DNA of 64,000 bases from Bdellovibrionia bacterium (GTDB lineage: Bacteria; Bdellovibrionota; Bdellovibrionia; Bdellovibrionales; JAGQZY01). Of the stretch, positions 1-64,000 are shown one piece after another. A model generated the notes under the pieces. It was not told the DNA's origin. It made no database searches and saw nothing but the letters and a program-made list of their open reading frames with translations. Each line of letters starts with the position of its first letter. The stretch's first letter is position 1. The position numbers were made by a program, and so were the translations under genes. The stretch is from the NCBI GenBank assembly GCA_030427805.1, contig JAUICP010000001.1, forward strand, positions 248,001 through 312,000, written 5' to 3'.

Positions 1-585
1 AGTTGCCGTTGGTTTCGGTGTCGCCTTGGTCTCAGACTTTTCTTCAGGGGTTGGAGTAGGAGTTGCCTCACCTTTGGCGCCATCTTCTGGAGTGGGTTCA
101 GGTTGGTTTCCTGAAATGGCCTTGAGATTAGTAGGCACTTCTTTAATTATTTGCTCTTCTTCGTATGAGTCCATTTTCTTTTTAATAAAAAAGATGGCTA
201 AGAAAAGGACAAGTACCACCATGCCAATAACGCCAAAACGAAAAAGGGCAGAATTGTTTTCGAGTTTTACAAGATTGAGAGAGTCGGCGTCGACCTGTTC
301 AACTTGTGCACCTTCCTCGTCAGCTTCTTTGATAATTGTTTGTGGTTTTGTCGTTCCCACCTCTTCGTAAAAGAGCTCCATGATGGCGTCGACATCTAAC
401 TCTAAATAAGAGGCATAGCTTTGAACAAATCCGCGTAAAAACGTTTTCGGTGGGAGCTTCTCTTCATCGGCTTCTTCAATGGCCATGAGAATACGTGTGT
501 TGATTTTGGTCGCCAAAGCGATCTCACCCAGTGAAATGCCTTTTTCTTCGCGCGCTTTTTTGAGTGCTTCTCCAACGGACTTCAT
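1..585 (-). CDS. rodZ: RodZ-like cytoskeletal/HTH membrane protein (C-terminus cut off)
   Basis: The N-terminus is a RodZ-type helix-turn-helix domain (MKSVGEALKKAREEKG, residues 1 to about 75, with the family-typical KTFLRGFVQSYA segment). It is followed by an acidic linker, one membrane span near residues 104-124 (FGVIGMVVLVLFLAIFFIKKK) and a Pro/Thr/Glu-rich periplasmic linker that runs off the window at base 1, so the C-terminal domain is not visible. RodZ links MreB filaments to the cell-wall elongation machinery. The ATG at 585 has a weak AAGG site and lies 2 bp after the stop of the TPR lipoprotein, so the two are co-transcribed, as pilF-rodZ are in many proteobacteria. Confidence 0.85.
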   Translation of the reverse strand, partial: MKSVGEALKKAREEKGISLGEIALATKINTRILMAIEEADEEKLPPKTFLRGFVQSYASYLELDVDAIMELFYEEVGTTKPQTIIKEADEEGAQVEQVDADSLNLVKLENNSALFRFGVIGMVVLVLFLAIFFIKKKMDSYEEEQIIKEVPTNLKAISGNQPEPTPEDGAKGEATPTPTPEEKSETKATPKPTAT

Positions 586-587
586 TC

Positions 588-1343
588 TTACCTTATTATT
601 TTTATCATGGACCGAGCCTCGTTTGCTTGGTCACTGTAGGGATAAAGTTCTATCAATTCCTCAAATCGAGCCAGAGCTTGAGACTTCTGACCCATTTTAT
701 AATAATTTAACCCACTGTAAAAATGAGCATCGGGAAACTTTACAGTTTTACACAAACCAATTGCTCTCTCGAAGGCATCGCGAGCTGACGAAAATTTATT
801 GAGTTCGTGTAGAGTCCTGCCGTAGTAAGTATAAGCGAAGCAGTTCTCTCTGTTGATTTTAATAGATTCAAATAGGTGTTTTCTGGCTTTTTCGTAGAGT
901 CCCTTTTTGAAAAATGCCAACCCAAGATTACCGAGAACTTTATCGGGATCGGGGTATGTTAAATCGTTTTTTACAATTGTTAGTTCTTTGATCGCGTCAT
1001 CGTATTGCCCAACATCGACAAGAATTCGCCCCAGATTATTTCGGCCCTCGCTAAAATCGGGATCAAGCTCTATGGACCTGCGAATATGAAATAGTGCTTT
1101 ATCGAGCTTCTGTCTCATGTAGTAAGCTAAGCCTAAATTATTTTGTACAAATTTATTATTTGGGTCCAAGTCTTGGGCCACCAAAAGTTCTTTAATGGCT
1201 CGTGGACTGTCGCCTTTAGTTAGGTAACTAGAACCAAGGCGTAAATAAAGGTCGGCTTTTTCTGGATCCCGTGACGAAGTCAGAGCGCAAGAAACTAAAA
1301 CTATACTGAGTAATGAAATGCTGAAAAAGCGGAGTCTTCGCAT
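588..1343 (-). CDS. TPR lipoprotein, PilF/PilW-like
   Basis: 251 residues. A type II signal peptide ends in the lipobox LVSC (Cys19), followed by about six tetratricopeptide repeats from residue 30 to 245 (pattern such as NNLGLAYYMRQKLDKALFHI). PilF/PilW family proteins are outer-membrane lipoproteins that help assemble the type IV pilus secretin. The assignment rests on the lipobox-TPR architecture and on the position just before rodZ, the order seen in many proteobacteria; a generic TPR lipoprotein is the alternative. No strong ribosome-binding site precedes the ATG at 1343. Confidence 0.75.
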   Translation of the reverse strand: MRRLRFFSISLLSIVLVSCALTSSRDPEKADLYLRLGSSYLTKGDSPRAIKELLVAQDLDPNNKFVQNNLGLAYYMRQKLDKALFHIRRSIELDPDFSEGRNNLGRILVDVGQYDDAIKELTIVKNDLTYPDPDKVLGNLGLAFFKKGLYEKARKHLFESIKINRENCFAYTYYGRTLHELNKFSSARDAFERAIGLCKTVKFPDAHFYSGLNYYKMGQKSQALARFEELIELYPYSDQANEARSMIKIIR

Positions 1344-1388
1344 GGAAAAAGGCTAGCAGATATTTGAAATCAGTGCAAAATAGACGAG

Positions 1389-1416
1389 AATCCAGACCGG
1401 AAATGCAGCATGTCAA
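1389..1416 (-). promoter_or_regulatory. possible promoter for the TPR lipoprotein-rodZ pair
   Basis: On the minus strand a perfect -35 TTGACA (1416-1411) is followed after 16 bp by TGGATT (1394-1389), a poor -10 box. It is the only promoter-like pair in the 84 bp between the methyltransferase and the lipoprotein. The weak -10 keeps confidence low. Confidence 0.3.
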
Positions 1417-1427
1417 TCACTCTCAAT

Positions 1428-2549
1428 TTAAGTAGTTTTGAGTTTGAGGGAGCAAAATACCTCAAGGTGCCCAGTTTGGGGAAACATATCAAAAGCGGAG
1501 ATTTCCTGGAGATCATATTGGTCTTTTAAAAGCTTAAGATCCCGGGCGAGAGTCGCTGGGTGACAAGATATGTAGTAGAGACATTGGGGGCGAATGGCCA
1601 TTACGGAATCGACGACGGTTTGACTGAGTCCATCTCTTGGTGGATCGACCAACATGTGCTTTACACGGTCCCCGGGGTGCACCTCATTGATATCTTCGGC
1701 AGAACCCTTCATCACTTTGAAACCATTAAAAGGGTTCAGCTTTTCACGGGCCCGTTCGACATTCTTCTGGTTTAACTCAATCGAATATCCATGAAACGAA
1801 AATCGCTCTAGAAGTGGTAAAGTAAAGTTGGCGTCTCCGGAATAGAGTTCAACGAATATTCCCTCACTATCGCCGTGTTCAGATTCGTTGAACTCAATTG
1901 ATTGGATTAATCGCTTGATAAGAATTTCATTGAGCTCAGGATTAACCTGAATAAAACTTCCTTCAGAGCCCCCGTAATCCGTAGGGGATACGTGGGTATT
2001 CTGGCCATCGAAGTAAATTTCGAAGCGTTTAAAATGGCTTTCTAACTGGGTGAGAGTTTTATTGATTTCTTCTCTAGCAATTAGACAATTTTCGATGGGA
2101 GTAAAACTCTTCCGACCTTTTTCGAAATAACCAAAGCGGCCTTGTCGTTGATTGAGTTGAATTCGATTTCGATAGTGAAATTCTTTTGGTGAACCAATGA
2201 TTTCAATTTCTGGCAACTCTAATTTCAATTGTCGACCGAGTAAGCTTTCGAGGGCCTGTTTCTTAAATTCAAGTTGTGATGGATATTGAATGTGTTGTAA
2301 GTCGCAGCCTCCGCAATTGCCGAAATGCTTGCAGGGTGGTTCCTGGCGATGGGGACTTTCTTCTAAAACCTCTAGAATGCGAGCTTCGGCAAAAGACTTT
2401 TTCTTTTTAGTGAATTCGATGCTGACAAGATCACCCGGGCAGGCAAGGGGTACAAAAACAACAAGGCCTTCGTGGTTTCCGATTCCGGAGCCGCCGAAGG
2501 CCAAGCGATCAATTTTTATAATGGCGCGTTCGCCGCGAATTTCTGTCAA
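1428..2549 (-). CDS. TrmA/RlmD-family RNA uracil-5 methyltransferase
   Basis: 373 residues. An N-terminal TRAM domain (about 1-58) is followed by the Fe-S cysteines CKHFGNCGGC (C-x5-C-x2-C) with a fourth Cys in ENCLIAREE. The C-terminal SAM-dependent methyltransferase has LYSGDANFT (motif I), DPPRDGL and the nucleophile motif YISCHPATLARDL. TRAM plus the 4Fe-4S site fits the RlmD/RlmCD group that makes m5U in 23S rRNA rather than TrmA itself; the exact target base cannot be read from sequence. It starts with TTG only 3 bp after ndk, so it belongs to the same operon. Confidence 0.88.
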   Translation of the reverse strand: MTEIRGERAIIKIDRLAFGGSGIGNHEGLVVFVPLACPGDLVSIEFTKKKKSFAEARILEVLEESPHRQEPPCKHFGNCGGCDLQHIQYPSQLEFKKQALESLLGRQLKLELPEIEIIGSPKEFHYRNRIQLNQRQGRFGYFEKGRKSFTPIENCLIAREEINKTLTQLESHFKRFEIYFDGQNTHVSPTDYGGSEGSFIQVNPELNEILIKRLIQSIEFNESEHGDSEGIFVELYSGDANFTLPLLERFSFHGYSIELNQKNVERAREKLNPFNGFKVMKGSAEDINEVHPGDRVKHMLVDPPRDGLSQTVVDSVMAIRPQCLYYISCHPATLARDLKLLKDQYDLQEISAFDMFPQTGHLEVFCSLKLKTT

Positions 2550-2552
2550 TTG

Positions 2553-2978
2553 TTACTGATTAACAAATTCAGACTTTTCAAAGAAAAGTCCAAGTTCACG
2601 TTCAGCACTAGCTGGACTATCAGAACCGTGAACAGCATTTTCACCAACACTATCACCGAAAAGCTTGCGGATCGTTCCGTCAGCGGCTTCTGCTGGGTTA
2701 GTGGCTCCCATGATTTCTCTGTTCTTTGTAATCGCATTGTCACCAGACAAAGCCATAAGCATTACAGGACCAGAAGTCATGAAATCAACGAGCTCACCAA
2801 AGAAAGGACGCTCTTTGTGTTCAGCGTAGAATTCTTCACACTTTGGACGTGTGAGAACAGTCAATTTTGCAGCAGCAATTTTCAGTCCGTTTTCTTCGAA
2901 CTTACCGATAATTGGACCAATAGCGTTTTTCTTTACTGCGTTTGGTTTAATAATACTAAAAGTCATTTCTTGAGCCAT
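2553..2978 (-). CDS. ndk: nucleoside diphosphate kinase
   Basis: Transfers the gamma phosphate between nucleoside triphosphates and diphosphates. The start is taken at the ATG at 2978 ([15 protein letters not shown]), which has a perfect GGAGG 7 bases upstream; a GTG four codons earlier would overlap that site. 141 residues is normal for the family. The phosphohistidine lies in [15 protein letters not shown]. It is the fourth gene of the mdh-sucC-sucD-ndk operon: next to succinyl-CoA synthetase it can redistribute the NTP formed there. Confidence 0.96.
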
Positions 2979-2995
2979 TTTTTCCTCCACTCAAA

Positions 2996-3862
2996 CTATA
3001 AGGATTGTTTTAAAACCACACCCATGTCACCAGGACTTCGAGCAATCTTACAACCTGCTGATTCAAGGGCTTCAAATTTACTTTCGGCAGTACCTTTTCC
3101 TCCGGTGACAATGGCGCCTGCATGTCCCATGCGCTTACCTTTGGGAGCACTAGCTCCGGCAATAAATGCAGCAACGGGCTTTTTAAATTCTCTTTTAATA
3201 TATTCGGCCGCCTCTTCCTCAGCAGACCCACCGATTTCACCAATGAGGATAACTCCATCAGTTTCTGAATCGGCGTTAAATAATTCTAAAATATCAATGA
3301 AGTTCGTGCCGTTCACAGGATCTCCACCAATACCGACACAAGTTGATTGGCCAAGGCCAACATCAGTGAGTTGTTTAACGGCTTCATAGGTGAGAGTTCC
3401 AGACTTTGAAACAACACCAATTCGACCTTTTTTGTGAATGTGACCAGGCATAATACCGATCTTACATTCATCGGGTGTGATCACTCCCGGACAGTTAGGG
3501 CCCACCAAACGCGTCTTCTTGCCGTTCATAAAGGCTTTTACTTTAACCATATCTTCGATGGGAATGCCTTCAGTAATGCAAATGGCAAGGTCCAATTCGG
3601 CGTCAACAGCCTCCATTATAGCATCAGCTGCAAATGGAGGTGGAACATAAATCACCGAAGCATTACAGCCCGTTTTTTCTTTGGCTTCATGAACTGAATC
3701 AAAAACGGGAAGGTCTAAGTGAGAACTTCCACCTTTTCCGGGAGTCACGCCGCCAACCATTTTTGTACCGTAGGCAATAGCTTGCTCAGAATGAAATGTC
3801 CCCTGAGAGCCCGTGATACCCTGACAAATAACTTTGGTTTCTTTATTAATCAAAATAGACAC
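2996..3862 (-). CDS. sucD: succinyl-CoA synthetase alpha subunit
   Basis: 288 residues, full length. An N-terminal CoA-binding fold ([19 protein letters not shown], residues 16-34) is followed by the phosphohistidine motif [12 protein letters not shown] near residue 247. Together with the beta subunit immediately upstream (2 bp gap) it makes succinate, CoA and ATP/GTP from succinyl-CoA in the TCA cycle. The tight spacing to sucC suggests translational coupling. Confidence 0.97.
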
Positions 3863-3864
3863 GA

Positions 3865-5031
3865 TTAAGCTCCCTTCGTTGCATCGACGACTTTTTTAGC
3901 CGCATCGTTGAGATCGCCTGCTGAAATAATATTGAGATCGCTTTCATCAAGAATCTTTTTGCCAAGTTCTACGTTGGTTCCCTCAAGTCGAACCACCAAG
4001 GGCACGCTTAGACCAACCTCTTTGGCCGCCGCGATAACACCTTCAGCAATAATGTCACATCTCATGATTCCACCAAAAATATTAACTAAGATGGCTTTTA
4101 CGTTGGGATCCTTAAGGATGATCTTAAAGGCAGCTGTGACTTTCTCTTTGTTAGCACCACCACCGACATCTAAGAAGTTTGCTGGGCTTGATCCATTCAT
4201 TTTAATGATGTCGAGAGTTGCCATTGCTAATCCCGCACCATTAACCAAGCATCCAATATTTCCATCGAGCTTAATAAAGGCGAGATCAAATTTGCTGGCT
4301 TCAATTTCGGTGGGATCTTCTTCTGAAAGATCGCGGTATTCCATAATTTCTGGATGACGATAAAGGGCGTTAGAATCAAATCCCATTTTAGCATCGAGAG
4401 CGATGACATCGCCTTCTTTAGTAACGACGAGGGGGTTGATTTCAACAAGGGCACAATCTTTGTCATCGTAAATCTTATAAAGTTTTTCAAAAAAGCTTGC
4501 TGCTTTAACAGCTACTTTGCCTTTCATTCCCAATTTGAAAGCCAGTTGTCTAGCTTGAAAGGGAATGATCCCCGTATTGGGATCGACATCGAGATAGTGA
4601 ATAAGCTCAGGAGTTTTTTCGGCCACTTCCTCAATATCCATTCCACCTTCGCTTGAGGCCATAATCATTACACGGCCTTTAGCGCGATCGAGTAGAGCTG
4701 AGACATAATATTCTTTTTCAATATTACAACCAGACTCAATATAAACGAGATTGACCTTTTTGCCCTCTGGTCCCGTTTGGGGAGTGACGAGATCCATACC
4801 GATAATGTTTGAAGCGTGTTCTTTTACTTCGTCCAAAGACTTAGCGAGTTTAACACCGCCCCCTTTACCGCGACCACCAGCGTGAATTTGTGCTTTTACA
4901 ACCCAAATATCTCCGCCGATGGATTTGGCGGCGGCGACAGCTTCATCAGCTGTCGTTGCCGTTTTACCGGGAAGGATCTTTAATCCGTAACTTCTGAAAA
5001 TTTCTTTAGCTTGATACTCGTGAATGTTCAT
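3865..5031 (-). CDS. sucC: succinyl-CoA synthetase beta subunit
   Basis: 388 residues, the usual length. An N-terminal ATP-grasp domain carries [16 protein letters not shown] (about residue 46), and the C-terminal ligase-CoA domain carries [12 protein letters not shown] and [11 protein letters not shown]. It starts with ATG at 5031, 15 bp after the mdh stop, with AAGG just upstream. Partner of sucD. Confidence 0.97.
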
Positions 5032-5046
5032 CCTTGAGCCTCTTTC

Positions 5047-5991
5047 TTAGTAGTCAATTTTTTCTAGTGCGGCTGTTAATTCCTTTACAGCATTAACTGA
5101 GTTTTCGAGCATTCCTTTTTCTTCGTTGGTCAATTCAATTTCGATGACCTTTTCCAATCCCTTGCCACTGAGTTTACAGAGAACCCCGAGGAACATATCG
5201 TTCACACCGTACTCGCCAGTGAGGTAAGCAGCGCATGGAAGAATTCGATTTTGATCTTTAAGAATTCCCTCTGCCATTTCTACGGCTGATAAACTAGGAG
5301 CGTAGTAAGCGGAACCCGTTTTCAAAAGGCCAACGATCTCTGCGCCACCTTTGCGAGTTCTATCAACTAGGGCGTCGATTCTATCTTTAGACATCATTTC
5401 GGTTAAAGGAACTCCACCGACTGATACGTATCGTGGAAGGGGAACCATTGTGTCGCCATGACCACCGAGAACAAAGGCGTGAATGTCTTTAACAGAAACA
5501 TTGAGCTCTTCAGCAATAAACGAGCGGAATCGAGCAGAGTCGAGAACCCCTGCCATACCGATGACTCGCTCTTTAGGGAAGCCAAGCGTGTCTTTGGCTA
5601 CTTTGCACATGGCATCCAAAGGATTTGAAACCACAATAACAATTGAGTTCGGAGAAAATTCGCGAACGCCCTCACAAACGCTTTTCATAATTTTTGCGTT
5701 TGAAGCGAGAAGATCATCGCGACTCATTCCAGGCTTGCGCGGAAGACCGGCGGTTATAATTACGATATCCGACCCAGCAGTGTCCTTGTAATCTGCCGTT
5801 CCCGTAATTCTTGAATCAAAACCATCAACTGGTGATGCTTCAAAAAGGTCTAAGGCTTTTCCTTGTGCAGCTCCTTCATTAATATCGACGAGTACGACAT
5901 CGCCGAGCTCTTTTAAGGCAGCCCAATGTGCTGCTGTAGAACCCACAAAACCTGCTCCAACAACCGTAATTTTTTTTCTCTTATGAGACAT
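5047..5991 (-). CDS. mdh: malate dehydrogenase (LDH-like class)
   Basis: 314 residues when started at [12 protein letters not shown] (5991), which has GAGGAG upstream; an in-frame start further out (6042) would add 17 residues that the family lacks. NAD-binding glycine motif [13 protein letters not shown], substrate loop [14 protein letters not shown] (Arg at the position that separates malate from lactate dehydrogenases) and catalytic His in [10 protein letters not shown]. Oxidises malate to oxaloacetate. First gene of the TCA operon. Confidence 0.95.
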
Positions 5992-6200
5992 GAATTGCTC
6001 CTCAAATAGTTTTGAAAATTGATTTAGCGCAACATAAATCAAATCTATCTATATAATGTGATGTAAACTTCTCATTGATAGAACAGGTCCGCTTTAAGAT
6101 CAACGAATCCTTTAGCATTTGCCCTTTTGTCGGTAATTCTTGTCACTTCGTAACATTTGGCACCACGCAGAATGTACATCACTTAGAAGAGGGAGTTTGT

Positions 6201-7133
6201 TTAGAGGCTTTGTTCGATGAGATTAAGCATCCCATTGATTAAAAAGACATCGGTTCCGGTGCTAGGAAAGCCCTGAGTTTCGGGATCAAGAGCGCTTTCC
6301 TTGCAGTTTTTCCCGAATTCATCGCAATAGTTATAGCGATCACAAGAGTTTTTACTGTCCCGATAGGTTGAAGTGTTGGGTTCTCCTGCGATGAGTACGC
6401 CAACGACCTCATTATGTGCATTAAAAACGGGGGATCCGCTATTTCCAGAAAAGGCATCGAGGTTTGTGATGGCGATTGGTTCGTCGATGGATAGGTCCAT
6501 GACTCTGCCTTGATCAGTGATCTTCATGGGCATCCCCATCGGAAAGCCAATGAGACTCAATCGGTCTCGTTTGCGAAGGTTTCGTTTAGAAAGTTTCAAA
6601 GGTTTTCGGCTCTCAACAGGTCTATCAAGGCGAATTAAAGCAAAATCGCGGCCGGGAGTGTCTTCTTCGGCAACGGCGTAAATAATCTCTTTGCATTTAT
6701 AGACTTTATTTTTGTCGACCTCCTGGAGTTCCCCTTCTTTCATCTCTGAAGAAAAGTAATCAAAGTACCAGGTGTAGGCTTCGCAATAGTCCTCGGTCAT
6801 ATTTCTAACTTCGCCATGATTAACGGCACAGTGACCCGCAGTTACGAGGAGGTCCTTTCCAACAAGAAATCCAGTACAGGCATAGGGAATGCTTGTCTGT
6901 TGGGAAAATGCTTCGTCCTTGCACATAAAATCGGAGAGTCTATCTACTTCTAAGGTTAGAATCTCTGAAGCCTTATCTTCCCAAAGGCTATTGATGACTC
7001 CAACGGCAACAGCTTGGGAGAGCTGTCTGTGGGGGCCCCTGGGGCGGAGTTCTCTCCGGTTGTCCCTGCCGAAGATGTCAGCGAAACTCGTAATTGATAT
7101 TAATAATATGATGAGGCTAGAGAAGTACGTCAC
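6201..7133 (-). CDS. exported trypsin-like/V8-like serine protease
   Basis: 310 residues. A signal peptide (MTYFSSLIILLISITSFA) is followed by a chymotrypsin-fold protease with all three catalytic parts visible: His in VTAGHC, Asp in GRDFALIRL and Ser in SGNSGSP. Cysteines occur both near the catalytic His and in a Cys-rich C-terminal insert (NSCDRYNYCDEFGKNCK), which suggests disulfides outside the cytoplasm. Substrate unknown; an extracellular or periplasmic protease fits. Stands alone, with 157 bp to mdh and 80 bp to the lipoprotein. Confidence 0.85.
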   Translation of the reverse strand: MTYFSSLIILLISITSFADIFGRDNRRELRPRGPHRQLSQAVAVGVINSLWEDKASEILTLEVDRLSDFMCKDEAFSQQTSIPYACTGFLVGKDLLVTAGHCAVNHGEVRNMTEDYCEAYTWYFDYFSSEMKEGELQEVDKNKVYKCKEIIYAVAEEDTPGRDFALIRLDRPVESRKPLKLSKRNLRKRDRLSLIGFPMGMPMKITDQGRVMDLSIDEPIAITNLDAFSGNSGSPVFNAHNEVVGVLIAGEPNTSTYRDSKNSCDRYNYCDEFGKNCKESALDPETQGFPSTGTDVFLINGMLNLIEQSL

Positions 7134-7213
7134 AGCACAGGGATAGCACGGTTTACGCTTAATCTTTAAACCTGCTTACCAACACAGAGTGTTACTTGAA
7201 AAACATACAAAAA

Positions 7214-8326
7214 CTATAAGCACTGTTCATCACAAAGTTTAGAAGTTTTTCTGGGGATAAGTCCAAAATCTGTAACCTCGTATATATCAGAGCAACCTAT
7301 GGTTTCAGCGATGAGAAAGTTTCTGTTCTTGTAGCTAAATAAGCCTCGGACGGCATTTATGGGGTTAAAGTTGGTTCCGAAGAGCTGCGGATATTTATTG
7401 ACCATTTCAAGCAAGCGAACATCGGGCTTGTTACCCGAGATACTTTCAATGCTCGACTCTGCAATATAATCTCCTGCCACTGGCCCTTTAAATTTGATTC
7501 GCAATTGAGGGGGGGTAAATTGACAGCCGCCGGGAGGACTATGAAAATGCAAATCAATTTTTGTAATTGTTGCTTTGGAGTCTTTAATACCCTCTTGGCC
7601 AATGAACTTAAGGCGACCCAGTTTACAGTTGTTAATAATTTTATCTTTATACGACATGAGACTTAAAAAAGAAGATTCTTTTGGCAGTTCTTTTTGCTTT
7701 TCAATGAGTTGATCAATAAGAGAATTCCCAAGACAAGATACTTCATCTTTTTGCAGAATAATTTCAAAGCTATTGGTCTGCTTGAGATTTCTCTCGACTA
7801 CAAAAATTTCTGGTAGCCCAATATCGGGGAGCTTTGCCCTTTCAGATTCAATTTTCTTTTGTAGTGCTAATTTCGCCTTAGCTGAGAGCGTCGGAGAGAA
7901 TAGAAGAGAGCGGAAGCTAAGAGACTTCCCTTCCTCGATGAGTTTGAGAAATCCATTTTTGTAATCTTTTTTCTCATTATTGGCGTCACATAGGCCGAGT
8001 TTTCCTCCCCAAAAGGATTGCTGACAGACCTTTTCACAGGTTCGATCTGGTTTAAGGGCCGGTCCTTTGTCTAAGTTGAAGCCGATGAATTCCTGACATT
8101 TGGCGGGATCACTAAGACAGGCTTCGTATTTCGAGTCGAATTCGCTACAGGCCTCTTTGTAGTAAGGGCAACTTGCAAAGCACTCCTTAAAGATTTTTTT
8201 TCGGAGTTCTTTTTTGTTTTCTTCTCCCTGACTGAGTGGATTCATAATGTTTGGTTTTTGCTCTTTCTTTTTCGTGCAAGCACTAACAAAGAAACTGAGA
8301 AGACAGAGTAAGAAGATAAGTTTCAT
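7214..8326 (-). CDS. Cys-rich lipoprotein of unknown function
   Basis: 370 residues. MKLIFLLCLLSFFVSAC is a clear lipoprotein signal with the acylated Cys at 17. The first 120 residues of the mature part hold about nine cysteines (CFASCPYYKEAC, CLSDPAKC, CEKVCQQ, LGLCD), and further pairs occur later, including SKLCDEQC at the C-terminus. Such spacing suggests a disulfide-stabilised outer-membrane-attached protein. No family was recognised. Confidence 0.7.
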   Translation of the reverse strand: MKLIFLLCLLSFFVSACTKKKEQKPNIMNPLSQGEENKKELRKKIFKECFASCPYYKEACSEFDSKYEACLSDPAKCQEFIGFNLDKGPALKPDRTCEKVCQQSFWGGKLGLCDANNEKKDYKNGFLKLIEEGKSLSFRSLLFSPTLSAKAKLALQKKIESERAKLPDIGLPEIFVVERNLKQTNSFEIILQKDEVSCLGNSLIDQLIEKQKELPKESSFLSLMSYKDKIINNCKLGRLKFIGQEGIKDSKATITKIDLHFHSPPGGCQFTPPQLRIKFKGPVAGDYIAESSIESISGNKPDVRLLEMVNKYPQLFGTNFNPINAVRGLFSYKNRNFLIAETIGCSDIYEVTDFGLIPRKTSKLCDEQCL

Positions 8327-8467
8327 GGGTATTCCCTCAACTTTTCCAAGACTTAGATCAAGTCATTAGTTCATGTGGATCTTCAATAGCATTACTCGAA
8401 ATAGTGAGTGTGTTAAGGAGAAAATTTTGGTGTAATTACTGAGTGTTAGTGCAGTACGGGGAGTTTC

Positions 8468-9229
8468 TTGGAGACCTTAGATATTTCAGCAGAAAATTTA
8501 AAAATACAGTTCGGCAATGAACTCGTTCTTGATCACGTGAACCTGCAAATAGAGAAAGGGGAGCGGCTTGTGATAGTTGGCCCTAGTGGTCACGGTAAGT
8601 CGGTGCTTATAAAAGCCTTGGCAGGACTCTTGGAACCAACCGCAGGAAATGTTCGGGTCAAAGATCAGGACCTTTACAACACTGACATGGGGGCGAGGCA
8701 AGATTTAATGAAACGCATGGGCATGTTGTTTCAAAAAAATGCTTTGTTCGACTCTATGACGGTTCTCGAAAACGTGACCTTTCCTTTGAAACAAGTAACA
8801 GACTTTTCTGAAGAAGAAATTACAAAAAGAGCGAAGGGGTTTATTGAGGCTGTGGGACTTGATCATGCATTTGATCTCTTTCCTGATGAACTGTCTGGTG
8901 GAATGCAAAAGCGCTTAGGAATAGCTCGAGCCATGGCACTGAAACCAGAGATACTCTTTTATGATGATCCCACTGCCGGGCTCGACCCCATTACGAGTAG
9001 AAAAATCGTAGAACTGATTATAGATCTCAATATAGAAAACAGCGGAACAGTTGTTATGATCACCAATGATATGAATAGGGCCTTTCAAATAGCAGATAGA
9101 ATGGTCATGATTGTCGATCAAGAGCTCATCGTTACTGGCGATGAAATGCAAACTAAAGATCATTCTGACCCCAGAGTTAGACAATTTGTCATGGGTTTAC
9201 TAGAGGGACCTTTGAGGGTGGTCGAATGA
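8468..9229 (+). CDS. MCE/Mla-type ABC transporter ATPase 1 (degenerate catalytic residues)
   Basis: 253 residues, TTG start with GGGGAG upstream. MlaF-like ATPase: Walker A GPSGHGKS (about 38-45), signature LSGGMQKR. Two catalytic positions are altered: the Walker B reads FYDDPTAGLDP, with Asp instead of the catalytic Glu, and the H-loop reads MITNDM, with Asn instead of His. The signature is canonical. This is the pattern of the non-catalytic half of a heterodimeric ABC ATPase. It overlaps the second ATPase by 4 bp (ATGA). Confidence 0.9.
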   Translation: METLDISAENLKIQFGNELVLDHVNLQIEKGERLVIVGPSGHGKSVLIKALAGLLEPTAGNVRVKDQDLYNTDMGARQDLMKRMGMLFQKNALFDSMTVLENVTFPLKQVTDFSEEEITKRAKGFIEAVGLDHAFDLFPDELSGGMQKRLGIARAMALKPEILFYDDPTAGLDPITSRKIVELIIDLNIENSGTVVMITNDMNRAFQIADRMVMIVDQELIVTGDEMQTKDHSDPRVRQFVMGLLEGPLRVVE

Positions 9230-9978
9230 TTCGCTTCGAAAATATAAAGAAGAGTTTTGGAGATCGAACGATTCTTAAAGGAATAAGTTTCGAAATTAGA
9301 GAAGGAGAGATCGTATTTATTCTCGGTATGTCTGGAACGGGTAAGTCCGTGAGTCTAAAGAATATCGTGGGTCTATTAAAGCCGGATTCGGGAAAAATTT
9401 ATATCGATGGCGAGGAAATCTCCTCTTACACAGAGGAGCAAATGTTTCCGATTCGAAAGAAGTGCGGAATGGTTTTTCAACATCCCGCTCTTTTTGACTC
9501 CATGACAGTGTTTGAGAATATCGCATTTGGTTTGCGAAGACTCGAACAGCTCCCGGAAGAACAGGTTAAAGAACGGGTTCAAGAATGCTTACGTTTAGTA
9601 AATTTGGGTAATATCGGAGACAAACGCCCTGTTGAAATCAGTTATGGAATGCAAAAGCGAGTCAGTTTAGCGCGAACCTTGGCTTTGAATCCTCGCATAT
9701 TACTTTTTGATGAGCCAACCACGGGTTTAGATCCGGTGACCACAAATGCAATTAACGATTTAATTCAGGATCTCTCCCGAAGATTGAAGACGACTTCGTT
9801 AGTTGTCTCCCACGATATGCATTGCGCACTTGATATCGCCGACCGAATCATCGTACTTGATCAAGGTTACATATTAGAGGAAGGAACTCCCGAAGAGTTG
9901 ACGAAAAGCAGCGTTCCTCTGGTTAAGGATTTCTTAGAAGAAGCATTGGAGGCCAAATGGGGTCGTTCACTTATGTAA
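9226..9978 (+). CDS. MCE/Mla-type ABC transporter ATPase 2
   Basis: 250 residues, a paralogue of the gene before it. Walker A GMSGTGKS, Walker B LLFDEPTTGLDP and H-loop VVSHDM are intact, but the signature reads ISYGMQKR instead of LSGGQ. Its intact Walker motifs would face the intact signature of ATPase 1, while its poor signature would face the damaged Walker B of ATPase 1, giving one good and one degenerate ATP site per heterodimer (inference). Energises lipid movement through the downstream permeases. Confidence 0.9.
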   Translation: MIRFENIKKSFGDRTILKGISFEIREGEIVFILGMSGTGKSVSLKNIVGLLKPDSGKIYIDGEEISSYTEEQMFPIRKKCGMVFQHPALFDSMTVFENIAFGLRRLEQLPEEQVKERVQECLRLVNLGNIGDKRPVEISYGMQKRVSLARTLALNPRILLFDEPTTGLDPVTTNAINDLIQDLSRRLKTTSLVVSHDMHCALDIADRIIVLDQGYILEEGTPEELTKSSVPLVKDFLEEALEAKWGRSLM

Positions 9979-10724
9979 TAAACGACATTGGTGGCTGCCT
10001 TATATTTTTGGGGCAAATGTTTAAGACGGCCTTGGTGAGCCGCGTTCGCCGGTCGGAGGTCTTTGAGCAAATATGGAAAGTCACGATCCAAAGTCTTTCT
10101 ACGACGGCCCTTGCCGGTTTTTTTGTGGGTGCGATCATGACAGTTCAATTTACTCTTCAAGTTAAGCAATTTGGAGCTTTAGGGTTTTTAGGGGGACTGG
10201 CCACCAGTGGAACCGTTAGAGAGGTGGGCCCCCTCTTAATTGCATTTATGTTGAGTGGAAAAGTTGGCGCCTACACATCGGCAGAGCTTGGGACAATGAA
10301 GGTTACAGAGCAAATCGATGCAATTCGTTGTTTGGGGGCTAATCCGTTTCAAGAAATTATTTTTCCTCGATTTGTTGGTATAATTGTTTCTAGCTTCTTC
10401 CTTTTGGTTGCGGGTTTGGCAATGTCTATTTTTGGTGGCTTACTCATGGGGATCGTCTTTTCAGGGATCACGTCCCAAGAATATTTACGACATATTCCAA
10501 CGATCGTTACAGGTTACTCCATTGTTTCGGGTCTGTTTAAGTGCCTTGTTTTTGCCTTTGTCTTAGCGGCTGTATGTACTTACAAAGGGTATACGGCCTC
10601 TGGTGGTGCAAAAGGGGTCGGTAACGCTGTCATCTCGACAGCTGTAACAACAATGGTTGGTTTAGTTATTTTTGACTGGTTAACAAGTTTGATTTCGGAT
10701 TCATTTTTGAAGGTGTTTTACTAG
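9957..10724 (+). CDS. MlaE-like permease 1
   Basis: 255 residues with about five membrane spans and the MlaE core: GAIMTVQFTLQV, REVGPLLIAFMLSGKVGAYTSAELGTMKVTEQIDA, then FPRFVGIIVSSFFLL. Inner-membrane subunit of an MCE lipid transporter. The ATG at 9957 has GGAGG upstream and lies 22 bp inside the second ATPase gene, so translation is coupled. Confidence 0.9.
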   Translation: MGSFTYVINDIGGCLIFLGQMFKTALVSRVRRSEVFEQIWKVTIQSLSTTALAGFFVGAIMTVQFTLQVKQFGALGFLGGLATSGTVREVGPLLIAFMLSGKVGAYTSAELGTMKVTEQIDAIRCLGANPFQEIIFPRFVGIIVSSFFLLVAGLAMSIFGGLLMGIVFSGITSQEYLRHIPTIVTGYSIVSGLFKCLVFAFVLAAVCTYKGYTASGGAKGVGNAVISTAVTTMVGLVIFDWLTSLISDSFLKVFY

Positions 10725-11497
10725 TGGTTACATATATTGGAAGCTCCGTTATACAAGCCTATTACTTTGCTGTTGAGTTTATTAATCTCATAGTAAATAC
10801 CGGCATTCAGGTTGTTAAGCCACCCTACAAAATTTCTGATATTTTTAAACAGATTTACCTCATTGGAAATAAGAGTGTCGTTATTATCGCATTCTGTGTC
10901 GCCTCAGCCGCGGTAGTAACGATCATTGAATCTTCGTTTCACATGAAGATAGTCATTCAAAATGATTCTTTGGTTCCAGGATTTGCTAGCTTACTTATCC
11001 TGAGGGAACTTGGGGTTGTGGTTATGGCTCTTCTTTTAACCTCCAAAATTGGCGCGGGAATGACCGCGGAAATCGGTTCAATGAAGATAACTGAGCAGAT
11101 CGAAGCTCTTAAGATGTTGGGAATCGACCCCGTGAACTTCTTGGTAGTTCCTAGACTTATTGGCTGTACAATTGCTGGCGCTTTACTCAGTATCATCGCA
11201 AATATTGTCTGCCTCACTTCTGCTTACTTTGTTAGCCAATTATACCTTGGTTTTACTTCTGGGAGCTTTTTAACAGCGATGAGGACTTTCGTTGAGTTTA
11301 ATGACTTAATTTTTGCGACTATAAAAGGGGCAGTATTTTGCTCGGTAATACCACTCATTAGTTGCTTTCATGGCTTTCGCTGTGAGGCTGGTGCCGAAGG
11401 TGTAGGTACCGCAACCACCCAAAGTGTTGTCCATTCTTCGATCGCGATTATTATACTAGACTTCATTCTTTCGTATATATTTACTTACTTTTATTAG
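10724..11497 (+). CDS. MlaE-like permease 2
   Basis: 257 residues, a divergent paralogue of the preceding permease: RELGVVVMALLLTSKIGAG followed by EIGSMKITEQIEALKMLG matches the same MlaE core. GTG start overlapping the previous TAG by one base. Two different permeases beside two different ATPases suggest an obligate heteromeric inner-membrane core, unlike the homodimeric E. coli MlaFE (inference). Confidence 0.88.
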   Translation: MVTYIGSSVIQAYYFAVEFINLIVNTGIQVVKPPYKISDIFKQIYLIGNKSVVIIAFCVASAAVVTIIESSFHMKIVIQNDSLVPGFASLLILRELGVVVMALLLTSKIGAGMTAEIGSMKITEQIEALKMLGIDPVNFLVVPRLIGCTIAGALLSIIANIVCLTSAYFVSQLYLGFTSGSFLTAMRTFVEFNDLIFATIKGAVFCSVIPLISCFHGFRCEAGAEGVGTATTQSVVHSSIAIIILDFILSYIFTYFY

Positions 11498-11549
11498 CCT
11501 TTGATTCTTTAGTTGGTCTTATCAGGTTATCCTTATATTGAGGGACTTT

Positions 11550-12323
11550 ATGAAACCAGAAACTAAAGTTGGATTTCTATTTATTACTGCGATTATTATG
11601 GTTGCTGGCTTTGCCTACTATCTAGGGGTTCTCAACCCTTTTAAAGATACCTATGAATTAAAATTACTATATAACTTTGCAGGTGGCATAGAAGTTGGTT
11701 CACCGGTCCGTGCTATGGGAATAAAAGTTGGTCAGGTTAAGAGTATAGACTTTACTCCAGGCGAAAAGTGGATGGATGAAGAAGTAAAGCTCACTATTCA
11801 GGTGCAAATTGAAAAGAAAGCTTGGAACTCAATAAAAAAGGACAGCAAATTTTATATAAATTTAGCCGGAGTCATTGGTGAGAAGTATATAGAAGTGACG
11901 CCTGGAACATCTGACGCCCTTGGTTTTCAAAGTGGTGAGAAGGCTCGAGGAATCGATCCTCCAAGAATCGATCAGCTTTTAAGTCAGGGTTACGCCTTAG
12001 CGGGAAAAATTTTGGAAATTGTTGAAAAGAATGAGGGTACATTTACAGATACCTTAGGAAAGATGAACAATCTGGTGCAAAACCTAAACAGGACCTTAGT
12101 ACTAATTGAAAAACTCTCTAAAAAAGAAGATTTCAAGAAGATCAGCAAAAACCTTGCCTTGATGTCAGATGATTTATTGATTTTGACCTCTCGGTTAAGG
12201 GGGCCTGAGGCGGATGAAACTCTAAAACTCCTCAGAGAACTCCTGTTTCGCCTTAAAGATTTGGATGAAAAGTCCATTAGAAAATTCCTGCAAGACGAAG
12301 GAATCCGCGCAAAAATCTTTTGA
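11550..12323 (+). CDS. MlaD-like MCE domain protein
   Basis: 257 residues from the ATG at 11550 (GAGGG upstream; an in-frame TTG at 11538 is less likely). One N-terminal membrane span (VGFLFITAIIMVAGFAYYLG), then a single MCE domain (about 40-120, with AGGIEVGSPVRAMGIKVGQV and AGVIGEKYIEVTPG), then a long helical tail. MCE proteins form hexameric rings that bind and pass lipids across the periplasm. Only one MCE gene serves the doubled ABC core. Confidence 0.9.
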   Translation: MKPETKVGFLFITAIIMVAGFAYYLGVLNPFKDTYELKLLYNFAGGIEVGSPVRAMGIKVGQVKSIDFTPGEKWMDEEVKLTIQVQIEKKAWNSIKKDSKFYINLAGVIGEKYIEVTPGTSDALGFQSGEKARGIDPPRIDQLLSQGYALAGKILEIVEKNEGTFTDTLGKMNNLVQNLNRTLVLIEKLSKKEDFKKISKNLALMSDDLLILTSRLRGPEADETLKLLRELLFRLKDLDEKSIRKFLQDEGIRAKIF

Positions 12324-12349
12324 TTGAAGTTGTCGAAGTTATTGAATTC

Positions 12350-12364
12350 ACTGAGGTCCTCAGT
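12350..12364. promoter_or_regulatory. 15-bp perfect palindrome upstream of the 697-residue exported protein gene
   Basis: ACTGAGG-T-CCTCAGT is a 7-1-7 perfect dyad ending 11 bp before the ATG at 12376. It could be an operator or a small leader hairpin. No T-run follows, so it is not a rho-independent terminator. Confidence 0.4.
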
Positions 12365-12375
12365 AGAATAGTCTT

Positions 12376-14469
12376 ATGAAACGGCTTCTTTTAATTATTA
12401 CTCTCACTTTTTTTTCTGCTATTTCCCTTGATGCAAAGTCTTTATCGCGGGCCCAAGAAACTTTTATTAAAAATATCAAATCTAAAATGGCAACACGATC
12501 TCGCGACAAGGTTCCGCAGATCGTTTTACGAAGAATCGCTTTTGAAAAAAAGAGGTCGAAGGGTCAGTCTTCAGCTTTTATTTTTGAACTCTATGCTCTC
12601 GCTATAAATTCTAGTTTTTCATCGAGATCAGAAAAAGAAAGCGGAAGAATTTTAAGTCAACTTAAGAAGGACCTTAAGTCTTTGCAGGGCATTCAATCAG
12701 TAGAACTTATGCCTTTGTTCGAGCTATTTTCTGACCATGAAAAAAACAAAGCTTTATTAGACCGTTTACTCAGTGATTTAATTAAAGATGCCGAAGTTCC
12801 CCTAACTCTGAAAAATCACCTTTATCCAACTTATATTAATCGGCTCGTAATTGTGCCCAGAGATAAGATCGTTGCGTTTGGAGAATGGCTGCGACTCGTT
12901 AGAGAGAATGAAAAGTCATCTTCTTATGAGGAAGCTTTGGCTCGTATTTACTTGTCTAATGAGTTTATTGAGCAATCTCGCCCTGAAGAAGCTCTTGATC
13001 AAAAAGAAGCGGCCATTTCAATTGTTGAAACTCAGCTCAATGAAAAAAAACAAATAGATACGCTGACCTTTATCGAGTTGTTGAGAATTCTCAATAAAGA
13101 ACAACAGAATACGTTAGCGCAAAAGTTATTAGGATTTTTTAATGATCAAATTAAAGAGCGAAGTGAAGAAGAAAGACGTTTTATAAGAGAAAGCACGGCT
13201 CTTGTAGAGTTCGAAATATTCTATCCAGAGAAAAATTTCGAAAGTATATTGGCTCTAATTCCAACAATATCTGCAAAAATAACGAAATTAAATAAAGAGC
13301 GAGCGGGCAGTCTGTTTGCAAAGATCTTGGACATATATTCCGAAGCGCCAGAGCTAACCCACCTCAAGGAGATACTAGAGGCCTTTGTTTTGGTTTTTGG
13401 TAAGAAAGTGACTGGACTAAAAGCGGAGACAAGAGAGCTTTTATTGGATAATTTGGTGGCTTTGGCTTCATCAATCGATAGCAAACGATCTTATAATTAC
13501 TTAGACCCACTTTACCCTCCGATACAGGCGCTCTTAAATCAACCAGGAGCGATCGAAAAACCAAACTATGCTCTTTTGTTAGGAGAAATCTTTCAAAGGG
13601 TTGGAAGGGAATCTCAGGCCCTTGAGATCTTTAGAAACTGCTACATCCGAAAGTTTGTTGGTTTCAAACTCAAAAAAGATCACGTTAAGTGCTTGCGCCT
13701 AGAAACCTATTTATTAATTCGTTCGGGAAAATCAGAGCGTTACGAGAATTTGGCTCCTAAAATTGAACAGCTCCTTAAGACCTACAATTTTGAAGACCCA
13801 GTAGAGAAGACACGCTTGCGAGTCAGTGTCGCCTTAAATCACCTTATAAACTCTCGGTTCAAAGAAACACTTGATGTCTTAGACAGTATTAAGTCGAGCC
13901 TTTCGGGCGGCGAAAATGTTTATTTTAAGAGTATCTATGACATTTATTCAGCGGCTGTTTTCAATGCCACAGGTAAAGAAGACGAGGCTTTAAAGCGGGC
14001 AGATGAAATAGAAAACCTCTTTGTTGCTCAATTTGGAAAAAATGTATCAACATTGAATATTCCATATAGAATTCGCACAGAGTCTTTCCTTCTAAAGAAA
14101 GATGTAAAGCAGGCCAATCAAGCCTATGTGGAAATGCAAAGGTTTTATCGACTGAACAAACCCTATATTCATTTTGATAGGGTGCTAGGGCTTTTACGGG
14201 GCCTATCCTTAGCTTACTTAATAAAGTCGGACTCGCTGGTTGATGAATTGGAAAATGATTTTGAGCAGTATTGTGGTCTTGGTGATCAATATGAATCCTA
14301 TAAAGATCTCATCGAGCTATGGAAAGTCCTCTTTAACGAACAGAAGACGGGAAAAAAGGAGCCGGCAAAGACGACGGCCCTTATGCAAAAAATTGCGAAG
14401 AATTTTGGAGAGAACAATTTATTGGTTTTTATGAATAAAAAATTTGTTAAAGTACTTACAGAAAAGTGA
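12376..14469 (+). CDS. large exported helical-repeat protein, unknown family
   Basis: 697 residues. Signal peptide MKRLLLIITLTFFSAISLDA. The rest is almost wholly alpha-helical and reads like degenerate TPR/solenoid repeats (for example LGEIFQRVGRESQALEIF near residue 400). No enzymatic motif and few cysteines. It follows the MCE operon by 52 bp on the same strand and runs into a small outer-membrane barrel, so it may be a periplasmic partner of the lipid transporter; that link rests on position only. Confidence 0.7.
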   Translation: MKRLLLIITLTFFSAISLDAKSLSRAQETFIKNIKSKMATRSRDKVPQIVLRRIAFEKKRSKGQSSAFIFELYALAINSSFSSRSEKESGRILSQLKKDLKSLQGIQSVELMPLFELFSDHEKNKALLDRLLSDLIKDAEVPLTLKNHLYPTYINRLVIVPRDKIVAFGEWLRLVRENEKSSSYEEALARIYLSNEFIEQSRPEEALDQKEAAISIVETQLNEKKQIDTLTFIELLRILNKEQQNTLAQKLLGFFNDQIKERSEEERRFIRESTALVEFEIFYPEKNFESILALIPTISAKITKLNKERAGSLFAKILDIYSEAPELTHLKEILEAFVLVFGKKVTGLKAETRELLLDNLVALASSIDSKRSYNYLDPLYPPIQALLNQPGAIEKPNYALLLGEIFQRVGRESQALEIFRNCYIRKFVGFKLKKDHVKCLRLETYLLIRSGKSERYENLAPKIEQLLKTYNFEDPVEKTRLRVSVALNHLINSRFKETLDVLDSIKSSLSGGENVYFKSIYDIYSAAVFNATGKEDEALKRADEIENLFVAQFGKNVSTLNIPYRIRTESFLLKKDVKQANQAYVEMQRFYRLNKPYIHFDRVLGLLRGLSLAYLIKSDSLVDELENDFEQYCGLGDQYESYKDLIELWKVLFNEQKTGKKEPAKTTALMQKIAKNFGENNLLVFMNKKFVKVLTEK

Positions 14470-14477
14470 GGAAACCA

Positions 14478-15089
14478 ATGAAAACTCAAAAGCTAACGTT
14501 ACTTCTAATAATCCTCTTCTTCTCAGTTCAAGCACAAACGGCGATACTTGTAGAAGATGGCGGAAAGCCCGTATCAAGAACTTCACAAAGTTATTCAAAA
14601 GAGGCGGTAGATGGAGATTCGTTTCGTTCTTTAAGGCGGGCCGGATTAGGTCTGAGCCTAAGCGGACCGGTTGGAAGTTTCGGAGCCCTTCTCGATCTCA
14701 ATTTTTCTTCAAGATGGACAGGATCTTTGGCCTATGGAGGTTCATTGGATTTTCAATCCTTTGTTGTTCAGGCCAAGCATTACTTTACGTCGACTCGATT
14801 TGCTCCCTATTTTGGTTTTGGCTATACGCGATGGTTTAAGAAAAAATCGGGTGTGCCTTTAGAAGACACCACTCCCAGCTATCTTTTTACTGAATTTCTC
14901 TCTGACGAACAAAAAAGTGAGGGCGGCTTTGCCGAAAATCTTCTTTTTTCGAGTATCGGAGTACAGTTTTTTCAGACCAAAGGTGAGTGGGCGGGATATA
15001 GTTTCGGTCTCGAGGTCAATTTATTGATGGATCCGGTGGATTTAGTGGTAGCTCCCACTGGAGCGTTCAATATGTTCTATTATTTCTAG
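14478..15089 (+). CDS. small outer-membrane beta-barrel protein
   Basis: 203 residues from the ATG at 14478 (GAGGAAA upstream; a GTG four codons earlier overlaps that site). Signal peptide MKTQKLTLLLIILFFSVQAQ. The mature chain alternates polar and hydrophobic residues with many aromatic belts (FAPYFGFGYTRWF) and ends in FNMFYYF, the C-terminal aromatic signature recognised by the BAM complex. No family name recognised. It begins 8 bp after the stop of the preceding exported protein. Confidence 0.72.
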   Translation: MKTQKLTLLLIILFFSVQAQTAILVEDGGKPVSRTSQSYSKEAVDGDSFRSLRRAGLGLSLSGPVGSFGALLDLNFSSRWTGSLAYGGSLDFQSFVVQAKHYFTSTRFAPYFGFGYTRWFKKKSGVPLEDTTPSYLFTEFLSDEQKSEGGFAENLLFSSIGVQFFQTKGEWAGYSFGLEVNLLMDPVDLVVAPTGAFNMFYYF

Positions 15090-15114
15090 TTAATTCTCAG
15101 ATTTAGACAAAAAA

Positions 15115-15138
15115 AAGCCCTTGGTTTCCCAAGGGCTT
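15115..15138 (-). terminator. rho-independent terminator of the histone-like gene
   Basis: A 10-bp perfect stem (AAGCCCTTGG / CCAAGGGCTT) with a 4-base loop. Read on the minus strand the stem is followed by a run of Ts, so it ends transcription of the Lys/Ala-rich gene; it may also slow plus-strand transcripts arriving from the barrel gene. Confidence 0.85.
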
Positions 15139-15160
15139 ATGAGTTCTAAAGAAAGAAAGA

Positions 15161-15466
15161 TTACTTCTTCTTACGAGCAGTTCTCTTCTTTGCGGCCTTT
15201 TTGCGAGTAGTCTTCTTCTTAGTAGACTTCTTCTTAGCAGCTTTTTTACGAGTTGCTTTCTTCTTTGTAGCCTTCTTCTTCTTCTTAGCAGCTTTTCTAG
15301 TAGTCTTCTTCTTAGCCGCCTTCTTACGAGTAGCCTTCTTCTTAGTAGACTTTTTCTTCGTAGTCTTTTTCTTAGCAGCTTTTCTAGTAGTCTTTTTCTT
15401 AGTTGCTTTCTTTCTTGTTGTTTTTTTCTTAGTTGCTTTTTTAGCGGCCTTTCTTTTCTTAGCCAT
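15161..15466 (-). CDS. Lys/Ala-rich histone H1-like DNA-binding protein
   Basis: 101 residues made almost only of Lys, Ala, Thr and Arg, arranged as imperfect repeats such as KKATKKKTTRKAAKKK. This resembles the C-terminal tail of eukaryotic histone H1, chlamydial Hc2 and AlgP. Such proteins coat and compact DNA. The gene has its own promoter, a perfect AGGAGG site upstream of the ATG at 15466 and a strong terminator, all signs of high expression. Low complexity makes homology hard to prove; function is by composition. Confidence 0.85.
   Translation of the reverse strand: MAKKRKAAKKATKKKTTRKKATKKKTTRKAAKKKTTKKKSTKKKATRKKAAKKKTTRKAAKKKKKATKKKATRKKAAKKKSTKKKTTRKKAAKKRTARKKK
15161..15466. repeat. 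imperfect short tandem repeats coding KKxxTKK/AAKKK units
   Basis: The coding region is built from units of roughly 15-30 bases rich in CTTCTT and TTAGCAGC on the plus strand. Such arrays can slip and change length between strains. Confidence 0.6.
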
Positions 15467-15524
15467 GTTGTCTCCTCCTAGGATGAGTTCCTGTTGTTAA
15501 ACTTAAGAAGTCTTCTCAGTTTTT

Positions 15525-15552
15525 AGTCTACAGTTGTGACTATGATCGTCAA
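15525..15552 (-). promoter_or_regulatory. promoter of the histone-like gene
   Basis: On the minus strand TTGACG (15552-15547), a 16-bp spacer and TAGACT (15530-15525). The transcript would start near 15518, giving a leader of about 50 nt that ends in the AGGAGG ribosome-binding site. Confidence 0.55.
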
Positions 15553-15615
15553 TAAAAAATTTATTCTTTAGTATTTTTTTTGCTTATTTGGTTTTTTGGA
15601 AAGTGAGAAATCAAT

Positions 15616-16362
15616 ATGTCTGAATACTTCTATCTAATGTTCGGGTTTTTGTTCGCATTACGAATTTTAAAAACACAAAGTCGAAAAGTTTTTCTCGGAA
15701 AAAGAGCAGTGACAATTATCGGCACGGGTGTTTTTTTCTGGATATTTTTATTTGTTTGGCGTGATTATACGATTGCATCACACGCTTTGTTTCCCGCTGT
15801 AGTACCTGCTTTCGTGGTATTTTTGGGTATCGAAATTTATAAAATTCACTACTTCAAAAATCTCGATGAAGAGATCTTAAGATACGTACAATTTTGTTGT
15901 TTGGAACTCAACATGGGTCATAGTTTTCAGCAATCAATGAAGAGTGCAAAGGCTCAAGTGGGTGCAAAATACCTTAAAATGTTCGAAGTATTCTTAGAAA
16001 ATGTGTCTTTTTCACAACACAATAGTATTGAAATTGGTGTTTTTCCCCGGCAATTTTATGAGTTTATTTCTAATTTTAGTCGGATTTTTAATCATAAAGG
16101 GTCCCAAATTGTTGCAACAAAGTCCTACTTGGAGTGTTTAAAAACAAAACGTTTGATCCGACATAAGTCCGGACAATTGAGTTTCCAATCCAAATTACAA
16201 GCTATTGTTCTTGGTATTTTCTATGCAGTTTGCTTGGTTTATATGCTGCGATTTCATTATTCTGATGAACTTAAAACAACTTTTATAAGCTCCTTAGTTC
16301 TCTTTATATTGGGGCAACTATGGATTTGGAAAAAGGGAGACTCCTATAAATGGAAGGTGTAG
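15616..16362 (+). CDS. membrane protein, TadB/T2SSF-like half, uncertain
   Basis: 248 residues. Hydrophobic segments near 1-20, 35-55, 58-75 and a pair near 195-240 (LQAIVLGIFYAVCLVYML, FISSLVLFILGQLWIW), with a soluble region between them (about 85-190). This helix-soluble-helix layout and the pairing with the next gene recall TadB/TadC proteins of Tad pili, but no T2SSF motif is clear. The following gene starts 13 bp before this one ends. No pilus ATPase or secretin lies nearby. Confidence 0.5.
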   Translation: MSEYFYLMFGFLFALRILKTQSRKVFLGKRAVTIIGTGVFFWIFLFVWRDYTIASHALFPAVVPAFVVFLGIEIYKIHYFKNLDEEILRYVQFCCLELNMGHSFQQSMKSAKAQVGAKYLKMFEVFLENVSFSQHNSIEIGVFPRQFYEFISNFSRIFNHKGSQIVATKSYLECLKTKRLIRHKSGQLSFQSKLQAIVLGIFYAVCLVYMLRFHYSDELKTTFISSLVLFILGQLWIWKKGDSYKWKV

Positions 16363-16784
16363 CTCCTATTCTCATTCTTATGTACAAGTTACGTTCCTAT
16401 CTTGAACTCAATCTAAGTATTCGCGCGGCGATTTCGGACTTCATTCGCGACCCAATGAACTGTAGTCAGTTGCGTAGAGATATTATTATTTGGACGCGAT
16501 CATTCGATCAAGGGCAGGCGGAGCTAGGCCCTTACTTGCAAAAGTCCCCCTATAGAATGAACCTTGTGAGTCTTCTTGAGCGGGGCCTTGAGGGTGCTCC
16601 CATTCAAAGTGATTTGGATTTACTCATCGAAGAGGTCGGGCGAGCGAGTATTGCCGAAATTGAGTTTGAGACCGGAAAAATTCCATTTTTCTTGATGATT
16701 CCAACGTTCTTTTTGTTGGTACCGGCATTTTTTCTAATTTTATTTGTTCCACTGCTCAGAGAGTTTTCAAGGTTACTTGCGTGA
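16350..16784 (+). CDS. TadC/T2SSF C-terminal-like membrane protein
   Basis: 144 residues, ATG at 16350 with GGGAG upstream, inside the end of the previous gene. A cytosolic helical domain (about 15-105) ends in EEVGRASIAEIEFETGKIP and a C-terminal hydrophobic segment FFLMIPTFFLLVPAFFLILFV. That ending matches the closing pattern of TadC (a helix ending at IP/LP, then a double-hydrophobic hairpin). Shorter than a full T2SSF protein, so it is probably one half of a two-gene unit. Confidence 0.5.
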   Translation: MEGVAPILILMYKLRSYLELNLSIRAAISDFIRDPMNCSQLRRDIIIWTRSFDQGQAELGPYLQKSPYRMNLVSLLERGLEGAPIQSDLDLLIEEVGRASIAEIEFETGKIPFFLMIPTFFLLVPAFFLILFVPLLREFSRLLA

Positions 16785-17146
16785 ATTTGTTTAGATTTTT
16801 TTTTGTGATAGTTCTTTTTCTTGGAATTTTTAAAGGCAGCCCGGGGTCTAGTAAAAACCTAAAGGGAGTCCCTTTGTCGAAAACTTCAATGGATCAACCG
16901 AACTATAGATTTTCGGTATGTAGAAGGAAGTTTCGATTAGGGTTTTATGAATTGAACTGTGCTCGGCGATTTCCAAGTCTAACAAAGAAGATTCTATGTC
17001 CTTCACTAGTTAATATCTGGAACATAAATACCCTCGAAAGTTTTAAGTCATTAAACCTAGACACTAATTGTCAAAACCTATTGAGAAGGCAGCTTAGCTA
17101 TACGAATTATATGCGAAGAAATGCGGGTGTTTGGCCCAATAATTGA
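16781..17146 (+). CDS. small exported protein, unknown
   Basis: 121 residues, GTG start overlapping the previous stop (GTGA). N-terminal signal or anchor LFRFFFVIVLFLGIF, then a basic domain with four cysteines (SVCRRKF, LNCARRF, KILCPS, TNCQNLL) that could form two disulfides. No family recognised. Sits between the Tad-like pair and the kinase and is surely co-transcribed with them. Confidence 0.6.
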   Translation: MNLFRFFFVIVLFLGIFKGSPGSSKNLKGVPLSKTSMDQPNYRFSVCRRKFRLGFYELNCARRFPSLTKKILCPSLVNIWNINTLESFKSLNLDTNCQNLLRRQLSYTNYMRRNAGVWPNN

Positions 17147-18236
17147 AAATCCCAGGTTCATGGTTAAGCTCAAGATACGGGGAAACTTCGAATATAATGC
17201 AAATAAGGTCTATGCCATAGGCAGCACCTGTAGTCTTTTTAGGGCATGGAGAACTGATGAGCGTTCGTCTGACCCAGGATATATTTTAAAACGTCTCAAT
17301 TCTAAGACTCATTTCCAAGAATTCGTAAGGGAATGGACATTGATTTCACGACTTCAGTCCCCCTATGTCGTTAAACTCTACGACTTCTTTCAAAAAAATC
17401 TCAAAACTTACATTCTAATGGAGTTCATAGATGGGATGACCTTAGGTCAATTGCTATCACATAGGGATCTAGAAGACCTCGAAAAGAAATTTATCCTTTT
17501 CGAGCTGTGGAACGCCCTTCAGTATATTCACGGTGAAGACGTTTGCCACGGAGACTTAGCTCCGCAAAATGTAATGATAGATAAGAAGGGGCAGCTCAAG
17601 CTCATTGATTTTGGTGTGACAGAGAGTCTTCAGAGGGGAACCAGCGGATTTGTTGGCCCACTAAAGAAGAATTTTGGAGTTCTTTCTCGGGAATCCGATC
17701 AGGAGTCCTTTTTTTTACTCGCCTCTTGGGTATTGAACAGAAGCATAGGGCACGAACAGATGCAGAGAATTGTTCATGAGTTTTCAAAAAGGAAACATGA
17801 AGAAATTGTCTCCTATCGGCGCGATTTAGGACAAAAAATAGATCGTTTGAAAAGCGTTCCGCGAACAGAGGCATTGCCAGAAATAAGGGCTGATGGTCCT
17901 AAGGAGCGGGCTTTTGCCGGTCGATTCTTTGGCTTCAGAAAGATCGGCCCAGCGATCGTTCTCATTTTACTGCCACTATTTACAAAGTCTTTTGATAGGA
18001 CCAATAATACTCTTAGTTTTGGCATGACTCATGTAAAAATCCGAACGAAGTCCTGGATACGAGTGGCTATAAATGGCAAAGATTATGGTTATAGCCCTCT
18101 CGACTTGAGGCTTCGACCCGGACGCCATCAGATGAAGTGGACGAGTCTTTATCAAAAAGGTGAGCTCATTTTGACAATAAGGGGGCAAAAAAATAGGATT
18201 ATTAGAGATCAACACCTCTTCAGAGAAAAGAAATAA
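17121..18236 (+). CDS. eukaryotic-like protein kinase with TM and PEGA-like tail
   Basis: Up to 371 residues. Protein kinase fold: ATP lysine in YILKRL, hinge ILMEFIDGMTLGQLL, catalytic loop HGDLAPQNV (HRD replaced by HGD, Lys replaced by Ala) and metal motif IDFGVTE. A hydrophobic span (AIVLILLPLFTKSF, about 275-290) leads to a PEGA-like periplasmic domain (SWIRVAINGKDYGYSPLDL). The ATG at 17121 overlaps the previous gene by 26 bp; the in-frame ATG at 17160 just after that stop is an equally good start. The loop changes also occur in small-molecule kinases and pseudokinases, so activity is uncertain. Confidence 0.75.
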   Translation: MRVFGPIIENPRFMVKLKIRGNFEYNANKVYAIGSTCSLFRAWRTDERSSDPGYILKRLNSKTHFQEFVREWTLISRLQSPYVVKLYDFFQKNLKTYILMEFIDGMTLGQLLSHRDLEDLEKKFILFELWNALQYIHGEDVCHGDLAPQNVMIDKKGQLKLIDFGVTESLQRGTSGFVGPLKKNFGVLSRESDQESFFLLASWVLNRSIGHEQMQRIVHEFSKRKHEEIVSYRRDLGQKIDRLKSVPRTEALPEIRADGPKERAFAGRFFGFRKIGPAIVLILLPLFTKSFDRTNNTLSFGMTHVKIRTKSWIRVAINGKDYGYSPLDLRLRPGRHQMKWTSLYQKGELILTIRGQKNRIIRDQHLFREKK

Positions 18237-18239
18237 ACT

Positions 18240-19064
18240 TTGTCAGAATTAGAAGCGATATTATTGGGACTTATTCAGGGATTAACAGAGTTTTTACCTG
18301 TTTCAAGCTCTGGCCATTTAGTTCTCTTACAATCTTTGTTTTCTTATGAAGAGCACAATATCGCCTTCGATGTAGCCGTTCACCTGGCAACGCTCCTGTC
18401 GGTTTTCACTGTTTACCGAAAAACCATCTTTGAATTGATAAAGAGTCCCTTTCAAGCGATGAATCAAAAAAAGGTGAATGCGGGGACAAAAGTAATTTTT
18501 CTAATGTTTGTAGCCTCACTTCCCACCGGGATCATCGGCATTGCTTTCAAAGATACTTTCGAGTCCCTATTTAATAGTCTTGGCTGGGTCGGTCTTTTTC
18601 TTATGGTCACCGGCACCATCCTCTTGTTAACGAGACTCTCAAAGAGTGATCATGATTTTACAGAAGGAGCCACTTTGGACCAAATAGTGGCTGATATCTC
18701 TATAAAAAAGGCTTTTCTTATCGGACTCGCCCAATCCTTAGCGATTGCACCCGGTGTGAGTCGTTCGGGTTCAACAATTGCCTGTGGCTTATTTCTTAAT
18801 GTCTCTCGCAATTCGGCAGCACTTTTTAGTTTCTTAATTTCTATCCCGGCAATTTTAGGTGCAAGCCTCATTCAATTTAAAGACATGGATCCTGCAAATT
18901 TTCAGATTCTTCCTTTTATAATTGGGTTTGTCGTTTCTTATGTATCTGGTCTTGTTGGGCTGATACTAATTTTGAAAATGGTAAAGAAGGGAAAGCTCGA
19001 AGTCTTTACCCCTTATCTCTATCTCGTCGGTGCTAGCGCTATTTATTTTGGTTTCTTTACTTAG
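18240..19064 (+). CDS. uppP: undecaprenyl-diphosphate phosphatase
   Basis: 274 residues, TTG start 3 bp after the kinase stop. Polytopic BacA/UppP family with both signature motifs: QGLTEFLPVSSSGHLVL (residues 14-30) and PGVSRSGSTIACG (about 177). Recycles the lipid carrier for peptidoglycan and other surface polymers by removing one phosphate from undecaprenyl diphosphate. Confidence 0.96.
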   Translation: MSELEAILLGLIQGLTEFLPVSSSGHLVLLQSLFSYEEHNIAFDVAVHLATLLSVFTVYRKTIFELIKSPFQAMNQKKVNAGTKVIFLMFVASLPTGIIGIAFKDTFESLFNSLGWVGLFLMVTGTILLLTRLSKSDHDFTEGATLDQIVADISIKKAFLIGLAQSLAIAPGVSRSGSTIACGLFLNVSRNSAALFSFLISIPAILGASLIQFKDMDPANFQILPFIIGFVVSYVSGLVGLILILKMVKKGKLEVFTPYLYLVGASAIYFGFFT

Positions 19065-19461
19065 GGTCGTAACGGTCTTTTAGATCATTCTCGTAGGCGT
19101 GTTCGAGGAGCTGTCGTTCATTAATTGGAGCTCTAACGATTCCCATTCTTAATATATTTTCATGTCTTGGTTCGATAATTGAAACGTGAACAATTTCTCC
19201 AATGGGACCCTTGAGTTTTTTGAGATGGGAGAAAAAATTCCCCGATGAAACTGGTCGGTCATTTATTTTTATTATGACATCTTCAGGCTTGAGTCCGGCT
19301 TTACTCGCGGGGCTATTGGGAAGAACGCTGAGGACTTTTAACCCCTTTTCGTGGCTTTCAGCGAGGATTCCAAGGCCACCCAATTCTGCAACTGCAAAAT
19401 GGGGGAACAAGAGCAATAGAAAAAACGCAAAAAAATGCCTGTAATCGGGCCTTTTAAACAT
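19057..19461 (-). CDS. small exported PDZ-domain protein
   Basis: 134 residues. Signal peptide to about residue 25 (FFAFFLLLLFPHFAVA), then one PDZ domain: GLKVLSVLPNSPASKAGLKPEDVIIKINDRPV. No protease domain is attached. Isolated periplasmic PDZ proteins usually act as adaptors or substrate-recognition modules. Converges with uppP, and the two coding regions overlap by 8 bp. Confidence 0.8.
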   Translation of the reverse strand: MFKRPDYRHFFAFFLLLLFPHFAVAELGGLGILAESHEKGLKVLSVLPNSPASKAGLKPEDVIIKINDRPVSSGNFFSHLKKLKGPIGEIVHVSIIEPRHENILRMGIVRAPINERQLLEHAYENDLKDRYDPK

Positions 19462-19523
19462 AAATTCATTGAATACTAATTTGTCGGGGAGTTATAGTCC
19501 GGAAAGTTTAGAGGGGACGTTCG

Positions 19524-19739
19524 TTGCGCCGCAAAAAAGATCAACGCTTCAAAGAAATCAATGAATTAGTCGACTTGATGGGCGCTCAACCATTGAACGC
19601 ACAAAAAGTCCAAACCAGGCTCAAAGACCTGGGGGTAGATCAGAGCGAAGACCCCATTGACCAAATTATTAAAGTGTTCGCAGAAGTCGAGAAACTAGAA
19701 AATGAAAAACGGGAGTTATCAGATGGCCCAGATTTATGA
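19524..19739 (+). CDS. small cytoplasmic protein of unknown function
   Basis: 71 residues, TTG start with GAGGGG upstream. Charged, helical, with a possible coiled-coil end (FAEVEKLENEKRELSD). The 3' end overlaps the start of the cystathionine beta-synthase gene by 17 bp, so translation is probably coupled. No family recognised. Confidence 0.6.
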   Translation: MRRKKDQRFKEINELVDLMGAQPLNAQKVQTRLKDLGVDQSEDPIDQIIKVFAEVEKLENEKRELSDGPDL

Positions 19740-21108
19740 CAATATTTTGGAGACGATTGGAAACACACCAATAATTCGTCTTCACAACATTGTACCCAAA
19801 GACACAATTCACGAATATTACGCAAAGGTTGAGTATTTCAATCCTGGTCTCAGCGTGAAGGATCGAATTGCGATGGCATTGATTGAAGCCGCTGAAAAGT
19901 CAGGCGAAATTAAGCCAGGTGGAACGATCATCGAAGCAACCTCTGGTAACACGGGTATGGGATTGGCCATAGTCTGCGCGGTAAAAGGTTATAAAGCGAT
20001 TTTTGTCATGCCCGATAAAATTAGTGAAGAAAAGCGCGCCATTCTTCGAGCCTATGGAGCGAAGGTCGTTATTACGCCAACAGCCGTTGAGCCCGATGAT
20101 CCTCGTTCTTATCTCTCAGTAGCGAATAAGCTGCGAGAAATGACTCCGAACTCTTTTATTACGAACCAGTATCACAATCCTGAAAACCCAAATCAGCACT
20201 ATAAAACGACGGGCCCAGAAATTTGGGAACAAATGGACGGTCAAATTGATGCTTTCTTTGCAGGAGCAGGAACCGGTGGAACTATTTCTGGTGTCGGTAA
20301 ATACTTGAAAGAGAAAAACCCGAACTGTCAGATTGTTTGTCCAGACCCAGTGGGAAGTATTCTTTACGATCTTTACTACCATAAGAAAGTGATGAGTCCG
20401 CCTAAGCCCTATAAGGTTGAAGGTGTCGGTGAGGATATGCTTCCGGATAATGTTCATATGGACGTCATCGATGGTTTCGTTCAAGTTTCTGATCAAGAGT
20501 CATTTGCAATGACCCGTGAAATCGTAGCTAAAGAAGCCATCTGTGTGGGGCCTTCATCGGCTATGTGCTTAAAAGGTGCGATTAAGTATTCTGAAGAAAA
20601 CTTTAAAGAACCGAAGAAGATTCTCGTAATGATGCCCGATAGTGGAAGAGCTTACCTTAGTAAGGCTTTTAACGACGCTTGGTTAAAAGATAATGGCTTC
20701 TTGCCGTCTCCACTCAAAGAAATGCGCGTGAAAGATCTCTTGGGATCTTCAGTGGGTCCAAAATCAGTAATTACAACGACAGTCGATAAGACTGTTATCG
20801 AAGTTGTACAGCTTTTAAAAGACAAGGGTATTTCTCAGGTTCCTGTGTATTCTGATCAGCAAATTGTCGGAATTCTCGATGAATCAGATTTATTGCGACC
20901 GCTTGCCATGGGTACTTTGAAGCCTAATGAGCCAATTATTCACCTTGTGAAGGGGAATCTCATTTGGGCAGAACTCGACGATACTCTTCAACACTTGTCG
21001 GATCACTTTCAAAAAGGTTATGTCGCCCTGGTAAAAGATCCGCAAGGTGACATCAAAATTATTACTAAAATCGATCTACTCGAATACATCGGTGAGTTAG
21101 GGGTTTAA
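19723..21108 (+). CDS. cystathionine beta-synthase with C-terminal CBS pair
   Basis: 461 residues from ATG 19723 (GGGAG upstream). PLP-dependent fold II enzyme: Lys in LSVKDRIAMAL, Asn loop TSGNTGMG, phosphate loop GAGTGGTISGV. A C-terminal Bateman module (two CBS domains, about 330-455: KDLLGSSVGPKSVITTTVDKT, then QVPVYSDQQIVGILDESDLL) may sense S-adenosylmethionine or a nucleotide as in animal CBS. Condenses homocysteine and serine to cystathionine. The next gene, 1 bp downstream, completes reverse transsulfuration. Confidence 0.92.
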   Translation: MAQIYDNILETIGNTPIIRLHNIVPKDTIHEYYAKVEYFNPGLSVKDRIAMALIEAAEKSGEIKPGGTIIEATSGNTGMGLAIVCAVKGYKAIFVMPDKISEEKRAILRAYGAKVVITPTAVEPDDPRSYLSVANKLREMTPNSFITNQYHNPENPNQHYKTTGPEIWEQMDGQIDAFFAGAGTGGTISGVGKYLKEKNPNCQIVCPDPVGSILYDLYYHKKVMSPPKPYKVEGVGEDMLPDNVHMDVIDGFVQVSDQESFAMTREIVAKEAICVGPSSAMCLKGAIKYSEENFKEPKKILVMMPDSGRAYLSKAFNDAWLKDNGFLPSPLKEMRVKDLLGSSVGPKSVITTTVDKTVIEVVQLLKDKGISQVPVYSDQQIVGILDESDLLRPLAMGTLKPNEPIIHLVKGNLIWAELDDTLQHLSDHFQKGYVALVKDPQGDIKIITKIDLLEYIGELGV

Positions 21109-21109
21109 T

Positions 21110-22276
21110 ATGAATTGGTCAAAAGAAGAATTTGGTTTTAAAACACGAGCTATTCATGCAGGGCAGGAGCCAGACCCAACGACGGGTGCAATTATGACTC
21201 CGCTCTATCTAACATCCACTTTTGTTCAAGCCTCACCAGGTACACACAAAGGATACGAGTACAGTCGAACTTCAAACCCGACGCGAAAGGCCTATGAGGA
21301 TTGCCTGGCAAACCTCGAGGGTGGTCGCCATGGTTTTGCTTTCGCGAGTGGTTGTGCCGCCTCTACAACGGTTATGCACTTCTTAAAGCAAGGTGACCAC
21401 GTTGTTGCATCAGATGATATGTACGGTGGTTCGTTCCGACTCTTTGACAAAGTTATTAAAAATAATGGTATCGATTTCTCGTTCGTAGATTTGAGAGATC
21501 CTGCGACTTTTAAAGCGGCCTTGAAGCCTGAAACCAAAATGGTCTGGATTGAAACTCCGACGAATCCCATGCTTAAGCTCGTCGATATACAAGCCATCGC
21601 AGATATAGCTAAAAGCAAAGACATCTTAGTTGTCGTAGATAACACGTTTATGAGTCCCTATTTTCAAACTCCTCTTGAGTTGGGTGCCGACATAGTTGTT
21701 CATTCGACGACTAAATTTATCAACGGTCACAGTGATATCGTGGGTGGGGCTGCAATTTGTAATCGCGATGATTTAGCAGAAAAGATGGCCTTTCTTAGTA
21801 ACTCCATGGGCGGAATTTCTGCTCCTTTTGATGCTTTTATATGTATGCGAAGCTTGAAAACCTTGGCATTGCGTATGGAGGCCCATCAATCGAATGCCAT
21901 GGAGATTGCAAAATTTTTAGAATCTCATCCGAAAATCGAAAAGGTTATCTATCCGGGCCTAGAGTCTCATCCGCAGTACGCTTTAGCGCAAAAGCAGATG
22001 AAGGGGCCAGGGGGAATGATTACATTCTACCTTAAGGGTGGTCTTCCCGAAGCTCGCCAACTTCTCGAAAATGTAAAGGTTTTCGCCTTGGCAGAGAGTC
22101 TTGGTGGAGTTGAGAGTCTGATTGAGCATCCGGCAATTATGACACATGCCAGTGTTCCAGCAGAACAGCGCAAAGTCTTAGGAATAGAGGATAATTTAGT
22201 TCGTCTGAGTGTAGGAATCGAAGACCAAGCCGATTTAATTCGCGATCTCGAAGCCGCCCTTACTCAAGTGAAATAG
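21110..22276 (+). CDS. cystathionine gamma-lyase/gamma-synthase family PLP enzyme
   Basis: 388 residues. Cys/Met-metabolism PLP family: substrate region YEYSRTSNPTRKAYE, PLP Lys in VVHSTTKFINGHSDIVGG and C-terminal ESLIEHPAIMTHASVP. Sequence alone does not separate gamma-lyase from gamma-synthase, but the operon with cystathionine beta-synthase favours the lyase that releases cysteine from cystathionine. Confidence 0.93.
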   Translation: MNWSKEEFGFKTRAIHAGQEPDPTTGAIMTPLYLTSTFVQASPGTHKGYEYSRTSNPTRKAYEDCLANLEGGRHGFAFASGCAASTTVMHFLKQGDHVVASDDMYGGSFRLFDKVIKNNGIDFSFVDLRDPATFKAALKPETKMVWIETPTNPMLKLVDIQAIADIAKSKDILVVVDNTFMSPYFQTPLELGADIVVHSTTKFINGHSDIVGGAAICNRDDLAEKMAFLSNSMGGISAPFDAFICMRSLKTLALRMEAHQSNAMEIAKFLESHPKIEKVIYPGLESHPQYALAQKQMKGPGGMITFYLKGGLPEARQLLENVKVFALAESLGGVESLIEHPAIMTHASVPAEQRKVLGIEDNLVRLSVGIEDQADLIRDLEAALTQVK

Positions 22277-22280
22277 TTTT

Positions 22281-22307
22281 GAGCTGTCGAAAACTCTTTG
22301 ACAGCTC
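22281..22307 (+). other. stem-loop after the transsulfuration genes
   Basis: GAGCTGTC and GACAGCTC form an 8-bp stem with an 11-base loop, directly after the gamma-lyase stop. No T-run follows. The right arm contains the -35 box of the proposed tRNA promoter. Confidence 0.5.
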
Positions 22308-22326
22308 AGCATCAAAAGCTTACAAA
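22298..22326 (+). promoter_or_regulatory. promoter of tRNA-Phe
   Basis: Perfect -35 TTGACA (22298-22303), 17-bp spacer, -10 TACAAA (22321-22326). The transcript would start near 22333, about 35 nt before the mature tRNA, a usual leader length. Confidence 0.6.
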
Positions 22327-22365
22327 CGTGGATCTAAATTGAGATCCACGTTGATTTCTTTTCTT
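22325..22365 (+). terminator. terminator of the transsulfuration operon
   Basis: An 11-bp perfect stem (AACGTGGATCT / AGATCCACGTT, 22325-22352) with a 6-base loop is followed by GATTTCTTTTCTT. The left arm spans the proposed tRNA promoter's start site, so tRNA transcripts would lack most of it and escape termination. Confidence 0.6.
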
Positions 22366-22367
22366 CC

Positions 22368-22443
<76 letters not shown>

Positions 22444-22493
22444 TTTCATTTTCAATATATGATTACATTTTTAATGGGGATAGCGCCATTGGT

Positions 22494-22964
22494 TCAGATT
22501 TCTTCTCGGAGTTCTGTTTTGATTCCGCCCTCTACCTCTATGACGGTTGGTCCTCGGTAACCAGCATTGCAGCGATGATTGAGTTCAGTTCGAGCCAACT
22601 CTATTCTTTGTTTCTCTGTTGCCGCTCTTCCCTCAGAAATACCAATGAAATTGTTATCGGAGTTAAAAGCTCCATTTTGGGCCTCTTGTCCGGTTTGGAT
22701 CTGGACTTGGTAGTCTTGCGCTTCAGAAAGTTGGGCTTCAAGCGCTGAAAATAGATCAAGGAAGTCCTTTTGCCCAAAGGTTTGAGTGCCCTGGTCGTTT
22801 GTTTCTGATTCGCAGGGTGCTCGGTCGGAACTAGCAATAATGAAATTTATGGAATCCAGAGCAGCTTCCTGGGGGCTAATTTCATCGGAAAAAGGTGAGG
22901 CTAACAGACCGGCCGGAAAGTAAACTATCAAAACAATAATAAGTTTAAAACGATTCAAAACCAT
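22494..22964 (-). CDS. small exported protein, unknown
   Basis: 156 residues from ATG 22964 (GGGGAG upstream; a longer in-frame start at 23069 would put 35 residues before the signal peptide). Signal peptide VLNRFKLIIVLIVYFPAGLLA, then an acidic helical domain with two cysteines (APCESE and HRCNAG) likely forming one disulfide. No family recognised. Ends 50 bp after tRNA-Phe on the opposite strand. Confidence 0.6.
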   Translation of the reverse strand: MVLNRFKLIIVLIVYFPAGLLASPFSDEISPQEAALDSINFIIASSDRAPCESETNDQGTQTFGQKDFLDLFSALEAQLSEAQDYQVQIQTGQEAQNGAFNSDNNFIGISEGRAATEKQRIELARTELNHRCNAGYRGPTVIEVEGGIKTELREEI

Positions 22965-23191
22965 TGGTACTCCCCAAAGTTCATTTGTTCCTACACTTGT
23001 ATAGTGTGCATCAATCGTTCCCAGCTGAATCGGACATTTTGAATCAAATTGAGACGAAATCTGTTTCATCTTGAGTCATTTATAAGGATTCAGCCCTTTT
23101 TGGGGCCTTTGTCAAAGAAGGTGACAAGCCTTCATTCTAGCTAAGTCGACAAAGTATTGATGAACACAACTTTTGAGATTAGCTTTAACCT

Positions 23192-23755
23192 ATGTCTGAA
23201 GTTAACGAAGTCGGTATTCACAAGAAGAAGCTCTGGGCCCTCAACGAAACTAAGGGTTCCAATGAAGAGCGCGCTTACGTTCAGGGTGTTTTAAGTGCTT
23301 TAAAGTTTTCTTACCTTCACCCGCTATGCCTTAAGGTGTTGTCCACCTGGGGAACAAAAGAAGATAGTGAATTAATTCTCTCTTGGTTTGAAGAAACTTT
23401 GCCAAACACCGATATCAAAATTTCTCAGGTGCAATTAGTTGAGCCCCTTCGCATGCTCGCTCGTTATGGCCATGAAGACTGGTTGATCGATCAATACATT
23501 AATAATATTCGATTGCGAAAAAATCTCGGTTTTGTATTTAGAACTCTTCAGAATCAAAAGGAAATCGCTCTCAAGCTTATAGAGTCTAAGGACCCTTTTT
23601 TAAGAAAAAGTGCAATCGAAGAAATCATGTTCAGTTATAGTACCTTTAAGGACATTCTCGAAGATCGGGGAGAGCATGATGTTGAGTCCAGTGTTCGATT
23701 TGCAGCTCGATATCGTCTTAACTTTTTAAAAGAAAACCAAAAGCACTTTCCCTAG
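23192..23755 (+). CDS. HEAT-repeat-like protein, unknown
   Basis: 187 residues, no signal peptide, predicted all-helical with paired helices (for example PLRMLARYGHEDWLIDQYI and LIESKDPFLRKSAIEEIMFSY) of the HEAT-like type. Probably a cytoplasmic scaffold. No strong ribosome-binding site; no family recognised. Confidence 0.6.
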   Translation: MSEVNEVGIHKKKLWALNETKGSNEERAYVQGVLSALKFSYLHPLCLKVLSTWGTKEDSELILSWFEETLPNTDIKISQVQLVEPLRMLARYGHEDWLIDQYINNIRLRKNLGFVFRTLQNQKEIALKLIESKDPFLRKSAIEEIMFSYSTFKDILEDRGEHDVESSVRFAARYRLNFLKENQKHFP

Positions 23756-23824
23756 TCATCATAAAAATATTCATAGGATATTTCAGTAATCTCTGGACAA
23801 TTTTACTTTGCTCGTAGTTGAGGG

Positions 23825-23839
23825 TGGCACCCCACTTGC
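23825..23839 (+). promoter_or_regulatory. sigma-54 (-24/-12) promoter
   Basis: TGGCAC-CCCAC-TTGC. GG and GC are separated by exactly 10 bases, the spacing required by RpoN. It points at the exported protein starting at 23885; transcription would begin near 23851. Confidence 0.7.
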
Positions 23840-23884
23840 TTTACTTGTCTGCAATCTTTTAATAACGAATATGGAGCTTAATCT

Positions 23885-24727
23885 ATGAAATCTTTACTCT
23901 TTGCGGTCCTAATTGCGCTTCCCCTTCTCGCTCAAGCTCAAATGGCTCAAGCCAAGAACTCCTGTGAATTGAAAATTCAAGAATTGTGGGAGTCAAAATA
24001 TGACGCCAATTTCATTAGAATGCAGAGCTTTTCAAAGTCTTTTGAAAGGGGCTCAGACGCCGATTCTGTGGCCAATCAATCGATCGCTCGAAATCACGGA
24101 CTGGTAGTCATCGATGCTGAAGATACTGATTTAGAGAAAGTTCTTGGCGAGGATGCCTTTTATCAAGCCACGGCTTATATTGATTCTTATTCGAGTGGGA
24201 TCAATGGTGAGTACATGAATTATCTTGTGACGAATCCGCAAACCCATGCCGTGGGACTTATTTTTCAAATGGTTGAGCTCTTTGGTCCTGGCCAGCCGGT
24301 AGCCTATAGTTACATGTTTTTCTCGGTTAGCTCAAAAGGGGCGCGCATTGCCTCGGTTAAAGGTCCCCTTCTCGTTGATCAAGTCGCTGAAATGACAAAT
24401 ATATCGGACGACCCTGATTCTGAAAAATTTGCCACACAACTGGCTAGAATCGGTGCCGAAGTTGAAGATGCGGAAGATTATGACCTTCAGAATACTTTGC
24501 CATGGGTCTATGAGCAGTACAGTAGCTTTGTTGCAGAAATTCAGGATACGGCAAACTCGAGCTTCGAAGCCATGAACTATTTTATCAGAGATGATAGTGG
24601 TCAAATCGTAGGTCTTATCTACCAACAAACTGAAAGCAATGGCTACCAGTTATCGGTGAAAAGAGCCTTCTATAGTCTTAACGGTACAATTCTTCGTCAG
24701 AGAAAATTTCTCAGCGCTAGTAATTAA
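23885..24727 (+). CDS. exported protein behind a sigma-54 promoter, unknown
   Basis: 280 residues. Signal peptide KSLLFAVLIALPLLAQAQ, then two similar halves: NYLVTNPQTHAVGLIFQMVE (about 115-134) and NYFIRDDSGQIVGLIYQQTE (about 227-246), which suggests an internal duplication. One cysteine near the mature N-terminus. GGAG lies 8 bases before the ATG. Single-gene transcript: RpoN promoter upstream, terminator downstream. No family recognised. Confidence 0.7.
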   Translation: MKSLLFAVLIALPLLAQAQMAQAKNSCELKIQELWESKYDANFIRMQSFSKSFERGSDADSVANQSIARNHGLVVIDAEDTDLEKVLGEDAFYQATAYIDSYSSGINGEYMNYLVTNPQTHAVGLIFQMVELFGPGQPVAYSYMFFSVSSKGARIASVKGPLLVDQVAEMTNISDDPDSEKFATQLARIGAEVEDAEDYDLQNTLPWVYEQYSSFVAEIQDTANSSFEAMNYFIRDDSGQIVGLIYQQTESNGYQLSVKRAFYSLNGTILRQRKFLSASN

Positions 24728-24767
24728 GAAATTAAAGCAGTCGTCATCATTCGATGATTCTGAATAG

Positions 24768-24797
24768 AAAAAAGCCAGGCGACGACCTGGCTTTTTT
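24768..24797. terminator. bidirectional rho-independent terminator
   Basis: AAAAAAGCCAGG-CGACGA-CCTGGCTTTTTT. The A-run on one side and T-run on the other make it work for both converging genes. Confidence 0.88.
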
Positions 24798-24819
24798 TAT
24801 TAGGTTTTGATGTGAAAAT

Positions 24820-25218
24820 CTAGAAGCTAACGGTTAAAAAGCCGCCATCAATTTTTTCATAGTCACCTTGGACATAGGAGGCCACATCTGACGCCACCTC
24901 GTCTCCACAAAGTTCTCTTAAAAAAGACATGGCAAGGCTCAGTCTTTTGTAGGCGAGATCTTGAAAGTGAATCGGAAAGCGCTCTTTGTATTCTGTTCTC
25001 CACAACCAAAGCGTATTGTAGCGAAGTTTAGCAATTTTTAATTGGGCTTCGGCGAGTGACTTTGGCTCTTCGACACACTGGGTGTGGCCAACGGCCTCAA
25101 TAATGTGATCGAGAGCTGGGTATTTTAGGTCGGGATCGAGCCAAGGTTTATCGTGGGCTTGGGATTGGATGGAAGCAAAACTTAGGCAAAGAAGAATAAG
25201 AAGGCTCATTTTTTTCAT
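24820..25218 (-). CDS. small exported protein, unknown
   Basis: 132 residues. Signal peptide MSLLILLCLSFASIQSQA. The mature part is helical with two cysteines (HTQCVEE and RELCGDE) and many aromatic residues (NTLWLWRTEYKERF). The ribosome-binding GGAG 7 bases upstream of the ATG is buried in the terminator-like hairpin at 25225-25250. No family recognised. Confidence 0.65.
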   Translation of the reverse strand: MKKMSLLILLCLSFASIQSQAHDKPWLDPDLKYPALDHIIEAVGHTQCVEEPKSLAEAQLKIAKLRYNTLWLWRTEYKERFPIHFQDLAYKRLSLAMSFLRELCGDEVASDVASYVQGDYEKIDGGFLTVSF

Positions 25219-25250
25219 AAAAAAACTCCACAGTGTTGTGTCTGTGGAGT
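25219..25250 (-). terminator. terminator-like hairpin that also hides the next gene's ribosome-binding site
   Basis: Minus strand: ACTCCACAG, 8-base loop, CTGTGGAGT, then TTTTTT running straight into the ATG at 25218. It fits a terminator for the upstream gene (25330-26115), but the 3' arm contains GGAG at ideal spacing from the ATG. Confidence 0.75.
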
Positions 25251-25329
25251 CATTCTATCGATCTCTGTTGTTCTTGAGTACTCAACCAAAGTCCGTTTTA
25301 GTTGAGTCGCTTTCTCGCTTAGTGCCCGG

Positions 25330-26115
25330 TTATGCCTCGGACCACTGGGGGGCAGTCCACTGTCGTCGTTCTTGGGGAATGGGGATGGGCATATTATACT
25401 CCTCTTGGGGATCGGGTATGTAATCAGGGTTAGGTAATTGATCTTCTTCGGCTCTTGGAGGAAATTGAAAGTCCTCGTCTCCAAGATCTGGTCCCAATGA
25501 ATCTCCTCTTTCGGGAAAGATGGGACCTTCATCCTCTTCTTCAGCGATAAATCGATCGCCCGAAGGAAGGTCATAGTTTAAGTCAAATGTTTCGGGAGCC
25601 ACAGCTTCAACGCCGGGGCATCTAGCTTGAAGAACTCTTTGTGCTCCTTCGAGCTCTCTATAGAATTGAACCCATCTATCAACGTCATTTCTTTGTGGAC
25701 TACTTAAAAAATCTTTCTTTATATAATGTAGCTCTAAAAATATGGATTGCGCTCGGCTCATTGCTAGGCCACCGGCATTGTTGCGGCAGTTAATCGCATG
25801 TGCTGCACCAATCGGATTGGATCCCAATTCGCTTGATTCCGGCGAGGGGGCTGGATCTGGATACTCTTCATCCCAAAAAGGATCTTCATTATTTCCATAA
25901 AGAGGTGAGCCCTCTATATTAGGTTGGGGAAGTTCACTTTGCTCATAACCAAAGTAACCACAAGTACTGGCGCTCACATAGGCTTGCATGCAAGAATCCC
26001 AGTCGTGGACTTCAATATTGGGATTAACGGGTTCGAAGTTATTGCCGTAGGAAGTTTGACTCAAACCTATGATAAATAAGCTCAGCAATAGGATTCTATA
26101 AGTCATTGGTTTCAT
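25330..26115 (-). CDS. exported acidic proline-rich protein, unknown
   Basis: 261 residues from the ATG at 26115 (GAGGGAG upstream; a GTG three codons earlier is less likely). Signal peptide ends near SYG. A Cys-containing N-terminal region (WDSCMQAYVSASTCGYFG), a helical middle (AMSRAQSIFLELHYIKKDF) with two more cysteines and an acidic, Pro-rich, probably disordered tail (about 190-261). No family recognised. Confidence 0.62.
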   Translation of the reverse strand: MKPMTYRILLLSLFIIGLSQTSYGNNFEPVNPNIEVHDWDSCMQAYVSASTCGYFGYEQSELPQPNIEGSPLYGNNEDPFWDEEYPDPAPSPESSELGSNPIGAAHAINCRNNAGGLAMSRAQSIFLELHYIKKDFLSSPQRNDVDRWVQFYRELEGAQRVLQARCPGVEAVAPETFDLNYDLPSGDRFIAEEEDEGPIFPERGDSLGPDLGDEDFQFPPRAEEDQLPNPDYIPDPQEEYNMPIPIPQERRQWTAPQWSEA

Positions 26116-26570
26116 CGGTTTCACTCCCTCAATCCATCATTCGTAATTTAAGGTAATTGCATCCTCCGTTCCACGTCCTGCCAAAAGTCTTCGCTTTCCT
26201 GTAAAGTCAAAAAACTTAAGATTTATAGGTAATTAGCTAACTTCTTAAGGGGCTCTGTTTCGAGTTGAGGCGTATCAGAGAGAAACGAAATCTGTGTCAA
26301 AGTGATACATATTCAAGAAGTGTCAAATTTGGTCCTCTTTTGATACTCAAATGTCTACTTTCTGGTCATATCTCAAGGGCCTTTTTGCTGACTTAACGAG
26401 TGAAAATGGAGCTTCCAGAGAGGTTAAGTGTGTCCATTGTCGCAGCCCCTCTCATAAAACTCATGATGTCTGTGTAATATTATAAACTACTGTAATTACT
26501 TAATTTAATTACGACTATCCATTCAATTTTTATAGACTATTTTTTAAAAATCGAGTACAACCACAGGTTC
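26116..26570. other. 455-bp intergenic region between the proline-rich protein and dusB
   Basis: AT-rich. It holds three copies of the hexamer TGATAC or its complement (26272-26277, 26303-26308, 26341-26346), two GTGTCAAA boxes near 26294 and 26320, and a possible 44-codon ORF at 26351. No clear -35/-10 pair for dusB was found. Confidence 0.4.
26351..26485 (+). CDS. possible 44-residue Cys/His protein
   Basis: ATG at 26351 to TAA at 26485. The first half could be an amphipathic helix (MSTFWSYLKGLFADL), the second half is VKCVHCRSPSHKTHDVC, a CxxC plus His/Cys cluster that might bind zinc. No ribosome-binding site; a GATACT -10-like box 4 bp before the ATG would allow a near-leaderless transcript. 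May be chance. Confidence 0.3.
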   Translation: MSTFWSYLKGLFADLTSENGASREVKCVHCRSPSHKTHDVCVIL

Positions 26571-27590
26571 ATGTCTATCGATATCGTTGCTGCCATTCGA
26601 AAGAATCCCTTTGTCCTTGCCCCTATGGCAGGGATCACCGACTGCGCATTTCGCAGTTTTATGCGGGCTTTAGGTACTCCAGTTGTTGTTACAGAACTGG
26701 TTTCTGCAAATGGATTAAAGTATTCCAGTGAAAAGACAAAGAAGCTAATGCAATTCGAAGAAGAGCAAAGACCTGTCGGGATTCAGATCTTTGGTGAAAC
26801 TCCTGAGGCAATGGGTGATGCCGCTCGATTTGTAGAAGAATACGGGGCTGACTTTGTAGACATTAATTTTGGTTGTCCCGTTAAGAAGGTCGTTAAAAAA
26901 GGAGCGGGCTCTGCTGCTTTAAAGGACCTTGTCTACCTTCGAGAAATCATTTCGGCCACAAAAGAGTCCCTGAACATTCCCTTAACCATTAAGATTCGGA
27001 CTGGTTGGGATGCGGACACAAAAAATGCAGAGAAGGTTTGCGAGATTGCCCACGAAGAGGGGGTTTCCTGGGTCGCCATCCACGGAAGAACGAGAGCCCA
27101 GAGCTACTCTGGTGAAGCTGACTGGGAATACATCCGTTGGATTAAAGAAAATTCTCCTCTGCCCGTCATTGGTAACGGAGACATTACCAGCGCGCAGATC
27201 GCCAATCATCGTCTACGAGAATCGGGTTGCGATGCAGTTATGATTGGCCGGGGTTGCCTGAAAAACCCCTGGATCTTTCAAGAAAGTCTTAATCTCTACA
27301 ATTTGCACCAACAAATTGATATAGAGCGAAATTATACAAAAGTTATTTTACGGTTAAGAAAGTCCCTAGAACGAACCCAAGAAGAGCGGGTTGTGGGCCT
27401 CCAGATCAAGAAGTTCGCTTCCTGGTACTCGGCTGGCTTTCCTGGCTCCTCAGAGTTCAGAAAATCGGTCTTTCAATCGAAAACACTTGATGAAACTCTC
27501 GATAGAACATTGACCTTTTTTCAGAATGTAAGTTATTACCAGAAGAAAGATACAAGTCACGAAGCTTTCCTAATGGGCGGTCATGGATAA
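26571..27590 (+). CDS. dusB: tRNA-dihydrouridine synthase (DusB-like)
   Basis: 339 residues. FMN-dependent TIM barrel: VLAPMAGITDCAFR at residue 15, PVGIQIFGETPEAM, and the catalytic Cys in DINFGCPVKKVVKKGAGSAL-type sequence around residue 100. Reduces specific uridines in the tRNA D-loop. Overlaps typA by 8 bp. Confidence 0.92.
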   Translation: MSIDIVAAIRKNPFVLAPMAGITDCAFRSFMRALGTPVVVTELVSANGLKYSSEKTKKLMQFEEEQRPVGIQIFGETPEAMGDAARFVEEYGADFVDINFGCPVKKVVKKGAGSAALKDLVYLREIISATKESLNIPLTIKIRTGWDADTKNAEKVCEIAHEEGVSWVAIHGRTRAQSYSGEADWEYIRWIKENSPLPVIGNGDITSAQIANHRLRESGCDAVMIGRGCLKNPWIFQESLNLYNLHQQIDIERNYTKVILRLRKSLERTQEERVVGLQIKKFASWYSAGFPGSSEFRKSVFQSKTLDETLDRTLTFFQNVSYYQKKDTSHEAFLMGGHG

Positions 27591-29394
27591 TTCAGTACAA
27601 TCAGATAAAATTCGCAATATAGCCATTATTGCTCACGTCGATCATGGCAAAACCACACTCGTGGATCACCTTCTCAAACAAAGTGGTCTCTTTCGAGAAA
27701 ACCAAAAAGTCGATGATCGCATGATGGATTCTATGGATCTTGAGCGTGAGCGTGGAATTACCATCGCTGCTAAAAACTGTGCTATTCACTATAAAGGTTT
27801 TTTAATCAACATCGTCGATACTCCCGGTCACTCGGATTTTGGTGGAGAGGTTGAGCGTATTCTTAATATGGTGGACGGAGCCATTCTTTTGGTGGATGCC
27901 TCAGAGGGCCCATTGCCACAAACTCGCTTTGTTTTGAAAAAGGCACTCGAGCAAGATCTGGCCATGATTGTTTGTGTAAACAAAATTGACCGTTCAGATG
28001 CTCGTATTGAAGAAGTCGAAGAGGAAGTGTTAAACCTTTTCTACGACCTCGCTGAAAACGATAATCAAACTGAATACCCAACATACTACGCAGTTGCGCG
28101 CGATGGTTGGGCGACAAAAGATAAAGATGTGCCAGGAACGTCTCTTGAAATTCTTTTCGAAGAAATTATTAACCGCGTGCCGCCTCCAAAGGTCGGCGAG
28201 GGTGAAACCACGCAGGTTTTAATTTCAAATCTTGATTACAATGATTACGTAGGTCGACTTTGCATCGGTCGCGTATTCAATGGTGAACTGAAAATTGGTC
28301 AAGAGATTGGTCTTTGTAAAGAGGATGAATCCATAAAGCGCGGTAAGGTTGCGGCTCTCTTTAAGTTTGAAGGAATGAAGCAAGTTCAAGCTGACCATGT
28401 TGGTGCCGGTGATATCGCCATTATTGGTGGTTTAGAAAACGGCCAAATTGGTGACACAATTACCAGCTATGATAATCCCAAACCTCTCAAAAGGCTTAAG
28501 GTTGATGAACCTACCGTGGGAGTTATGTTTGCTGTTAATGATGGGCCCTTTGCCGGGCTCGATGGAGATCACGTAACTTCTCGAAAAATTCTCGAGCGTC
28601 TAGAAAAAGAATTGCGCCATAATGTCGCCATTAAGCTTGAAGAAACCGAACGTCCTGAGGCCTGGATGCTTTATGGTCGAGGGGAACTTCAGTTGTCTGT
28701 TCTTGTGGAGCAGATGAGACGGGAAGGTTTTGAACTTCTCATTGGTAAGCCAAAAGTTATTTTTAAAGATTCACCCGAAGGTAAGCTTGAGCCTATTGAG
28801 CTGGCTGTTATTGATGTTCCCGAAGAGCATACAGGTGTGGTTACCGAGAAGCTCGGAATGCGAAAGGGTATTCTTGAGAATATGTATCCGGTCGGTGGCC
28901 GAATGCGTTTAGAATTTAAAATTCCCGCACGAGGGTTAATTGGATATCGCTCTGAGTTTTTAACAGATACTCGTGGAGCGGGACTTCTCAATACCGAATT
29001 CGCGGGATTTGAGGCTTATCGCGGGGATATTGAACAAAGAAACACCGGAGCCCTAATTTCTGATCGAAAAGGTAAAGCGACAGCCTATGCTCTCAATAAT
29101 CTTGAAGCTCGTGGGAAAATGTTGATCACTCCCCAGACAGAGGTCTATGAGGGTATGATTATTGGTGAGCATGCTAAAGAAAATGATCTGATCGTTAATG
29201 TGGTCAGAGAGAAAAAGCTCACCAACGTAAGGGCGTCGGGAAGTGATGATGCCATCAAGCTCGCTCCTGTTCGACCAATGACGGTTGAACAAGCCCTTGA
29301 GTGGATTAAGGATGAAGAGTTGATTGAAGTAACTCCGAATCACATTCGACTTCGATGTCGTATTCTTGACCCACACAAACGTCCTAAAAAATAG
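27583..29394 (+). CDS. typA: ribosome-associated GTPase BipA/TypA
   Basis: 603 residues, the usual length. GTPase domain with AHVDHGKTTL (P-loop), RERGITI (switch I), DTPGHSDFGG (switch II) and NKIDR, followed by EF-G-like domains II, III and V and the TypA C-terminal domain. It acts in ribosome assembly and stress adaptation. Confidence 0.97.
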   Translation: MDNSVQSDKIRNIAIIAHVDHGKTTLVDHLLKQSGLFRENQKVDDRMMDSMDLERERGITIAAKNCAIHYKGFLINIVDTPGHSDFGGEVERILNMVDGAILLVDASEGPLPQTRFVLKKALEQDLAMIVCVNKIDRSDARIEEVEEEVLNLFYDLAENDNQTEYPTYYAVARDGWATKDKDVPGTSLEILFEEIINRVPPPKVGEGETTQVLISNLDYNDYVGRLCIGRVFNGELKIGQEIGLCKEDESIKRGKVAALFKFEGMKQVQADHVGAGDIAIIGGLENGQIGDTITSYDNPKPLKRLKVDEPTVGVMFAVNDGPFAGLDGDHVTSRKILERLEKELRHNVAIKLEETERPEAWMLYGRGELQLSVLVEQMRREGFELLIGKPKVIFKDSPEGKLEPIELAVIDVPEEHTGVVTEKLGMRKGILENMYPVGGRMRLEFKIPARGLIGYRSEFLTDTRGAGLLNTEFAGFEAYRGDIEQRNTGALISDRKGKATAYALNNLEARGKMLITPQTEVYEGMIIGEHAKENDLIVNVVREKKLTNVRASGSDDAIKLAPVRPMTVEQALEWIKDEELIEVTPNHIRLRCRILDPHKRPKK

Positions 29395-29456
29395 AGCCTA
29401 TTCTCGGTCACTGTCTTAATATTGATTATTTGCCTGATGCTTGATGAAATAAACAG

Positions 29457-30383
29457 ATGGCACAGGCAACTCGTATAGTGATCGAAGCACGCGGTCTTAA
29501 AAAGCAGTTTGAAAATGTTCTAGCGGTTAAAGATCTCTCCTTTCATGTTTTAGAGGGTGAGTGTTTTGGTTTACTTGGTCCGAATGGTGCCGGTAAATCC
29601 ACGACCATGCGAATGCTCAACTGTGTTTCTCAGCCCAATGAGGGTGATCTCTTTGTCTTAGGTCTCGATGCCAAGAACCAAACCCAGAGAATCCAACACC
29701 AGGTGGGTGTTGTTCCCCAAGAAGACGGACTCGATCCCGACTTTTCAGCTTTCGATAACCTCTACATATATGCGCGCTATTTTGGGATTGCTCGAAGGGA
29801 AGCTAAAAAAAGGGCCCAAGAGTTATTGCGATTAATGAATCTTGAGGACGAGCAAGACAAGGGTGTTTACGAAATGAGTGGCGGACAGAGACGAAGACTG
29901 ACCCTAGCTCGAGGCCTCATTAATGAGCCGGCCCTTATTATGCTCGATGAACCGACCACGGGACTTGACCCTCAGATTAGACATTTTGTTTGGGAATACC
30001 TAGAAGGGTTAAAGTTAAAGGGGAAGACTTTAATTTTAACCACGCATTATATGGAAGAGGCCGAAAGGCTTTGTGATCGTGTTGCCATCATGGACTTAGG
30101 TGAAATTCTCGCAATCGGTACGCCGCGAGAAATGATCGAGACCTACGTTGGACAAGAGGTCGTAGAGTTTGTTTGTCGCCCTTCTGAAATTGACTATTAC
30201 CTGTCGAAGTATCGCGAGACCTATGAGTATCAAGTTCTCAATAATAAAGTTCGTTTATTTATCAAAGAAGGCGATGATCCGAAGTCGATAATGGAGGGTA
30301 TTGAAAGCGAAATGATTACCCTTCGCCGGGCAAGTCTTGAAGATGTTTTTCTAAAATTGGCTGGATATAAACTAAGTAACTAG
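29457..30383 (+). CDS. ABC-2 exporter ATPase (NodI/CcmA-like)
   Basis: 308 residues. Walker A GPNGAGKST, signature MSGGQRRRL, Walker B LIMLDEPTTGLDP and H-loop LTTHYMEEAERL are all canonical. A C-terminal extension of about 80 residues is typical of DrrA/NodI ATPases. Works with the permease 11 bp downstream; substrate unknown. Confidence 0.92.
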   Translation: MAQATRIVIEARGLKKQFENVLAVKDLSFHVLEGECFGLLGPNGAGKSTTMRMLNCVSQPNEGDLFVLGLDAKNQTQRIQHQVGVVPQEDGLDPDFSAFDNLYIYARYFGIARREAKKRAQELLRLMNLEDEQDKGVYEMSGGQRRRLTLARGLINEPALIMLDEPTTGLDPQIRHFVWEYLEGLKLKGKTLILTTHYMEEAERLCDRVAIMDLGEILAIGTPREMIETYVGQEVVEFVCRPSEIDYYLSKYRETYEYQVLNNKVRLFIKEGDDPKSIMEGIESEMITLRRASLEDVFLKLAGYKLSN

Positions 30384-30394
30384 GGTGTGTTTGC

Positions 30395-31189
30395 ATGCTT
30401 GAGCTGATAAAGGACATGACAAGTTTTCCTAAATGGGGAGCGGGCGTCTTTACAGTCTGGACGAGAAATTACATGTATTTTAAGTACACCTTTCTAATCA
30501 CGCTCTTTTGGGTCATTCTCGAACCAAGTCTTTATCTATTCGCCGTGGGAAAAGGCGTGGGGATGTTCGTCGGTAAAATAGACGGCGTTTCTTATATTGA
30601 ATTCTTTTACCCAGCTTTGTTGTGTTCTGCGGGTATGCTCGTATCATTCTTTGAGTCGACTTATGCCTGTTTTACCAGACTTCAACATCAAAAAACCTTT
30701 CAGACGATCCTGTTTACACCGGTCCAAGCCGATGAAATTGGTTTAGCAGAAATTCTCTGGGCTAGTTGTAAAGGGTTTTTAGGGGTATTGGGCGTTTTGC
30801 TCGTTTCATCTCTTTTGGGTTTGGTGAATTCTATTTGGATTTTACCAGCTTTAATTATTCTTTTTATCAACTGCTGGGTATTTGCAGCTTTTGGCTTGTT
30901 AATAACTTCCTATGTGAAGCACTGGGATACATTTATTTACGCACAAAGTGGCTTTATTATTCCAATGTCCCTTTTTAGCGGCACCTATTTTCCGCTCTAC
31001 TCTCTGCCAGATTGGGCTCAGAGTTTTGCTTACATGTTACCACTGACCCATAGTGTGATGGCGACTCGATTTCTCTTAGAAGGTCAGATCAATCCAATGC
31101 TTCTATTGAATGTGGGTATGCTTCTGTTTTTGGCTATCATTTTATCAAACTGGGCTGTTTCGCGATTAAAAAAGCGTTTAATTGTTTAA
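30395..31189 (+). CDS. ABC-2 exporter permease (NodJ-like)
   Basis: 264 residues, six membrane spans. NodJ-type features: WVILEPSLYLFAVGKGVG, the segment SYIEFFYPALLCSAGM and the closing SGTYFPLYSLPDWAQSFAYMLPLTHSV. Inner-membrane half of the exporter. The 3' end overlaps the convergent transglycosylase gene by 12 bp. Confidence 0.9.
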   Translation: MLELIKDMTSFPKWGAGVFTVWTRNYMYFKYTFLITLFWVILEPSLYLFAVGKGVGMFVGKIDGVSYIEFFYPALLCSAGMLVSFFESTYACFTRLQHQKTFQTILFTPVQADEIGLAEILWASCKGFLGVLGVLLVSSLLGLVNSIWILPALIILFINCWVFAAFGLLITSYVKHWDTFIYAQSGFIIPMSLFSGTYFPLYSLPDWAQSFAYMLPLTHSVMATRFLLEGQINPMLLLNVGMLLFLAIILSNWAVSRLKKRLIV

Positions 31190-31990
31190 GGCTTGATTCT
31201 CTCCGACAAAGTAAGGCTCTTGAATACCTTTATCTGAATTTTCTGGTTCCAGATCATCAATTTCTAGTGGTTCTGGAGCAATGTGTTCTGGAAAGAATAT
31301 TTTGTACTCAAGATTTTCTACAATTGTATCCACATAATCAGAGTCGAGCTTTTTAAAGCGTCTCATTCTCTTTGCTATTGTCGCAATTAGGTTTTTTTGT
31401 CGTTTATGGATTTCTTTTTCTTCGAGGGACTTTTGAAATCGAACGGGACTGGGCAGAAGGGAGGCTAAAAATATTCCCTCTAAAGCGTTCAATTGTTGAG
31501 GGGGCTTTTGAAAGTAGTGATGGGCAGCCTCTTTAATTCCATAAATATTATCACCAAACTCAATAACATTCAGATAGGCCTGAAAAATTTGTTCCTTGCT
31601 CCAAGTTTCCTCAAGCCTTTGCGCAATGACAACTTCTTTGATCTTACGCAGTAAGGATTTTTCTCGCGAGAGGAACATGTTTTTTGCCAGTTGCTGAGTG
31701 ATCGTCGAGCCACCTCGAGCATACTTTCCTTCTTTAATATTTTTCTTAAAAGATTCTTTGATTTCAAACCAATCGAGTCCTTCATGCGAAAGGAAACTGG
31801 CATCTTCGGCAAGAATAAAGGCCCATTTTACTTCATAGGCGAGGTCTTTGGCGCGGACCATAGAGGCTTGTCCAGGGCAGTAGCTTTTGCCACTGACTTT
31901 TACTACTATGCACTTCTTTGGAGGAGCAATCTCAGGCAATGTGAAGTAGGCGACTCCTGCATAGGTCAAGCCTGCCAGGATCGTGCACAA
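31178..31990 (-). CDS. mtgA: monofunctional peptidoglycan glycosyltransferase
   Basis: GT51 family without a transpeptidase domain. Motifs: ILAEDASFLSHEGLDW (catalytic Glu), GGSTITQQLAKNMF, RKIKEVVIAQRLE and YLNVIEFGDNIYGI. The TTG start given (270 residues) would begin inside the membrane anchor; the open frame extends upstream through SLRGLLIILSSVVL but offers only ATT/ATA there. The C-terminal tail (about 235-270) is acidic. Polymerises lipid II into glycan strands. Confidence 0.9.
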   Translation of the reverse strand: MCTILAGLTYAGVAYFTLPEIAPPKKCIVVKVSGKSYCPGQASMVRAKDLAYEVKWAFILAEDASFLSHEGLDWFEIKESFKKNIKEGKYARGGSTITQQLAKNMFLSREKSLLRKIKEVVIAQRLEETWSKEQIFQAYLNVIEFGDNIYGIKEAAHHYFQKPPQQLNALEGIFLASLLPSPVRFQKSLEEKEIHKRQKNLIATIAKRMRRFKKLDSDYVDTIVENLEYKIFFPEHIAPEPLEIDDLEPENSDKGIQEPYFVGENQALNN

Positions 31991-32022
31991 AACTACTGAA
32001 CTTAAAATTATAAGAAGTCCCC

Positions 32023-33009
32023 TTAAGGATTTAATAGGCCGTTCTCCTTACTCCATCGAATACTTTCTTCGAGTGCTTCATTAGCAGGTTTTGGAGTAAA
32101 GGAAAATGCCTTTTGTGCTTTTGATGAGTCAAACCAGTGATAAAGTGTAGATGTCCATGCATTCTCTGAAGTTATTGGACCTTTGAGCCCAATTTTGTTC
32201 ATAAAGTCTCCCAAGTGACCAATTCCATGCACGAGAAAATTGGGCATTAAAGTTTTAGGAGGCTCAACTTTGGCAATATTTGCAATTCTTTCAAAGAGCT
32301 CTTTTATGAGAATGTTCTCGCTTCCTACAATATAGCGCTCTCCATTTTCGCCCATTTCATAAGCTTTTAAAATACAGTGAAGAACGTCGTCGACGTGAAC
32401 TACATTAACTCCGCCCGAAGTATAAAACTTGAAGTTTCCCTTGGCGACTTTGAGTTGGGTTTTTCGACTTCCCTTTAGGGCATCTCCGGGTCCATATATA
32501 GTAGTTGGGTTGATCATAGAAGCGTGAAAATCACCTTTGAGAGCAGCCTCTCGAACGATATTTTCAGCCGCATGTTTGGTCTCGAAATAGCCAAGGTTGA
32601 GGTGAGACACATTGTAGGGGCTATTCTCATTGAGTGGTTTCTTATCGAAACTCGCCCCGATCGCTACCACTGAACTGAGATAAAGTAAGCGCTGAATACC
32701 ATTTTCGCGACAAGCATCGACCACATTTTGAGTCCCGCCGACATTGACCTTTTCCATGAGGGCTCTTTGTCTCGGGTCATAGGCGATGAGCCCGGCTAAA
32801 TGAAATACACCTTCACAATCTTTGCTGGCTTCGACCATAGAATTCTTGTCGGTAATGTCGCCAGTATATGTTTCGAACTTCTCATCCTCAATCAGGCTGA
32901 GGTCACTGCCCTTGCGATCCATGATACGGACATCAAAGCCTTGTTGATTTAATCTTTTGAGAAGATTGGAGCCGAGAAATCCAGTGGCTCCTGTTAACAA
33001 AACCTTCAT
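32023..33009 (-). CDS. NAD-dependent epimerase/dehydratase (extended SDR)
   Basis: 328 residues from the ATG at 33009, which overlaps the PAP2 stop (TAATG). Rossmann motif TGATGFLGSNLL at residue 6, Ser of the active site in YLSSVVAIG and YFETK (YxxxK). Closest in style to dihydroflavonol reductase-like or hopanoid-associated sugar epimerases. Substrate unknown; the neighbouring lipid phosphatase and transglycosylase suggest a role in envelope lipid or sugar metabolism. Confidence 0.85.
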   Translation of the reverse strand: MKVLLTGATGFLGSNLLKRLNQQGFDVRIMDRKGSDLSLIEDEKFETYTGDITDKNSMVEASKDCEGVFHLAGLIAYDPRQRALMEKVNVGGTQNVVDACRENGIQRLLYLSSVVAIGASFDKKPLNENSPYNVSHLNLGYFETKHAAENIVREAALKGDFHASMINPTTIYGPGDALKGSRKTQLKVAKGNFKFYTSGGVNVVHVDDVLHCILKAYEMGENGERYIVGSENILIKELFERIANIAKVEPPKTLMPNFLVHGIGHLGDFMNKIGLKGPITSENAWTSTLYHWFDSSKAQKAFSFTPKPANEALEESIRWSKENGLLNP

Positions 33010-33608
33010 TATTTGATCTTTCGAAAATTGAAGCTGGGAAAGAAGTTTGGTTTGGCAATCCACCTTCGAAAAAGCAAGAAAAGCAATCGTCCTATGGTGT
33101 AACCGATGAGTGCTCCGGCTAAAACATCAAAGGGATAATGAACCCCCACATAGACACGGCTGTAGGCAATAAGTGCCGCTATGATGTAAAAGAAGGCACG
33201 GAATTGTGGAGAAACCTGTGACAAAAAGGTCATAACCGCAAACATATTCACGGCGTGGTTACTAGGAAATGAGTGTCCAGAATGGGACTTCGTTCTCATC
33301 GTCACTTGCTCGAGAGTTTGTTCGGGTCGTGGACGCTCAATGAGTTCTTTGAACACCCTGTGGTTTAAGTTGTCGCCGATGGCAACACATAAAATAACGC
33401 CAATTAATACTTTTGCCGCCAGTTTTTTCTGATTGAGAATATAAATAATCAAAAAGATGGGTAGAAAACCAAAGCTAAAAAGCTGGTACTTATGGAGATC
33501 TGTAAAAATGGGCATAATTTTATCGAGGGCATAGAAGGACATAGTTTGATTGAGAAATAAGAATAATTCAGCATCAATACCTTGCAGAAATTCTAAAATA
33601 CTATCCAT
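33009..33608 (-). CDS. PAP2-family membrane phosphatase
   Basis: 199 residues from ATG 33608 (a longer in-frame start at 33665 is possible). Polytopic, with the three phosphatase motifs: KELIERPRP, GHSFPSNHA and SRVYVGVHYPFDVLAG. It removes phosphate from a lipid or isoprenoid diphosphate on the periplasmic side. Confidence 0.88.
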   Translation of the reverse strand: MDSILEFLQGIDAELFLFLNQTMSFYALDKIMPIFTDLHKYQLFSFGFLPIFLIIYILNQKKLAAKVLIGVILCVAIGDNLNHRVFKELIERPRPEQTLEQVTMRTKSHSGHSFPSNHAVNMFAVMTFLSQVSPQFRAFFYIIAALIAYSRVYVGVHYPFDVLAGALIGYTIGRLLFLLFRRWIAKPNFFPSFNFRKIK

Positions 33609-33696
33609 TCCCGAGAGCCCTTTTTGAAGTGCTAATAGGTTAAAAACTCTCAGGTTTCTGGTCAATCAATAAGATTTTTCCCAATTGAGCTGGCGT

Positions 33697-36600
33697 TTAG
33701 TTGTCTTCTGGTGGCGGCAATTGATCTTCATCTGCACCTGATTGTTCAGCAGAGATCATCGTAAACATTTGAGCAATCGTGTCAGTGTCTGGATTAGCTG
33801 GATCAAAGCCAAGTTCTTCTAGAATATTGACCATGTGCTCATCGAGAGTGATGGTGAGGACACCTTGAACGTCTTCATCTGCACCGACGACGATTCCTAA
33901 GAATTGCTCCATAAAATCTTCGGGGCCCATCCCCTCTGGAATATCTTGTTCTGCCATGGCCTCAGCCAATTCGGGGTTATGGGCATATTCGACAGGAACT
34001 GTGTTCACTGTTTCGATTTCATCATCGAGGACGTCGTCGGGATCGTAAACAAGATTTACGACTTCGAGTAGATCGTTGATTGAACGCTTCAGAAGTATTT
34101 TAGAAACCCGAGCATTTTTCCAGAGAGCTACTATTTGATTATTGCCTTCGGTGACAAGTTGCATTCCTGTGCCATCATCGTTCAAAGTTAAAGGCAATTC
34201 AAATGCTCCATTCGCTTCATAGGGCTTGTAGGTGAGAATTGGATGTTTGAATCGTCCATCGTTAGATTCTCTTGAGTCTAGGAGTTCCTGTTTTTCGTCT
34301 CCGCGATAAGTTTGGAAGAGATACCAGAATTTTTCCCATGGACCGTTAAAGAAGTCCTCTCGAGCCCTTTCGGCAGCGGGTATAGAAAACTTCAGCCCTT
34401 CAGAGATGGCTCTTAAACCAGTTTTTAATTCGAGCTTTAAGTTATACCAATAATCATCCATGTACTGTTTGCGCTCGACATAGGTGGCGTTAGCCATCTC
34501 ATCACTAATCGACGTGGGCACAAAATCAATTTGTGGCGCTTCTAGAATTCTATCGAAAACGACCTCAAAGAGAAACTCCATTTCTTCAACAGTGCTTTCA
34601 GTAAGATTGTTCTCTTCACCGACGGTTAAGAAGTTATGGAAAGGGTAATCGTCATTTAAAAGTTCAACAGACTTTTGAAAGAGAAAGTTATTAACGGCAT
34701 AGGTTTTTGACTCAACTTGATTAGCGATCGGGTTGAGAGCGACTCGATCCCACCAGTCTTCAAAGTTATCTCCGAGAACCCCTGGGTGAGCTTCATGATA
34801 AAGAAGATCCATGAGGCCTTGATAGTACCTGCGGTCTCCATTGATTTCCTTTGAGGAGGGACTTGCATAGATTTTTTCCCAAATAGCCTTTGGATTATTA
34901 GCATTTCTAATTCTTCCACAATATTCATAGGAATCGTGTCTGAGCAAGCTTCCGATGAAACCGCGATCCACATCCGTCGTTAAGGGGATCTTTGGAGGCG
35001 AAAACCGAACATTACGACGTGGAAATATGAGAAGAAAATTATCTGAAGTGATAGAAACATCATTGTGTTCCATGGTGTCTCCGCCACAAAGCATATTGGT
35101 CATTAAATAGTGACCCATCGATCCCATCTCTGTGGCATTGGCTCCAACAGGGTACCAATTAAAATCGACACCGGCCGCCTGGAAGTTATTATCGTACTCC
35201 ATAAGATAGCGATTACCCATTCCAAGGGGAAGGGGGCCGTGTTCAAGACCAAGATAGCCGTGACCACTCTCGCGATAGTTATTTGGATTGTGAACGTTGT
35301 AATAGCCACCGAACTCAGGCCGAACCCGGTATGAAAAAGGAAGTGAATCCTCAAGGGCAAGGATGGCTTCAGCGGCAGCACAATTATTCGAATCAAAACT
35401 GGTTAAACACGTGGCCAATGTTTCATGGGCGGTAAACTCAAAAAGTTCTATGAGTCGTTCGATCGCTTCATTGCGGTCTCGACTGATACTCGATTTTAAA
35501 AGTGTTGAAATCTGTGAAAGCTCCGCTCGATCCTCTTCTCTAACCCGACCTTCTTCGACTCGATTGTCGATCATAAGAGCTGCTGTATAGAGAGGAGATG
35601 ATAGTTGTCTTTGTAATTCTCTAAAAATACACATGTCGGTGGATTCCATATCGGGGTCCTCACACATGTAGTGGTTTAATGAAAAGGTGCGGGTATGGTC
35701 CGATAGACGTGTGAGTCCGTTGGCCATTTCTGAAAGGTCATCAGATGAAATCAGTTCGTGAATTTCTCTTAATGCATGGTCAATACCGGGGGCCAAATTA
35801 TTGGTAGTAGCCTCAATCACTTGAGCCACGTAATTTGCGATATGTCTGAGGTTCGCTTTTTGTGCGTTCAGTTGCCAAAGGGCATGACTATGCTCTTCTT
35901 CAAAAACTCCATTCCATTGGGGAACTGCCGGCCGGCCCCTTTCATCTTCCTGTACCGTTGTTTTTATTTTATCGTGGGGGCGAACGCCAAAAAGTGGATG
36001 GGTTCTAAATGCCGGGTACTTTTCTTCGGCGAAGAGACTAAGCATTGCGGCACGGTCCGAATCAAAATTACCTTGAGAGCGAAGAAGTGGAGCTCCTTCG
36101 CTTTCTTGCTTTTTAGCATTAATCTGTCCGAGTATATCGCCATAGAAGTGGTAAGAAGCTTTGTGCATGTTATTGGCGTTACTAAAGTATTCAAGCCAGT
36201 TGGTTAAGATTGTCGATACCGGAGATGTTAAAAACTGTCGGTGTTGGCTCAAGGCTGTTTGATAGCTTTGAAAGAGACTGTAAAACCACCTGTCATTTTC
36301 ATTGGCGTTGTCATTACATTCATTAACGATGTAACCGTTGCCATAGGGATCTTGCATAACTTGCCCAATGGAGGTCTCAACGAGTCCATATTGGTCTCGG
36401 ACTTGCTCTAAAACCTCTGGATCTTCAATTTCTTGGACATGTCTGATTTCACATTCTTGGGGAATTTCCATTCCGTCTTCATAGAATTTATCAAGAGCCG
36501 ATCTCAGGTTGTTTCTCGCCTTTTGAATACTAAAGCCCTGTTTGAGGTGGCTCCAAGCATACCGACCGGCGGCCACTCCAATTTCAATAATAATTAAAAA

Positions 36601-38130
36601 AGCTCCGATTTGTATGGCTCCAACTCCGAAGGCAGTGAGTAGGCGCATCGCAGGCCTCACAACAGCTCGACCGATGAGTGCTTTAGGAACGCCTTTTCTC
36701 ATAAGTGTGCGCATTGGCATTTGTCGGAACATTCTCCAATGGCGAACCATGTCTCGATTAGCACCGATTGAATTTGCGAGAGCCTGTGATTGACTTGCGC
36801 CAGCCCAGCTGATTCCGCGCATTCTCTTAAGGGCGTTAAAAGATGTGCCAGCAAAGAGCATAATGTGTTGAGCAGAAAAAATCACAGGAAGCATTATGAG
36901 AAGGCTTGGTAAAATCTGTTGTTTAAAAATTTCGCCAAAATTATCACACCAATTTGTAGCCTCATCTCTTTCGCGAGGACTCATTGGTCGGTCACTTGCG
37001 ATTTTCATACACGAGCTGAGATACTTACCACCTGTGAATATAATTTGCGAAAATAGGAGGCCCATTCCAAGGCCCGCGACTGACATCCCTCGAATTTGGG
37101 TTCCGAGAGACTGTCGATAAAAGCGATCTCGGGTTCGCATATTAGTCGCAAATTTTCCACCTTCAATATAGGGCATCATCGCTTGGGCTAATTTGTGAAC
37201 GTAATTATTCCAGCGAGCTGTGGCAGCACTACCGGCGCCAAAACCCATCATAGAAAAGAGCATCAACATGGAGCCATATTTTTGAACGACTTCGTCGAGG
37301 GCTGCAGGATTGGCCAAGTATTCATAGCGCATTTTAGTCGCTGAATAAGCGTACATGGTAAAAAAGATCATGGCTGTGGTCATAGTCATTTTAGCCGAAC
37401 CACTAGCGAGATCGCGCATCAACGAAGACATTGAGGTATCAAGTCTTATGTGACTTGGAACTCGAGCCGTTGGTGTTCCTCCGACGCCAGGAAGAGTAAT
37501 TTGACCTCGAGCAAGACTTGGAACATTTTGCAAAAGAAAACGAGGACCCGAAACTCTGTACTGACCAGCTTGTTGGGCCTGGTAGGCGGCTCGCGAGGCA
37601 GGATCCCGCCAAATTTCCCAAGCGCGACTACGAACATCTAAGATGTTGGCTTGGTACTCTGACAGAAGGGGTTGCATTCTTTCAAATAGAGCAACGTTTC
37701 TAATATGCATTCTTTCGGCATTTGTCGCGTTACTTGGAAATTCAGGAAGATTGCGAAGAGTTTCCTGCACGAGGCTCGGTCCACCTGAAGTTCTTATAAT
37801 ATGAGCAGCCGAACGAAGCTCTTGATAAAAGCGACTTCTTTCGGCAGCGCTATTGAGGTTATTTGGATTAAAGCTTTCACTGAGAATCGCCATGCGACCA
37901 GAGTTGTAGGCTCTTTCAGCCGTGGCCCGGGTGATATTTTCTCCCGGCGTTAGACCGAGGCTTTCGTGGATGGCAACGGGTGAACTTGTAACTGTAGGAG
38001 ATGTGGGCGCAGAACTGACTCCACTGGGCGTACTCGTATCTGCGCGTAAGCTCAGGGGCACACTTAGAATCATGCTGGCGTTAATCGCAGCAACTAAAAT
38101 GTGGAATGTCAGTGTTTGCAAAAATCTCAT
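33697..38130 (-). CDS. 1477-residue exported multi-spanning protein, unknown
   Basis: Signal peptide (1-30), Ser/Thr/Pro linker, helical region (about 55-200), then about five hydrophobic spans near 247-264, 285-303, 350-367, 406-427 and 497-522, and a soluble C-terminal domain of about 950 residues with scattered cysteine pairs. It ends in a Pro-rich acidic tail (DEDQLPPPEDN). Residues 57-112 weakly resemble a J-domain with HPD changed to NPN. Starts 12 bp after the AAA+ gene, so the two proteins probably act together. No family recognised. Confidence 0.7.
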   Translation of the reverse strand: MRFLQTLTFHILVAAINASMILSVPLSLRADTSTPSGVSSAPTSPTVTSSPVAIHESLGLTPGENITRATAERAYNSGRMAILSESFNPNNLNSAAERSRFYQELRSAAHIIRTSGGPSLVQETLRNLPEFPSNATNAERMHIRNVALFERMQPLLSEYQANILDVRSRAWEIWRDPASRAAYQAQQAGQYRVSGPRFLLQNVPSLARGQITLPGVGGTPTARVPSHIRLDTSMSSLMRDLASGSAKMTMTTAMIFFTMYAYSATKMRYEYLANPAALDEVVQKYGSMLMLFSMMGFGAGSAATARWNNYVHKLAQAMMPYIEGGKFATNMRTRDRFYRQSLGTQIRGMSVAGLGMGLLFSQIIFTGGKYLSSCMKIASDRPMSPRERDEATNWCDNFGEIFKQQILPSLLIMLPVIFSAQHIMLFAGTSFNALKRMRGISWAGASQSQALANSIGANRDMVRHWRMFRQMPMRTLMRKGVPKALIGRAVVRPAMRLLTAFGVGAIQIGAFLIIIEIGVAAGRYAWSHLKQGFSIQKARNNLRSALDKFYEDGMEIPQECEIRHVQEIEDPEVLEQVRDQYGLVETSIGQVMQDPYGNGYIVNECNDNANENDRWFYSLFQSYQTALSQHRQFLTSPVSTILTNWLEYFSNANNMHKASYHFYGDILGQINAKKQESEGAPLLRSQGNFDSDRAAMLSLFAEEKYPAFRTHPLFGVRPHDKIKTTVQEDERGRPAVPQWNGVFEEEHSHALWQLNAQKANLRHIANYVAQVIEATTNNLAPGIDHALREIHELISSDDLSEMANGLTRLSDHTRTFSLNHYMCEDPDMESTDMCIFRELQRQLSSPLYTAALMIDNRVEEGRVREEDRAELSQISTLLKSSISRDRNEAIERLIELFEFTAHETLATCLTSFDSNNCAAAEAILALEDSLPFSYRVRPEFGGYYNVHNPNNYRESGHGYLGLEHGPLPLGMGNRYLMEYDNNFQAAGVDFNWYPVGANATEMGSMGHYLMTNMLCGGDTMEHNDVSITSDNFLLIFPRRNVRFSPPKIPLTTDVDRGFIGSLLRHDSYEYCGRIRNANNPKAIWEKIYASPSSKEINGDRRYYQGLMDLLYHEAHPGVLGDNFEDWWDRVALNPIANQVESKTYAVNNFLFQKSVELLNDDYPFHNFLTVGEENNLTESTVEEMEFLFEVVFDRILEAPQIDFVPTSISDEMANATYVERKQYMDDYWYNLKLELKTGLRAISEGLKFSIPAAERAREDFFNGPWEKFWYLFQTYRGDEKQELLDSRESNDGRFKHPILTYKPYEANGAFELPLTLNDDGTGMQLVTEGNNQIVALWKNARVSKILLKRSINDLLEVVNLVYDPDDVLDDEIETVNTVPVEYAHNPELAEAMAEQDIPEGMGPEDFMEQFLGIVVGADEDVQGVLTITLDEHMVNILEELGFDPANPDTDTIAQMFTMISAEQSGADEDQLPPPEDN

Positions 38131-38142
38131 AATTCGTTTCTC

Positions 38143-41100
38143 TTAGTTAGCAGCAGCACCATCAACAGTAAGTCCAGCGGCATCGTCACTACCAATTCGC
38201 GAAGCATCAAGTGTTTCAGCCACCTCTCCAGCATCTGCCGCTTCATCAGCAATATTAGTAAGTTCATCAGATTCCGAAAGAGCTCTTAAGGCGTCATTAG
38301 ATATGTTCGGGTCGAGAACATCGTATTGGATTAAATCTCCGATATTTTCTGCGGCCACATGCCAGTTGTATTCAGCCATGACGTCTTCGCGGAATAGAAA
38401 ATCAGCGACATTCACTTCCCGCATCTCGGTGACGCCCTCATCATTTCTAAAAGGGAGGCTCACAACTGCGTCAGGATGGTAATCAATATATTTGGATCCA
38501 TCTTCGGCTGTTTTTAGCAGCGGATGATTTGCATTAAAGTTAGCTGCCCCTCCAGTTAGGTAGTCGGGGTTTATTATTATTCTAATTCCCTCTTCGGGCA
38601 TTTCACTCGCATTTTTTAGGCGAATGTTTACAATGTCTCCTTCTTGAAGATAACGAGCACTTCTCATTCCATCGATGGGTTCTTTTAAAAATTGTGAAAT
38701 TCGATGAGGAACGTTTCGTGCTGATCGCATCACTTCTCCACCACCTGCTCGAGCGGCCTGACCACCGAGCAAGTCGTAAACTTCTTGTCGAACGACAACA
38801 CCAATCAGTTGTTCGGCGTAGTCTCGAATGTGTTTACCTTTAAACATACGTCTAACAAGTTCAGACATTTCAGGATTGATAAACTCTTGAACTAAATAAA
38901 TCCCATCAGCACGGTTTAATAACTCTGGTCTCAGGACCCTCTCTCCTGGTCTCTTGGCAACATTGGCTAGACCACTGTCGGCGGCAAGAAGCTGATCATT
39001 AATAATTGATCCTGACTCCTTAATTCGATTTGTATTTTGTAGATGTATGAGTCTCTCAAAGAGTTCAGGTTGTCTTTCTGCTACATCTCTAAGTAGGTTG
39101 GCAGAAACAATAACCGTCCAATTGACACCATACTCAACTCCAGAGGCCATATCCCTCCAAACTCCAGTTTCTAATACTGTAAGAAGGATATCTAGAATTT
39201 CGGGATCCATTTTTTCGATCTCATCAAGCATCAGGACACCGTTAGGACTTGATTGGGCGAACTTGGTCATGCGACCGCCGCCACCTTCTTTGTATCCGAC
39301 ATATCCCGGGGGGGCACCAATGAGAGCTGCTCGCGAGTGGGCATCGGCGTGTTGTCCACCCTCGACAAGCATCATTTGGTTACCACCAACAATTTTTTGA
39401 AGGGCGCGACCAATTTCTGTCTTACCAAGGCGAGACTCACCAAAGAGAAAGAAAATCCCTTTGAGCCCTTGACCAGTATCGGTCATTTTAACTTTTAGAA
39501 TTCGCGCAATGTCTTTTAAGATTGGCGCTTGACCGACAATCCAGTTAGAAAGGTCCTGACTGATTCTCTCAAAGACTCGCATATCACCACGAATTTGTGC
39601 GCGGATTCGTCCAATCGCGATATCTGTGGCCTCTCCAAACTGAGCTTCCGCAGCCGTTTCTACGAGAAGATCAAAGTCTATTTCATTCAGAGCACCGATC
39701 GAACGAAGATTTGATGTATGGGCCGTTTCGGCTGTGTTATTTGATAATCGCAGTAGCTCCGCCGGATTCATTTCTTCAATTTCTGTAATAAGTGCTTCAG
39801 TTTTTTCAATTCGAAGCTGAAGAGATCGCATCATTCTGGTGTTTCCAGCCTCGCGAGCTTGTTCCATCACTCTCGTGACCTGTTCAATTTCGGATCGATA
39901 AATATTTGTAAAATAGTCGACAAGTCTTGGAGCATCAATGGCTTCCGCAACTGAATCAAAAATTCGCGCTTGCTCATCGATGTTATCACCAGCCATCCGA
40001 AGAGCTTCTTCAATTTCTTCCATGAATTGTCGCTTTTGCATTAATTGAGTCTCAGCTTGAGCAATTTCCTCAATTTGTTCTTCGATCTGCGCCCTTTCGG
40101 CCTGAAGTTTTTCAAACTGACTTTGAATTTCTAACCGCTCTTTTCTAAGAAACGGCATATCGTCGGGAAGAGCAGTTTCATCAAAGTTTTCTACATCAAG
40201 TCTATTGTAAGCATCTTGGTTAAATTCAATTCTCTCTGGATCAAAATCATCAGCTCTTCTAGCTAGCCTTTGATTGAGCTGTCGCCCTTTCTCAATAATA
40301 TTGGTAATTTTATCTTCAACATCAATTAGGGCCTGGGGACGTCCAGCTGCTCGTTTTGTCTGTAGTTTATTAACCGCATCTTCTAATAATCTAATACCGG
40401 CACCTGGAGGGTGAATAACTCGATTTGTACCATTTGGAGTGTATCCGTTTTTCACTATTCGCGCGGCATCGTCTGCAAGGGATTGGGGAATATCAACACC
40501 GTACCTAGTTTGTAAGTGTTCAATATGCTGCATTAAAATCATAGGTGCAGAGTTCACATCAGGTACAGGAACGTCGACTTGTGCGACTCCATCCATTCTT
40601 TGTAACTCAATTTCATCTATAATTGACGCATCATCGGTTCGTGCAATGACTTGTGCATGATCAGTCATTCTTTGTAGTGCGCCAAGAAAGATAGCTCCAG
40701 GGGATTGCTCTCTATTAGAATTGGTTGATGAGGGTTTAAGCTTTTCGAATCCGTCTATATCTATAATAATCCTATGACCAGCTTCTTGAGCTATTCTGAG
40801 GTTTTCAATGAGACCATCTAAAAACATTTCTCTTTGGTCTCTGGGAATAGCAGAAGAAAGATAGTGATCGATATCAAATCTAAGAACAAGACTTTTTTCC
40901 AACCCGTTAGGCAAAACAAAGTCGTTACCCAAAGTTCTCAACTCTTCAAGATTCATCACAGTTGAATTTGTGAATATTTCCACGAGTGTTTTCTTACCAA
41001 CTCCAGTCGGTCCAGTTATGAAAGTTATACGATTTGAGTCAGCATTAAGTATCTGTTTTAAACGACGAAAAGGAGTTGCTAAAGTTGGCCAATGGATATT

Positions 41101-41433
41101 TGTATATTGGTTAGCGGCTGCTCGCGCTGTAATATTGTCGAAGATTTCAGGGTTCCTGAGCATCCGCGTATCGCCACCTCTTAAAGTGGGGATATGAGAC
41201 ATCGAACGAACAAACCTTGGTTCAACGACACTTCTCTTAACCTGGGCGATGCGGGCTCCGCTAGTTCCTTCTGGGAGAAATCTTCGAAATATTGAGTTGA
41301 TCACAGACCACCCTGTATTTCCAGGTTGGGGAATGAGCGTGATCGCCGAGCAAATTAATACGAGAGAAATTATACTCATATTTATTCTGTGAGCGAACTT
41401 TAACTGAGTCTGTTTTGCGAATCTATTCTTCAT
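38143..41433 (-). CDS. ClpB-like AAA+ protein with N-terminal membrane/export segment
   Basis: 1096 residues from the ATG at 41433. A basic N-terminus and a hydrophobic stretch (SIISLVLICSAITLI, about 20-34) come first. NBD1 (about 100-365) has a damaged Walker A GPTGVGKK and IIIDIDG in place of a Walker B. A long coiled coil (about 430-560) sits where ClpB has its M domain. NBD2 (about 625-880) is intact: GESRLGKT, pore loop GYVG in GAPPGYVGYKEGG, Walker B LMLDEIEK, sensor 1 VSAN, Arg finger LRPELLNR. About 200 extra residues follow. ClpB normally has no export signal. Confidence 0.85.
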   Translation of the reverse strand: MKNRFAKQTQLKFAHRINMSIISLVLICSAITLIPQPGNTGWSVINSIFRRFLPEGTSGARIAQVKRSVVEPRFVRSMSHIPTLRGGDTRMLRNPEIFDNITARAAANQYTNIHWPTLATPFRRLKQILNADSNRITFITGPTGVGKKTLVEIFTNSTVMNLEELRTLGNDFVLPNGLEKSLVLRFDIDHYLSSAIPRDQREMFLDGLIENLRIAQEAGHRIIIDIDGFEKLKPSSTNSNREQSPGAIFLGALQRMTDHAQVIARTDDASIIDEIELQRMDGVAQVDVPVPDVNSAPMILMQHIEHLQTRYGVDIPQSLADDAARIVKNGYTPNGTNRVIHPPGAGIRLLEDAVNKLQTKRAAGRPQALIDVEDKITNIIEKGRQLNQRLARRADDFDPERIEFNQDAYNRLDVENFDETALPDDMPFLRKERLEIQSQFEKLQAERAQIEEQIEEIAQAETQLMQKRQFMEEIEEALRMAGDNIDEQARIFDSVAEAIDAPRLVDYFTNIYRSEIEQVTRVMEQAREAGNTRMMRSLQLRIEKTEALITEIEEMNPAELLRLSNNTAETAHTSNLRSIGALNEIDFDLLVETAAEAQFGEATDIAIGRIRAQIRGDMRVFERISQDLSNWIVGQAPILKDIARILKVKMTDTGQGLKGIFFLFGESRLGKTEIGRALQKIVGGNQMMLVEGGQHADAHSRAALIGAPPGYVGYKEGGGGRMTKFAQSSPNGVLMLDEIEKMDPEILDILLTVLETGVWRDMASGVEYGVNWTVIVSANLLRDVAERQPELFERLIHLQNTNRIKESGSIINDQLLAADSGLANVAKRPGERVLRPELLNRADGIYLVQEFINPEMSELVRRMFKGKHIRDYAEQLIGVVVRQEVYDLLGGQAARAGGGEVMRSARNVPHRISQFLKEPIDGMRSARYLQEGDIVNIRLKNASEMPEEGIRIIINPDYLTGGAANFNANHPLLKTAEDGSKYIDYHPDAVVSLPFRNDEGVTEMREVNVADFLFREDVMAEYNWHVAAENIGDLIQYDVLDPNISNDALRALSESDELTNIADEAADAGEVAETLDASRIGSDDAAGLTVDGAAAN

Positions 41434-41450
41434 TGTACTTTCCAATTTAG

Positions 41451-43340
41451 CTATCGCCTGAGCGATTTAATACGTGCATATCTTTCTAATATTTCAAAAA
41501 CTCGACCACGAGTTCTCGGATTTCTTATCAAACGAATTGTAGGGCCTAAGGCTCCACGCATGGCAATCACACCGGTTCCAACTGGCGCCATAATGTATTC
41601 CATAATTAAGTCTTTGGAGCGTTGATCGAGGCGTTCAATTGCCATCATCACGAAAATTCCGTCCTCAGGCCCAACTCCAGAGCTTGAGAAAAACCTTTGA
41701 TACTCTTGTAAATAGCGATTGTTGGCTAAACTTACGAACTCTAAGTTAATTCCGAGACCGGTAACAAGGCCACACGAAAGCACCGCAGCCCAACGGGTAG
41801 TTAAAAGTCTGCCGAGCATAAATTTTGCGACCCACTTTATTCGACCAATGGGCAAAACCATTGATACACATGAAACGCCGAGGGCCACTGCCACTCCTGC
41901 TTCGCGCATGACCTGCCAAAACTCTGTGCTTTCAAGATCGGCTTTAAGTTCGTCAATATGAGTTTGAGTAATCCCTTCAAGCTCTCCATTTTCCGCAACG
42001 ATATCTTCCCAGCTTTGATCCACCAAATTGGCATTGGCCATCAATGGGAGTAAATCATCGTAACTATCAAAAGTATTCATTTCTCCAAAAGCCTCGCGAG
42101 TCTTTTCACTCATAAAAAGATAAAGCTCGAAAGCCTCTTTGAGTTGCGGATAGAAGTGAGTAAATGGATATCCTGATTGCTCTTGGTAGGCGAGATCTCC
42201 TTCAGTGGGTCCTTCTTGTGGCAGACTCATTAAACCAATCACAGGAAACTGATTAAGCTTTAAAAAGTAATCTTCTTTAAAAGACTTCCAGACATCTTCA
42301 CGACCACTGTGCATGTAGTTGTCGAGGCCGTAGTTATCCCAGCGAGTAAACATATCTTTTTCATGCTCAAGGCGTCTTTGAAATTCAGCCTCAATTTCGC
42401 GATTTCGAGTATCCCAGTGATTTTGATCTTCTTCGCTCAAGAAGTAGTCAATTCTTACGTCTCTTCCTTCTGATTGAGCGTCAAAAATAGATTGAGCCCA
42501 AGCATCGAGTTCATCGTAGAGAGGTTGTCTGAATTCATTGTGAATTTGTTCTTCAATATGTGGAAGGTGAAGAATTTCGGTAAAATTTAAACCGATATCT
42601 CTTCTATGGCCTTCAGTTGTACATTCATTTTCGACAAATCCCACTTGAATGCCGAGCTCACGTCGATCATAAAACTCCTGTTCTTTTTGATAGAGCTTAG
42701 TTAAGAATCTACGATCCGCTTCGCACTTCTCTTCAGGAGACAGGTGGGGTAATTCAGGTGGCTCAGGGACGCCCTCAAAATCTACAAGAAAATGGCTAAA
42801 CTTGTGTCGCACTCGATTGTTAAAGCGATAGGATCTATATTCCGGTCGTTTTAAAACATAGTACTGATCAGTTCTTCGTCTCGGTCCCGATAGCGCGGCA
42901 AAGAGCCGCATTTCATTATAGGCTTCGATGATTCGGTCAACACCGTATTCGTAATCGTTAGTCTCGCCACTGTAGCGGCCACGAAGGAACTCTTCACAGA
43001 TTTCAAAATTATCCATGCGATACTGATGCCCCTCATCTCCACTATCAAGACAGTGAATACGGTCTCGAACATATAGTTCATTGGCGAGGACATGGCCTTG
43101 ATAGATCGTACGTAGAGCCGTGAGGAATTTGAGTTTGAGAGCCCGGTCAGCTTGAATTCTTTGATTCTCTTCGACGAGAGCACAAAAATCCTCTTGGGAG
43201 TAATAACTGAATTCGTCGACAGCCGCTTGGTCGAAACCACCGCATTGGGCAAAGGATGGGGCATAAAATAACAGCACGAGGACACTTGCTAAAAGTGCTT
43301 TTTTATTTAGTAATTTTGAGAAATTAGAAATAGTCCTCAT
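41451..43340 (-). CDS. 629-residue exported protein with two C-terminal membrane spans, unknown
   Basis: Signal peptide cleaved near SFA-QCGG (31). A large charged, helical mature domain with cysteine pairs (QCGG, DFC, IHC, EIC, KCE, NEC), then two hydrophobic segments (about 481-498 and 517-533) and a basic C-terminus. That layout suggests a periplasmic body anchored to the inner membrane. It is the first gene of the trio with the AAA+ and the 1477-residue protein (gap of 17 bp). No family recognised. Confidence 0.68.
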   Translation of the reverse strand: MRTISNFSKLLNKKALLASVLVLLFYAPSFAQCGGFDQAAVDEFSYYSQEDFCALVEENQRIQADRALKLKFLTALRTIYQGHVLANELYVRDRIHCLDSGDEGHQYRMDNFEICEEFLRGRYSGETNDYEYGVDRIIEAYNEMRLFAALSGPRRRTDQYYVLKRPEYRSYRFNNRVRHKFSHFLVDFEGVPEPPELPHLSPEEKCEADRRFLTKLYQKEQEFYDRRELGIQVGFVENECTTEGHRRDIGLNFTEILHLPHIEEQIHNEFRQPLYDELDAWAQSIFDAQSEGRDVRIDYFLSEEDQNHWDTRNREIEAEFQRRLEHEKDMFTRWDNYGLDNYMHSGREDVWKSFKEDYFLKLNQFPVIGLMSLPQEGPTEGDLAYQEQSGYPFTHFYPQLKEAFELYLFMSEKTREAFGEMNTFDSYDDLLPLMANANLVDQSWEDIVAENGELEGITQTHIDELKADLESTEFWQVMREAGVAVALGVSCVSMVLPIGRIKWVAKFMLGRLLTTRWAAVLSCGLVTGLGINLEFVSLANNRYLQEYQRFFSSSGVGPEDGIFVMMAIERLDQRSKDLIMEYIMAPVGTGVIAMRGALGPTIRLIRNPRTRGRVFEILERYARIKSLRR

Positions 43341-43435
43341 GCATGAATTATTTGCAATGGTTGTACCAAAATGGGACTACCTTAGTGGGGCTGGCCTAAG
43401 GCATTTAGAGGCTCATCAATTTTTGCCAGACATAT

Positions 43436-43450
43436 GATCAATGATTGATC
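43436..43450. promoter_or_regulatory. 15-bp palindrome upstream of the 629-residue protein gene
   Basis: GATCAAT-G-ATTGATC, a perfect 7-1-7 dyad about 100 bp before the start codon. On the minus strand it lies just downstream of AT-rich TTTAAAATATT, so it may be a repressor site at the trio's promoter. Confidence 0.45.
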
Positions 43451-43500
43451 GGGGTAATATTTTAAAGGCTGTGAGGATTTTAAAAGTTGATTGAGCTAAA

Positions 43501-43526
43501 AAAAAGCTCCCAAAAAGGGAGCTTTT
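43501..43526 (-). terminator. terminator of the Ala-rich exported protein gene
   Basis: Minus strand: AAAAGCTCCC-TTTTT-GGGAGCTTTTTTT, a strong stem followed by a T-run, 31 bp after the stop codon. Confidence 0.9.
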
Positions 43527-43556
43527 ATAATTTCATTTTAGATGTGTATCTCTAAA

Positions 43557-44207
43557 TTAGAGAGATCCACCGGCAGCAGCAGCTTCACCGCAATCTTGGA
43601 ACATTTGCTCAGCAGTGTTGCGAGCAGTTGCTTCGTCAACGTTTCTGATAGAAGCGATGGCACCGATAACAGCTTCACCAGCAGACTTACCACTGTTTAC
43701 ACCAGCTACAACTTCAGTGAAAAGTTGGTTAGCAGCGATAGAAGCGTTGTCACCGAAAAAGCTTTCAGCGTTGATGATACCGTTGTTTTGATCGTTAGTG
43801 ATGAAAGCAAGAAGAGCTTTTTCACCAGCGTCAGAAGTATTAGGGTTGATGTCTTTAGCAGAAGCCATAAGCTTAACTAAGTTAAGAAGAAGACCCTTTT
43901 GCTCATTAGTAAGAGAATCTTTCATTTCTTCCATCTTAGAGTTAACTGCATCCAAACCAGAAGCGATTTTAGCATTGTTTTGGATTGCAGCAGTGATGTC
44001 AGTAATAACTGTAGAGTCACTAACACCAGCAGCTAAAGAAGCAGCAGAAGCACCAGCAGCATTAACTACCGCACCAACTGTTCCTTGAACAGCTTGAGCA
44101 ATTGCTTGTTGGTTACCAGATTGAACAGCAGCTTGAAGAGCCGTATTAGCCATAGAAGGCACACTCAATAACGTAGCCGCTAGAACTGTAATAAAAAACT
44201 TTTTCAT
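43557..44207 (-). CDS. Ala-rich small exported protein, unknown
   Basis: 216 residues. Signal peptide KKFFITVLAATLLSVPSMA; the mature protein is rich in Ala, Asn, Val and Gly and almost entirely helical, with a single Cys near the end (FQDCGEAAAAGGSL). GGAGG precedes the ATG and a strong terminator follows, pointing to a highly expressed single-gene unit. No family recognised; a structural envelope or matrix protein is one guess. Confidence 0.7.
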   Translation of the reverse strand: MKKFFITVLAATLLSVPSMANTALQAAVQSGNQQAIAQAVQGTVGAVVNAAGASAASLAAGVSDSTVITDITAAIQNNAKIASGLDAVNSKMEEMKDSLTNEQKGLLLNLVKLMASAKDINPNTSDAGEKALLAFITNDQNNGIINAESFFGDNASIAANQLFTEVVAGVNSGKSAGEAVIGAIASIRNVDEATARNTAEQMFQDCGEAAAAGGSL

Positions 44208-44570
44208 TTTTCCTCCGAATAATAATAATTATCTAGTGCCTGAATTTCTAAGGCCCATATTGTTTTAATTGGTTACGGGTACCTCTTTTACACTAATTAT
44301 GCCACGCGTCAAGCCCTGGATTTGGGGCTCTACTGCCCGTGATTTGAATCTGAGAATATGTGTGGGCGCAATTTTGTAGGCAGGTGCCGTGTTTCGTTTT
44401 GAGACTGAGTGGTTGGTGAAACTGGAGTTTAATATCGGTCCCTTTCTTTCAAAATTGGCCTTTCTTGAGGCCGGCGTAATCACATTAAAAACTAAGTATT
44501 TTTGAATATTTAGCGCCTTTAATGGAATGATAGTTCTTTTTATATCAGGGATCTAAAATCTGTTCTCAGA
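44208..44570. other. 363-bp intergenic region
   Basis: Contains the leader and ribosome-binding site (GGAGG, 44212-44216 on the minus strand) of the Ala-rich protein gene. A 72-codon minus-strand frame at 44265-44483 has no ribosome-binding site and no protein-like pattern. Nothing else could be supported. Confidence 0.4.
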
Positions 44571-45827
44571 TTAGAGGGGACCATCTTCGCCCTGGGCTCC
44601 TGGGGGAAGATTAGATTCGTAGTAGGGATCGTTGGGGCCCGGTATTTTCAAAAAAAGTTGTGGGATTCGAGCTCTCTGCCAATTGGCAATAACACTGACT
44701 TGTCTTTCTTTGGCTTCACTGAGGACTTTACCGTAACTATAGAAAATCTGTTGCGCTTGAAAGAGTCGAATCACTTCTTCATCAAGAAAATCCAATTCGA
44801 CAAGGCGAGTACTTCGGGTTCCTGCAACAGTAGCAATTTCACCGATATAATCGAGAGCATTATCATCCTCAGGGAGTGCCTCTTCCCATTCCATTAAGTT
44901 GAAACTATCAAAAACGATATCGCCATCTTGATTTCTTCTGGCATTCGTAAAAACGAGCCCCCTTTGTGCGAGGGGAGATTCAAGGGCAGTGTTTGCGGGA
45001 TCCTCTGGTTGCAGAAGGTTTTCATGCAAATTAACTTCTGTAATACTATCCGGGTTTACACCAAGATCTTTTTTAATCTTAATGAGGCGAACACCTAAAA
45101 ATTCTCCACTACCGGTTTCGAAAATAGGTAGTAAGGCCACCTCTTGTGGGTTGTAAGCTCGATAACGAGAACGTGTCCCCGGGTAAAGAACATCGAGCCC
45201 TGAAAAACTAATATTGATCTCAACGAGACCGTGTTCTAAATCAATTTCTCTTTGGCGAACTCGATCGAGTTCTTCTTTTAAGTCAGAGAGCTCTCGACTT
45301 GAACAACCACGACAAGTTGTTCCTACGAAGACTTCTTCTGTTTGATCACTTTGCCGATACCAAATTTCAATAAATCCGGTTTTTTCCTGAAGAAAACTAG
45401 TTAAACCACGTGGATTGGTATCAATGACTCTGAACTCTATTTGTTGGGGTAGAACTCTTAAAACAGCGATCTGCAGTGTATTTTTGACGTCGTTTTCTAA
45501 TACCACCATCGAACGGTGATATCGTGCAAGGTCAATGGTAGAGCGAATTCCGGGTAATTCAGCTTCTCTAACAACAATTTCATTAACTTTTGCGAGTCGA
45601 AGATTTTGATCGAAGACTCGATACTGACCCGGTTCACTTTCAATGGCTTCGATAAGGATATCTTCAGGAAAGGATAATCCATCGAGACCATAGGTAATAT
45701 TATCGAGTAGATCTGATTCTTCCGCCTTTAACGATAGACCAGCAAAGAGTAGGCAAATGCTTAACGCAATCACTATGAGGTATCGAGCTTGAGAAGAGTT
45801 AAAGGCAAAATTTGAAATCATTTTCAT
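44571..45827 (-). CDS. 418-residue exported protein, unknown
   Basis: Signal peptide near residues 15-35 (YLIVIALSICLLFAGLSLKA). A beta-rich first half contains a CRGC motif (TTCRGCSSRELSDLKEELDRV) that leads into a short coiled coil; a mixed second half follows. It ends in a Pro/Gly acidic tail (LPPGAQGEDGPL). CRGC may be a redox or metal site. No family recognised. Stands between the cyclophilin and the Ala-rich gene on the same strand. Confidence 0.62.
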   Translation of the reverse strand: MKMISNFAFNSSQARYLIVIALSICLLFAGLSLKAEESDLLDNITYGLDGLSFPEDILIEAIESEPGQYRVFDQNLRLAKVNEIVVREAELPGIRSTIDLARYHRSMVVLENDVKNTLQIAVLRVLPQQIEFRVIDTNPRGLTSFLQEKTGFIEIWYRQSDQTEEVFVGTTCRGCSSRELSDLKEELDRVRQREIDLEHGLVEINISFSGLDVLYPGTRSRYRAYNPQEVALLPIFETGSGEFLGVRLIKIKKDLGVNPDSITEVNLHENLLQPEDPANTALESPLAQRGLVFTNARRNQDGDIVFDSFNLMEWEEALPEDDNALDYIGEIATVAGTRSTRLVELDFLDEEVIRLFQAQQIFYSYGKVLSEAKERQVSVIANWQRARIPQLFLKIPGPNDPYYESNLPPGAQGEDGPL

Positions 45828-45953
45828 TAATCTACTTTGTTGAAATTGTATCAGCCTAGTTCTAAGGCAATCTCAATACCAACTCGAATTCATATCTATT
45901 GATGATAGGGGCGTTTAAATATTGATGGTTTAAACAATTTGGGGCACCGAAGC

Positions 45954-46790
45954 TTACTTGTCGACCTTATAGACTTCGACTTTTTCGATGATTATTGGTT
46001 TCATGGGTCGTTGAAGAGCATCCACATCAACATTGGCAATCTTATTGAGAACTTCTTGGCCTTCGATGACCTCTCCAAAAATCGTAAACCCATTGTTTAG
46101 GTCAGGTCGAGGCACGACATTAATAAAAAGCTGACTTCCATTGGTGTTCGGGCCGTAGTTGGCATAGGCGAGCATATAGGCTCTATCAAAACTGAGGCCG
46201 TTTTCGACTTCATCTTCAATTTGAAAACCAGGACCACCAGTCCCGTTTCCGAAAGGACAACCGAAGTGTATCGTACTTTTTCCTGTGACTTGATGAATGG
46301 TAAGGCCATCATAAAAAGGTCGTCTTACTTTTCTGCCAGATATTTCGGTAAACACTTTCGTACCCATGGCAAGCCCTATGAAGTTAGAAACAGCGATGGG
46401 AGCTTCGCGCCCCTTGAGTACAACCGAAAAGCGGCCTTTGTTAGTAACGAATTGGGCATGAATATTATTATCACTGAGAGACCCAAGAAATGGATTATCA
46501 GCATCACGGTAGGCAGTTTCTTTTTTAGGTTTAAAACCGTTAGAAGTGCCTGGTGAAGGCGATCCCGGGTTGGGCGGTGGAAGCTGAGAATTATCGACGT
46601 CTCCCGGCGGCGGAGGAACTTCTTCACCGGGTGGCGGTGGAAGTTGATCGCCACCATCTGCACCGTCGGGAATTAATTCGCTCGGAGGAGGAGGTAGATC
46701 GTTTTGCCCATAAGCGATACTTACACCCGTTAAACTAATGAGTATCATGAGACAAACGATATAACTGACTTTCTTATGAGCCTTTACCAT
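45954..46790 (-). CDS. exported cyclophilin-like protein with proline-rich linker, active site altered
   Basis: 278 residues. Signal peptide, then a Pro-rich stretch (about 31-85: LPPPPSELIPDG, QLPPPPGEEVPPPPGD), then a cyclophilin domain (about 105-275). Fold markers are present (ANYGPNTNGSQLFINVVP, GFTIFGEVIEGQEVL), but the catalytic FHRV segment reads IHQV, so the catalytic Arg is Gln, and the following QGG is HFG. It may be a binding protein rather than an isomerase. Lies after tolB. Confidence 0.82.
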   Translation of the reverse strand: MVKAHKKVSYIVCLMILISLTGVSIAYGQNDLPPPPSELIPDGADGGDQLPPPPGEEVPPPPGDVDNSQLPPPNPGSPSPGTSNGFKPKKETAYRDADNPFLGSLSDNNIHAQFVTNKGRFSVVLKGREAPIAVSNFIGLAMGTKVFTEISGRKVRRPFYDGLTIHQVTGKSTIHFGCPFGNGTGGPGFQIEDEVENGLSFDRAYMLAYANYGPNTNGSQLFINVVPRPDLNNGFTIFGEVIEGQEVLNKIANVDVDALQRPMKPIIIEKVEVYKVDK

Positions 46791-46963
46791 CCCTAATAGT
46801 TTATATCAGAGCCGCTGAGGAAAGTATGAAGTTGGATAAGCTTGAGACAAAAGTCGTATCAAATTACGAAGCTTCAAAACCTTAGCTGAGTCTGGGTTCC
46901 ATACTTTGGTACAAGAAGCTGTTAAACTCAGTCGGGATCTCAAACGATCTTCTTAGTAACCAA

Positions 46964-48343
46964 CTAGTCCATATAAGGCGACCAACGAGGCGCAAAGTAA
47001 TCGTGAGTATCGAATGTAATTCTTCGCTCGTTAGTTCCGTCAACGTTTACTAAATAGAGTTGGTAATATCCGCTACGGTTTGAGGTAAAAATAATGTGGC
47101 GACCATCGGGAGAAAAACTAGGACTTTCGTTGTCAGACCAAGTGCCGTCTTTTTTGCGCGCCGATGTTAGGCGAACCATATTAGTGCCGTTGGTATCCAT
47201 CATGAATACGTCAAACTTACCCTTGTCATGGCCGGCAAAAGCGATCTTCTTGCCATCTGGTGAAAAGACAGGGGTGGAGTTATATCGTCCAGCATAGGTT
47301 CGTTTTTCCACATTTCGACCGTTAATATCCATGACATAAATCATAGGTTTAGAGCTTCGATCCGATGAAAAAACAATTTTCTGTCCATCGGGGCTAATAG
47401 AAGGTTCAACATTCATAGCTCCCCGAGGTCCGTTTGTGAGTGGTCGAATTTTTTTGCCGTCAACGGACATAGTAAAAAGGTCGGATACACCTTTATTTGA
47501 GATTCGAAGAAGGATTTGTGACATATCAGGAAAGAAAACGCCGCCCGAGTTAATTCCTTTGCGATAGGAAAGAACCCACCTGCGAGCATTGCTAAGGTCG
47601 TATCTCATCAAGTCGGCATTTCTCGATTTCTTGCGCTTGTGATAGTTAAAAGTCGAATAAAGAATCGACTTCCCATCGGGAGCCCAGCTCGGAGAAAAAG
47701 AAATACTTCGGTGATTGGTGATTTGAATTGGATTTTGACCGTCGTAATCGAGTACGAAGATCTCTTTTTGTTGGCGACCCGACGTTCTACCAACTACGAG
47801 TTTTGTCGTAAATATACCCTTTTTGCCAGTTAACTTATATACGATATCATTAGCAAATTTATGGGCGATGGCTCTAACATCCTTCGTACGGCCTTCGTAG
47901 GTCTTAGCTAATACAGTTTGGGCCTTTGGAATGTAGTAGAGGTAAGCTTCGAAAGACAATTTGCTGCCAACAACTTTATATCCCGCTCGAATAAGAAACT
48001 CGGCTCCCAAAGGGCGCCACTTACCAAAATCAAAACCATTTGGCGCTGAGCCTTTGGGTGTCAGCGCTGTTTTTGTAGCGTCCTCAAGAAAGGCATCTTG
48101 GGGGATGAAGCGAAAGTAAGAGCTTACAGATAAATCATTAAACAACGTAGTGAATAGCTTGTTTCCGAGTTTTAACTGGCTGTTGCCCGGCTTCGATCCC
48201 AAATACTGAAATGCTGGAAGGGCCATCAAACTTTTTTTAAGGTTTGCCGAGCCTACATTGATATAGAGTTTAGAGCCGGACTGGGCTTGAGACACAAAAG
48301 GGAGCGTCAATACAAATAGAAATACATAAACTAATCTTTTCAT
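46964..48343 (-). CDS. tolB: Tol-Pal system protein TolB
   Basis: 459 residues. Signal peptide ends at SQAQ; an N-terminal TolB_N domain (about 25-150), then a six-bladed beta-propeller with the repeat PDGKKIAFAGHDKGKFDVFM-type signature seen at least five times. Periplasmic partner of Pal and TolA. Lies last in tolQRAB, 9 bp after tolA. pal and cpoB are not adjacent. Confidence 0.95.
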   Translation of the reverse strand: MKRLVYVFLFVLTLPFVSQAQSGSKLYINVGSANLKKSLMALPAFQYLGSKPGNSQLKLGNKLFTTLFNDLSVSSYFRFIPQDAFLEDATKTALTPKGSAPNGFDFGKWRPLGAEFLIRAGYKVVGSKLSFEAYLYYIPKAQTVLAKTYEGRTKDVRAIAHKFANDIVYKLTGKKGIFTTKLVVGRTSGRQQKEIFVLDYDGQNPIQITNHRSISFSPSWAPDGKSILYSTFNYHKRKKSRNADLMRYDLSNARRWVLSYRKGINSGGVFFPDMSQILLRISNKGVSDLFTMSVDGKKIRPLTNGPRGAMNVEPSISPDGQKIVFSSDRSSKPMIYVMDINGRNVEKRTYAGRYNSTPVFSPDGKKIAFAGHDKGKFDVFMMDTNGTNMVRLTSARKKDGTWSDNESPSFSPDGRHIIFTSNRSGYYQLYLVNVDGTNERRITFDTHDYFAPRWSPYMD

Positions 48344-48352
48344 TCTTATCCC

Positions 48353-49129
48353 CTAGTCTGGAAATCTGAGTTCTAATCCATCAACTTCCAGTATATTTTC
48401 GAACTTATTTGGAGGTTGAGGAAAGGGTGAAGCCTGCTTTATTGATTCGAGAACTTTTTGGTCAAAAATTGTGTTATTGGACGACTGAGTTAATTTCGCC
48501 GACTTCACAAAGCCTCGTTTATCCAAATACACCACGATCTTAGCACTTAAATTGCTACTAGCTAACCATTCAGGTAAATTCCAATACTTTTTAACGTGAT
48601 CATCAACTCGATCCAGATATTCGTCGTGTTGAAGCTTGTTTATTCCCGTTAATGAGGTACCCGCCGCCAATATATTGCCTTTGTATTGAATCGTCTCTAT
48701 TTGCTTAACGGCCTTAAGATCACTACCAGCAACTGGTTCAGCCTCTGGCTTCTTGTTCTTTCTAAGATTCTTTAAGCGCTCAAATGCGGATTTTTGATTT
48801 TTTTTGAAATCAACCTTTGGTTTTGCCGGTTCGGGAGCTTTTGGTTTTGGTTCCGGTTTTTTGGGTTCGGGAGCTTTTGGTTTCTCAGGCTCCTTTGGCT
48901 GTTTTTTTGCTTTCTGCTCGACCTTCTTAAGCTCGCTAATCACTTTGTCCGGCAGATCCACGACATCGACTCGCACCGCTCTTTTGAACTCGATGGGTTC
49001 CGAGGGAAAAAGAACAATTTTTAAAGTTAGCACCAAAAACAGAATACCATGGACAGTAATCGAGATAAAAAACGAAGTCTTAAACTCGTCTGGTCTTTCA
49101 ATTTCTTCTTCAAGAACTCTCGAATCCAT
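48353..49129 (-). CDS. tolA: TolA/TonB-family energy-transducing protein
   Basis: 258 residues, short for TolA. One N-terminal membrane span (FFISITVHGILFLVLTL), a Lys/Pro/Glu linker (about 70-115, repeated KAPEPKKPEPK), and a C-terminal TonB/TolA domain (WNLPEWLASSNLSAKIVVYLDKRG). Being between tolR and tolB it acts as TolA; the proline-rich linker is more like TonB. Confidence 0.88.
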   Translation of the reverse strand: MDSRVLEEEIERPDEFKTSFFISITVHGILFLVLTLKIVLFPSEPIEFKRAVRVDVVDLPDKVISELKKVEQKAKKQPKEPEKPKAPEPKKPEPKPKAPEPAKPKVDFKKNQKSAFERLKNLRKNKKPEAEPVAGSDLKAVKQIETIQYKGNILAAGTSLTGINKLQHDEYLDRVDDHVKKYWNLPEWLASSNLSAKIVVYLDKRGFVKSAKLTQSSNNTIFDQKVLESIKQASPFPQPPNKFENILEVDGLELRFPD

Positions 49130-49137
49130 AGACTCAT

Positions 49138-49551
49138 TTACTTTGGTAAGGTGATTAAACTTATATTATAAATTCCTGCGGCTCTGATTTCGCCCATGGC
49201 CTCTGCGACGAAGCCATAATCCACAGTTTTATCGGCTTGAAGATAAACTTGTTTATTTTTTCTCATTTTAAAAATAGCTCTTAGCTTTTTTCGAAGGCCC
49301 TGCATGTTAACATTGGCTTCGCCGATATAGAGTCTTCTATTTTTCTTAATGTAGAGTACAAATGGTTCGTCGTTAGTCTCTACACCAGAGTTAGCAGTTT
49401 CAGGAAGCTCTACTTCGATCCCTTGTTGCATCATTGGGGCAGTCACCATGAAAATGATCAAGAGAACGAGCATCACGTCAACGAGTGGAGTTACATTGAT
49501 TTCACTCATTGCCATTCGGCTTCGTGAATTAGAAGGTCCACCCATTCCCAT
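49138..49551 (-). CDS. tolR: Tol biopolymer transport protein TolR
   Basis: 137 residues. ExbD/TolR family: INVTPLVDVMLVLLIIFMVTAPM carries the proton-binding Asp in the only membrane span (residue about 26), then the periplasmic domain (QVYLQADKTVDYGFVAEAM). Starts 2 bp after the tolQ stop. Confidence 0.93.
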   Translation of the reverse strand: MGMGGPSNSRSRMAMSEINVTPLVDVMLVLLIIFMVTAPMMQQGIEVELPETANSGVETNDEPFVLYIKKNRRLYIGEANVNMQGLRKKLRAIFKMRKNKQVYLQADKTVDYGFVAEAMGEIRAAGIYNISLITLPK

Positions 49552-49553
49552 AA

Positions 49554-50297
49554 TTAATCCTCACGAAAAAAATTGCGCTTGGCGATGTTGAGAAAATCAG
49601 AAGAGAAATTGTTCATGAAAATCTCTCTCTTGCGCACGCGAGTTATAAAATGGTTGTAAGCGACAACGGCAGGGATTGCCGCAAAAAGACCGACGGCCGT
49701 TGCAAAAAGAGCTTCTGAAATACCGGGAGCCACGGTTGCAAGGCTTGCAGAGCCCGCGTTGTAAATATCTCTAAAGGAATTCATGATACCGATAACGGTA
49801 CCGAGTAATCCAATGAAAGGTGAGGTACTACCTATTGTCGCCAGGAATCCCAACCGATTTTCAAGTTCACCGAGTTCTTTGTCGACAGATTTCCGCAAAG
49901 CTCTCTCAAGGTTATCTAATCCAAATAGTTTTGGCAGATCGTTACTCGTGTCTTTTACTTTTACAGATTCTGCAATTCTCTGAAGTTCCAAGTAACCAGA
50001 TTTAAAAACTCGAGCAATCGCGGAATTAGGAAATTGATCAACGGATTCGAACACGCTTTGTAGGTTTTTAGCCTTCCAAAACTTATCCTCAAAAACAAGA
50101 TCAGCTTCTTCGACATTTTTAACCTGAGTTCTTTTGGAAATCATGATTGCCCATGAAATCATTGATAAAAGAATCATCACTCCCAACAAAAATAAAACAA
50201 CGGGGCCGGCACCGAGAATGTCCGAAATTAATGATGATTCAACTGCGACTTTTGCGTTTTGAGACTGAGCCCAAGCACTATCTATAAATGTAAACAT
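49554..50297 (-). CDS. tolQ: Tol biopolymer transport protein TolQ
   Basis: 247 residues, three membrane spans: VLFLLGVMILLSMISWAIM (about 34-52), LATIGSTSPFIGLLGTVIGIM (about 150-170) and ALFATAVGLFAAIPAVVAYN (about 195-214). MotA/TolQ/ExbB family proton channel with TolR. First gene of tolQRAB. Confidence 0.94.
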   Translation of the reverse strand: MFTFIDSAWAQSQNAKVAVESSLISDILGAGPVVLFLLGVMILLSMISWAIMISKRTQVKNVEEADLVFEDKFWKAKNLQSVFESVDQFPNSAIARVFKSGYLELQRIAESVKVKDTSNDLPKLFGLDNLERALRKSVDKELGELENRLGFLATIGSTSPFIGLLGTVIGIMNSFRDIYNAGSASLATVAPGISEALFATAVGLFAAIPAVVAYNHFITRVRKREIFMNNFSSDFLNIAKRNFFRED

Positions 50298-50390
50298 AAT
50301 ACTTGAGGCTAAACCTATTAGATCAAAACAACAATAATTATCTAGGAAAGGGGCTTGATTTTTACTCTATAAATTAAATTCACAAATCTT

Positions 50391-51248
50391 TTACAAGGCT
50401 TGACCCAAAATTGTCACAAGCTCTTCAGCTGATTCGGTGATCACTCCGTCAACACCTTGATCAAAGAGTTTTTGAGCGACTTCTTTGTCGTTAATTCCCT
50501 CAACTATTAAGAACTTTTTTTGTCGATGAACTTCGACGATGGTCGATTCTTTGATTTTAATTTTTTCAGCAAATCGATTGTCGAGAAGTATAAAGTCGTT
50601 GCGCAATCTTGAAAGGGGTTCAAGAGAGTAGGTGTCCAGTAAAAGAAACTGCGTGAGTTTAGCTTGTCCAATGCTGAACAATAGATTTGGGTTTATTGCC
50701 CTTAGATCACGCAATAGTCCGTCATGGCGACTGATAATAAATAGCTTTTCGTCCCACTTATTTTTTTTGATCCAAGAGTTTAGGGAGCGATCCTGGTTTT
50801 CGGCGTATTCATCGACAATGAGAGCCAAGGGGCCGGCGAATCCGGCAGAGTGTAAATCATCAAGACTGGTGAGGTTGATTTCCTGTTCAATCGCGGTTTT
50901 TTTAATTTCGGGCCAGGTTAAATCCTTGATTCTCTGGTTTGGGTTGAGTTCATTTTTCTGGGCAACGACCCATGTTCCATCTTTAGCCTCAAAAACTCTT
51001 GTAGTTCCGATAACTTGTGGGTTTTGCTCCCTCAAGTTCAAAAAAGCTTGAACTGTATACTTGCTTGCTTTATTCTCTGAGAAACCTCCAAGGCTAAAAA
51101 GCAAGGGTTTTGGGATCTCTAAAAGCGGGTGTTTGATCTGGGTGAACTCTCTTTGGAGGCCATATCCTCTCAGCAGAAACCAGGTTATGAAAAGACCTGT
51201 TAATGTGATAATTATTATTTTGAGAAAATTCTTAGCGATATCTATCAT
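50391..51248 (-). CDS. GDPD-fold membrane-anchored protein, catalytic residues lost
   Basis: 285 residues. One N-terminal membrane anchor (FLKIIIITLTGLFITWFLL), then a glycerophosphodiester phosphodiesterase-like TIM barrel recognisable by KDGTWVVAQ, TSLDDLHSAG and the closing GVDGVITESAEELV. The catalytic parts differ: HRG reads LGG, the ExD pair reads TTR and the HD after the KDG strand reads QK. It is probably a binding or regulatory relative of the enzyme. Divergent from the suf operon. Confidence 0.7.
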   Translation of the reverse strand: MIDIAKNFLKIIIITLTGLFITWFLLRGYGLQREFTQIKHPLLEIPKPLLFSLGGFSENKASKYTVQAFLNLREQNPQVIGTTRVFEAKDGTWVVAQKNELNPNQRIKDLTWPEIKKTAIEQEINLTSLDDLHSAGFAGPLALIVDEYAENQDRSLNSWIKKNKWDEKLFIISRHDGLLRDLRAINPNLLFSIGQAKLTQFLLLDTYSLEPLSRLRNDFILLDNRFAEKIKIKESTIVEVHRQKKFLIVEGINDKEVAQKLFDQGVDGVITESAEELVTILGQAL

Positions 51249-51305
51249 TATCTAAGTGCCTGTAATATCATAAAAAAACAAAAACAAATAATAGTTTAAA
51301 AAAGC

Positions 51306-51334
51306 TTGAACCAAGTCCTTTTTAGACCTATTAT
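51306..51334 (+). promoter_or_regulatory. suf operon promoter
   Basis: -35 TTGAAC (51306-51311), 17-bp spacer, -10 TATTAT (51329-51334). The expected start point near 51341 falls at the edge of a large inverted repeat. Confidence 0.65.
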
Positions 51335-51341
51335 ATTGACG

Positions 51342-51389
51342 ACCAGTTGGTTTTCGTTTAGTTTTCTCTAAACTTTCAACCGAGCTGGT
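51342..51389 (+). promoter_or_regulatory. large inverted repeat at the start of the suf transcript (operator or leader hairpin)
   Basis: Left arm 51342-51361 (ACCAG..GGTT..GTTTAG) and right arm 51368-51389 (CTAAAC..AACC..CTGGT) around a 6-base loop. It lies right at +1, where an Rrf2-type repressor could bind, or it could fold in RNA as an attenuator. No T-run follows. Confidence 0.55.
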
Positions 51390-51423
51390 GAAATTGATTC
51401 GCAATCTACAGCAGAGGTGATTT

Positions 51424-51921
51424 ATGAACAAGATAAATAGAAAAGTAGAATATGCTCTAATCGCACTCAAGCATATGAGTGGAAAAAGGCCTGGTGAGCT
51501 AACTACAGTTAAAGAGATTTGCAACGCTTACTCTTGTCCTTTTGATGCGACGTCGAGAGTCATGCAGGTATTGGCCCACAAGAAATTCCTTAAATCCGAG
51601 CAAGGGGCCCATGGCGGTTATCAAATTCTCAAGGATCTCAGTAAAGTCACCCTTTATGATCTTATCGAATCCATTGTTGGCCCAGTCGGTATTGCGAAAT
51701 GCTTACAATCTGATCAACAGAGTTGCGATATGAGTGAAAAATGCAATATTATCGCGCCCATTAACCATTTAAATGATCAGTTGATTAAATTTTATCAGGG
51801 GATCAATATCCACAGCTTACTCGAAGTGGATGAAGTCGTTTGTCACGATCCAGAAACTAAAACTGAGGAAACTCAATCTGGATTTGGTCAAAACAGTGCT
51901 TCAACCCACGCACCTAACTAG
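51424..51921 (+). CDS. Rrf2-family Fe-S regulator of the suf operon
   Basis: 165 residues. Winged-helix DNA-binding domain (about 1-80) with KVEYALIALKHM and the Rrf2 marker EQGAHGGYQIL. Three cysteines KCLQSDQQSCDMSEKC (C-x7-C-x5-C, residues about 98-112) form the likely Fe-S ligand loop, near the IscR/SufR pattern. First gene of the suf operon, so it probably controls its own operon through the upstream inverted repeat. Confidence 0.9.
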   Translation: MNKINRKVEYALIALKHMSGKRPGELTTVKEICNAYSCPFDATSRVMQVLAHKKFLKSEQGAHGGYQILKDLSKVTLYDLIESIVGPVGIAKCLQSDQQSCDMSEKCNIIAPINHLNDQLIKFYQGINIHSLLEVDEVVCHDPETKTEETQSGFGQNSASTHAPN

Positions 51922-51954
51922 TTGCGAATGACCCCCGGAATGGAGAATGACTGA

Positions 51955-53409
51955 GTGGAGATCAAGTCAAATTCAGCTCCTAAAGAGTTGGATCGGGAAT
52001 ACAAATATGGATTCACCACTGATATTGAAGTGGACTCCATTGGTAAGGGCCTGAATGAGGAAATCATTAAAATCATCTCGGCCAAAAAAGAGGAGCCTGA
52101 GTGGCTTCTCGAGTATCGCTTGAAGGCATTTGCCCATTGGCAAACCTTAGAGGAGCCGAGCTGGGCGAATCTCAATTATCCGAAAATTGACTATCAAGAC
52201 ATCGTTTACTACTCAGCTCCAAAATCAAAAGATGAAAACGCCAAACCCCAAAGCCTTGATGAGCTCGATCCCGAGCTTATAAAGACTTTTGAAAAACTGG
52301 GTATCCCACTTTCTGAGCAGAAGCGAATTACCGGTGTAGCGGTCGACGCAGTATTTGATAGTGTTTCAATTGCTACAACTCACAAAGAACAATTAGAAGA
52401 AGTCGGAGTCATTTTTTGTTCAATCTCTGAGGCGGTAAAAGACCACCCGGAGTTGGTTAAAAAGTATTTCGGTTCAGTTGTTCCTTATAAAGATAATTTT
52501 TTTGCTGCACTTAATGCTGCGGTATTTACCGACGGCTCATTTGTTTACATTCCTAAAGGTGTAACCTGTCCTTTAGATCTTTCAACCTATTTCAGAATTA
52601 ATGCCGAAGAAACTGGGCAATTTGAAAGAACTTTGATCGTTGCTGACGAGGGAAGTTTTGTTAACTACCTCGAGGGTTGTACGGCTCCCATGCGCGATGA
52701 AAATCAACTTCATGCCGCCATCGTTGAATTGGTCGCCCTCGATGATGCTGAAATCAAATATTCCACGGTTCAAAATTGGTATACTGGTGATAAAGATGGT
52801 AAAGGTGGTATTTATAACTTTGTCACGAAGCGTGGTAAGTGCCTTGGACGAAACTCTAAAATATCGTGGACACAGATTGAATCGGGTTCGGCGATAACCT
52901 GGAAGTATCCGAGCTGTATTCTTCAGGGTGAGAACTCCCAGGGAGCCTTTTACTCGGTGGCTTTGACCCATGATCATATGCAAGCCGATACGGGTACGAA
53001 GATGATTCATGTGGGTAAAAACACAAAGAGTACCATTATTTCTAAAGGAATTTCGACTGACTTTTCAAAAAATAGCTATCGTGGGCAGGTAAAGATTCTA
53101 CCTTCAGCTGAAAATGCTCGAAATTATTCACAATGTGATTCCATGCTCGTTGGAGATAAGTGTTCTGCTAATACCTATCCCTATCTCGAGGTGAAAAATA
53201 AAACGGCTACTATTGAGCACGAAGCTTCGACTTCGAGAATTTCAGAAGATCAACTATTCTATCTTCAATCACGCGGGCTTGATTTAGAGTCGGCGATCTC
53301 GACACTCGTGAACGGCTTCTGTAAGGAAGTGTTTAAAGAGTTGCCTCTAGAGTTTTCTGTTGAAGCAGTGAAGCTCATCGAAATGAAATTAGAAAATAGC
53401 ATCGGATAA
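51955..53409 (+). CDS. sufB: Fe-S cluster assembly protein SufB
   Basis: 484 residues, GTG start with GGAG upstream. SufB-type beta-helix protein: [47 protein letters not shown] and the C-terminal [21 protein letters not shown]. Scaffold partner of SufC and SufD. Confidence 0.97.
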
Positions 53410-53424
53410 TTGAGGAGTTTGAAA

Positions 53425-54177
53425 GTGTTAGAGATTAAAGATCTCAAGGTGAATGTTGACGAGAAACCAGTTCTAAAAGGACTTAATTTGACAGTTAAGC
53501 CTGGAGAAGTTCACGCTATTATGGGCCCCAATGGTTCGGGGAAAAGTACTTTATCTAAAGTTATCGCCGGCCATCCCGCCTATGATGTCACTTCAGGAGA
53601 AGTTCTTTACGATATTAATTTCGAAATGAAAAACTTACTTGAAATGGAGCCCGATGAGAGAGCTAAAGAAGGTATTTTTCTTGCCTTTCAATATCCTGTA
53701 GAGGTTCCTGGTGTTTCGAATAGAACATTTTTGCGAACATCATTTAATTCAATCGTTAAGCACCAGGGAAGTTCAGAGCTTTCAGAGGAACAGTTTGACG
53801 AGATTTTAAAAAAGAAAATTGAAATTGTAGAAATGAATCCTAGCTTTCTCGACCGACCAGTGAACGTTGGCTTTTCTGGTGGAGAAAAAAAACGAAATGA
53901 AATTTTGCAGATGGCCGTTTTATCTCCTCGCGTGGCCTTTCTAGATGAAACAGATTCGGGCTTAGATATTGATGCTCTAAGAATTGTTGCTAATGGTGTT
54001 AACAAGCTGAAGAGTTCAGATAATGCCATTGTTTTAATTACTCACTATCAAAGACTTCTCGATTATATCGAGCCAGATTTTGTTCATGTTTTGGCAGACG
54101 GTAAGATTATAGAAACCGGTGATAAAAACCTAGCCCATAAGCTCGAAGAAAAAGGTTACGACTGGTTGGTGCACTAA
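53425..54177 (+). CDS. sufC: Fe-S assembly ATPase SufC
   Basis: 250 residues from GTG 53425 (GAGGAG 7 bases upstream; a TTG at 53410 overlaps that site). Walker [10 protein letters not shown], signature [13 protein letters not shown], Walker [17 protein letters not shown] (the ETDSGLD form is typical of SufC). Provides ATP-driven change to the SufBCD complex. Overlaps sufD by one base (TAATG). Confidence 0.97.
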
Positions 54178-55463
54178 TGGCGATCTTTTCTAGAGAGAGT
54201 TTTGAAAATATCGAAAAACGACGAAAAGATTTGGGTTTTCCTGGATTTCTCTTAGAGGAAGCACAAAAGTCTTTCGACTATTTAGAGCAAAAAGGTCTGC
54301 CAACTAGAAAGAACGAGCGCTACAAGTATACGAACCTTGGTTTCCTAAAAGATGTAGACTTTGAGAATTCGACCATTAGTGGAGTGGGCCAATATCACAA
54401 TCCATCGTCTAACACCATACAGTTTACAAATGGATCCATTGGTATCCACTTAACAGATTCGAATGGTATTTCTGTTTTTAAATTGTCTGAGTTTTCTAAT
54501 TGGCCAGAAAAGACAAAAGATGCTTTTAAGGTACAATTTTCTAAATTTACAGAAACTGACGAGCCTTTGGAGGCCTTAAATTCTTTGCAATTTGAAGATG
54601 GTGTTTTTGTTCATATTAGTGGGAAGCAATCACAAAGCCTTCACCTAGTGCATAAAAATTCGGGTGATGACAAGCAGAATAGCTACACGACAGCTTCAAT
54701 CAGAAACTATGTTTTGATGGAGGCCAATACAAGTTTAGATCTCCTTGAAGAGTTTTCGACATTGGGTCGAGTTTATAGAAATAATACGTTCTACGCCACC
54801 TTGGGTAAGGGGGCCCGTTTAAATCGAGCTAGCCTGCAAGATGATAATATGACGTCTTTAGGGTTTTTTAATTTACGTATTAAGTTAAATAGAGATTCTT
54901 ATTTGCATAACCAAACTTTGGCGCTTGGGTCGAAGTTGAGTAGAAATAACGTTGAAGTCGATATATGTGGAGAAAATGCCGAGCTCGACCTGTTGGGAGC
55001 CTATGTGATCGAAGGTGATCAGCATAGTGATCACCATACGACAATTAACCACCATAAAGGACACAGTATCAGTCGAGAAAACTATAAAGGCCTTCTCAAT
55101 GACCAGTCCGAAGCGGTTTTTAATGGACGTGTTTATATTGCTCAAGATGCTCAGAAAACAGATTCATCTCAACTCAATAAAAATTTAGTTTTAACAGAAA
55201 AAGCTGAGGTTAATACCAAGCCTGAGCTTGAAGTATTTGCCGACGACGTTAAGGCCGCGCACGGAGCGACCGTTGGTCAATTAGATCCAGAGGAGCTTTT
55301 TTATCTTGAAAGTCGGGCCATTCCCAAAGCCGAAGCGACAAAAATGATCGCTGAAGGTTTTATTAAAGAAATTCCCATGCAGTTTCCTAATAGAGAGTAT
55401 CAAAATCTTCTTCTCGATGCGGCTACAAAGAAATTAGAAAACTTTAATTTGGAGGAGATCTAG
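54177..55463 (+). CDS. sufD: Fe-S cluster assembly protein SufD
   Basis: 428 residues. SufBD family: RKNERYKYTNL at the N-terminus, a beta-helix core and the C-terminal HGATVGQLDPEELFYLESRAI, where His and Glu residues needed for SufBD function lie. Pairs with SufB. Confidence 0.95.
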   Translation: MAIFSRESFENIEKRRKDLGFPGFLLEEAQKSFDYLEQKGLPTRKNERYKYTNLGFLKDVDFENSTISGVGQYHNPSSNTIQFTNGSIGIHLTDSNGISVFKLSEFSNWPEKTKDAFKVQFSKFTETDEPLEALNSLQFEDGVFVHISGKQSQSLHLVHKNSGDDKQNSYTTASIRNYVLMEANTSLDLLEEFSTLGRVYRNNTFYATLGKGARLNRASLQDDNMTSLGFFNLRIKLNRDSYLHNQTLALGSKLSRNNVEVDICGENAELDLLGAYVIEGDQHSDHHTTINHHKGHSISRENYKGLLNDQSEAVFNGRVYIAQDAQKTDSSQLNKNLVLTEKAEVNTKPELEVFADDVKAAHGATVGQLDPEELFYLESRAIPKAEATKMIAEGFIKEIPMQFPNREYQNLLLDAATKKLENFNLEEI

Positions 55464-55465
55464 TT

Positions 55466-56683
55466 GTGAGTCTGCTTGGTACGGCCCTTAGAAATGAATT
55501 TCCTCAGCTCAACATCAAGGTTCATGATAAACCTCTGGTTTACCTCGACAGCGCTGCATCTTCTCTTAAGGCGGCTAAGGTTGTCGATCGCGTTAACGAA
55601 TACAATCGTTTTGAAACTTCAAATGTTCACAGGGGAATACACTGGCTGAGTCAAAAAGGCACAGAGAACTATGAAAAAGCGCGAGAAACAATTGCTCGTT
55701 TTCTAAACGCCAAATCGCCCAACGAAATCATTTTTACCCGGGGTACCACCGAGTCAGCAAACCTAGTGGCCTACTCCTACGCCCGCCATTTTTTACAAGC
55801 GGGTGATGAAATACTGTTAACTGAGTTAGAGCACCATTCGAATATTATTCCCTGGCAAGTTGTTGCCCAAGAAAAGTCTTTAAAAATTAACGTCGTTCCG
55901 ATTACTGACGAGGGAAGTTTAGATTTAGTAAAACTCGAAGAATTGCTTACGGAAAAAACTAAGCTCGTCGCTCTACAGTCGAGTTCTAATGTTTTTGGTT
56001 CAGACAATGATATAAAGTTAATATCAGAAAAAGCCCACACTAAGGGTGCCAAAGTTTTTGTGGATGCGGCTCAAACGCCGTCCCATAAACCTATCGATGT
56101 TCAATCTTTGAATTGCGACTTTCTCGCGTTTTCTGGCCATAAAGTTTTTGGTCCCTATGGTATTGGGGTTCTTTACGCTAAAGAGAGTCTTCTCAACGAA
56201 ATGCCTCCCTATCAAACCGGCGGGTCCATGATCTCTGAAGTTTATTTTGAGGAATCAAAATACCTTCAAGCCCCGCAGAGGTTCGAGGCAGGGACGCCAA
56301 ACGTTTCTGGAGCTATAGGCCTGGCGACGGCGGTCCAATTTGTTCAAGATCTTGGTTATGATCAGATTCAATTTCATAACAAAGAGCTTATAAAGGCTCT
56401 TTTTGATGAGCTGAGCCAAATTGATGATATAGAGATTTATGGTCCCAAAAATCGTTCGGCAGCCATATTTTCTTTCAATTTTAAGGGAATTCACGCCTCT
56501 GACATTGGCAGCATCATTGACAATGAGGGAATTGCTATTAGAACAGGACATCATTGTTGCCAGCCTCTAATGAGAAGGCTTGGCGTTACTGCGAGCTGCA
56601 GGGCTTCTTTTTCGATTTATAATACCATCGAAGAGGTAGAGCTTTTAAAGAAGGTTTTAGTAAAAGCAAAAGGATTTTTTTAA
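55466..56683 (+). CDS. sufS: cysteine desulfurase SufS
   Basis: 405 residues, GTG start with GGAGGA upstream. Class V aminotransferase fold: PLP Lys in LAFSGHKVFGPYGIG (about 223-237) and persulfide Cys in IRTGHHCCQPLM. Supplies sulfur from cysteine. No SufE or SufU gene is present in the operon, so the sulfur relay partner is not visible here. Confidence 0.95.
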   Translation: MSLLGTALRNEFPQLNIKVHDKPLVYLDSAASSLKAAKVVDRVNEYNRFETSNVHRGIHWLSQKGTENYEKARETIARFLNAKSPNEIIFTRGTTESANLVAYSYARHFLQAGDEILLTELEHHSNIIPWQVVAQEKSLKINVVPITDEGSLDLVKLEELLTEKTKLVALQSSSNVFGSDNDIKLISEKAHTKGAKVFVDAAQTPSHKPIDVQSLNCDFLAFSGHKVFGPYGIGVLYAKESLLNEMPPYQTGGSMISEVYFEESKYLQAPQRFEAGTPNVSGAIGLATAVQFVQDLGYDQIQFHNKELIKALFDELSQIDDIEIYGPKNRSAAIFSFNFKGIHASDIGSIIDNEGIAIRTGHHCCQPLMRRLGVTASCRASFSIYNTIEEVELLKKVLVKAKGFF

Positions 56684-57247
56684 ATGTCAGAAGACGTTCT
56701 AGTTCGAACATTACCAACTCCAAACCCACAAGCTATTAAGTTTGTTGTCAACAAGGCCATCAAAGAGACTGGTAAGGCAACCTTTGAAGGCCCAAATGAT
56801 ACAAAGGGTTTGCGTTTGGCCGAAGACCTTTTCGCAGTATCAGGCGTAATTCAGCTTCATATGTTTGAAAATGTTGTGACAGTGACCTATGCAGAAGAGG
56901 CTGACCCACAGCAGTTAAAAGACAACGTCATTGCTGTTTTGAAAAGTCGTCTTCCTGTACACGATCCAAGCTTTGTCCTTGAAGAGGAGAAAAAGAAAGA
57001 TCGTTCCCAATTGTCTCCAGAGCTTCAGCAGATTGAAGAAATCCTTGATCGGACCATTCGCCCAGCTCTTCAGGCCGATGGCGGAGACCTCGATGCACTC
57101 GACTATGATAACGAAGAGAAGATACTGGAAGTCAGGTATCAGGGGGCCTGTGGCTCCTGTCCAAGTTCAATGTTTGGAACCCTCGAAGCAATTCGCGGAA
57201 TTCTCAAGGATGAATTCGATCCCGAAATCGAAATTATGATTGGTTAA
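56684..57247 (+). CDS. Nfu-type Fe-S scaffold/carrier (Nfu_N plus NifU C-terminal domain)
   Basis: 187 residues. N-terminal Nfu_N domain (about 1-90: RTLPTPNPQAIKFVV) and C-terminal NifU-like domain with GACGSCPSSMFGTLEAI (CxxC cluster ligands). Same domain order as NFU1. Its place at the end of the suf operon suggests it delivers clusters to target proteins. Confidence 0.93.
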   Translation: MSEDVLVRTLPTPNPQAIKFVVNKAIKETGKATFEGPNDTKGLRLAEDLFAVSGVIQLHMFENVVTVTYAEEADPQQLKDNVIAVLKSRLPVHDPSFVLEEEKKKDRSQLSPELQQIEEILDRTIRPALQADGGDLDALDYDNEEKILEVRYQGACGSCPSSMFGTLEAIRGILKDEFDPEIEIMIG

Positions 57248-57256
57248 TTGCAAATA

Positions 57257-57901
57257 CTAAAACTGAACTCGCTGTTTACTCATATCAATTTTGAAGTCAT
57301 TCACTGATTGAGCGTGGACCTTGTTTAAGCTGCCCGCGTTGGGACGGCTGTTAAATTGATCGATGTATCCATAATTTTCGCCATTGATTTCTTCGAAGGC
57401 ATGAAAAAAGACTCTTTGGTTGAGTTCCTGTTCTTCGAGCTCAATAACGAATTCATAGACTTTACCAGCTTTAACACCTGAGAGACTATGTTCCACTTCG
57501 CCCTCTAAAACATCAGCAGTTTCACCAAGTATCCACTTCACTTTGAGCTCTGGAATATCCTTTGTGGTTTTGACGATGCCTTTAAGTACAAGTTTGTCCT
57601 CATTACTACTTTCGAGTTTTTCTACCTTTGAACTTATGTGACCTAGGACTTTAGCTCTCGCATGAAGATGAATTTGTGCCTGGGCTTTGAGGACGTCCTG
57701 TTTACTCATTTTAGAAAATGCAGATTTCGAATCGACAGTATGGCTCGATACCAATGAATTCGTTGGTACTGAGGCGATATCCCTTTTGATTGCCCCTTGT
57801 GAAAATGCAAATAGGTGTGCCCCAACACCGATGAGTGCCGTAACAATCACTCCCAATGCAAAAACCATCCAATTTTGATTTTTCTCACTTTTTTGCGCCA
57901 T
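57257..57901 (-). CDS. membrane-anchored periplasmic protein, unknown
   Basis: 214 residues from ATG 57901 (GGGAGG upstream; a longer in-frame start would lie inside the preceding gene). One span (WMVFALGVIVTALIGVGAHLFAF), then a helical linker and a beta-rich domain (about 105-185) resembling a fibronectin-like or adhesion fold. No family recognised. Follows the metalloprotease gene by 22 bp and is probably co-transcribed with it. Confidence 0.6.
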   Translation of the reverse strand: MAQKSEKNQNWMVFALGVIVTALIGVGAHLFAFSQGAIKRDIASVPTNSLVSSHTVDSKSAFSKMSKQDVLKAQAQIHLHARAKVLGHISSKVEKLESSNEDKLVLKGIVKTTKDIPELKVKWILGETADVLEGEVEHSLSGVKAGKVYEFVIELEEQELNQRVFFHAFEEINGENYGYIDQFNSRPNAGSLNKVHAQSVNDFKIDMSKQRVQF

Positions 57902-57923
57902 AGGCAAAAAATCCTCCCTAAAT

Positions 57924-59717
57924 CTATAGCGTTGAACAATAGTTGTCGCCATTCACCTTGAGCTGGTAAGTCGCCGGGCTAATGACTTTGTTTCTATTGC
58001 CAAAACTATCTTTCAAAGTAGAAGAACCAGTGTAGAGCATGACATTGATGATATAGGTTCCCTGAACTAAACAATTTAATGATATGGTTTCAGACCCCGT
58101 AGTCGCACCACTAGAAAGTTCATTCGCGCTTGAGGCCAAAGCCGTTCCGTAGCGGTAACTTTCTCGGTAAAGGTAGATATCGAGATCGGCTGGATTGGTT
58201 GAGCTTGTTGAATAGCTCAACTCAATATTTACAGCCCCACCGGGGTGGTCATAAACATAGAAGTCGTTTGATACTAACTGGTTTGATAGACTAAAGGGTC
58301 CGTTGTCTGAAAAATTATCAGAGTCATCAGTGACAGTGACTTGGCAACTATTAGTCGTCGCTGCCGCTGGCGTTGCGTATTCCGCTCGATTGGCGATGTG
58401 TTTCTCAGCAGTTCGAACCGTACTCCAATCTCCAGCACCACCGAGAGCACTCTGTAATTCATGGAGGTAGCCCATGTTCGAAAACTTATTAGAACTTTGA
58501 TTAAAACCGCCAGTGAATACCGCCCAAAACTCTGCAAAGGGTTGAGTGATATCATCTTCTGCGGGAGCTTCATTATTTGTATCCGTTACATCCCAAAGAA
58601 GTCTTGAGATCGAGAATTCTCTGAAAATTCCTTCGCTGGCTCTAATGGGAACATCCGAATTGATTCGAGTTTGTCCTCCGGCGCTAGCGTCTTCTAAGTT
58701 TAAATTGAAAAGAAGGCCAGGGGTACCATCGGCAGTACCAGAGGTGTCTCTGTATTGAGGAGTTCCAGTAACAGCCGCTTGAAAGTAATTGGCAAAACCT
58801 TCACTCCAAGCGAGACGAGCATCAATGATGGCGTCCCCATTGTGAAAGCCCCCGGGACTTGATGATTTAGACATCACGTCTTCGATATAGTGACCGTATT
58901 CGTGAATGATTACGGAGTCATCAAAGTGATCAGTATCTGAGTTGTCGACGTCGCCACTATCTCCACCCAAAATAAAAAGCTGATTTTGTCCGGTGAGGTA
59001 ATAGCTGACTGGTCCAGAATTAACGTAAGAACCTGGATTAAATCCCTTGGTCCAAAAGGTCTGAGCAATCGGAACACTTTGGGGATTAAAAGGGACACAG
59101 CCCGAGTAAGTGGCGTTGCAGTTGGTTGTTTCATCAACCAAAAACTTACTGGCACTTACAATTTTGTCGAAAATATTAAAAGCACCACCTTCAAGAGTAC
59201 CCGTTGCAGACGCGGTGATTGTCCCCACTGATTTGTCAGCATCGGCCGTAAAGCTGACAGAAATCGAATAATGGTTTTCGTTTGTGGGATTATCGAGAAC
59301 GTAAACCCGTGCCACTGAATTATCTGCCCGAGCATTCACATAGATCGTATAATCAGAACCTGTTTGCGGCACACTTAGGCTAAAAGTCCCGTCGGCTGCG
59401 GTTTCTCCACATTGAATGATATTGTCACTCGCATCTTTCACCATAATTTCGGCAAAGCGAATGGGGTTAGGGCCAGCAACGGCACCGTTACCATTTGAGC
59501 GATACTCATAATTCGCGGTACCAGTTATTGTGTGAGCTGGACTATAGCTAGTTTGGGTGCTGCAGTAAGTTTCAGCAGATAGGGTTTGCGGAGGGGCGCT
59601 TGATATAAAGGATGCAGCACCAGTGCACTGAACTTCATCAGACTTTGGTTCGTCACCACAAGCCGATAGTATTAATAAAGCTACTAAAGCGAAAACAGTA
59701 TTATAAAAAGCCTTCAT
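57924..59717 (-). CDS. metalloprotease-like lipoprotein
   Basis: 597 residues from ATG 59717 (a GTG three codons earlier is possible). Lipobox ALLILSAC. A beta-rich, carboxypeptidase-regulatory-like region (about 75-150: EIMVKDASDNIIQCGETAADGTF), then a zinc protease core with IIHEYGHYIEDV (HExxH) and downstream SEGFANYF, the third-ligand Glu of gluzincins. A C-terminal beta domain resembling a pre-peptidase C-terminal domain follows (about 475-597). Acts at the cell surface or in the periplasm. Confidence 0.82.
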   Translation of the reverse strand: MKAFYNTVFALVALLILSACGDEPKSDEVQCTGAASFISSAPPQTLSAETYCSTQTSYSPAHTITGTANYEYRSNGNGAVAGPNPIRFAEIMVKDASDNIIQCGETAADGTFSLSVPQTGSDYTIYVNARADNSVARVYVLDNPTNENHYSISVSFTADADKSVGTITASATGTLEGGAFNIFDKIVSASKFLVDETTNCNATYSGCVPFNPQSVPIAQTFWTKGFNPGSYVNSGPVSYYLTGQNQLFILGGDSGDVDNSDTDHFDDSVIIHEYGHYIEDVMSKSSSPGGFHNGDAIIDARLAWSEGFANYFQAAVTGTPQYRDTSGTADGTPGLLFNLNLEDASAGGQTRINSDVPIRASEGIFREFSISRLLWDVTDTNNEAPAEDDITQPFAEFWAVFTGGFNQSSNKFSNMGYLHELQSALGGAGDWSTVRTAEKHIANRAEYATPAAATTNSCQVTVTDDSDNFSDNGPFSLSNQLVSNDFYVYDHPGGAVNIELSYSTSSTNPADLDIYLYRESYRYGTALASSANELSSGATTGSETISLNCLVQGTYIINVMLYTGSSTLKDSFGNRNKVISPATYQLKVNGDNYCSTL

Positions 59718-59773
59718 TACATCCACACTACTCTAAGCCCCACAATTATTTATCGGTTGAAGACAGCATTTCT

Positions 59774-59802
59774 TTGACAAAAAGCTTGGTTATTTCAATA
59801 AT
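59774..59802 (+). promoter_or_regulatory. promoter of the ftsEX operon
   Basis: Perfect -35 TTGACA (59774-59779), 17-bp spacer, -10 AATAAT (59797-59802). A leader of about 110 nt precedes the first start codon. Confidence 0.7.
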
Positions 59803-59919
59803 TTATCGGTCCATTTTGGGATCGATTTTGGTCTTGAAATTGGCCAAATTTTTGACAAAAATATTGTAATTTCGAGCTTCAAAAACGGAGCTTATTTTTG
59901 GGATAAAGGAAACTTTCAG

Positions 59920-60174
59920 TTGGAACAGGGATTTAACACTGACGTTGCGTACAATGGATTAAACTACCATGTTCAGACTGAAGACTGGGGTGTTGCTAAT
60001 CCCTATATTGTAAGTCGGGTTTACAAAAATGGAGCAGTACTTAGATCCTTCAAGACTCCCTACACTCAGATCGATATCAACCCGCTCCTAGCCCATAGTG
60101 AAGTCATTCAAAGCGCTGTAAAATATCAGCATCAAAAAATTCTAGACCTGCTGGTTTCTGGCCAATTGCTCTAG
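59920..60174 (+). CDS. small conserved protein of the YHVQTED type
   Basis: 84 residues, TTG start with AAAGGA upstream. The core GLNYHVQTEDWGVANPYIVSR followed by KTPYTQI matches a small uncharacterised family that I recall from Deltaproteobacteria-like genomes (from memory, not searched). No signal peptide. It opens the ftsE-ftsX-envC-ctpA operon, which hints at a link to division or wall cleavage. Confidence 0.7.
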   Translation: MEQGFNTDVAYNGLNYHVQTEDWGVANPYIVSRVYKNGAVLRSFKTPYTQIDINPLLAHSEVIQSAVKYQHQKILDLLVSGQLL

Positions 60175-60193
60175 GCCTCGATACAATCTAATA

Positions 60194-60856
60194 ATGATAC
60201 AGTTTTCCCACGTCTATAAGACTTATTTGGGGCCCGTTCATGCCCTTAGAAATATTGAATTTGAAATCGATAAAGGCGAATTTGTTTTTTTGACAGGGCC
60301 GAGCGGCGCAGGAAAGACAACGCTTTTTCGAATGATTTCTGCCTACGATAAACCAAGCTCCGGAGTGGTTAGAGTTTCGGGAAGTAGCATTGATGAATTG
60401 AATGCCAATACAGTTGCTTATTTTCGCAGAAAAATTGGTGTTGTCTTTCAAGATTTCAAACTTCTGAAGGACCGAACCTTGGCTGAAAATGTAGCCTTAC
60501 CACTCACCGTAAAGGGGCATCCTCAAGAATTGATCGATCAAAAGGTGAATGAGCTTCTGGATCAATTGGGTCTTTCCCATAGAAAGTATCAATATCCAGC
60601 GCAAATTTCTGGTGGTGAGCAACAAAGGGTCGCAATAGCCCGAGCGCTAATTCACCAACCTGGGGTACTTATTGCCGATGAGCCCACTGGAAACTTAGAT
60701 CCGCAATTGAGTGAAGAGATAATGGACCTTCTTGAGTCGGTAAATGCCCAGGGAACTACGGTCTTCGTGGCAACCCATGATCACGAGCTTGTAAGGCGAA
60801 GGGCTAAAAGAGTCATAGAGCTGGCGGGCGGTCAGATCGTAAGGGATTCAAGATAA
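60194..60856 (+). CDS. ftsE: cell division ATPase FtsE
   Basis: 220 residues. Walker A GPSGAGKTTL, signature ISGGEQQRVAIAR, Walker B VLIADEPTGNLDP, H-loop VATHDHELVR. ATP hydrolysis drives FtsX to activate a periplasmic amidase activator. Overlaps ftsX by one base. Confidence 0.95.
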   Translation: MIQFSHVYKTYLGPVHALRNIEFEIDKGEFVFLTGPSGAGKTTLFRMISAYDKPSSGVVRVSGSSIDELNANTVAYFRRKIGVVFQDFKLLKDRTLAENVALPLTVKGHPQELIDQKVNELLDQLGLSHRKYQYPAQISGGEQQRVAIARALIHQPGVLIADEPTGNLDPQLSEEIMDLLESVNAQGTTVFVATHDHELVRRRAKRVIELAGGQIVRDSR

Positions 60857-61776
60857 TGAAAAACCTCATGTCTTCATACGCTCGAACTTGGGCGCAGCAT
60901 ACAGGAATACAGTTCGCAACACTTTCGATTCTTAGTGCCACATTAACAGTCGTTGCTATCGTTTTTGTGACATCGTTTAACGTCAACCGTATTATGACCC
61001 AATGGGGAACGGATATAAAATTAACAGCCTATCTCGAGGATGATAAAGACCTCGACTTTGCACTTCTCGAAAAGAAGATTCAGGGAATGGATTCGGTAAA
61101 GGCTGTTGAATTCGTGGGTAAAGAAAGAGCTCTTCAGATTTTTAATAATCAGCTCAAGGACATTACCCCGGAATTTCTGAATGAAGATTTAGATGCCAAC
61201 CCACTTCCTAATAGCTTCGAAATTACTCTAAAAGAGCAGATCAAGAATTCTGAAAGCTACGAAGTACTTACCAAGCAAGCGAGTTTGATTTCTGGATTCG
61301 AAGGAATCGAAGATGTCTCTTATGGCCAATCTTGGCTTAAAAACTATTCAGCCTTTGTGTCTGGTGTTACTACGAGTGGAGTCGTTGTCATTTTAATTCT
61401 TTTGGTGGGCTCTTTGTTTATCATAGGCAACTCAATTCGTTCGTCGATCTCCAGTAGAAAAGAAGAAATTGAAATCCTCGAGCTTGTGGGCGCAACCCGA
61501 TTTAGTATTCGACTCCCCTTTGTTTTTGAGGGCTTCGTTACTGGGGCACTCACTTCAGCCATAGGATTGTTTATTTGCTTCTTTTTATTCAGCTGGGCCA
61601 AAGCAATCATTAGTCAATCGGCTGTTCTGGCGCGGTTGTCAGAAACAATGCAGTTTTTCGATTACAGCTTTATTTTCTTGTTTGTATTAGGCGGTGCTCT
61701 TATTGGTGGACTTGGTTCGTTTCTCACTGTTCGAGGAATTAACGATGGTTGGTCGGCTAGTCAGGGGGCCAATTAA
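60856..61776 (+). CDS. ftsX: cell division membrane protein FtsX
   Basis: 306 residues. Four spans with a large periplasmic loop between spans 1 and 2 (about 42-165: LTAYLEDDKDLDFALLEKKI and FVGKERALQIF). Relays the FtsE signal across the membrane to the EnvC-like protein encoded next, directly adjacent. Confidence 0.93.
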   Translation: MKNLMSSYARTWAQHTGIQFATLSILSATLTVVAIVFVTSFNVNRIMTQWGTDIKLTAYLEDDKDLDFALLEKKIQGMDSVKAVEFVGKERALQIFNNQLKDITPEFLNEDLDANPLPNSFEITLKEQIKNSESYEVLTKQASLISGFEGIEDVSYGQSWLKNYSAFVSGVTTSGVVVILILLVGSLFIIGNSIRSSISSRKEEIEILELVGATRFSIRLPFVFEGFVTGALTSAIGLFICFFLFSWAKAIISQSAVLARLSETMQFFDYSFIFLFVLGGALIGGLGSFLTVRGINDGWSASQGAN

Positions 61777-62988
61777 ATGAAACGTAGCTTCGTTTTTTTC
61801 ATTTTCATACTTTTTTCTTTTGAGTGGGTCTGGTCTGCAAATGCAGTTAGGTCATTTGAAAAAAGAAATGAATTTGAAGACAACTTAGTGAAAGTTGAAG
61901 CCCAAGAGCTCGCTGAAGAAATAAGTCGCCAACAAGAGCTTATTTCTGCGGCCGAAAAGGAAAGGCGCAAAGTTCTTGGAAACGTTTACGAGATTCGTAA
62001 ACGGCTAAAAAAAGTAGAAAAAGAAAAATCAATTTTAGTCGATAAAATGATTCACTACAAAGCCAATGTAAAAGAAGTCGCCAAGAGAGTTGTCGAGCTA
62101 GAGACTCTATTAAAAGAGCAAAATAAAATTCTACGTGAGCGACTTAAATCCCTTTACAAGGTCAGTGGTCGAGGGGTGATACAGATTTTGTTTTCGACAC
62201 AAACGCCTTCTGAACTCGATAAGAACTTAAGGTTTTTTAAATTGATAACGGAACAAGACTATCAATTGGTAAGTAGCTATCGAAAAAATGTCCAACTATT
62301 GGTAAACAAAAAAGAAGCCTTACAAGATCAAGTTAAAAAGCTACTGACTTATGAAGAAAAAATTAAGAGTAAAGAGGGGCAGCTAGAAGTTGTCCATAGG
62401 CGGAAGCGTTCTTACTTAAAAGACATTGATAAAAAGCGAAATAAAGATATTGCTAAGCTAAAAGGAATTCGACTCAAGTCAAAAAAGTTATTCGAGGACC
62501 AAGACCAAGAAGATCTCATCCAAATATTAAAGACGAGCTTTTTCGAATCGAAGGGCAAGCTACCCGTACCCGTTGCCGGAGATCTGAAGCAAGATTACGG
62601 GTTAGTGACAGATGAAGAGCTCAGTACAAGAATTAGTCATAAAGGCTATTTTTATGAGAGCTTAGCCCCCATTCCTGTCTTTGCAATTGCCGACGGAGTA
62701 ATAAAGTACAAGGGCGATATTCCTGGGTTTGGCCAGACAACGATTATTGATCACGGACATAATTATTATTCCGTATATTCAAATATGGGCGAAATTATTT
62801 TATCTATGGGAGATTCAGTAAAGGCCGGAAGCGAGATCGGCAGCACTGGCCCTGGAGGATCAAGGTTCGATCCTGGATTATATTTCGAAATTCGACACTT
62901 TTCTGAGCCACTTGATCCCGGTAAGTGGTTAAAGAAAAGAAAGCAGAGAATTGCTAAGACAAGTACTAAAGATGGAGACCAATTATGA
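61777..62988 (+). CDS. EnvC-like murein hydrolase activator with degenerate LytM domain
   Basis: 403 residues. Signal peptide, long coiled coil (about 30-235), then a LytM/M23 fold (about 270-390). The zinc ligands are lost: the HxxxD position reads HKGYF, YAHL reads YSNM and HLHFE reads GLYFE. Loss of zinc ligands is the mark of EnvC-type activators, which switch on amidases under FtsEX control. Adjacent to ftsX, overlapping the next gene by 4 bp. Confidence 0.9.
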   Translation: MKRSFVFFIFILFSFEWVWSANAVRSFEKRNEFEDNLVKVEAQELAEEISRQQELISAAEKERRKVLGNVYEIRKRLKKVEKEKSILVDKMIHYKANVKEVAKRVVELETLLKEQNKILRERLKSLYKVSGRGVIQILFSTQTPSELDKNLRFFKLITEQDYQLVSSYRKNVQLLVNKKEALQDQVKKLLTYEEKIKSKEGQLEVVHRRKRSYLKDIDKKRNKDIAKLKGIRLKSKKLFEDQDQEDLIQILKTSFFESKGKLPVPVAGDLKQDYGLVTDEELSTRISHKGYFYESLAPIPVFAIADGVIKYKGDIPGFGQTTIIDHGHNYYSVYSNMGEIILSMGDSVKAGSEIGSTGPGGSRFDPGLYFEIRHFSEPLDPGKWLKKRKQRIAKTSTKDGDQL

Positions 62989-64000
62989 AGAAGCCAATTT
63001 TATTTTTACTAGCTATCGCTTTTTCAGGGCTTGTATTGATCGGAGCTTCGAGTCCTGATCGCTACACGGAGCTACAGATTTTTGCAAAAGTTCTTAATAT
63101 TGTGCAAAAGTACTACGTCGATGAGGTAGACACCAAGAAGCTGCTTCAGGGTGCCATCAAAGGAATGTTGTCGGAATTAGACCCTCATACGAACTACCTA
63201 GCGCCACAGATATACAAAGAATTCGAGTCGGAAACATCGGGTGAGTTTGGGGGGCTTGGAATCGAGATAACTATACAGAATGGCTATCTAACAGTGATTT
63301 CCCCAATTGAGGACACCCCTGCATGGAAGGCAGGGATAAAGGCGGGCGATCGCATCGTAGAAATAAATGGAGAAAGTACCAAGGGATTGAGCCTAGCTGA
63401 GGCGGCGAATCTCATGCGCGGTAAAAGGGGAAGCCCAGTGAAGCTCAAGGTACGAAGAGAGGGCGATGATGAGCCGAAATTGTTTGCTATTAAAAGAGGT
63501 CGGGTCAAAGTTAAGTCGGTCAAGTATACCGATCTTGATTCTGGATATGCTTATATTCGACTTACTAGTTTTATTGAAAACTCCGGCAAGGATTTCGGTA
63601 AGGCCATCAAGAAGCATATTGCTAAACATAAAAAAGTTTCCGGTTTAATTATCGACTTAAGAAGAAACCCTGGTGGACTACTCGATCAGGCAGTGCAAAT
63701 TAGCGACTTGTTCTTAGATAAAGGTGTCATAGTCAGCACAATTGGTAGAAACAAAAAAGAAAAAGAAGTGATCTTTGCTAAAAAATCGGGGGCTTATTCA
63801 AATTTCCCGATTATCGTTCTTATTAACGAGTTTTCCGCCAGTGCTTCTGAAATTTTGGCAGGAGCTTTACAGGATAATAAAAGAGCATTGGTGATGGGTC
63901 GTAGAAGTTTTGGAAAGGGTTCTGTTCAATCTGTTGTAAAGCTTGGCGATGGCTCGGGACTGAAAATGACTGTTGCTCGGTATTATACCCCAAATGGCAT
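62985..64000 (+). CDS. ctpA: C-terminal processing peptidase, S41 (cut by window end)
   Basis: At least 338 residues. Signal or anchor (ILFLLAIAFSGLVLIG), N-terminal helical part, PDZ domain (about 90-160: GEFGGLGIEITIQNG, GIKAGDRIVEINGE) and the S41 core with catalytic Ser in NEFSASASEILAGAL and Lys in FGKGSVQSV. Start ATG overlaps the previous stop (ATGA). In other bacteria CtpA/Prc removes C-terminal tails from hydrolases and envelope proteins, in keeping with this wall-cleavage operon. Confidence 0.93.
   Translation, partial: MKKPILFLLAIAFSGLVLIGASSPDRYTELQIFAKVLNIVQKYYVDEVDTKKLLQGAIKGMLSELDPHTNYLAPQIYKEFESETSGEFGGLGIEITIQNGYLTVISPIEDTPAWKAGIKAGDRIVEINGESTKGLSLAEAANLMRGKRGSPVKLKVRREGDDEPKLFAIKRGRVKVKSVKYTDLDSGYAYIRLTSFIENSGKDFGKAIKKHIAKHKKVSGLIIDLRRNPGGLLDQAVQISDLFLDKGVIVSTIGRNKKEKEVIFAKKSGAYSNFPIIVLINEFSASASEILAGALQDNKRALVMGRRSFGKGSVQSVVKLGDGSGLKMTVARYYTPNG

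Follow-up and report, generated by a model that had tools for sequence, protein, structure and literature searches.

A Bdellovibrionota MCE operon with two unlike ATPases is predicted to encode a transporter with one degenerate ATP site

MCE transporters carry lipids across the diderm bacterial envelope, and the direction in which MlaFEDB moves them is debated. The window analysed here (the whole stretch of 64,000 nucleotides, from a Bdellovibrionia bacterium) contains an MCE operon that a sequence-only reading had described as two ATPase and two MlaE paralogues with a single MCE gene; all five open reading frames are present as described. The operon raises the question of whether its two ATPases work as one asymmetric motor or as parts of two separate machines. 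We favour, with a probability of about 0.86, an MCE-type (MlaFED-like) lipid ABC transporter with an asymmetric core, in which an obligate heterodimer of the two ATPases (A1:A2) would act on a heterodimer of the two permeases (E1:E2), with one hydrolysing and one degenerate ATP site.

Components of the operon

The open reading frame list of the window gives, all on the forward strand, the MlaF-like ATPases A1 (8468..9229, 253 aa) and A2 (9226..9978, 250 aa), identified by profile matches; the MlaE-family permeases E1 (9957..10724, 255 aa) and E2 (10724..11497, 257 aa), assigned by Pfam; and the MCE protein D (11538..12323, 261 aa), assigned by its Pfam MlaD match. Coding overlaps join the successive genes from A1 to E2. 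A1 and A2 are ABC ATPases with ~38% identity to each other; in NCBIfam, the MlaF model ranked first for A1 and close to the top for A2, with neither protein reaching its equivalog cut-off. The closest solved matches of A1 were MlaF/MceG chains, and the top chain of the A2 profile was an MlaF. Pfam MlaE (PF02405) matched E1 with 199 bits and E2 with 204 bits; E1 matched MlaE/YrbE chains in the PDB, and fixed differences, such as Gly/Pro at position 79 of E1, set the two permeases apart. D has an N-terminal transmembrane helix (residues ~7-32), a single MCE domain (PF02470, 64.8 bits, residues 38-123) and C-terminal helices (~144-260). From this family membership, we infer that the cargo of the transporter is lipid.

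The closest comparison is MlaFEDB of E. coli, A. baumannii and P. aeruginosa, in which an MlaF-type ATPase, an MlaE-type permease and a single-domain MCE protein are likewise encoded together and to whose solved chains the operon proteins show clear sequence matches. MlaFEDB is built, however, from two copies of one MlaF and of one MlaE, plus MlaB; by gene counts, the present operon supplies two ATPases and two permeases, which speaks against the homodimeric make-up of the Mla pathway, and one of its ATP sites is predicted to be degenerate. No match to PF05494, PF04333 or PF13466 (MlaC, MlaA and MlaB/STAS_2) was detected in the window's assembly, which is 98.9% complete. Downstream of D, a 697-aa protein of no recognised family (12376..14469, forward strand) precedes a 207-aa putative outer-membrane beta-barrel (14466..15089, forward strand). 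No homologue of the 697-aa protein was found at the matching place in other operons, so it probably lies outside the core. The 207-aa protein has a signal-like N-terminus and FYYF at its C-terminus, and a homologue of it frequently comes after D in relatives; its sequence makes it a candidate outer-membrane partner of the transporter.

Catalytic motifs and the two composite ATP sites

A1 has an intact Walker A motif (GPSGHGKS), Q-loop and signature (LSGGM, residues 142-146, 8891..8905). Its Walker B motif is FYDDP, with Asp167 (8966..8968) in place of the catalytic Glu, and its H-loop is ITNDM, with Asn200 (9065..9067) in place of His; in alignment with solved MlaF, YDDP stands for YDEP/FDEP and TND for SHD, with LSGGM intact. 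In A2, Walker A is intact, as are Walker B (LFDEP, catalytic Glu163, 9712..9714) and the H-loop (VSHDM, His196, 9811..9813), and the signature is ISYGM (9637..9651), in which L-S-G-G-M has become I-S-Y-G-M, Tyr140 replacing the first Gly. A composite ATP site is made of Walker A, Walker B and the H-loop of one nucleotide-binding domain (NBD) and the signature of the other (PMC7756269). By this geometry, the residues lost from Walker B and the H-loop of A1 and from the signature of A2 would all belong to one site of an A1:A2 dimer, and the other site, composed of the A1 signature with Glu163 and His196 of A2, would be canonical. The motif assignments of the sequence-only reading, and its proposal that the two sets of defects are complementary, thus hold, and the complementarity is kept across the phylum.

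To what extent is this pattern shared by relatives? The survey covered 98 distinct operons of Bdellovibrionota, with 93 complete A2 and 92 operon A1 sequences scored; canonical MlaF proteins caught at the threshold, in the large family f18 and in others, were left out. All complete A2 (93/93) kept DEP and the H-loop His and carried Tyr or Phe in the signature, and SGG was kept in every complete operon A1. The second composite site (SGG of A1; Glu and His of A2) is thus present in all complete sequences. In A1, the H-loop His was lost in 91 of 92 sequences (82 Asn, 8 Ser, 1 Thr), the single His being that of locus L064, and the Walker B Glu was also lost in 72 of 92 (72 Asp, 20 Glu). The L064 His and the 20 A1 with Walker B Glu indicate that the degree of A1 degeneration differs. 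Walker A Lys and Q-loop Gln were invariant in A1 and in A2. As a control, canonical MlaF homologues of the phylum were intact at these positions (14/14). Since the asymmetry occurs in every complete operon examined and these homologues are intact, it is not due to chance.

The same data bear on whether the substitutions are functionally neutral, so that both sites hydrolyse ATP and the asymmetry has no mechanistic meaning. Asp for Glu is a conservative change that can support slow hydrolysis (PMC7756269), and the 20 A1 that still have Glu would fit such a reading. However, the H-loop His has gone as well in nearly all A1, every complete A2 signature carries a bulky aromatic residue, comparable sets of changes characterise degenerate sites elsewhere among ABC families, and drift would not restrict all losses to one site; we consider neutrality the least probable of the explanations weighed here.

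Proposed pairing of A1 with A2

If the two ATPases form an obligate pair, are they also kept together? The gene order A1-A2-E1-E2(-D) was found in 93 of the 98 distinct operons, with one MCE gene in each operon, and A1 and A2 lay within 50 nt of each other in 79 of 94 pairs and overlapped in 68 of 94. The A1/A2 split is essentially fixed among the 98 operons. In four genomes A2 appeared at first to lack A1. Two of these loci (G263, G248) are ended by contig edges, and in the other two (G009, G268) A1 is unlinked from the operon and still present elsewhere in the genome. A1 and A2 therefore co-occur save on truncated contigs, and neither an intact A1 nor an intact A2 was found in any paired operon of the survey, as the pairing proposed from the window would have it. 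In one related genome (locus L119) A2 and E1 form a single 570-aa chain, E1 being fused to the C-terminus of A2 through a linker several tens of residues long.

In the phylogenetic tree, A2 forms one fully supported clade, and a fully supported branch separates A1 from A2, MlaF and MceG; A1 branches are long, which leaves the depth of the A1 branch unsure. A recent within-lineage duplication giving rise to A1 and A2 is not supported, because A2 groups with the phylum's canonical MlaF proteins, apart from A1, which stands on its own branch.

Distinct as A1 and A2 are, they could also serve two transporters encoded in the one operon, one with an A1:A1 and the other with an A2:A2 homodimer, perhaps built on E1:E1 and E2:E2. 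Each of these homodimers would, however, combine two weakened sites and lack a canonical one, although the residues that build exactly one good site in a heterodimer are invariant across the phylum. Moreover, neither operon ATPase is retained without the other, and each operon has one MCE gene. We therefore regard separate homodimers as very improbable.

A1 paralogues that carry a Walker B Asp and differ in their H-loops were also found away from MCE genes, and A1 may thus have other partners. Together with the unlinked A1 genes of the two genomes above, these solo paralogues would suit a core in which A2 is the working motor and A1, without hydrolysing ATP, plays a regulatory or structural part or is swapped with the solo paralogues to give a condition-dependent core. 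An A2 homodimer, in contrast, would set the A2 Walker motifs against a Tyr-bearing signature, and the strict conservation of SGG in A1 points to a role of A1 in catalysis by A2. Such an arrangement is improbable, if slightly less so than separate homodimers.

The preferred A1:A2 heterodimer was also modelled as a tethered structure. The tether was made from two neighbouring genes of locus L107 read through one stop, as a forced modelling device and not as a claimed protein. A deep alignment was dropped, MAFFT having placed A1 rows on the A2 half, and the 10-row alignment used in its place still had one A2 row (L153) partly misplaced. With its halves so forced together, the model (pLDDT 83.8, pTM 0.66) folded as a closed NBD sandwich. 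It matched tandem-NBD structures, many of them ATP-bound, across both halves (8wdb_D, Z 38.9, rmsd 2.9 Å, 485 residues; 8s7v_K, Z 37.9, 2.3 Å, 474 residues). Joint retention and linkage of the two genes, like this model, are consistent with a heterodimer, which we infer.

The proposed asymmetric core among known transporters

In the transporter proposed here, the A1:A2 ATPase heterodimer beneath the E1:E2 permease heterodimer would drive a D ring, which by analogy with MlaD is most probably hexameric. Once the dimer has closed on ATP, the composite site formed by Walker A, Walker B and H-loop of A2 with the A1 signature would hydrolyse ATP, and the site formed by the corresponding A1 motifs with the A2 signature would bind ATP with slow or no hydrolysis. 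The degenerate site should bind ATP because it keeps Walker A Lys and Q-loop Gln, and slow hydrolysis is still possible at Glu-to-Asp sites (PMC7756269). One ATP would be spent per stroke, the degenerate site keeping the dimer from opening fully, as happens in TAP, TM287/288 or CFTR, and lipid would travel between the cavity of the E1:E2 permease and the ring of D with its helical tail.

The likeness to asymmetric exporters that had been pointed out for this locus extends to TAP (ABCB2/B3), TM287/288 and CFTR (ABCC7), where changes of the Walker B Glu and/or H-loop in one NBD and of the signature in the other likewise mark one degenerate composite site (PMC7756269). Their membrane domains, those of type I exporters or, in one case, of a channel, are unrelated to the present system, which has an MlaE-type domain and a predicted MCE ring. 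Some bacterial importers, whose NBDs are tandem or unlike, also have two different NBDs per transporter (DppD, Rv1281c of OppABCD), and ATP-bound DppD aligns with the A1-A2 model, itself a forced tether, over 485 residues; DppD/OppABCD are, however, peptide importers with unrelated membrane domains. Among MCE transporters, mycobacterial Mce1 (YrbE1A/YrbE1B/MceG) has a homodimeric ATPase and a heterodimeric MlaE-type permease (PMC9882608). Its MceG homodimer is encoded outside the operon and its ring has six different Mce proteins, whereas the present operon encodes two ATPases and a single MCE protein. The premise that known MlaFEDB is homodimeric is correct, and the Mce1 ATPase is homodimeric as well (PMC9882608). 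Of the mechanistic novelty claimed for an asymmetric MCE transporter, the heterodimeric, half-degenerate ATPase pair stands and the heterodimeric permease does not, since Mce1 already has one (PMC9882608); only the ATPase pair would be new.

No earlier description of a two-ATPase MCE operon and no link of MCE transport to Bdellovibrio were found in the open-licence literature, and MCE or Mla genes go unmentioned in the main text of a B. bacteriovorus Tn-seq paper. The half-dead ATPase pair, as read from the motifs, would follow a plan that other transporter families are known to use but that we did not find described for MCE transporters. A natural MCE machine with one working site would allow us to ask how many ATPs are needed per lipid step and whether asymmetry sets direction, and the presence of the operon in Bdellovibrio bacteriovorus (L081, complete genome) makes the system tractable. 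It may represent a lipid route specific to this phylum, some members of which are predators that live within other bacteria.

A second MCE operon is also retained in the phylum, and the one ATPase encoded locally with it has lost most catalytic motifs. The A1 sequences would offer a natural, graded record of how a degenerate site forms. We tentatively propose, at slightly less than even odds, an asymmetric Bdellovibrionota MCE class (A1:A2 on E1:E2, one ATP per stroke) whose relatives record the order of decay, signature and H-loop first and Walker B Glu later, in more than one step; with the second MCE operon, the MCE machines of the phylum would then include fully ATP-driven and half-driven forms and, possibly, ones that need no ATP. 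For the distribution beyond Bdellovibrionota, a genome-wide scan covered its best 80 loci; the names Streptomyces and Nitrosovibrio attached to two loci seem to come from misnamed bins.

Catalytic motifs and the A1:A2 pair

Five genes on the forward strand of the window (8468-12323) encode two MlaF-like ABC ATPases (A1, A2), two MlaE-family permeases (E1, E2) and one MCE protein (D), as the sequence-only reading had it, with overlapping coding regions among the first four. Alignment to solved MlaF agreed that A1 (FYDDP, ITNDM) carries Asp for the Walker B Glu and Asn for the H-loop His beside a good signature (LSGGM); A2 was likewise found with intact LFDEP and VSHDM motifs and a poor signature (ISYGM). 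Both proteins keep the Walker A Lys and Q-loop Gln, which show no variation in either, so ATP binding should be retained at both composite sites of an A1:A2 dimer. Since a composite site combines Walker A, Walker B and H-loop of one NBD with the signature of the other (PMC7756269), all three defects, two in A1 and one in A2, map to one A1:A2 site and leave the other canonical, the complementarity originally proposed. An A1:A1 or A2:A2 homodimer, judged from the motif positions, would have both sites damaged. We infer from the sequences that A1 and A2 probably form a heterodimer with one degenerate and one canonical site; the residues that would be required solely in its good site are the invariant ones.

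A tether joining the neighbouring A1 and A2 genes of a related locus (L107), with one stop codon read through, was modelled with AlphaFold2 from only 10 sequences (pLDDT 83.8, pTM 0.66). Both halves aligned (VIA-align 2) with tandem-NBD proteins, many of them ATP-bound, including DppD (Z 38.9, 485 residues, 2.9 Å) and 8s7v_K (Z 37.9, 474 residues, 2.3 Å). The model shows that A1 and A2 can adopt the usual closed sandwich, which speaks to ability and not to mutual preference.

Conservation and history in Bdellovibrionota

The pairing is conserved in relatives: the operon recurred across 39 relatives, the best 80 named loci, Bdellovibrio bacteriovorus among them, and 289 genomes of the phylum. 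With duplicates removed, 93 of 98 distinct operons have the order A1-A2-E1-E2(-D) as far as contigs reach; A1 and A2 overlap in 68 of 94 pairs and lie ≤50 nt apart in 79. All 93 complete A2 proteins have DEP, the H-loop His and Tyr/Phe for the first signature Gly. SGG is present in 100% of complete operon A1 proteins. Among 92 operon A1 proteins, Asn is the commonest H-loop residue (82), followed by Ser (8), Thr (1) and His (1), and Walker B ends in either Asp (72) or Glu (20). Canonical MlaF homologues of the phylum were intact at all key positions (14/14); some members of the order and one large family (f18) show only canonical MlaF, without the A1/A2 pair. Two bins labelled Streptomyces griseus and Nitrosovibrio (L135, L147) carry the Bdellovibrionota operon and are probably misnamed. 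A sister-genome A2 near a contig edge (L072:13-744; also L078), with an unrelated tail and IEHNL instead of the H-loop, is a probable misassembly.

Either ATPase standing alone, which would have counted against the heterodimer, was looked for in relatives, and the two were found to be kept together. The seeming exceptions lie at contig ends (G263, G248, G286) or have A1 relocated (G009, G268); in G009, A1 lies beside two large ABC-exporter-like genes (L050:2280-6773) and A2-E1-E2-D on another contig (L233). A natural A2-E1 fusion encodes a single 570-aa protein (L119:7747-9459); it contains a linker and is more than a frameshift joining the overlapping ends.

In the tree, A2 forms a single fully supported clade adjoining canonical MlaF of the phylum, and a fully supported branch divides A1 and its solo paralogues from A2, MlaF and MceG. 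The Walker B Glu/Asp position requires three changes on the A1 tree, while loss of the signature and of the H-loop His is seen almost everywhere, so the Glu looks to have been lost later than these. The solo paralogues, away from MCE genes (L059:6048-6803; L060, L068, L069, L070, L128, L129, L133, L136), keep the Walker B Asp with a variable H-loop, often His; most form a clade nested inside the operon A1 lineage.

Proposed mechanism and relation to known transporters

By analogy with TAP, TM287/288, CFTR and MlaFEDB, from which every step is drawn, ATP would likely be hydrolysed at the A2-Walker/A1-signature site and held at the A1-Walker/A2-signature site, with one ATP probably spent per stroke and a lipid route likely running between E1:E2 and the D ring. 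Fixed residues distinguish E1 from E2, and the D model has a TM helix, an MCE barrel and lower-confidence helices (mean pLDDT 74.1). The window's own genome gave no match to MlaA, MlaC or STAS_2. Of the 63 operons with enough downstream sequence, 36 have a small outer-membrane-like protein after D; in the window a 697-aa protein of no known family, absent from this position in the other operons, lies between the two (12376-14469).

The known MCE transporters of solved structure contain homodimeric ATPases, as had been stated for MlaFEDB and as holds for Mce1, whose permease is heterodimeric (PMC9882608); the window operon, in contrast, has two different ATPase genes together with two permease genes. 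Other ABC families often carry degenerate sites (PMC7756269). No description of an MCE transporter with a degenerate-site ATPase pair was found in the open literature searched.

A second MCE operon

A second conserved MCE operon, gE-gF-gD, was present in 27 of 39 genomes, counting the own genome (L075:5378-7892, contig C8) and relatives (L248-L267). Most catalytic motifs are gone from its sole local ATPase: the Q-loop Gln, the signature and the H-loop His, with Walker A also missing in many genomes. Outside the genus the permease is 54-67% conserved versus 32-43% for the ATPase, which may be a pseudo-ATPase.

Follow-up and report, generated by a model that had tools for sequence, protein, structure and literature searches.

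An Hsp100 motor can function away from its usual compartment provided that ATP is available, as human CLPB does in the mitochondrial intermembrane space (PMC9934407) and HSP101 does in PTEX (PMC7355975). The locus described here lies in a 64,000-nucleotide stretch of a Bdellovibrionia bacterium genome, which we refer to as the window, and codes for a Clp-type AAA+ protein with a putative export signal next to a large membrane protein, BIG. To our knowledge, the prevailing view is that the bacterial periplasm contains no ATP, and the textbook periplasmic chaperones and proteases that we know of act without it; the absence of ATP counts against reading the AAA+ protein as an extracytoplasmic motor. 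A literature search for bacterial periplasmic AAA+ proteins, which was not exhaustive, found none, and a search for an ATP/ADP translocase (PF03219) gave no match, its control being silent as well. Our preferred reading, held at a little under even confidence, is that the locus specifies an extracytoplasmic Hsp100-type unfoldase docked on a BIG platform with an exported adaptor, together forming an envelope protein-remodelling machine.

The six consecutive minus-strand open reading frames (ORFs) described in the first-pass annotation are all where it placed them. These are BIG (1477 aa; 33697..38130), the ClpB-like, putatively exported AAA+ protein (38143..41433 from its ATG start, with a TTG-extended ORF reaching 41445, 1100 aa), a 629-aa exported partner with a signal peptide and two C-terminal hydrophobic segments (41451..43340), a 216-aa Ala-rich secreted protein (43557..44207), a 418-aa exported CRGC protein (44571..45827), and a 278-aa exported cyclophilin with an altered active site (45954..46790). 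The reported gaps of 17 bp between the 629-aa gene and the AAA+ ATG start and of 12 bp between the AAA+ and BIG genes are correct. The run is longer than the six genes, however, with tolB, tolA-like, tolR, and tolQ (46964..50297) directly upstream and PAP2, epimerase, and transglycosylase genes (31178..33665) directly downstream, all on the same minus strand; both groups are conserved flanks of the BIG locus, the tol genes across the order. This Tol neighborhood was overlooked in the first-pass annotation, as was the export signal of the AAA+ protein. The cyclophilin fills a conserved cyclophilin slot between tolB and BIG, and its description as catalytically altered is borne out by the motif LTIHQVTGKSTIHFGC, where a Bdellovibrio-type relative has LTFHRVIKDFMIQGGC. 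The window genome (G000) is 4.5 Mb and the closest relative found is the sister genome L006, in which the whole block is collinear; the six ORFs are not chance because their frames and order are intact there, bar one break. We note that this frame break, near the BIG C terminus (L006 17370-17756), is probably an assembly error since contig coverage is only ∼1×. A homologue of the 418-aa protein was seen in the sister genome only.

The AAA+ protein matches Clp-type profiles, best to ClpC and ClpB, and the D2 domains of human CLPB and HSP101 also match. It has two AAA domains, the second (D2; 38746..39558, minus strand) being of AAA_2 type with Walker A GESRLGKT (39418..39441, minus strand), Walker B MLDE, the sensor-1 N, and the Arg finger NR all intact, and with the ClpB-type substrate-threading pore loop GAPPGYVGY (39292..39318, minus strand). 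The two domains and the GYVGY loop are traits of class I ClpB/Hsp100 proteins, but the catalytic Walker B glutamate, which such proteins carry in both nucleotide-binding domains (NBDs), is lost in D1 and intact in D2. The NCBIfam scores are far below the equivalog cutoffs (79 of 1232 bits for ClpB and 99 of 885 bits for ClpV). PADLOC defense models gave generic AAA matches only for this protein and none for BIG or the 629-, 418-, and 216-aa proteins, and none of these last four has a match above noise in Pfam, NCBIfam, PHROG, PADLOC, or PDB. This agrees with the first-pass proposal of an undescribed system. AlphaFold models of BIG residues 540-1240 and of the 629-aa protein have a pLDDT of about 32, too low to be useful.

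BIG belongs to what its sequence indicates is an undescribed protein family. In the class, profile searches find homologues in 115 of 144 genomes. Every listed Bdellovibrio-type genome (genus g7) is among them, and one of these codes for a 921-aa form (L086 5206-7971). Many of these loci share the order tolQRAB, cyclophilin, BIG, small secreted protein, PAP2, epimerase, and transglycosylase, and L136, from a different genus in the same family as the window genome, has a similar order downstream of BIG, without PAP2. The window protein has the features that define the family: a signal peptide, ∼4 transmembrane helices, Cys374/Cys395, the CGPD, F-PP, and WW motifs, and the tol/PAP2/epimerase neighborhood. 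Family-averaged hydropathy shows a signal peptide and five peaks at residues 246-515 followed by a soluble part of ∼960 aa. About four of the five peaks probably span the membrane (residues ∼285-515, with peaks at 285-303, 349-367, 410-428, and 497-515; 36586..37278, minus strand), and the C-terminal domain is probably periplasmic, since the loop charges and the cysteine pairs Cys374/Cys395 (in a loop of the membrane region; kept in 31 of 32 homologues) and Cys1015/Cys1071 (25 of 32) fit this topology. The earlier description of BIG as multi-spanning was thus overstated. Published mutants exist for Bd0149 (G256V; PMC11323537) and Bd0150 (PMC6561027), and a link of BIG to either was rejected as unproven: residue 256 is Pro in the 921-aa Bdellovibrio-type BIG and the locus position seems not to fit.

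The AAA+ and 629-aa proteins are distributed quite differently from BIG, with full-length AAA+ homologues in 4 of 369 genomes of the phylum (G000, G075, G098, and G135; three genera in two families) and 629-aa homologues in the same four; a fifth 629-aa match, at E = 0.007, was treated as noise. The two genes adjoin BIG and each other wherever contigs allow. G098 (L021), which belongs to a different family, has the order small secreted protein, 629-aa protein, AAA+, and BIG, with the tol genes absent from the stretch read around them, and in G135 (L019) the BIG and AAA+ genes overlap by 4 nt and the 629-aa gene sits at one end of another, short contig. The co-occurrence and the order kept in L021 support the first-pass view of a core trio, but BIG is found almost throughout the order in genomes that lack the AAA+ and 629-aa genes, so the trio is not one inseparable core, and the annotation's own refutation test (failure of the three genes to co-occur in relatives) partly applies. 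Its idea of a chaperone-like motor tied to a membrane body fares similarly, in that the Clp/Hsp100 type, the threading pore loop, and the genetic link to BIG and the 629-aa protein agree with it, and the separability of the trio does not. Judged by these distributions, BIG is the ancestral element of the locus and the AAA+ and 629-aa proteins are accessory.

Reading the neighborhoods of BIG itself gave further cases of this association. Scanning 103 BIG-bearing loci for Clp-type D2 domains revealed, beyond the four orthologues, four more putatively exported Clp-type AAA+ proteins beside BIG in three further genera. One locus (L138, family f8) codes for two of them: a 922-aa protein whose gene overlaps BIG by 4 nt, and a 1337-aa protein adjoining BIG (L138 1098-5111, plus strand) with a signal peptide, a Clp-type AAA_2 domain, and an FtsH-type M41 peptidase with an HETGH motif, an apparent exported AAA+ protease. 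The others are in L157 (family f9), with the order AAA+ (835 aa), a 564-aa protein, BIG, and a small protein, and in L140 (family f3), in which a 645-aa protein and an AAA+ protein (985 aa) form a pair divergent from BIG; neither the 564-aa nor the 645-aa partner has detectable homology to the 629-aa protein. The profile survey had scored only two to five Clp-like candidates in each genome and had not picked up L138, L140, or L157, so 4 of 369 is too low a figure for exported AAA+ proteins overall. All strong Clp-type AAA+ matches in the 103 loci carry an N-terminal hydrophobic signal-like segment, and in a D2 tree the branches are long and monophyly of the exported forms is not resolved. We also note a PrkA-type AAA protein 0.5 kb from BIG in L107 (1417-4098, minus strand; 893 aa), with a signal-like N terminus and an uncertain start codon. 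One could take BIG for an ordinary envelope protein linked to tol and suppose that unrelated AAA+ and 629-aa genes landed beside it by chance, as their rarity and the many BIG loci lacking them would allow. We consider this very improbable, because L021 and, partly, L019 show the same arrangement at sites away from tol, and putatively exported AAA+ proteins adjoin BIG in three further genera, including as overlapping genes.

The placement of the AAA+ protein outside the cytoplasm is predicted from its N terminus. The first ∼40 residues (41314..41433, minus strand) form a putative signal peptide or signal anchor whose character is kept in all orthologues; each copy has a charged n-region, of +3 to +5 in every copy tested, followed by a hydrophobic core. 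A simple home-made rule on this n-region/hydrophobic pattern passes all six copies of the two AAA+ families and none of five cytosolic Clp proteins. AXA-type ends to the segment are present in L021, in L019, and in the second AAA+ protein of the window genome; the window protein has no clear AXA site in this segment and may therefore hold an uncleaved anchor. The signal-like segment points to export of the motor from the cytoplasm. A low cysteine count was considered as further evidence of export and rejected, the cytosolic ClpB of the same genome having none.

The second putatively exported Clp-type protein of the window genome lies elsewhere (G000:C6:634500-654000; L078 8834-12133, minus strand). 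It is a 1099-aa protein with two AAA domains, a signal peptide, and an acidic linker, and is adjoined by two further exported proteins (7524-8822, minus strand, and 12455-14221, plus strand), with BIG absent from its neighborhood; the locus is 95% identical in the sister genome, as expected. All of these N termini bear on the alternative that the AAA domains are cytoplasmic, the segment being a reversed-topology anchor or translation starting downstream. The ATP problem would then vanish, the window gene does have in-frame internal starts at codons 78 and 91, and positive charges also follow the segment. We nevertheless judge it decidedly unlikely: the n-region charge in every copy tested predicts an N-in, body-out orientation, most copies have AXA cleavage sites, an acidic stretch follows the segment in the second AAA+ protein, the internal starts are not conserved, and the same coincidence would be needed in about eight separate proteins.

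As for the nucleotide sites, the D1 Walker B glutamate is gone in the four orthologues and in the second AAA+ protein of the window genome, whereas each of the four orthologues retains the Walker A motif, sensor 1, and the GAPxGY pore loop of D2. The D2 Walker B is DE except in L021, which has DD and is also without the D2 Arg finger. In L157 the roles are reversed, with D1 intact and D2 decayed, and every exported copy retains intact ATP motifs in at least one domain. Between the sister genomes, nucleotide identity of the AAA gene is about 0.65 against about 0.9 on both sides, and pS is 0.75 (saturated) against 0.26 to 0.43 in most neighbors; the boundaries are abrupt, at about 41.43 and 38.15 kb. 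Fast evolution of the gene was rejected because synonymous saturation is confined to it, and for the same reason we conclude that the AAA gene alone was swapped for a diverged allele (38150..41430, minus strand) inside an operon that is otherwise ∼90% identical. D2 residues 619-738 are nonetheless 90 to 97% identical in amino acids between the sisters, with very low dN, which indicates strong purifying selection on the motor core. These data weigh against an ATP-independent scaffold, in which the exported AAA+ fold would serve as an oligomeric ring without ATP hydrolysis. Such a scaffold would suit a periplasm without known ATP, and the loss of the D1 glutamate and the decay of D2 in L157 are in keeping with it; yet with at least one complete nucleotide site in each copy, L157 included, low dN in D2 against saturated dS, and the pore loop kept in four orthologues, we regard it as quite unlikely.

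In the unfoldase reading that we prefer, BIG, as an ancestral tol-linked inner-membrane protein, would supply the platform, with its large domain facing the periplasm. A Clp/Hsp100 AAA+ protein would in some lineages be exported by its own signal peptide and dock on BIG, presumably as a hexamer and helped by a second exported, membrane-attached partner, here the 629-aa protein. The D2 ring, with its intact ATP site and GYVGY loop, would pull on envelope or secreted proteins and unfold, extract, or thread them, and D1, having lost its catalytic glutamate, would serve assembly. The 216-aa secreted protein would be a candidate client or structural partner. Its earlier description as abundant-looking is supported by the strongest codon bias among the 53 window genes (Nc 33.2 versus a median of 55.1), and its low synonymous divergence (pS 0.052; dS 0.054, versus a dS of 0.3 to 0.6 in neighbors) follows from that extreme bias, so the protein is probably highly expressed. 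The region just upstream of its gene is nearly identical in the sister genome. Elsewhere, a secreted protein of 210 to 250 aa with a C-terminal cysteine motif is next after BIG in most genomes (L058, L086, L077, and similar), often with an Nc below that of every other gene at the locus (16 of 44, with 4.1 expected). Homology between it and the 216-aa protein is unsupported in HMM comparison (hhalign probability, 3%), and BLAST gives no support for relating the 216-aa protein to the small secreted protein of L021.

One possible source of energy, if the organism is a predator, would be ATP from prey. It is conceivable that the AAA+ protein leaves the predator envelope altogether and works at the prey interface in the manner of PTEX, driving protein transfer with prey ATP. 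Intraperiplasmic predators occupy a compartment fed by prey contents, and B. bacteriovorus reportedly takes up ATP. HSP101, itself among the AAA+ matches, is a ClpB-type unfoldase that is exported and is coupled to a pore in a membrane (PMC7355975). We think this unlikely, however, because the loci examined in the Bdellovibrio genus contain BIG with no exported Clp-type AAA+ protein adjoining it, and an outer-membrane pore component was not seen. A broader proposal is that Hsp100-type unfoldases driven by ATP, one of them an AAA+-M41 protease, operate in this order on a dedicated BIG platform, either within the periplasm or where predator meets prey, with an ATP supply of their own; we advance it tentatively, as a possibility that we would bet against. 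Clp-type motors with export signals, a selected ATP site, and a conserved platform would present a testable challenge to the rule that periplasmic chaperones and proteases act without ATP, and for predators prey ATP might power work outside the predator cytoplasm. They would also offer an initial clue to BIG, which is undescribed although most of the order retains it, and would be a bacterial parallel to the exported Hsp100 machinery found in mitochondria and in malaria parasites.

Among described systems, ClpB and ClpC share with the window AAA+ protein the two AAA domains and the D2 Walker A and B, sensor 1, Arg finger, and GYVGY loop, and differ in that the window protein has a predicted signal peptide, has lost the D1 catalytic glutamate, and has no Clp N-domain that we could find; against NCBIfam ClpA, ClpB, and ClpV models it reaches at most 99 bits, with cutoffs of 885 to 1232. 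Among NCBIfam models, ClpV (TssH) of type VI secretion systems scores best for both putatively exported AAA+ proteins of the window genome, but ClpV is cytosolic, the score is 99 bits against its cutoff of 885, and no type VI core genes were recognized among the neighbors read. ATP enters the mitochondrial intermembrane space through porins. Human CLPB (SKD3) resembles the window protein in having a single working ClpB-type D2 and a compartment outside the matrix (PMC9934407), and aligns to it through D2 and the small domain over residues 628-893, with an ankyrin domain in place of the decayed D1. The PTEX complex (HSP101, PTEX150, and EXP2) combines an exported ClpB-type motor, an adaptor, and a membrane component (PMC7355975), as the window system would if its motor is exported; it differs in belonging to a eukaryotic parasite and in the two active NBDs of HSP101, and no EXP2 or PTEX150 homologues were seen here. 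FtsH differs in that its AAA domain is cytoplasmic, and the window protein is without a peptidase, but the relative beside BIG in L138 comes close to FtsH in fusing a putatively exported AAA_2 module to an M41 peptidase.

Follow-up and report, generated by a model that had tools for sequence, protein, structure and literature searches.

The 64,000-nucleotide stretch analyzed here (the window) comes from a 4.5 Mb, Bdellovibrionia-type genome and encodes an HSP100-type AAA+ protein with a predicted export signal ahead of two nucleotide-binding domains (NBD1 and NBD2). Its gene lies between two others, P3 and P2, whose products have signal peptides of their own. Since an export signal on a motor means that the motor probably works outside the cytoplasm, we consider it probable that this protein is a Sec-targeted HSP100 unfoldase, driven by NBD2, that acts beyond the inner membrane. 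The features on which the argument draws are these:

38143..41433, minus strand: HSP100-type AAA+ open reading frame of putatively exported type, 1096 aa (AAA_2 score; ClpB/ClpC/Hsp104 fold match)
41329..41385, minus strand: hydrophobic signal/anchor segment, residues 17-35, after a basic n-region (lowest 19-residue transfer energy of the protein)
40339..41148, minus strand: NBD1, residues ~96-365, catalytically degenerate (motif comparison and predicted fold)
40987..41013, minus strand: degenerate NBD1 Walker A, GPTGVGKKT, residues 141-149 (motif comparison)
39694..40155, minus strand: middle region, helical and coiled-coil-like, residues ~427-580 (predicted model, pLDDT ~70-86)
38644..39624, minus strand: NBD2, residues ~604-930, catalytic set intact (HSP100-NBD2 HMM, 92 bits at 622-888; VIA Z 27 to the ClpB C-terminal domain)
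39418..39441, minus strand: NBD2 Walker A, GESRLGKT, residues 665-672 (motif comparison)
39295..39318, minus strand: NBD2 pore loop, GAPPGYVG, residues 706-713 (motif comparison)
33697..38130, minus strand: P2, 1477 aa with 10 Cys, a signal peptide and hydrophobic segments (a homologue adjoins an AAA+ gene in genomes G098 and G135; shorter relatives in a Bdellovibrio-like genus)
41451..43340, minus strand: P3, 629 aa, with a signal peptide and, toward the C-terminus, hydrophobic stretches (G098 has a homologue next to an AAA+ gene)
43557..44207, minus strand: P7, 216 aa, small signal-peptide protein upstream in the cluster (from sequence)
44571..45827, minus strand: P8, 418 aa, signal-peptide protein upstream in the cluster, of uncertain membership in the system (from sequence)

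A hydrophobic N-terminus ahead of a Clp-like body

The reading frame reported in the first-pass annotation was recovered on the minus strand. An ATG at 41433, with a purine-rich GGAAAG a few bases 5' of it, gives the 1096-residue protein – an alternative, longer frame begins at a TTG 12 bp upstream of that ATG. The N-terminus reads MKNRFAKQTQLKFAHRIN-MSIISLVLICSAITLIP. Consistent with the basic N-terminus and roughly 15-residue hydrophobic stretch that had been described, five Lys/Arg residues precede a segment at residues 17-35 that no other part of the protein equals in hydrophobicity (1.6 kcal/mol summed over the best 19-residue window on the Hessa scale). Among composition shuffles, 87 of 20,000 matched this hydrophobicity within the first 60 residues.

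An n-region and an h-region are recognizable in the window protein, a clean AxA cleavage site was not found, and a short amphipathic basic stretch follows the segment. Basic residues occur on both flanks, including RR and KR within the 35 residues after the segment, and for that reason the positive-inside rule gives no clear verdict. The sister-species orthologue keeps the basic and hydrophobic N-terminus; the first ~60 residues of the two proteins are 43% identical, and the orthologue's segment is the weaker one (dG 4.1).

Export signals among non-canonical Clp-like proteins

We collected all AAA_2 matches in 23 genomes of the order, set aside ClpA, ClpB, ClpC, ClpX and HslU, and kept the remainder with a large open frame; match and length decided the choice, and N-termini were not looked at. 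Two proteins went unscored, from a split gene (G128 contig 18) and from a near-identical copy of a paralogue, and the G003 protein was included though it falls below the E-value line. Export was called with a simple hydropathy scale and thresholds. By this measure, an N-terminal hydrophobic segment is present in 19/19 non-canonical proteins (dG <= 5.9) and in 0/20 ClpA/ClpB controls (dG >= 9.3), a difference in segment energies with a Mann-Whitney p of about 1e-7. Most of the 19 also have AxA-like cleavage sites, as in a paralogue from the window genome (SQTAIAQ/ED) and in the G116 (FNAKA/DSK), G003 (TVHA/QGQ) and G133b (SAWA/AGD) proteins. A composition classifier trained on fetched proteins (cross-validated AUC 0.69) placed the mature exported set toward exported proteins and away from canonical Clp proteins, though the classifier is weak and we give its result little weight.

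These results show a signal-type N-terminus to be a trait of the family. The central claim of the first-pass annotation, that a ClpB-like body carries an export or anchor segment, is supported for the window protein and extends to the 19 scored relatives; predicted export of the window protein is well supported by sequence.

The exported proteins fall into two classes – HSP100-like proteins organized as in the window, and longer proteins that combine an M41 (FtsH-type) peptidase with between one and three AAA+ domains – and every one of them matched HSP100 NBD2 (24-190 bits). Fusions of Clp-type AAA+ domains to M41 (HExGH), with signal peptides and 838-1433 aa in length, are encoded at L078:6688-10662, L089:6627-10916, L090:6154-10455 and L091:4098-8111, with further such fusions at L094:5502-9467, L095:5810-9553 and L098:6479-8995; these are apparently exported AAA+ proteases. 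The L090 fusion also matched the Pfam Torsin model above its cut-off, and near the exported AAA-M41 gene of G119 an 859-aa signal-peptide protein with a possible ATPase domain is encoded (L078:13437-16016).

The window genome's paralogue (L039:9333-12632, 1099 aa) combines an unambiguous signal peptide with an acidic linker, and its alignment with ClpB spans the two NBDs. It is 95% identical between the sister species and has signal-peptide neighbours of its own (L039:8023-9321 and 12954-14720).

Decay of NBD1 and conservation of NBD2

Alignment confirmed the motif pattern proposed at first pass. NBD1 of the window protein has lost the Thr/Ser of Walker A (GPTGVGK-K; GVGK-G in the orthologue) and the Glu of Walker B (IIIDID), and NBD2 retains Walker A (GESRLGKT), Walker B (LMLDE), the GYVG pore loop (GAPPGYVG), sensor-1 Asn779 and the Arg finger, Arg841. 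The NBD1 Walker B Glu is lost in 9/9 exported HSP100-like proteins aligned, and in NBD2 neither the Lys of Walker A nor the Asp of Walker B varies. The alignments thus show decay of NBD1 with conservation of NBD2, and we propose that NBD1 is a dead structural ring. In the G098 and G090 members NBD2 is eroded at the Arg finger or the pore loop; members may therefore differ in activity.

The protein matched AAA_2 (PF07724) with 67 bits against a cut-off of 27, and NCBIfam does not place it in ClpB, ClpA or ClpV. The ClpB equivalog model gave 79.3 bits against a cut-off of 1232.1, and the best NCBIfam score, 98.8 bits from the ClpV/TssH model over NBD2, compares with a cut-off of 884.95. Pfam searches to E = 1 found no Clp_N domain, residues 1-95 having no confident fold, and Pfam likewise gave no M41 peptidase; nor was the Torsin model matched. 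An M-domain had no sequence match, and the predicted model shows long helices at 427-580.

AlphaFold2 with a 24-row alignment gave a mean pLDDT of 69, with residues 96-1040 mostly at 70-90; this model was used, a three-sequence alignment having given an unusable pLDDT of 45. Foldseek and VIA-align 2 matched the predicted body to ClpB, ClpC, Hsp104, ClpA, PTEX HSP101 (6e10) and Skd3, at Z 24-27 for ClpB/Hsp104 – a fold match that is partly built in because canonical ClpB rows sat in the alignment, and with that reservation the model agrees with the ClpB comparison proposed at first pass. Residues 1-95, including the hydrophobic helix 2-31, have pLDDT <50 and lie outside the body, which starts near residue 96. 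The model in this low-confidence stretch speaks against a buried helix of the folded body, a part of the case that had been named as fatal to the export claim.

ClpB (seven rows plus ClpC) and ClpA form groups of their own in an NBD2 tree, with the window protein and the exported proteins outside them. The phylogeny that had been suggested as a check thereby separates the window protein from ClpB, and its long branches resolve neither the deeper order nor single versus several origins of export. The earlier label 'ClpB-like' holds for the fold and fails for ClpB identity on the curated cut-off, domain content and catalytic pattern.

A recurring gene set with predicted exported partners

Gaps of 17 bp and 12 bp separate the AAA+ gene from P3 and P2, respectively. 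The AAA+ orthologue of the sister genome (contig JAUHWN010000015, Bdellovibrionia bacterium) has the same gene order; there P2 is broken, toward its C-terminal end, into two frames that overlap (L040:12305-16498 and 16386-16772), by either a frameshift or an assembly error. An operon of G098, a genome of another family, was missed by single-sequence searches and needed profiles: it has the P3-AAA-P2 order, with proteins of 670, 1075 (AAA+) and 1444 aa that all have signal peptides (E 5e-20 for P3, E 3e-9 for P2). G135 has a P2 homologue whose gene runs into the start of the next, which encodes a 963-aa exported AAA+ protein and is followed by a signal-peptide DnaJ-domain protein (29.8 bits against a cut-off of 27.8), and the P3 relative is on a contig other than that of the P2-AAA pair. 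The sequences show a recurring gene set whose partners are predicted to be exported. At L076:4493-5365, a signal-peptide DnaJ-domain protein with an HPD motif lies directly after an exported AAA+ gene; it has no known exported Hsp70 partner.

P2 had no Pfam or NCBIfam match, and P3 had none above threshold, with one sub-threshold Pfam match, Cut8. Across 368 genomes of the phylum, the P3 profile found relatives in 4 only (the window genome, its sister, G098 and G135). The P2 profile found 19, including relatives of ~950 aa in a Bdellovibrio-like genus that we infer, by the number of its genomes and what genes they hold, to be Bdellovibrio. The relatives of this genus occupy the syntenic place (tolB, a PAP2 phosphatase and an epimerase nearby) without an AAA+ gene or P3. 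P2 therefore appears to be older at the locus, and the AAA+ gene and P3 would be additions in some lineages. The ~950-aa signal-peptide proteins are encoded at L144:8047-10887, L145:8582-11425, L146:8339-11188, L147:7503-10379 and L154:7239-9998, and a ~230-aa signal-peptide protein is encoded near these window-syntenic relatives.

As candidates for P2 or P3 relatives, the neighbours in G116 and G090 found no support; those in G128 and G133 reached an hhalign probability of 53% to P3, which is suggestive only. P7 did not match the small protein that corresponds to it in G098.

Divergence of the AAA+ gene

Compared with its orthologue (L040:9029-12292), the window gene (38143-41433) is 69% identical, against 89-99.5% for the neighbouring genes. 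Its synonymous sites are saturated (pS 0.75 versus 0.05-0.43 in the neighbours; dN 0.24), and dS of the neighbouring genes is 0.05-0.63. Because saturation is confined to the AAA+ gene, we rejected positive selection as an explanation; the pattern points to replacement by a diverged allele, which probably took place in one lineage. In the NBD2 core, dN (0.043) is far below dS (1.6), indicating purifying selection and therefore a functional protein. P7 (43557-44207) is near-unchanged relative to L040:6256-6906 (dS 0.05 versus about 0.4-0.6 in neighbours), through either high expression or recent transfer.

How the putative unfoldase might work

In the mechanism that we favor, the N-terminal segment would direct the protein to the translocon, and the amphipathic basic stretch would keep it at a membrane together with P3 and P2. 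NBD1 would act as a non-catalytic structural ring, and the motor that threads or unfolds polypeptide would be NBD2, which has the Walker motifs, a sensor, the Arg finger and the GYVG loop. We infer a body outside the cytoplasm, ATP hydrolysis there and a complex with P2 and P3, as well as the substrate, the direction of threading and any prey-facing role.

The bacterial periplasm is generally held to lack ATP. The likeliest source would be a host- or prey-derived pool, or else another extracytoplasmic pool. No TLC-type ATP/ADP translocase was found in 140 genomes, and the control genomes were also without one. An ATP transport system has been reported in Bdellovibrio (Ruby and McCabe 1986, cited in PMC4834554); on that account, extracellular ATP during predation is conceivable, provided that the present organisms are predators.

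Comparison with known systems

The window protein shares with ClpB and Hsp104 the NBD1-middle-NBD2 layout, the NBD2 pore loop, Walker motifs, sensor, Arg finger and fold. Unlike them, it has a predicted export signal, no recognizable Clp N domain and a degenerate NBD1, and it falls outside the ClpB and ClpA clades. ClpV/TssH gave the best NCBIfam score for NBD2 but is cytosolic with two active NBDs, and the neighbours that we read showed no T6SS genes. An M41 domain, as in the membrane-associated AAA+ protein FtsH, occurs in some of the order's exported relatives; the AAA+ domain of FtsH, however, is cytoplasmic and of the classic AAA type, and the window protein has no M41. Torsin, an HSP100-like AAA+ protein outside the cytosol (in the ER lumen), differs in having a single small AAA domain and regulatory cofactors.

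Our best reading of the gene set is a three-gene envelope machine whose likeness to PTEX and Skd3 would be one of layout, not of descent. Plasmodium HSP101 has a signal peptide and is secreted, and it is among the sequence and fold matches of the window protein; HSP101 has two active NBDs, whereas NBD1 is degenerate here. PTEX is an ATP-driven vacuolar system with three essential core proteins – HSP101, the membrane pore EXP2, and PTEX150, which is without known homologues (PMC7355975). No relation of P2 or P3 to EXP2 or PTEX150 was detected with Pfam/NCBIfam profiles, and no sign of a host-membrane pore was seen here. Skd3 (human CLPB), in the mitochondrial intermembrane space and thus topologically extracytoplasmic, has only an NBD2-type ring, with a short hydrophobic stretch before its body (PMC7343390); since it works with that ring, such a ring suffices. 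In contrast to the window protein, Skd3 is eukaryotic, reaches its place by mitochondrial import, and has ankyrin repeats and no NBD1.

A PTEX counterpart – an exported HSP100 on a P2/P3 envelope complex that uses extracytoplasmic ATP, such as that of prey, and threads proteins through a membrane, perhaps to or from a prey compartment – is a reading that we put forward tentatively and hold to be doubtful.

Alternative readings

The hydrophobic segment could instead be an uncleaved N-out/C-in or re-entrant anchor, with the body in the cytoplasm in the manner of FtsH or a membrane-docked ClpB and with P2 and P3 as receptors. ATP is available there, and the basic pairs after the segment, the missing AxA site of the window protein and the hydrophobic stretches in P2 and P3 would all fit. 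Set against this are the five basic residues ahead of the segment, as in Sec signals, the ordinary cleavable-type signals of the siblings, and the predicted export of the partner proteins themselves, and we regard it as unlikely. Between the two topologies raised at first pass, the signal-peptide architecture of siblings and operon partners thus disfavors a cytoplasmic body on an anchor and appears to favor delivery to another compartment.

The protein might also be exported without being a motor, NBD2 being fixed in one nucleotide state and the hexamer serving as a scaffold or to bind substrate. Such a role would suit a normal periplasm, where no ATP is expected, and it accords with the already degenerate NBD1 and with the G098 relative, which has Asp in place of the Walker B Glu and no Arg finger. 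In the window and sister species, however, the full NBD2 set, including the pore loop, is near-unchanged while the rest of the protein diverges, and we judge this role quite improbable. An ordinary cytosolic disaggregase with a mis-called start or a buried N-terminal helix would explain the HSP100 fold and NBD2 but is strongly disfavored, given a start conserved between species, a segment modelled outside the folded body, and the presence of that segment in 19/19 relatives and its absence from 20/20 canonical Clp proteins.

Implications

In bacteria, the absence of periplasmic ATP is the reason for regarding HSP100 motors as cytosolic. A set of signal-peptide HSP100 proteins in which NBD1 has decayed and NBD2 is kept offers a testable exception to this rule, and would mean either that ATP is present in some extracytoplasmic compartment or that an AAA+ protein is useful there by other means. 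In the open-access literature we found no description of an exported or periplasmic bacterial AAA+ protein, and a comparative-genomics paper on Bdellovibrionota predators yielded no mention of AAA+ or Clp.

We know of no earlier extracytoplasmic AAA+ unfoldase system in bacteria; if the reading as a PTEX counterpart were true, this would be the first one known. The extracytoplasmic unfoldase that we favor would also give research on predatory bacteria a candidate machine, with a P2 relative near tol genes in a Bdellovibrio-like genus.
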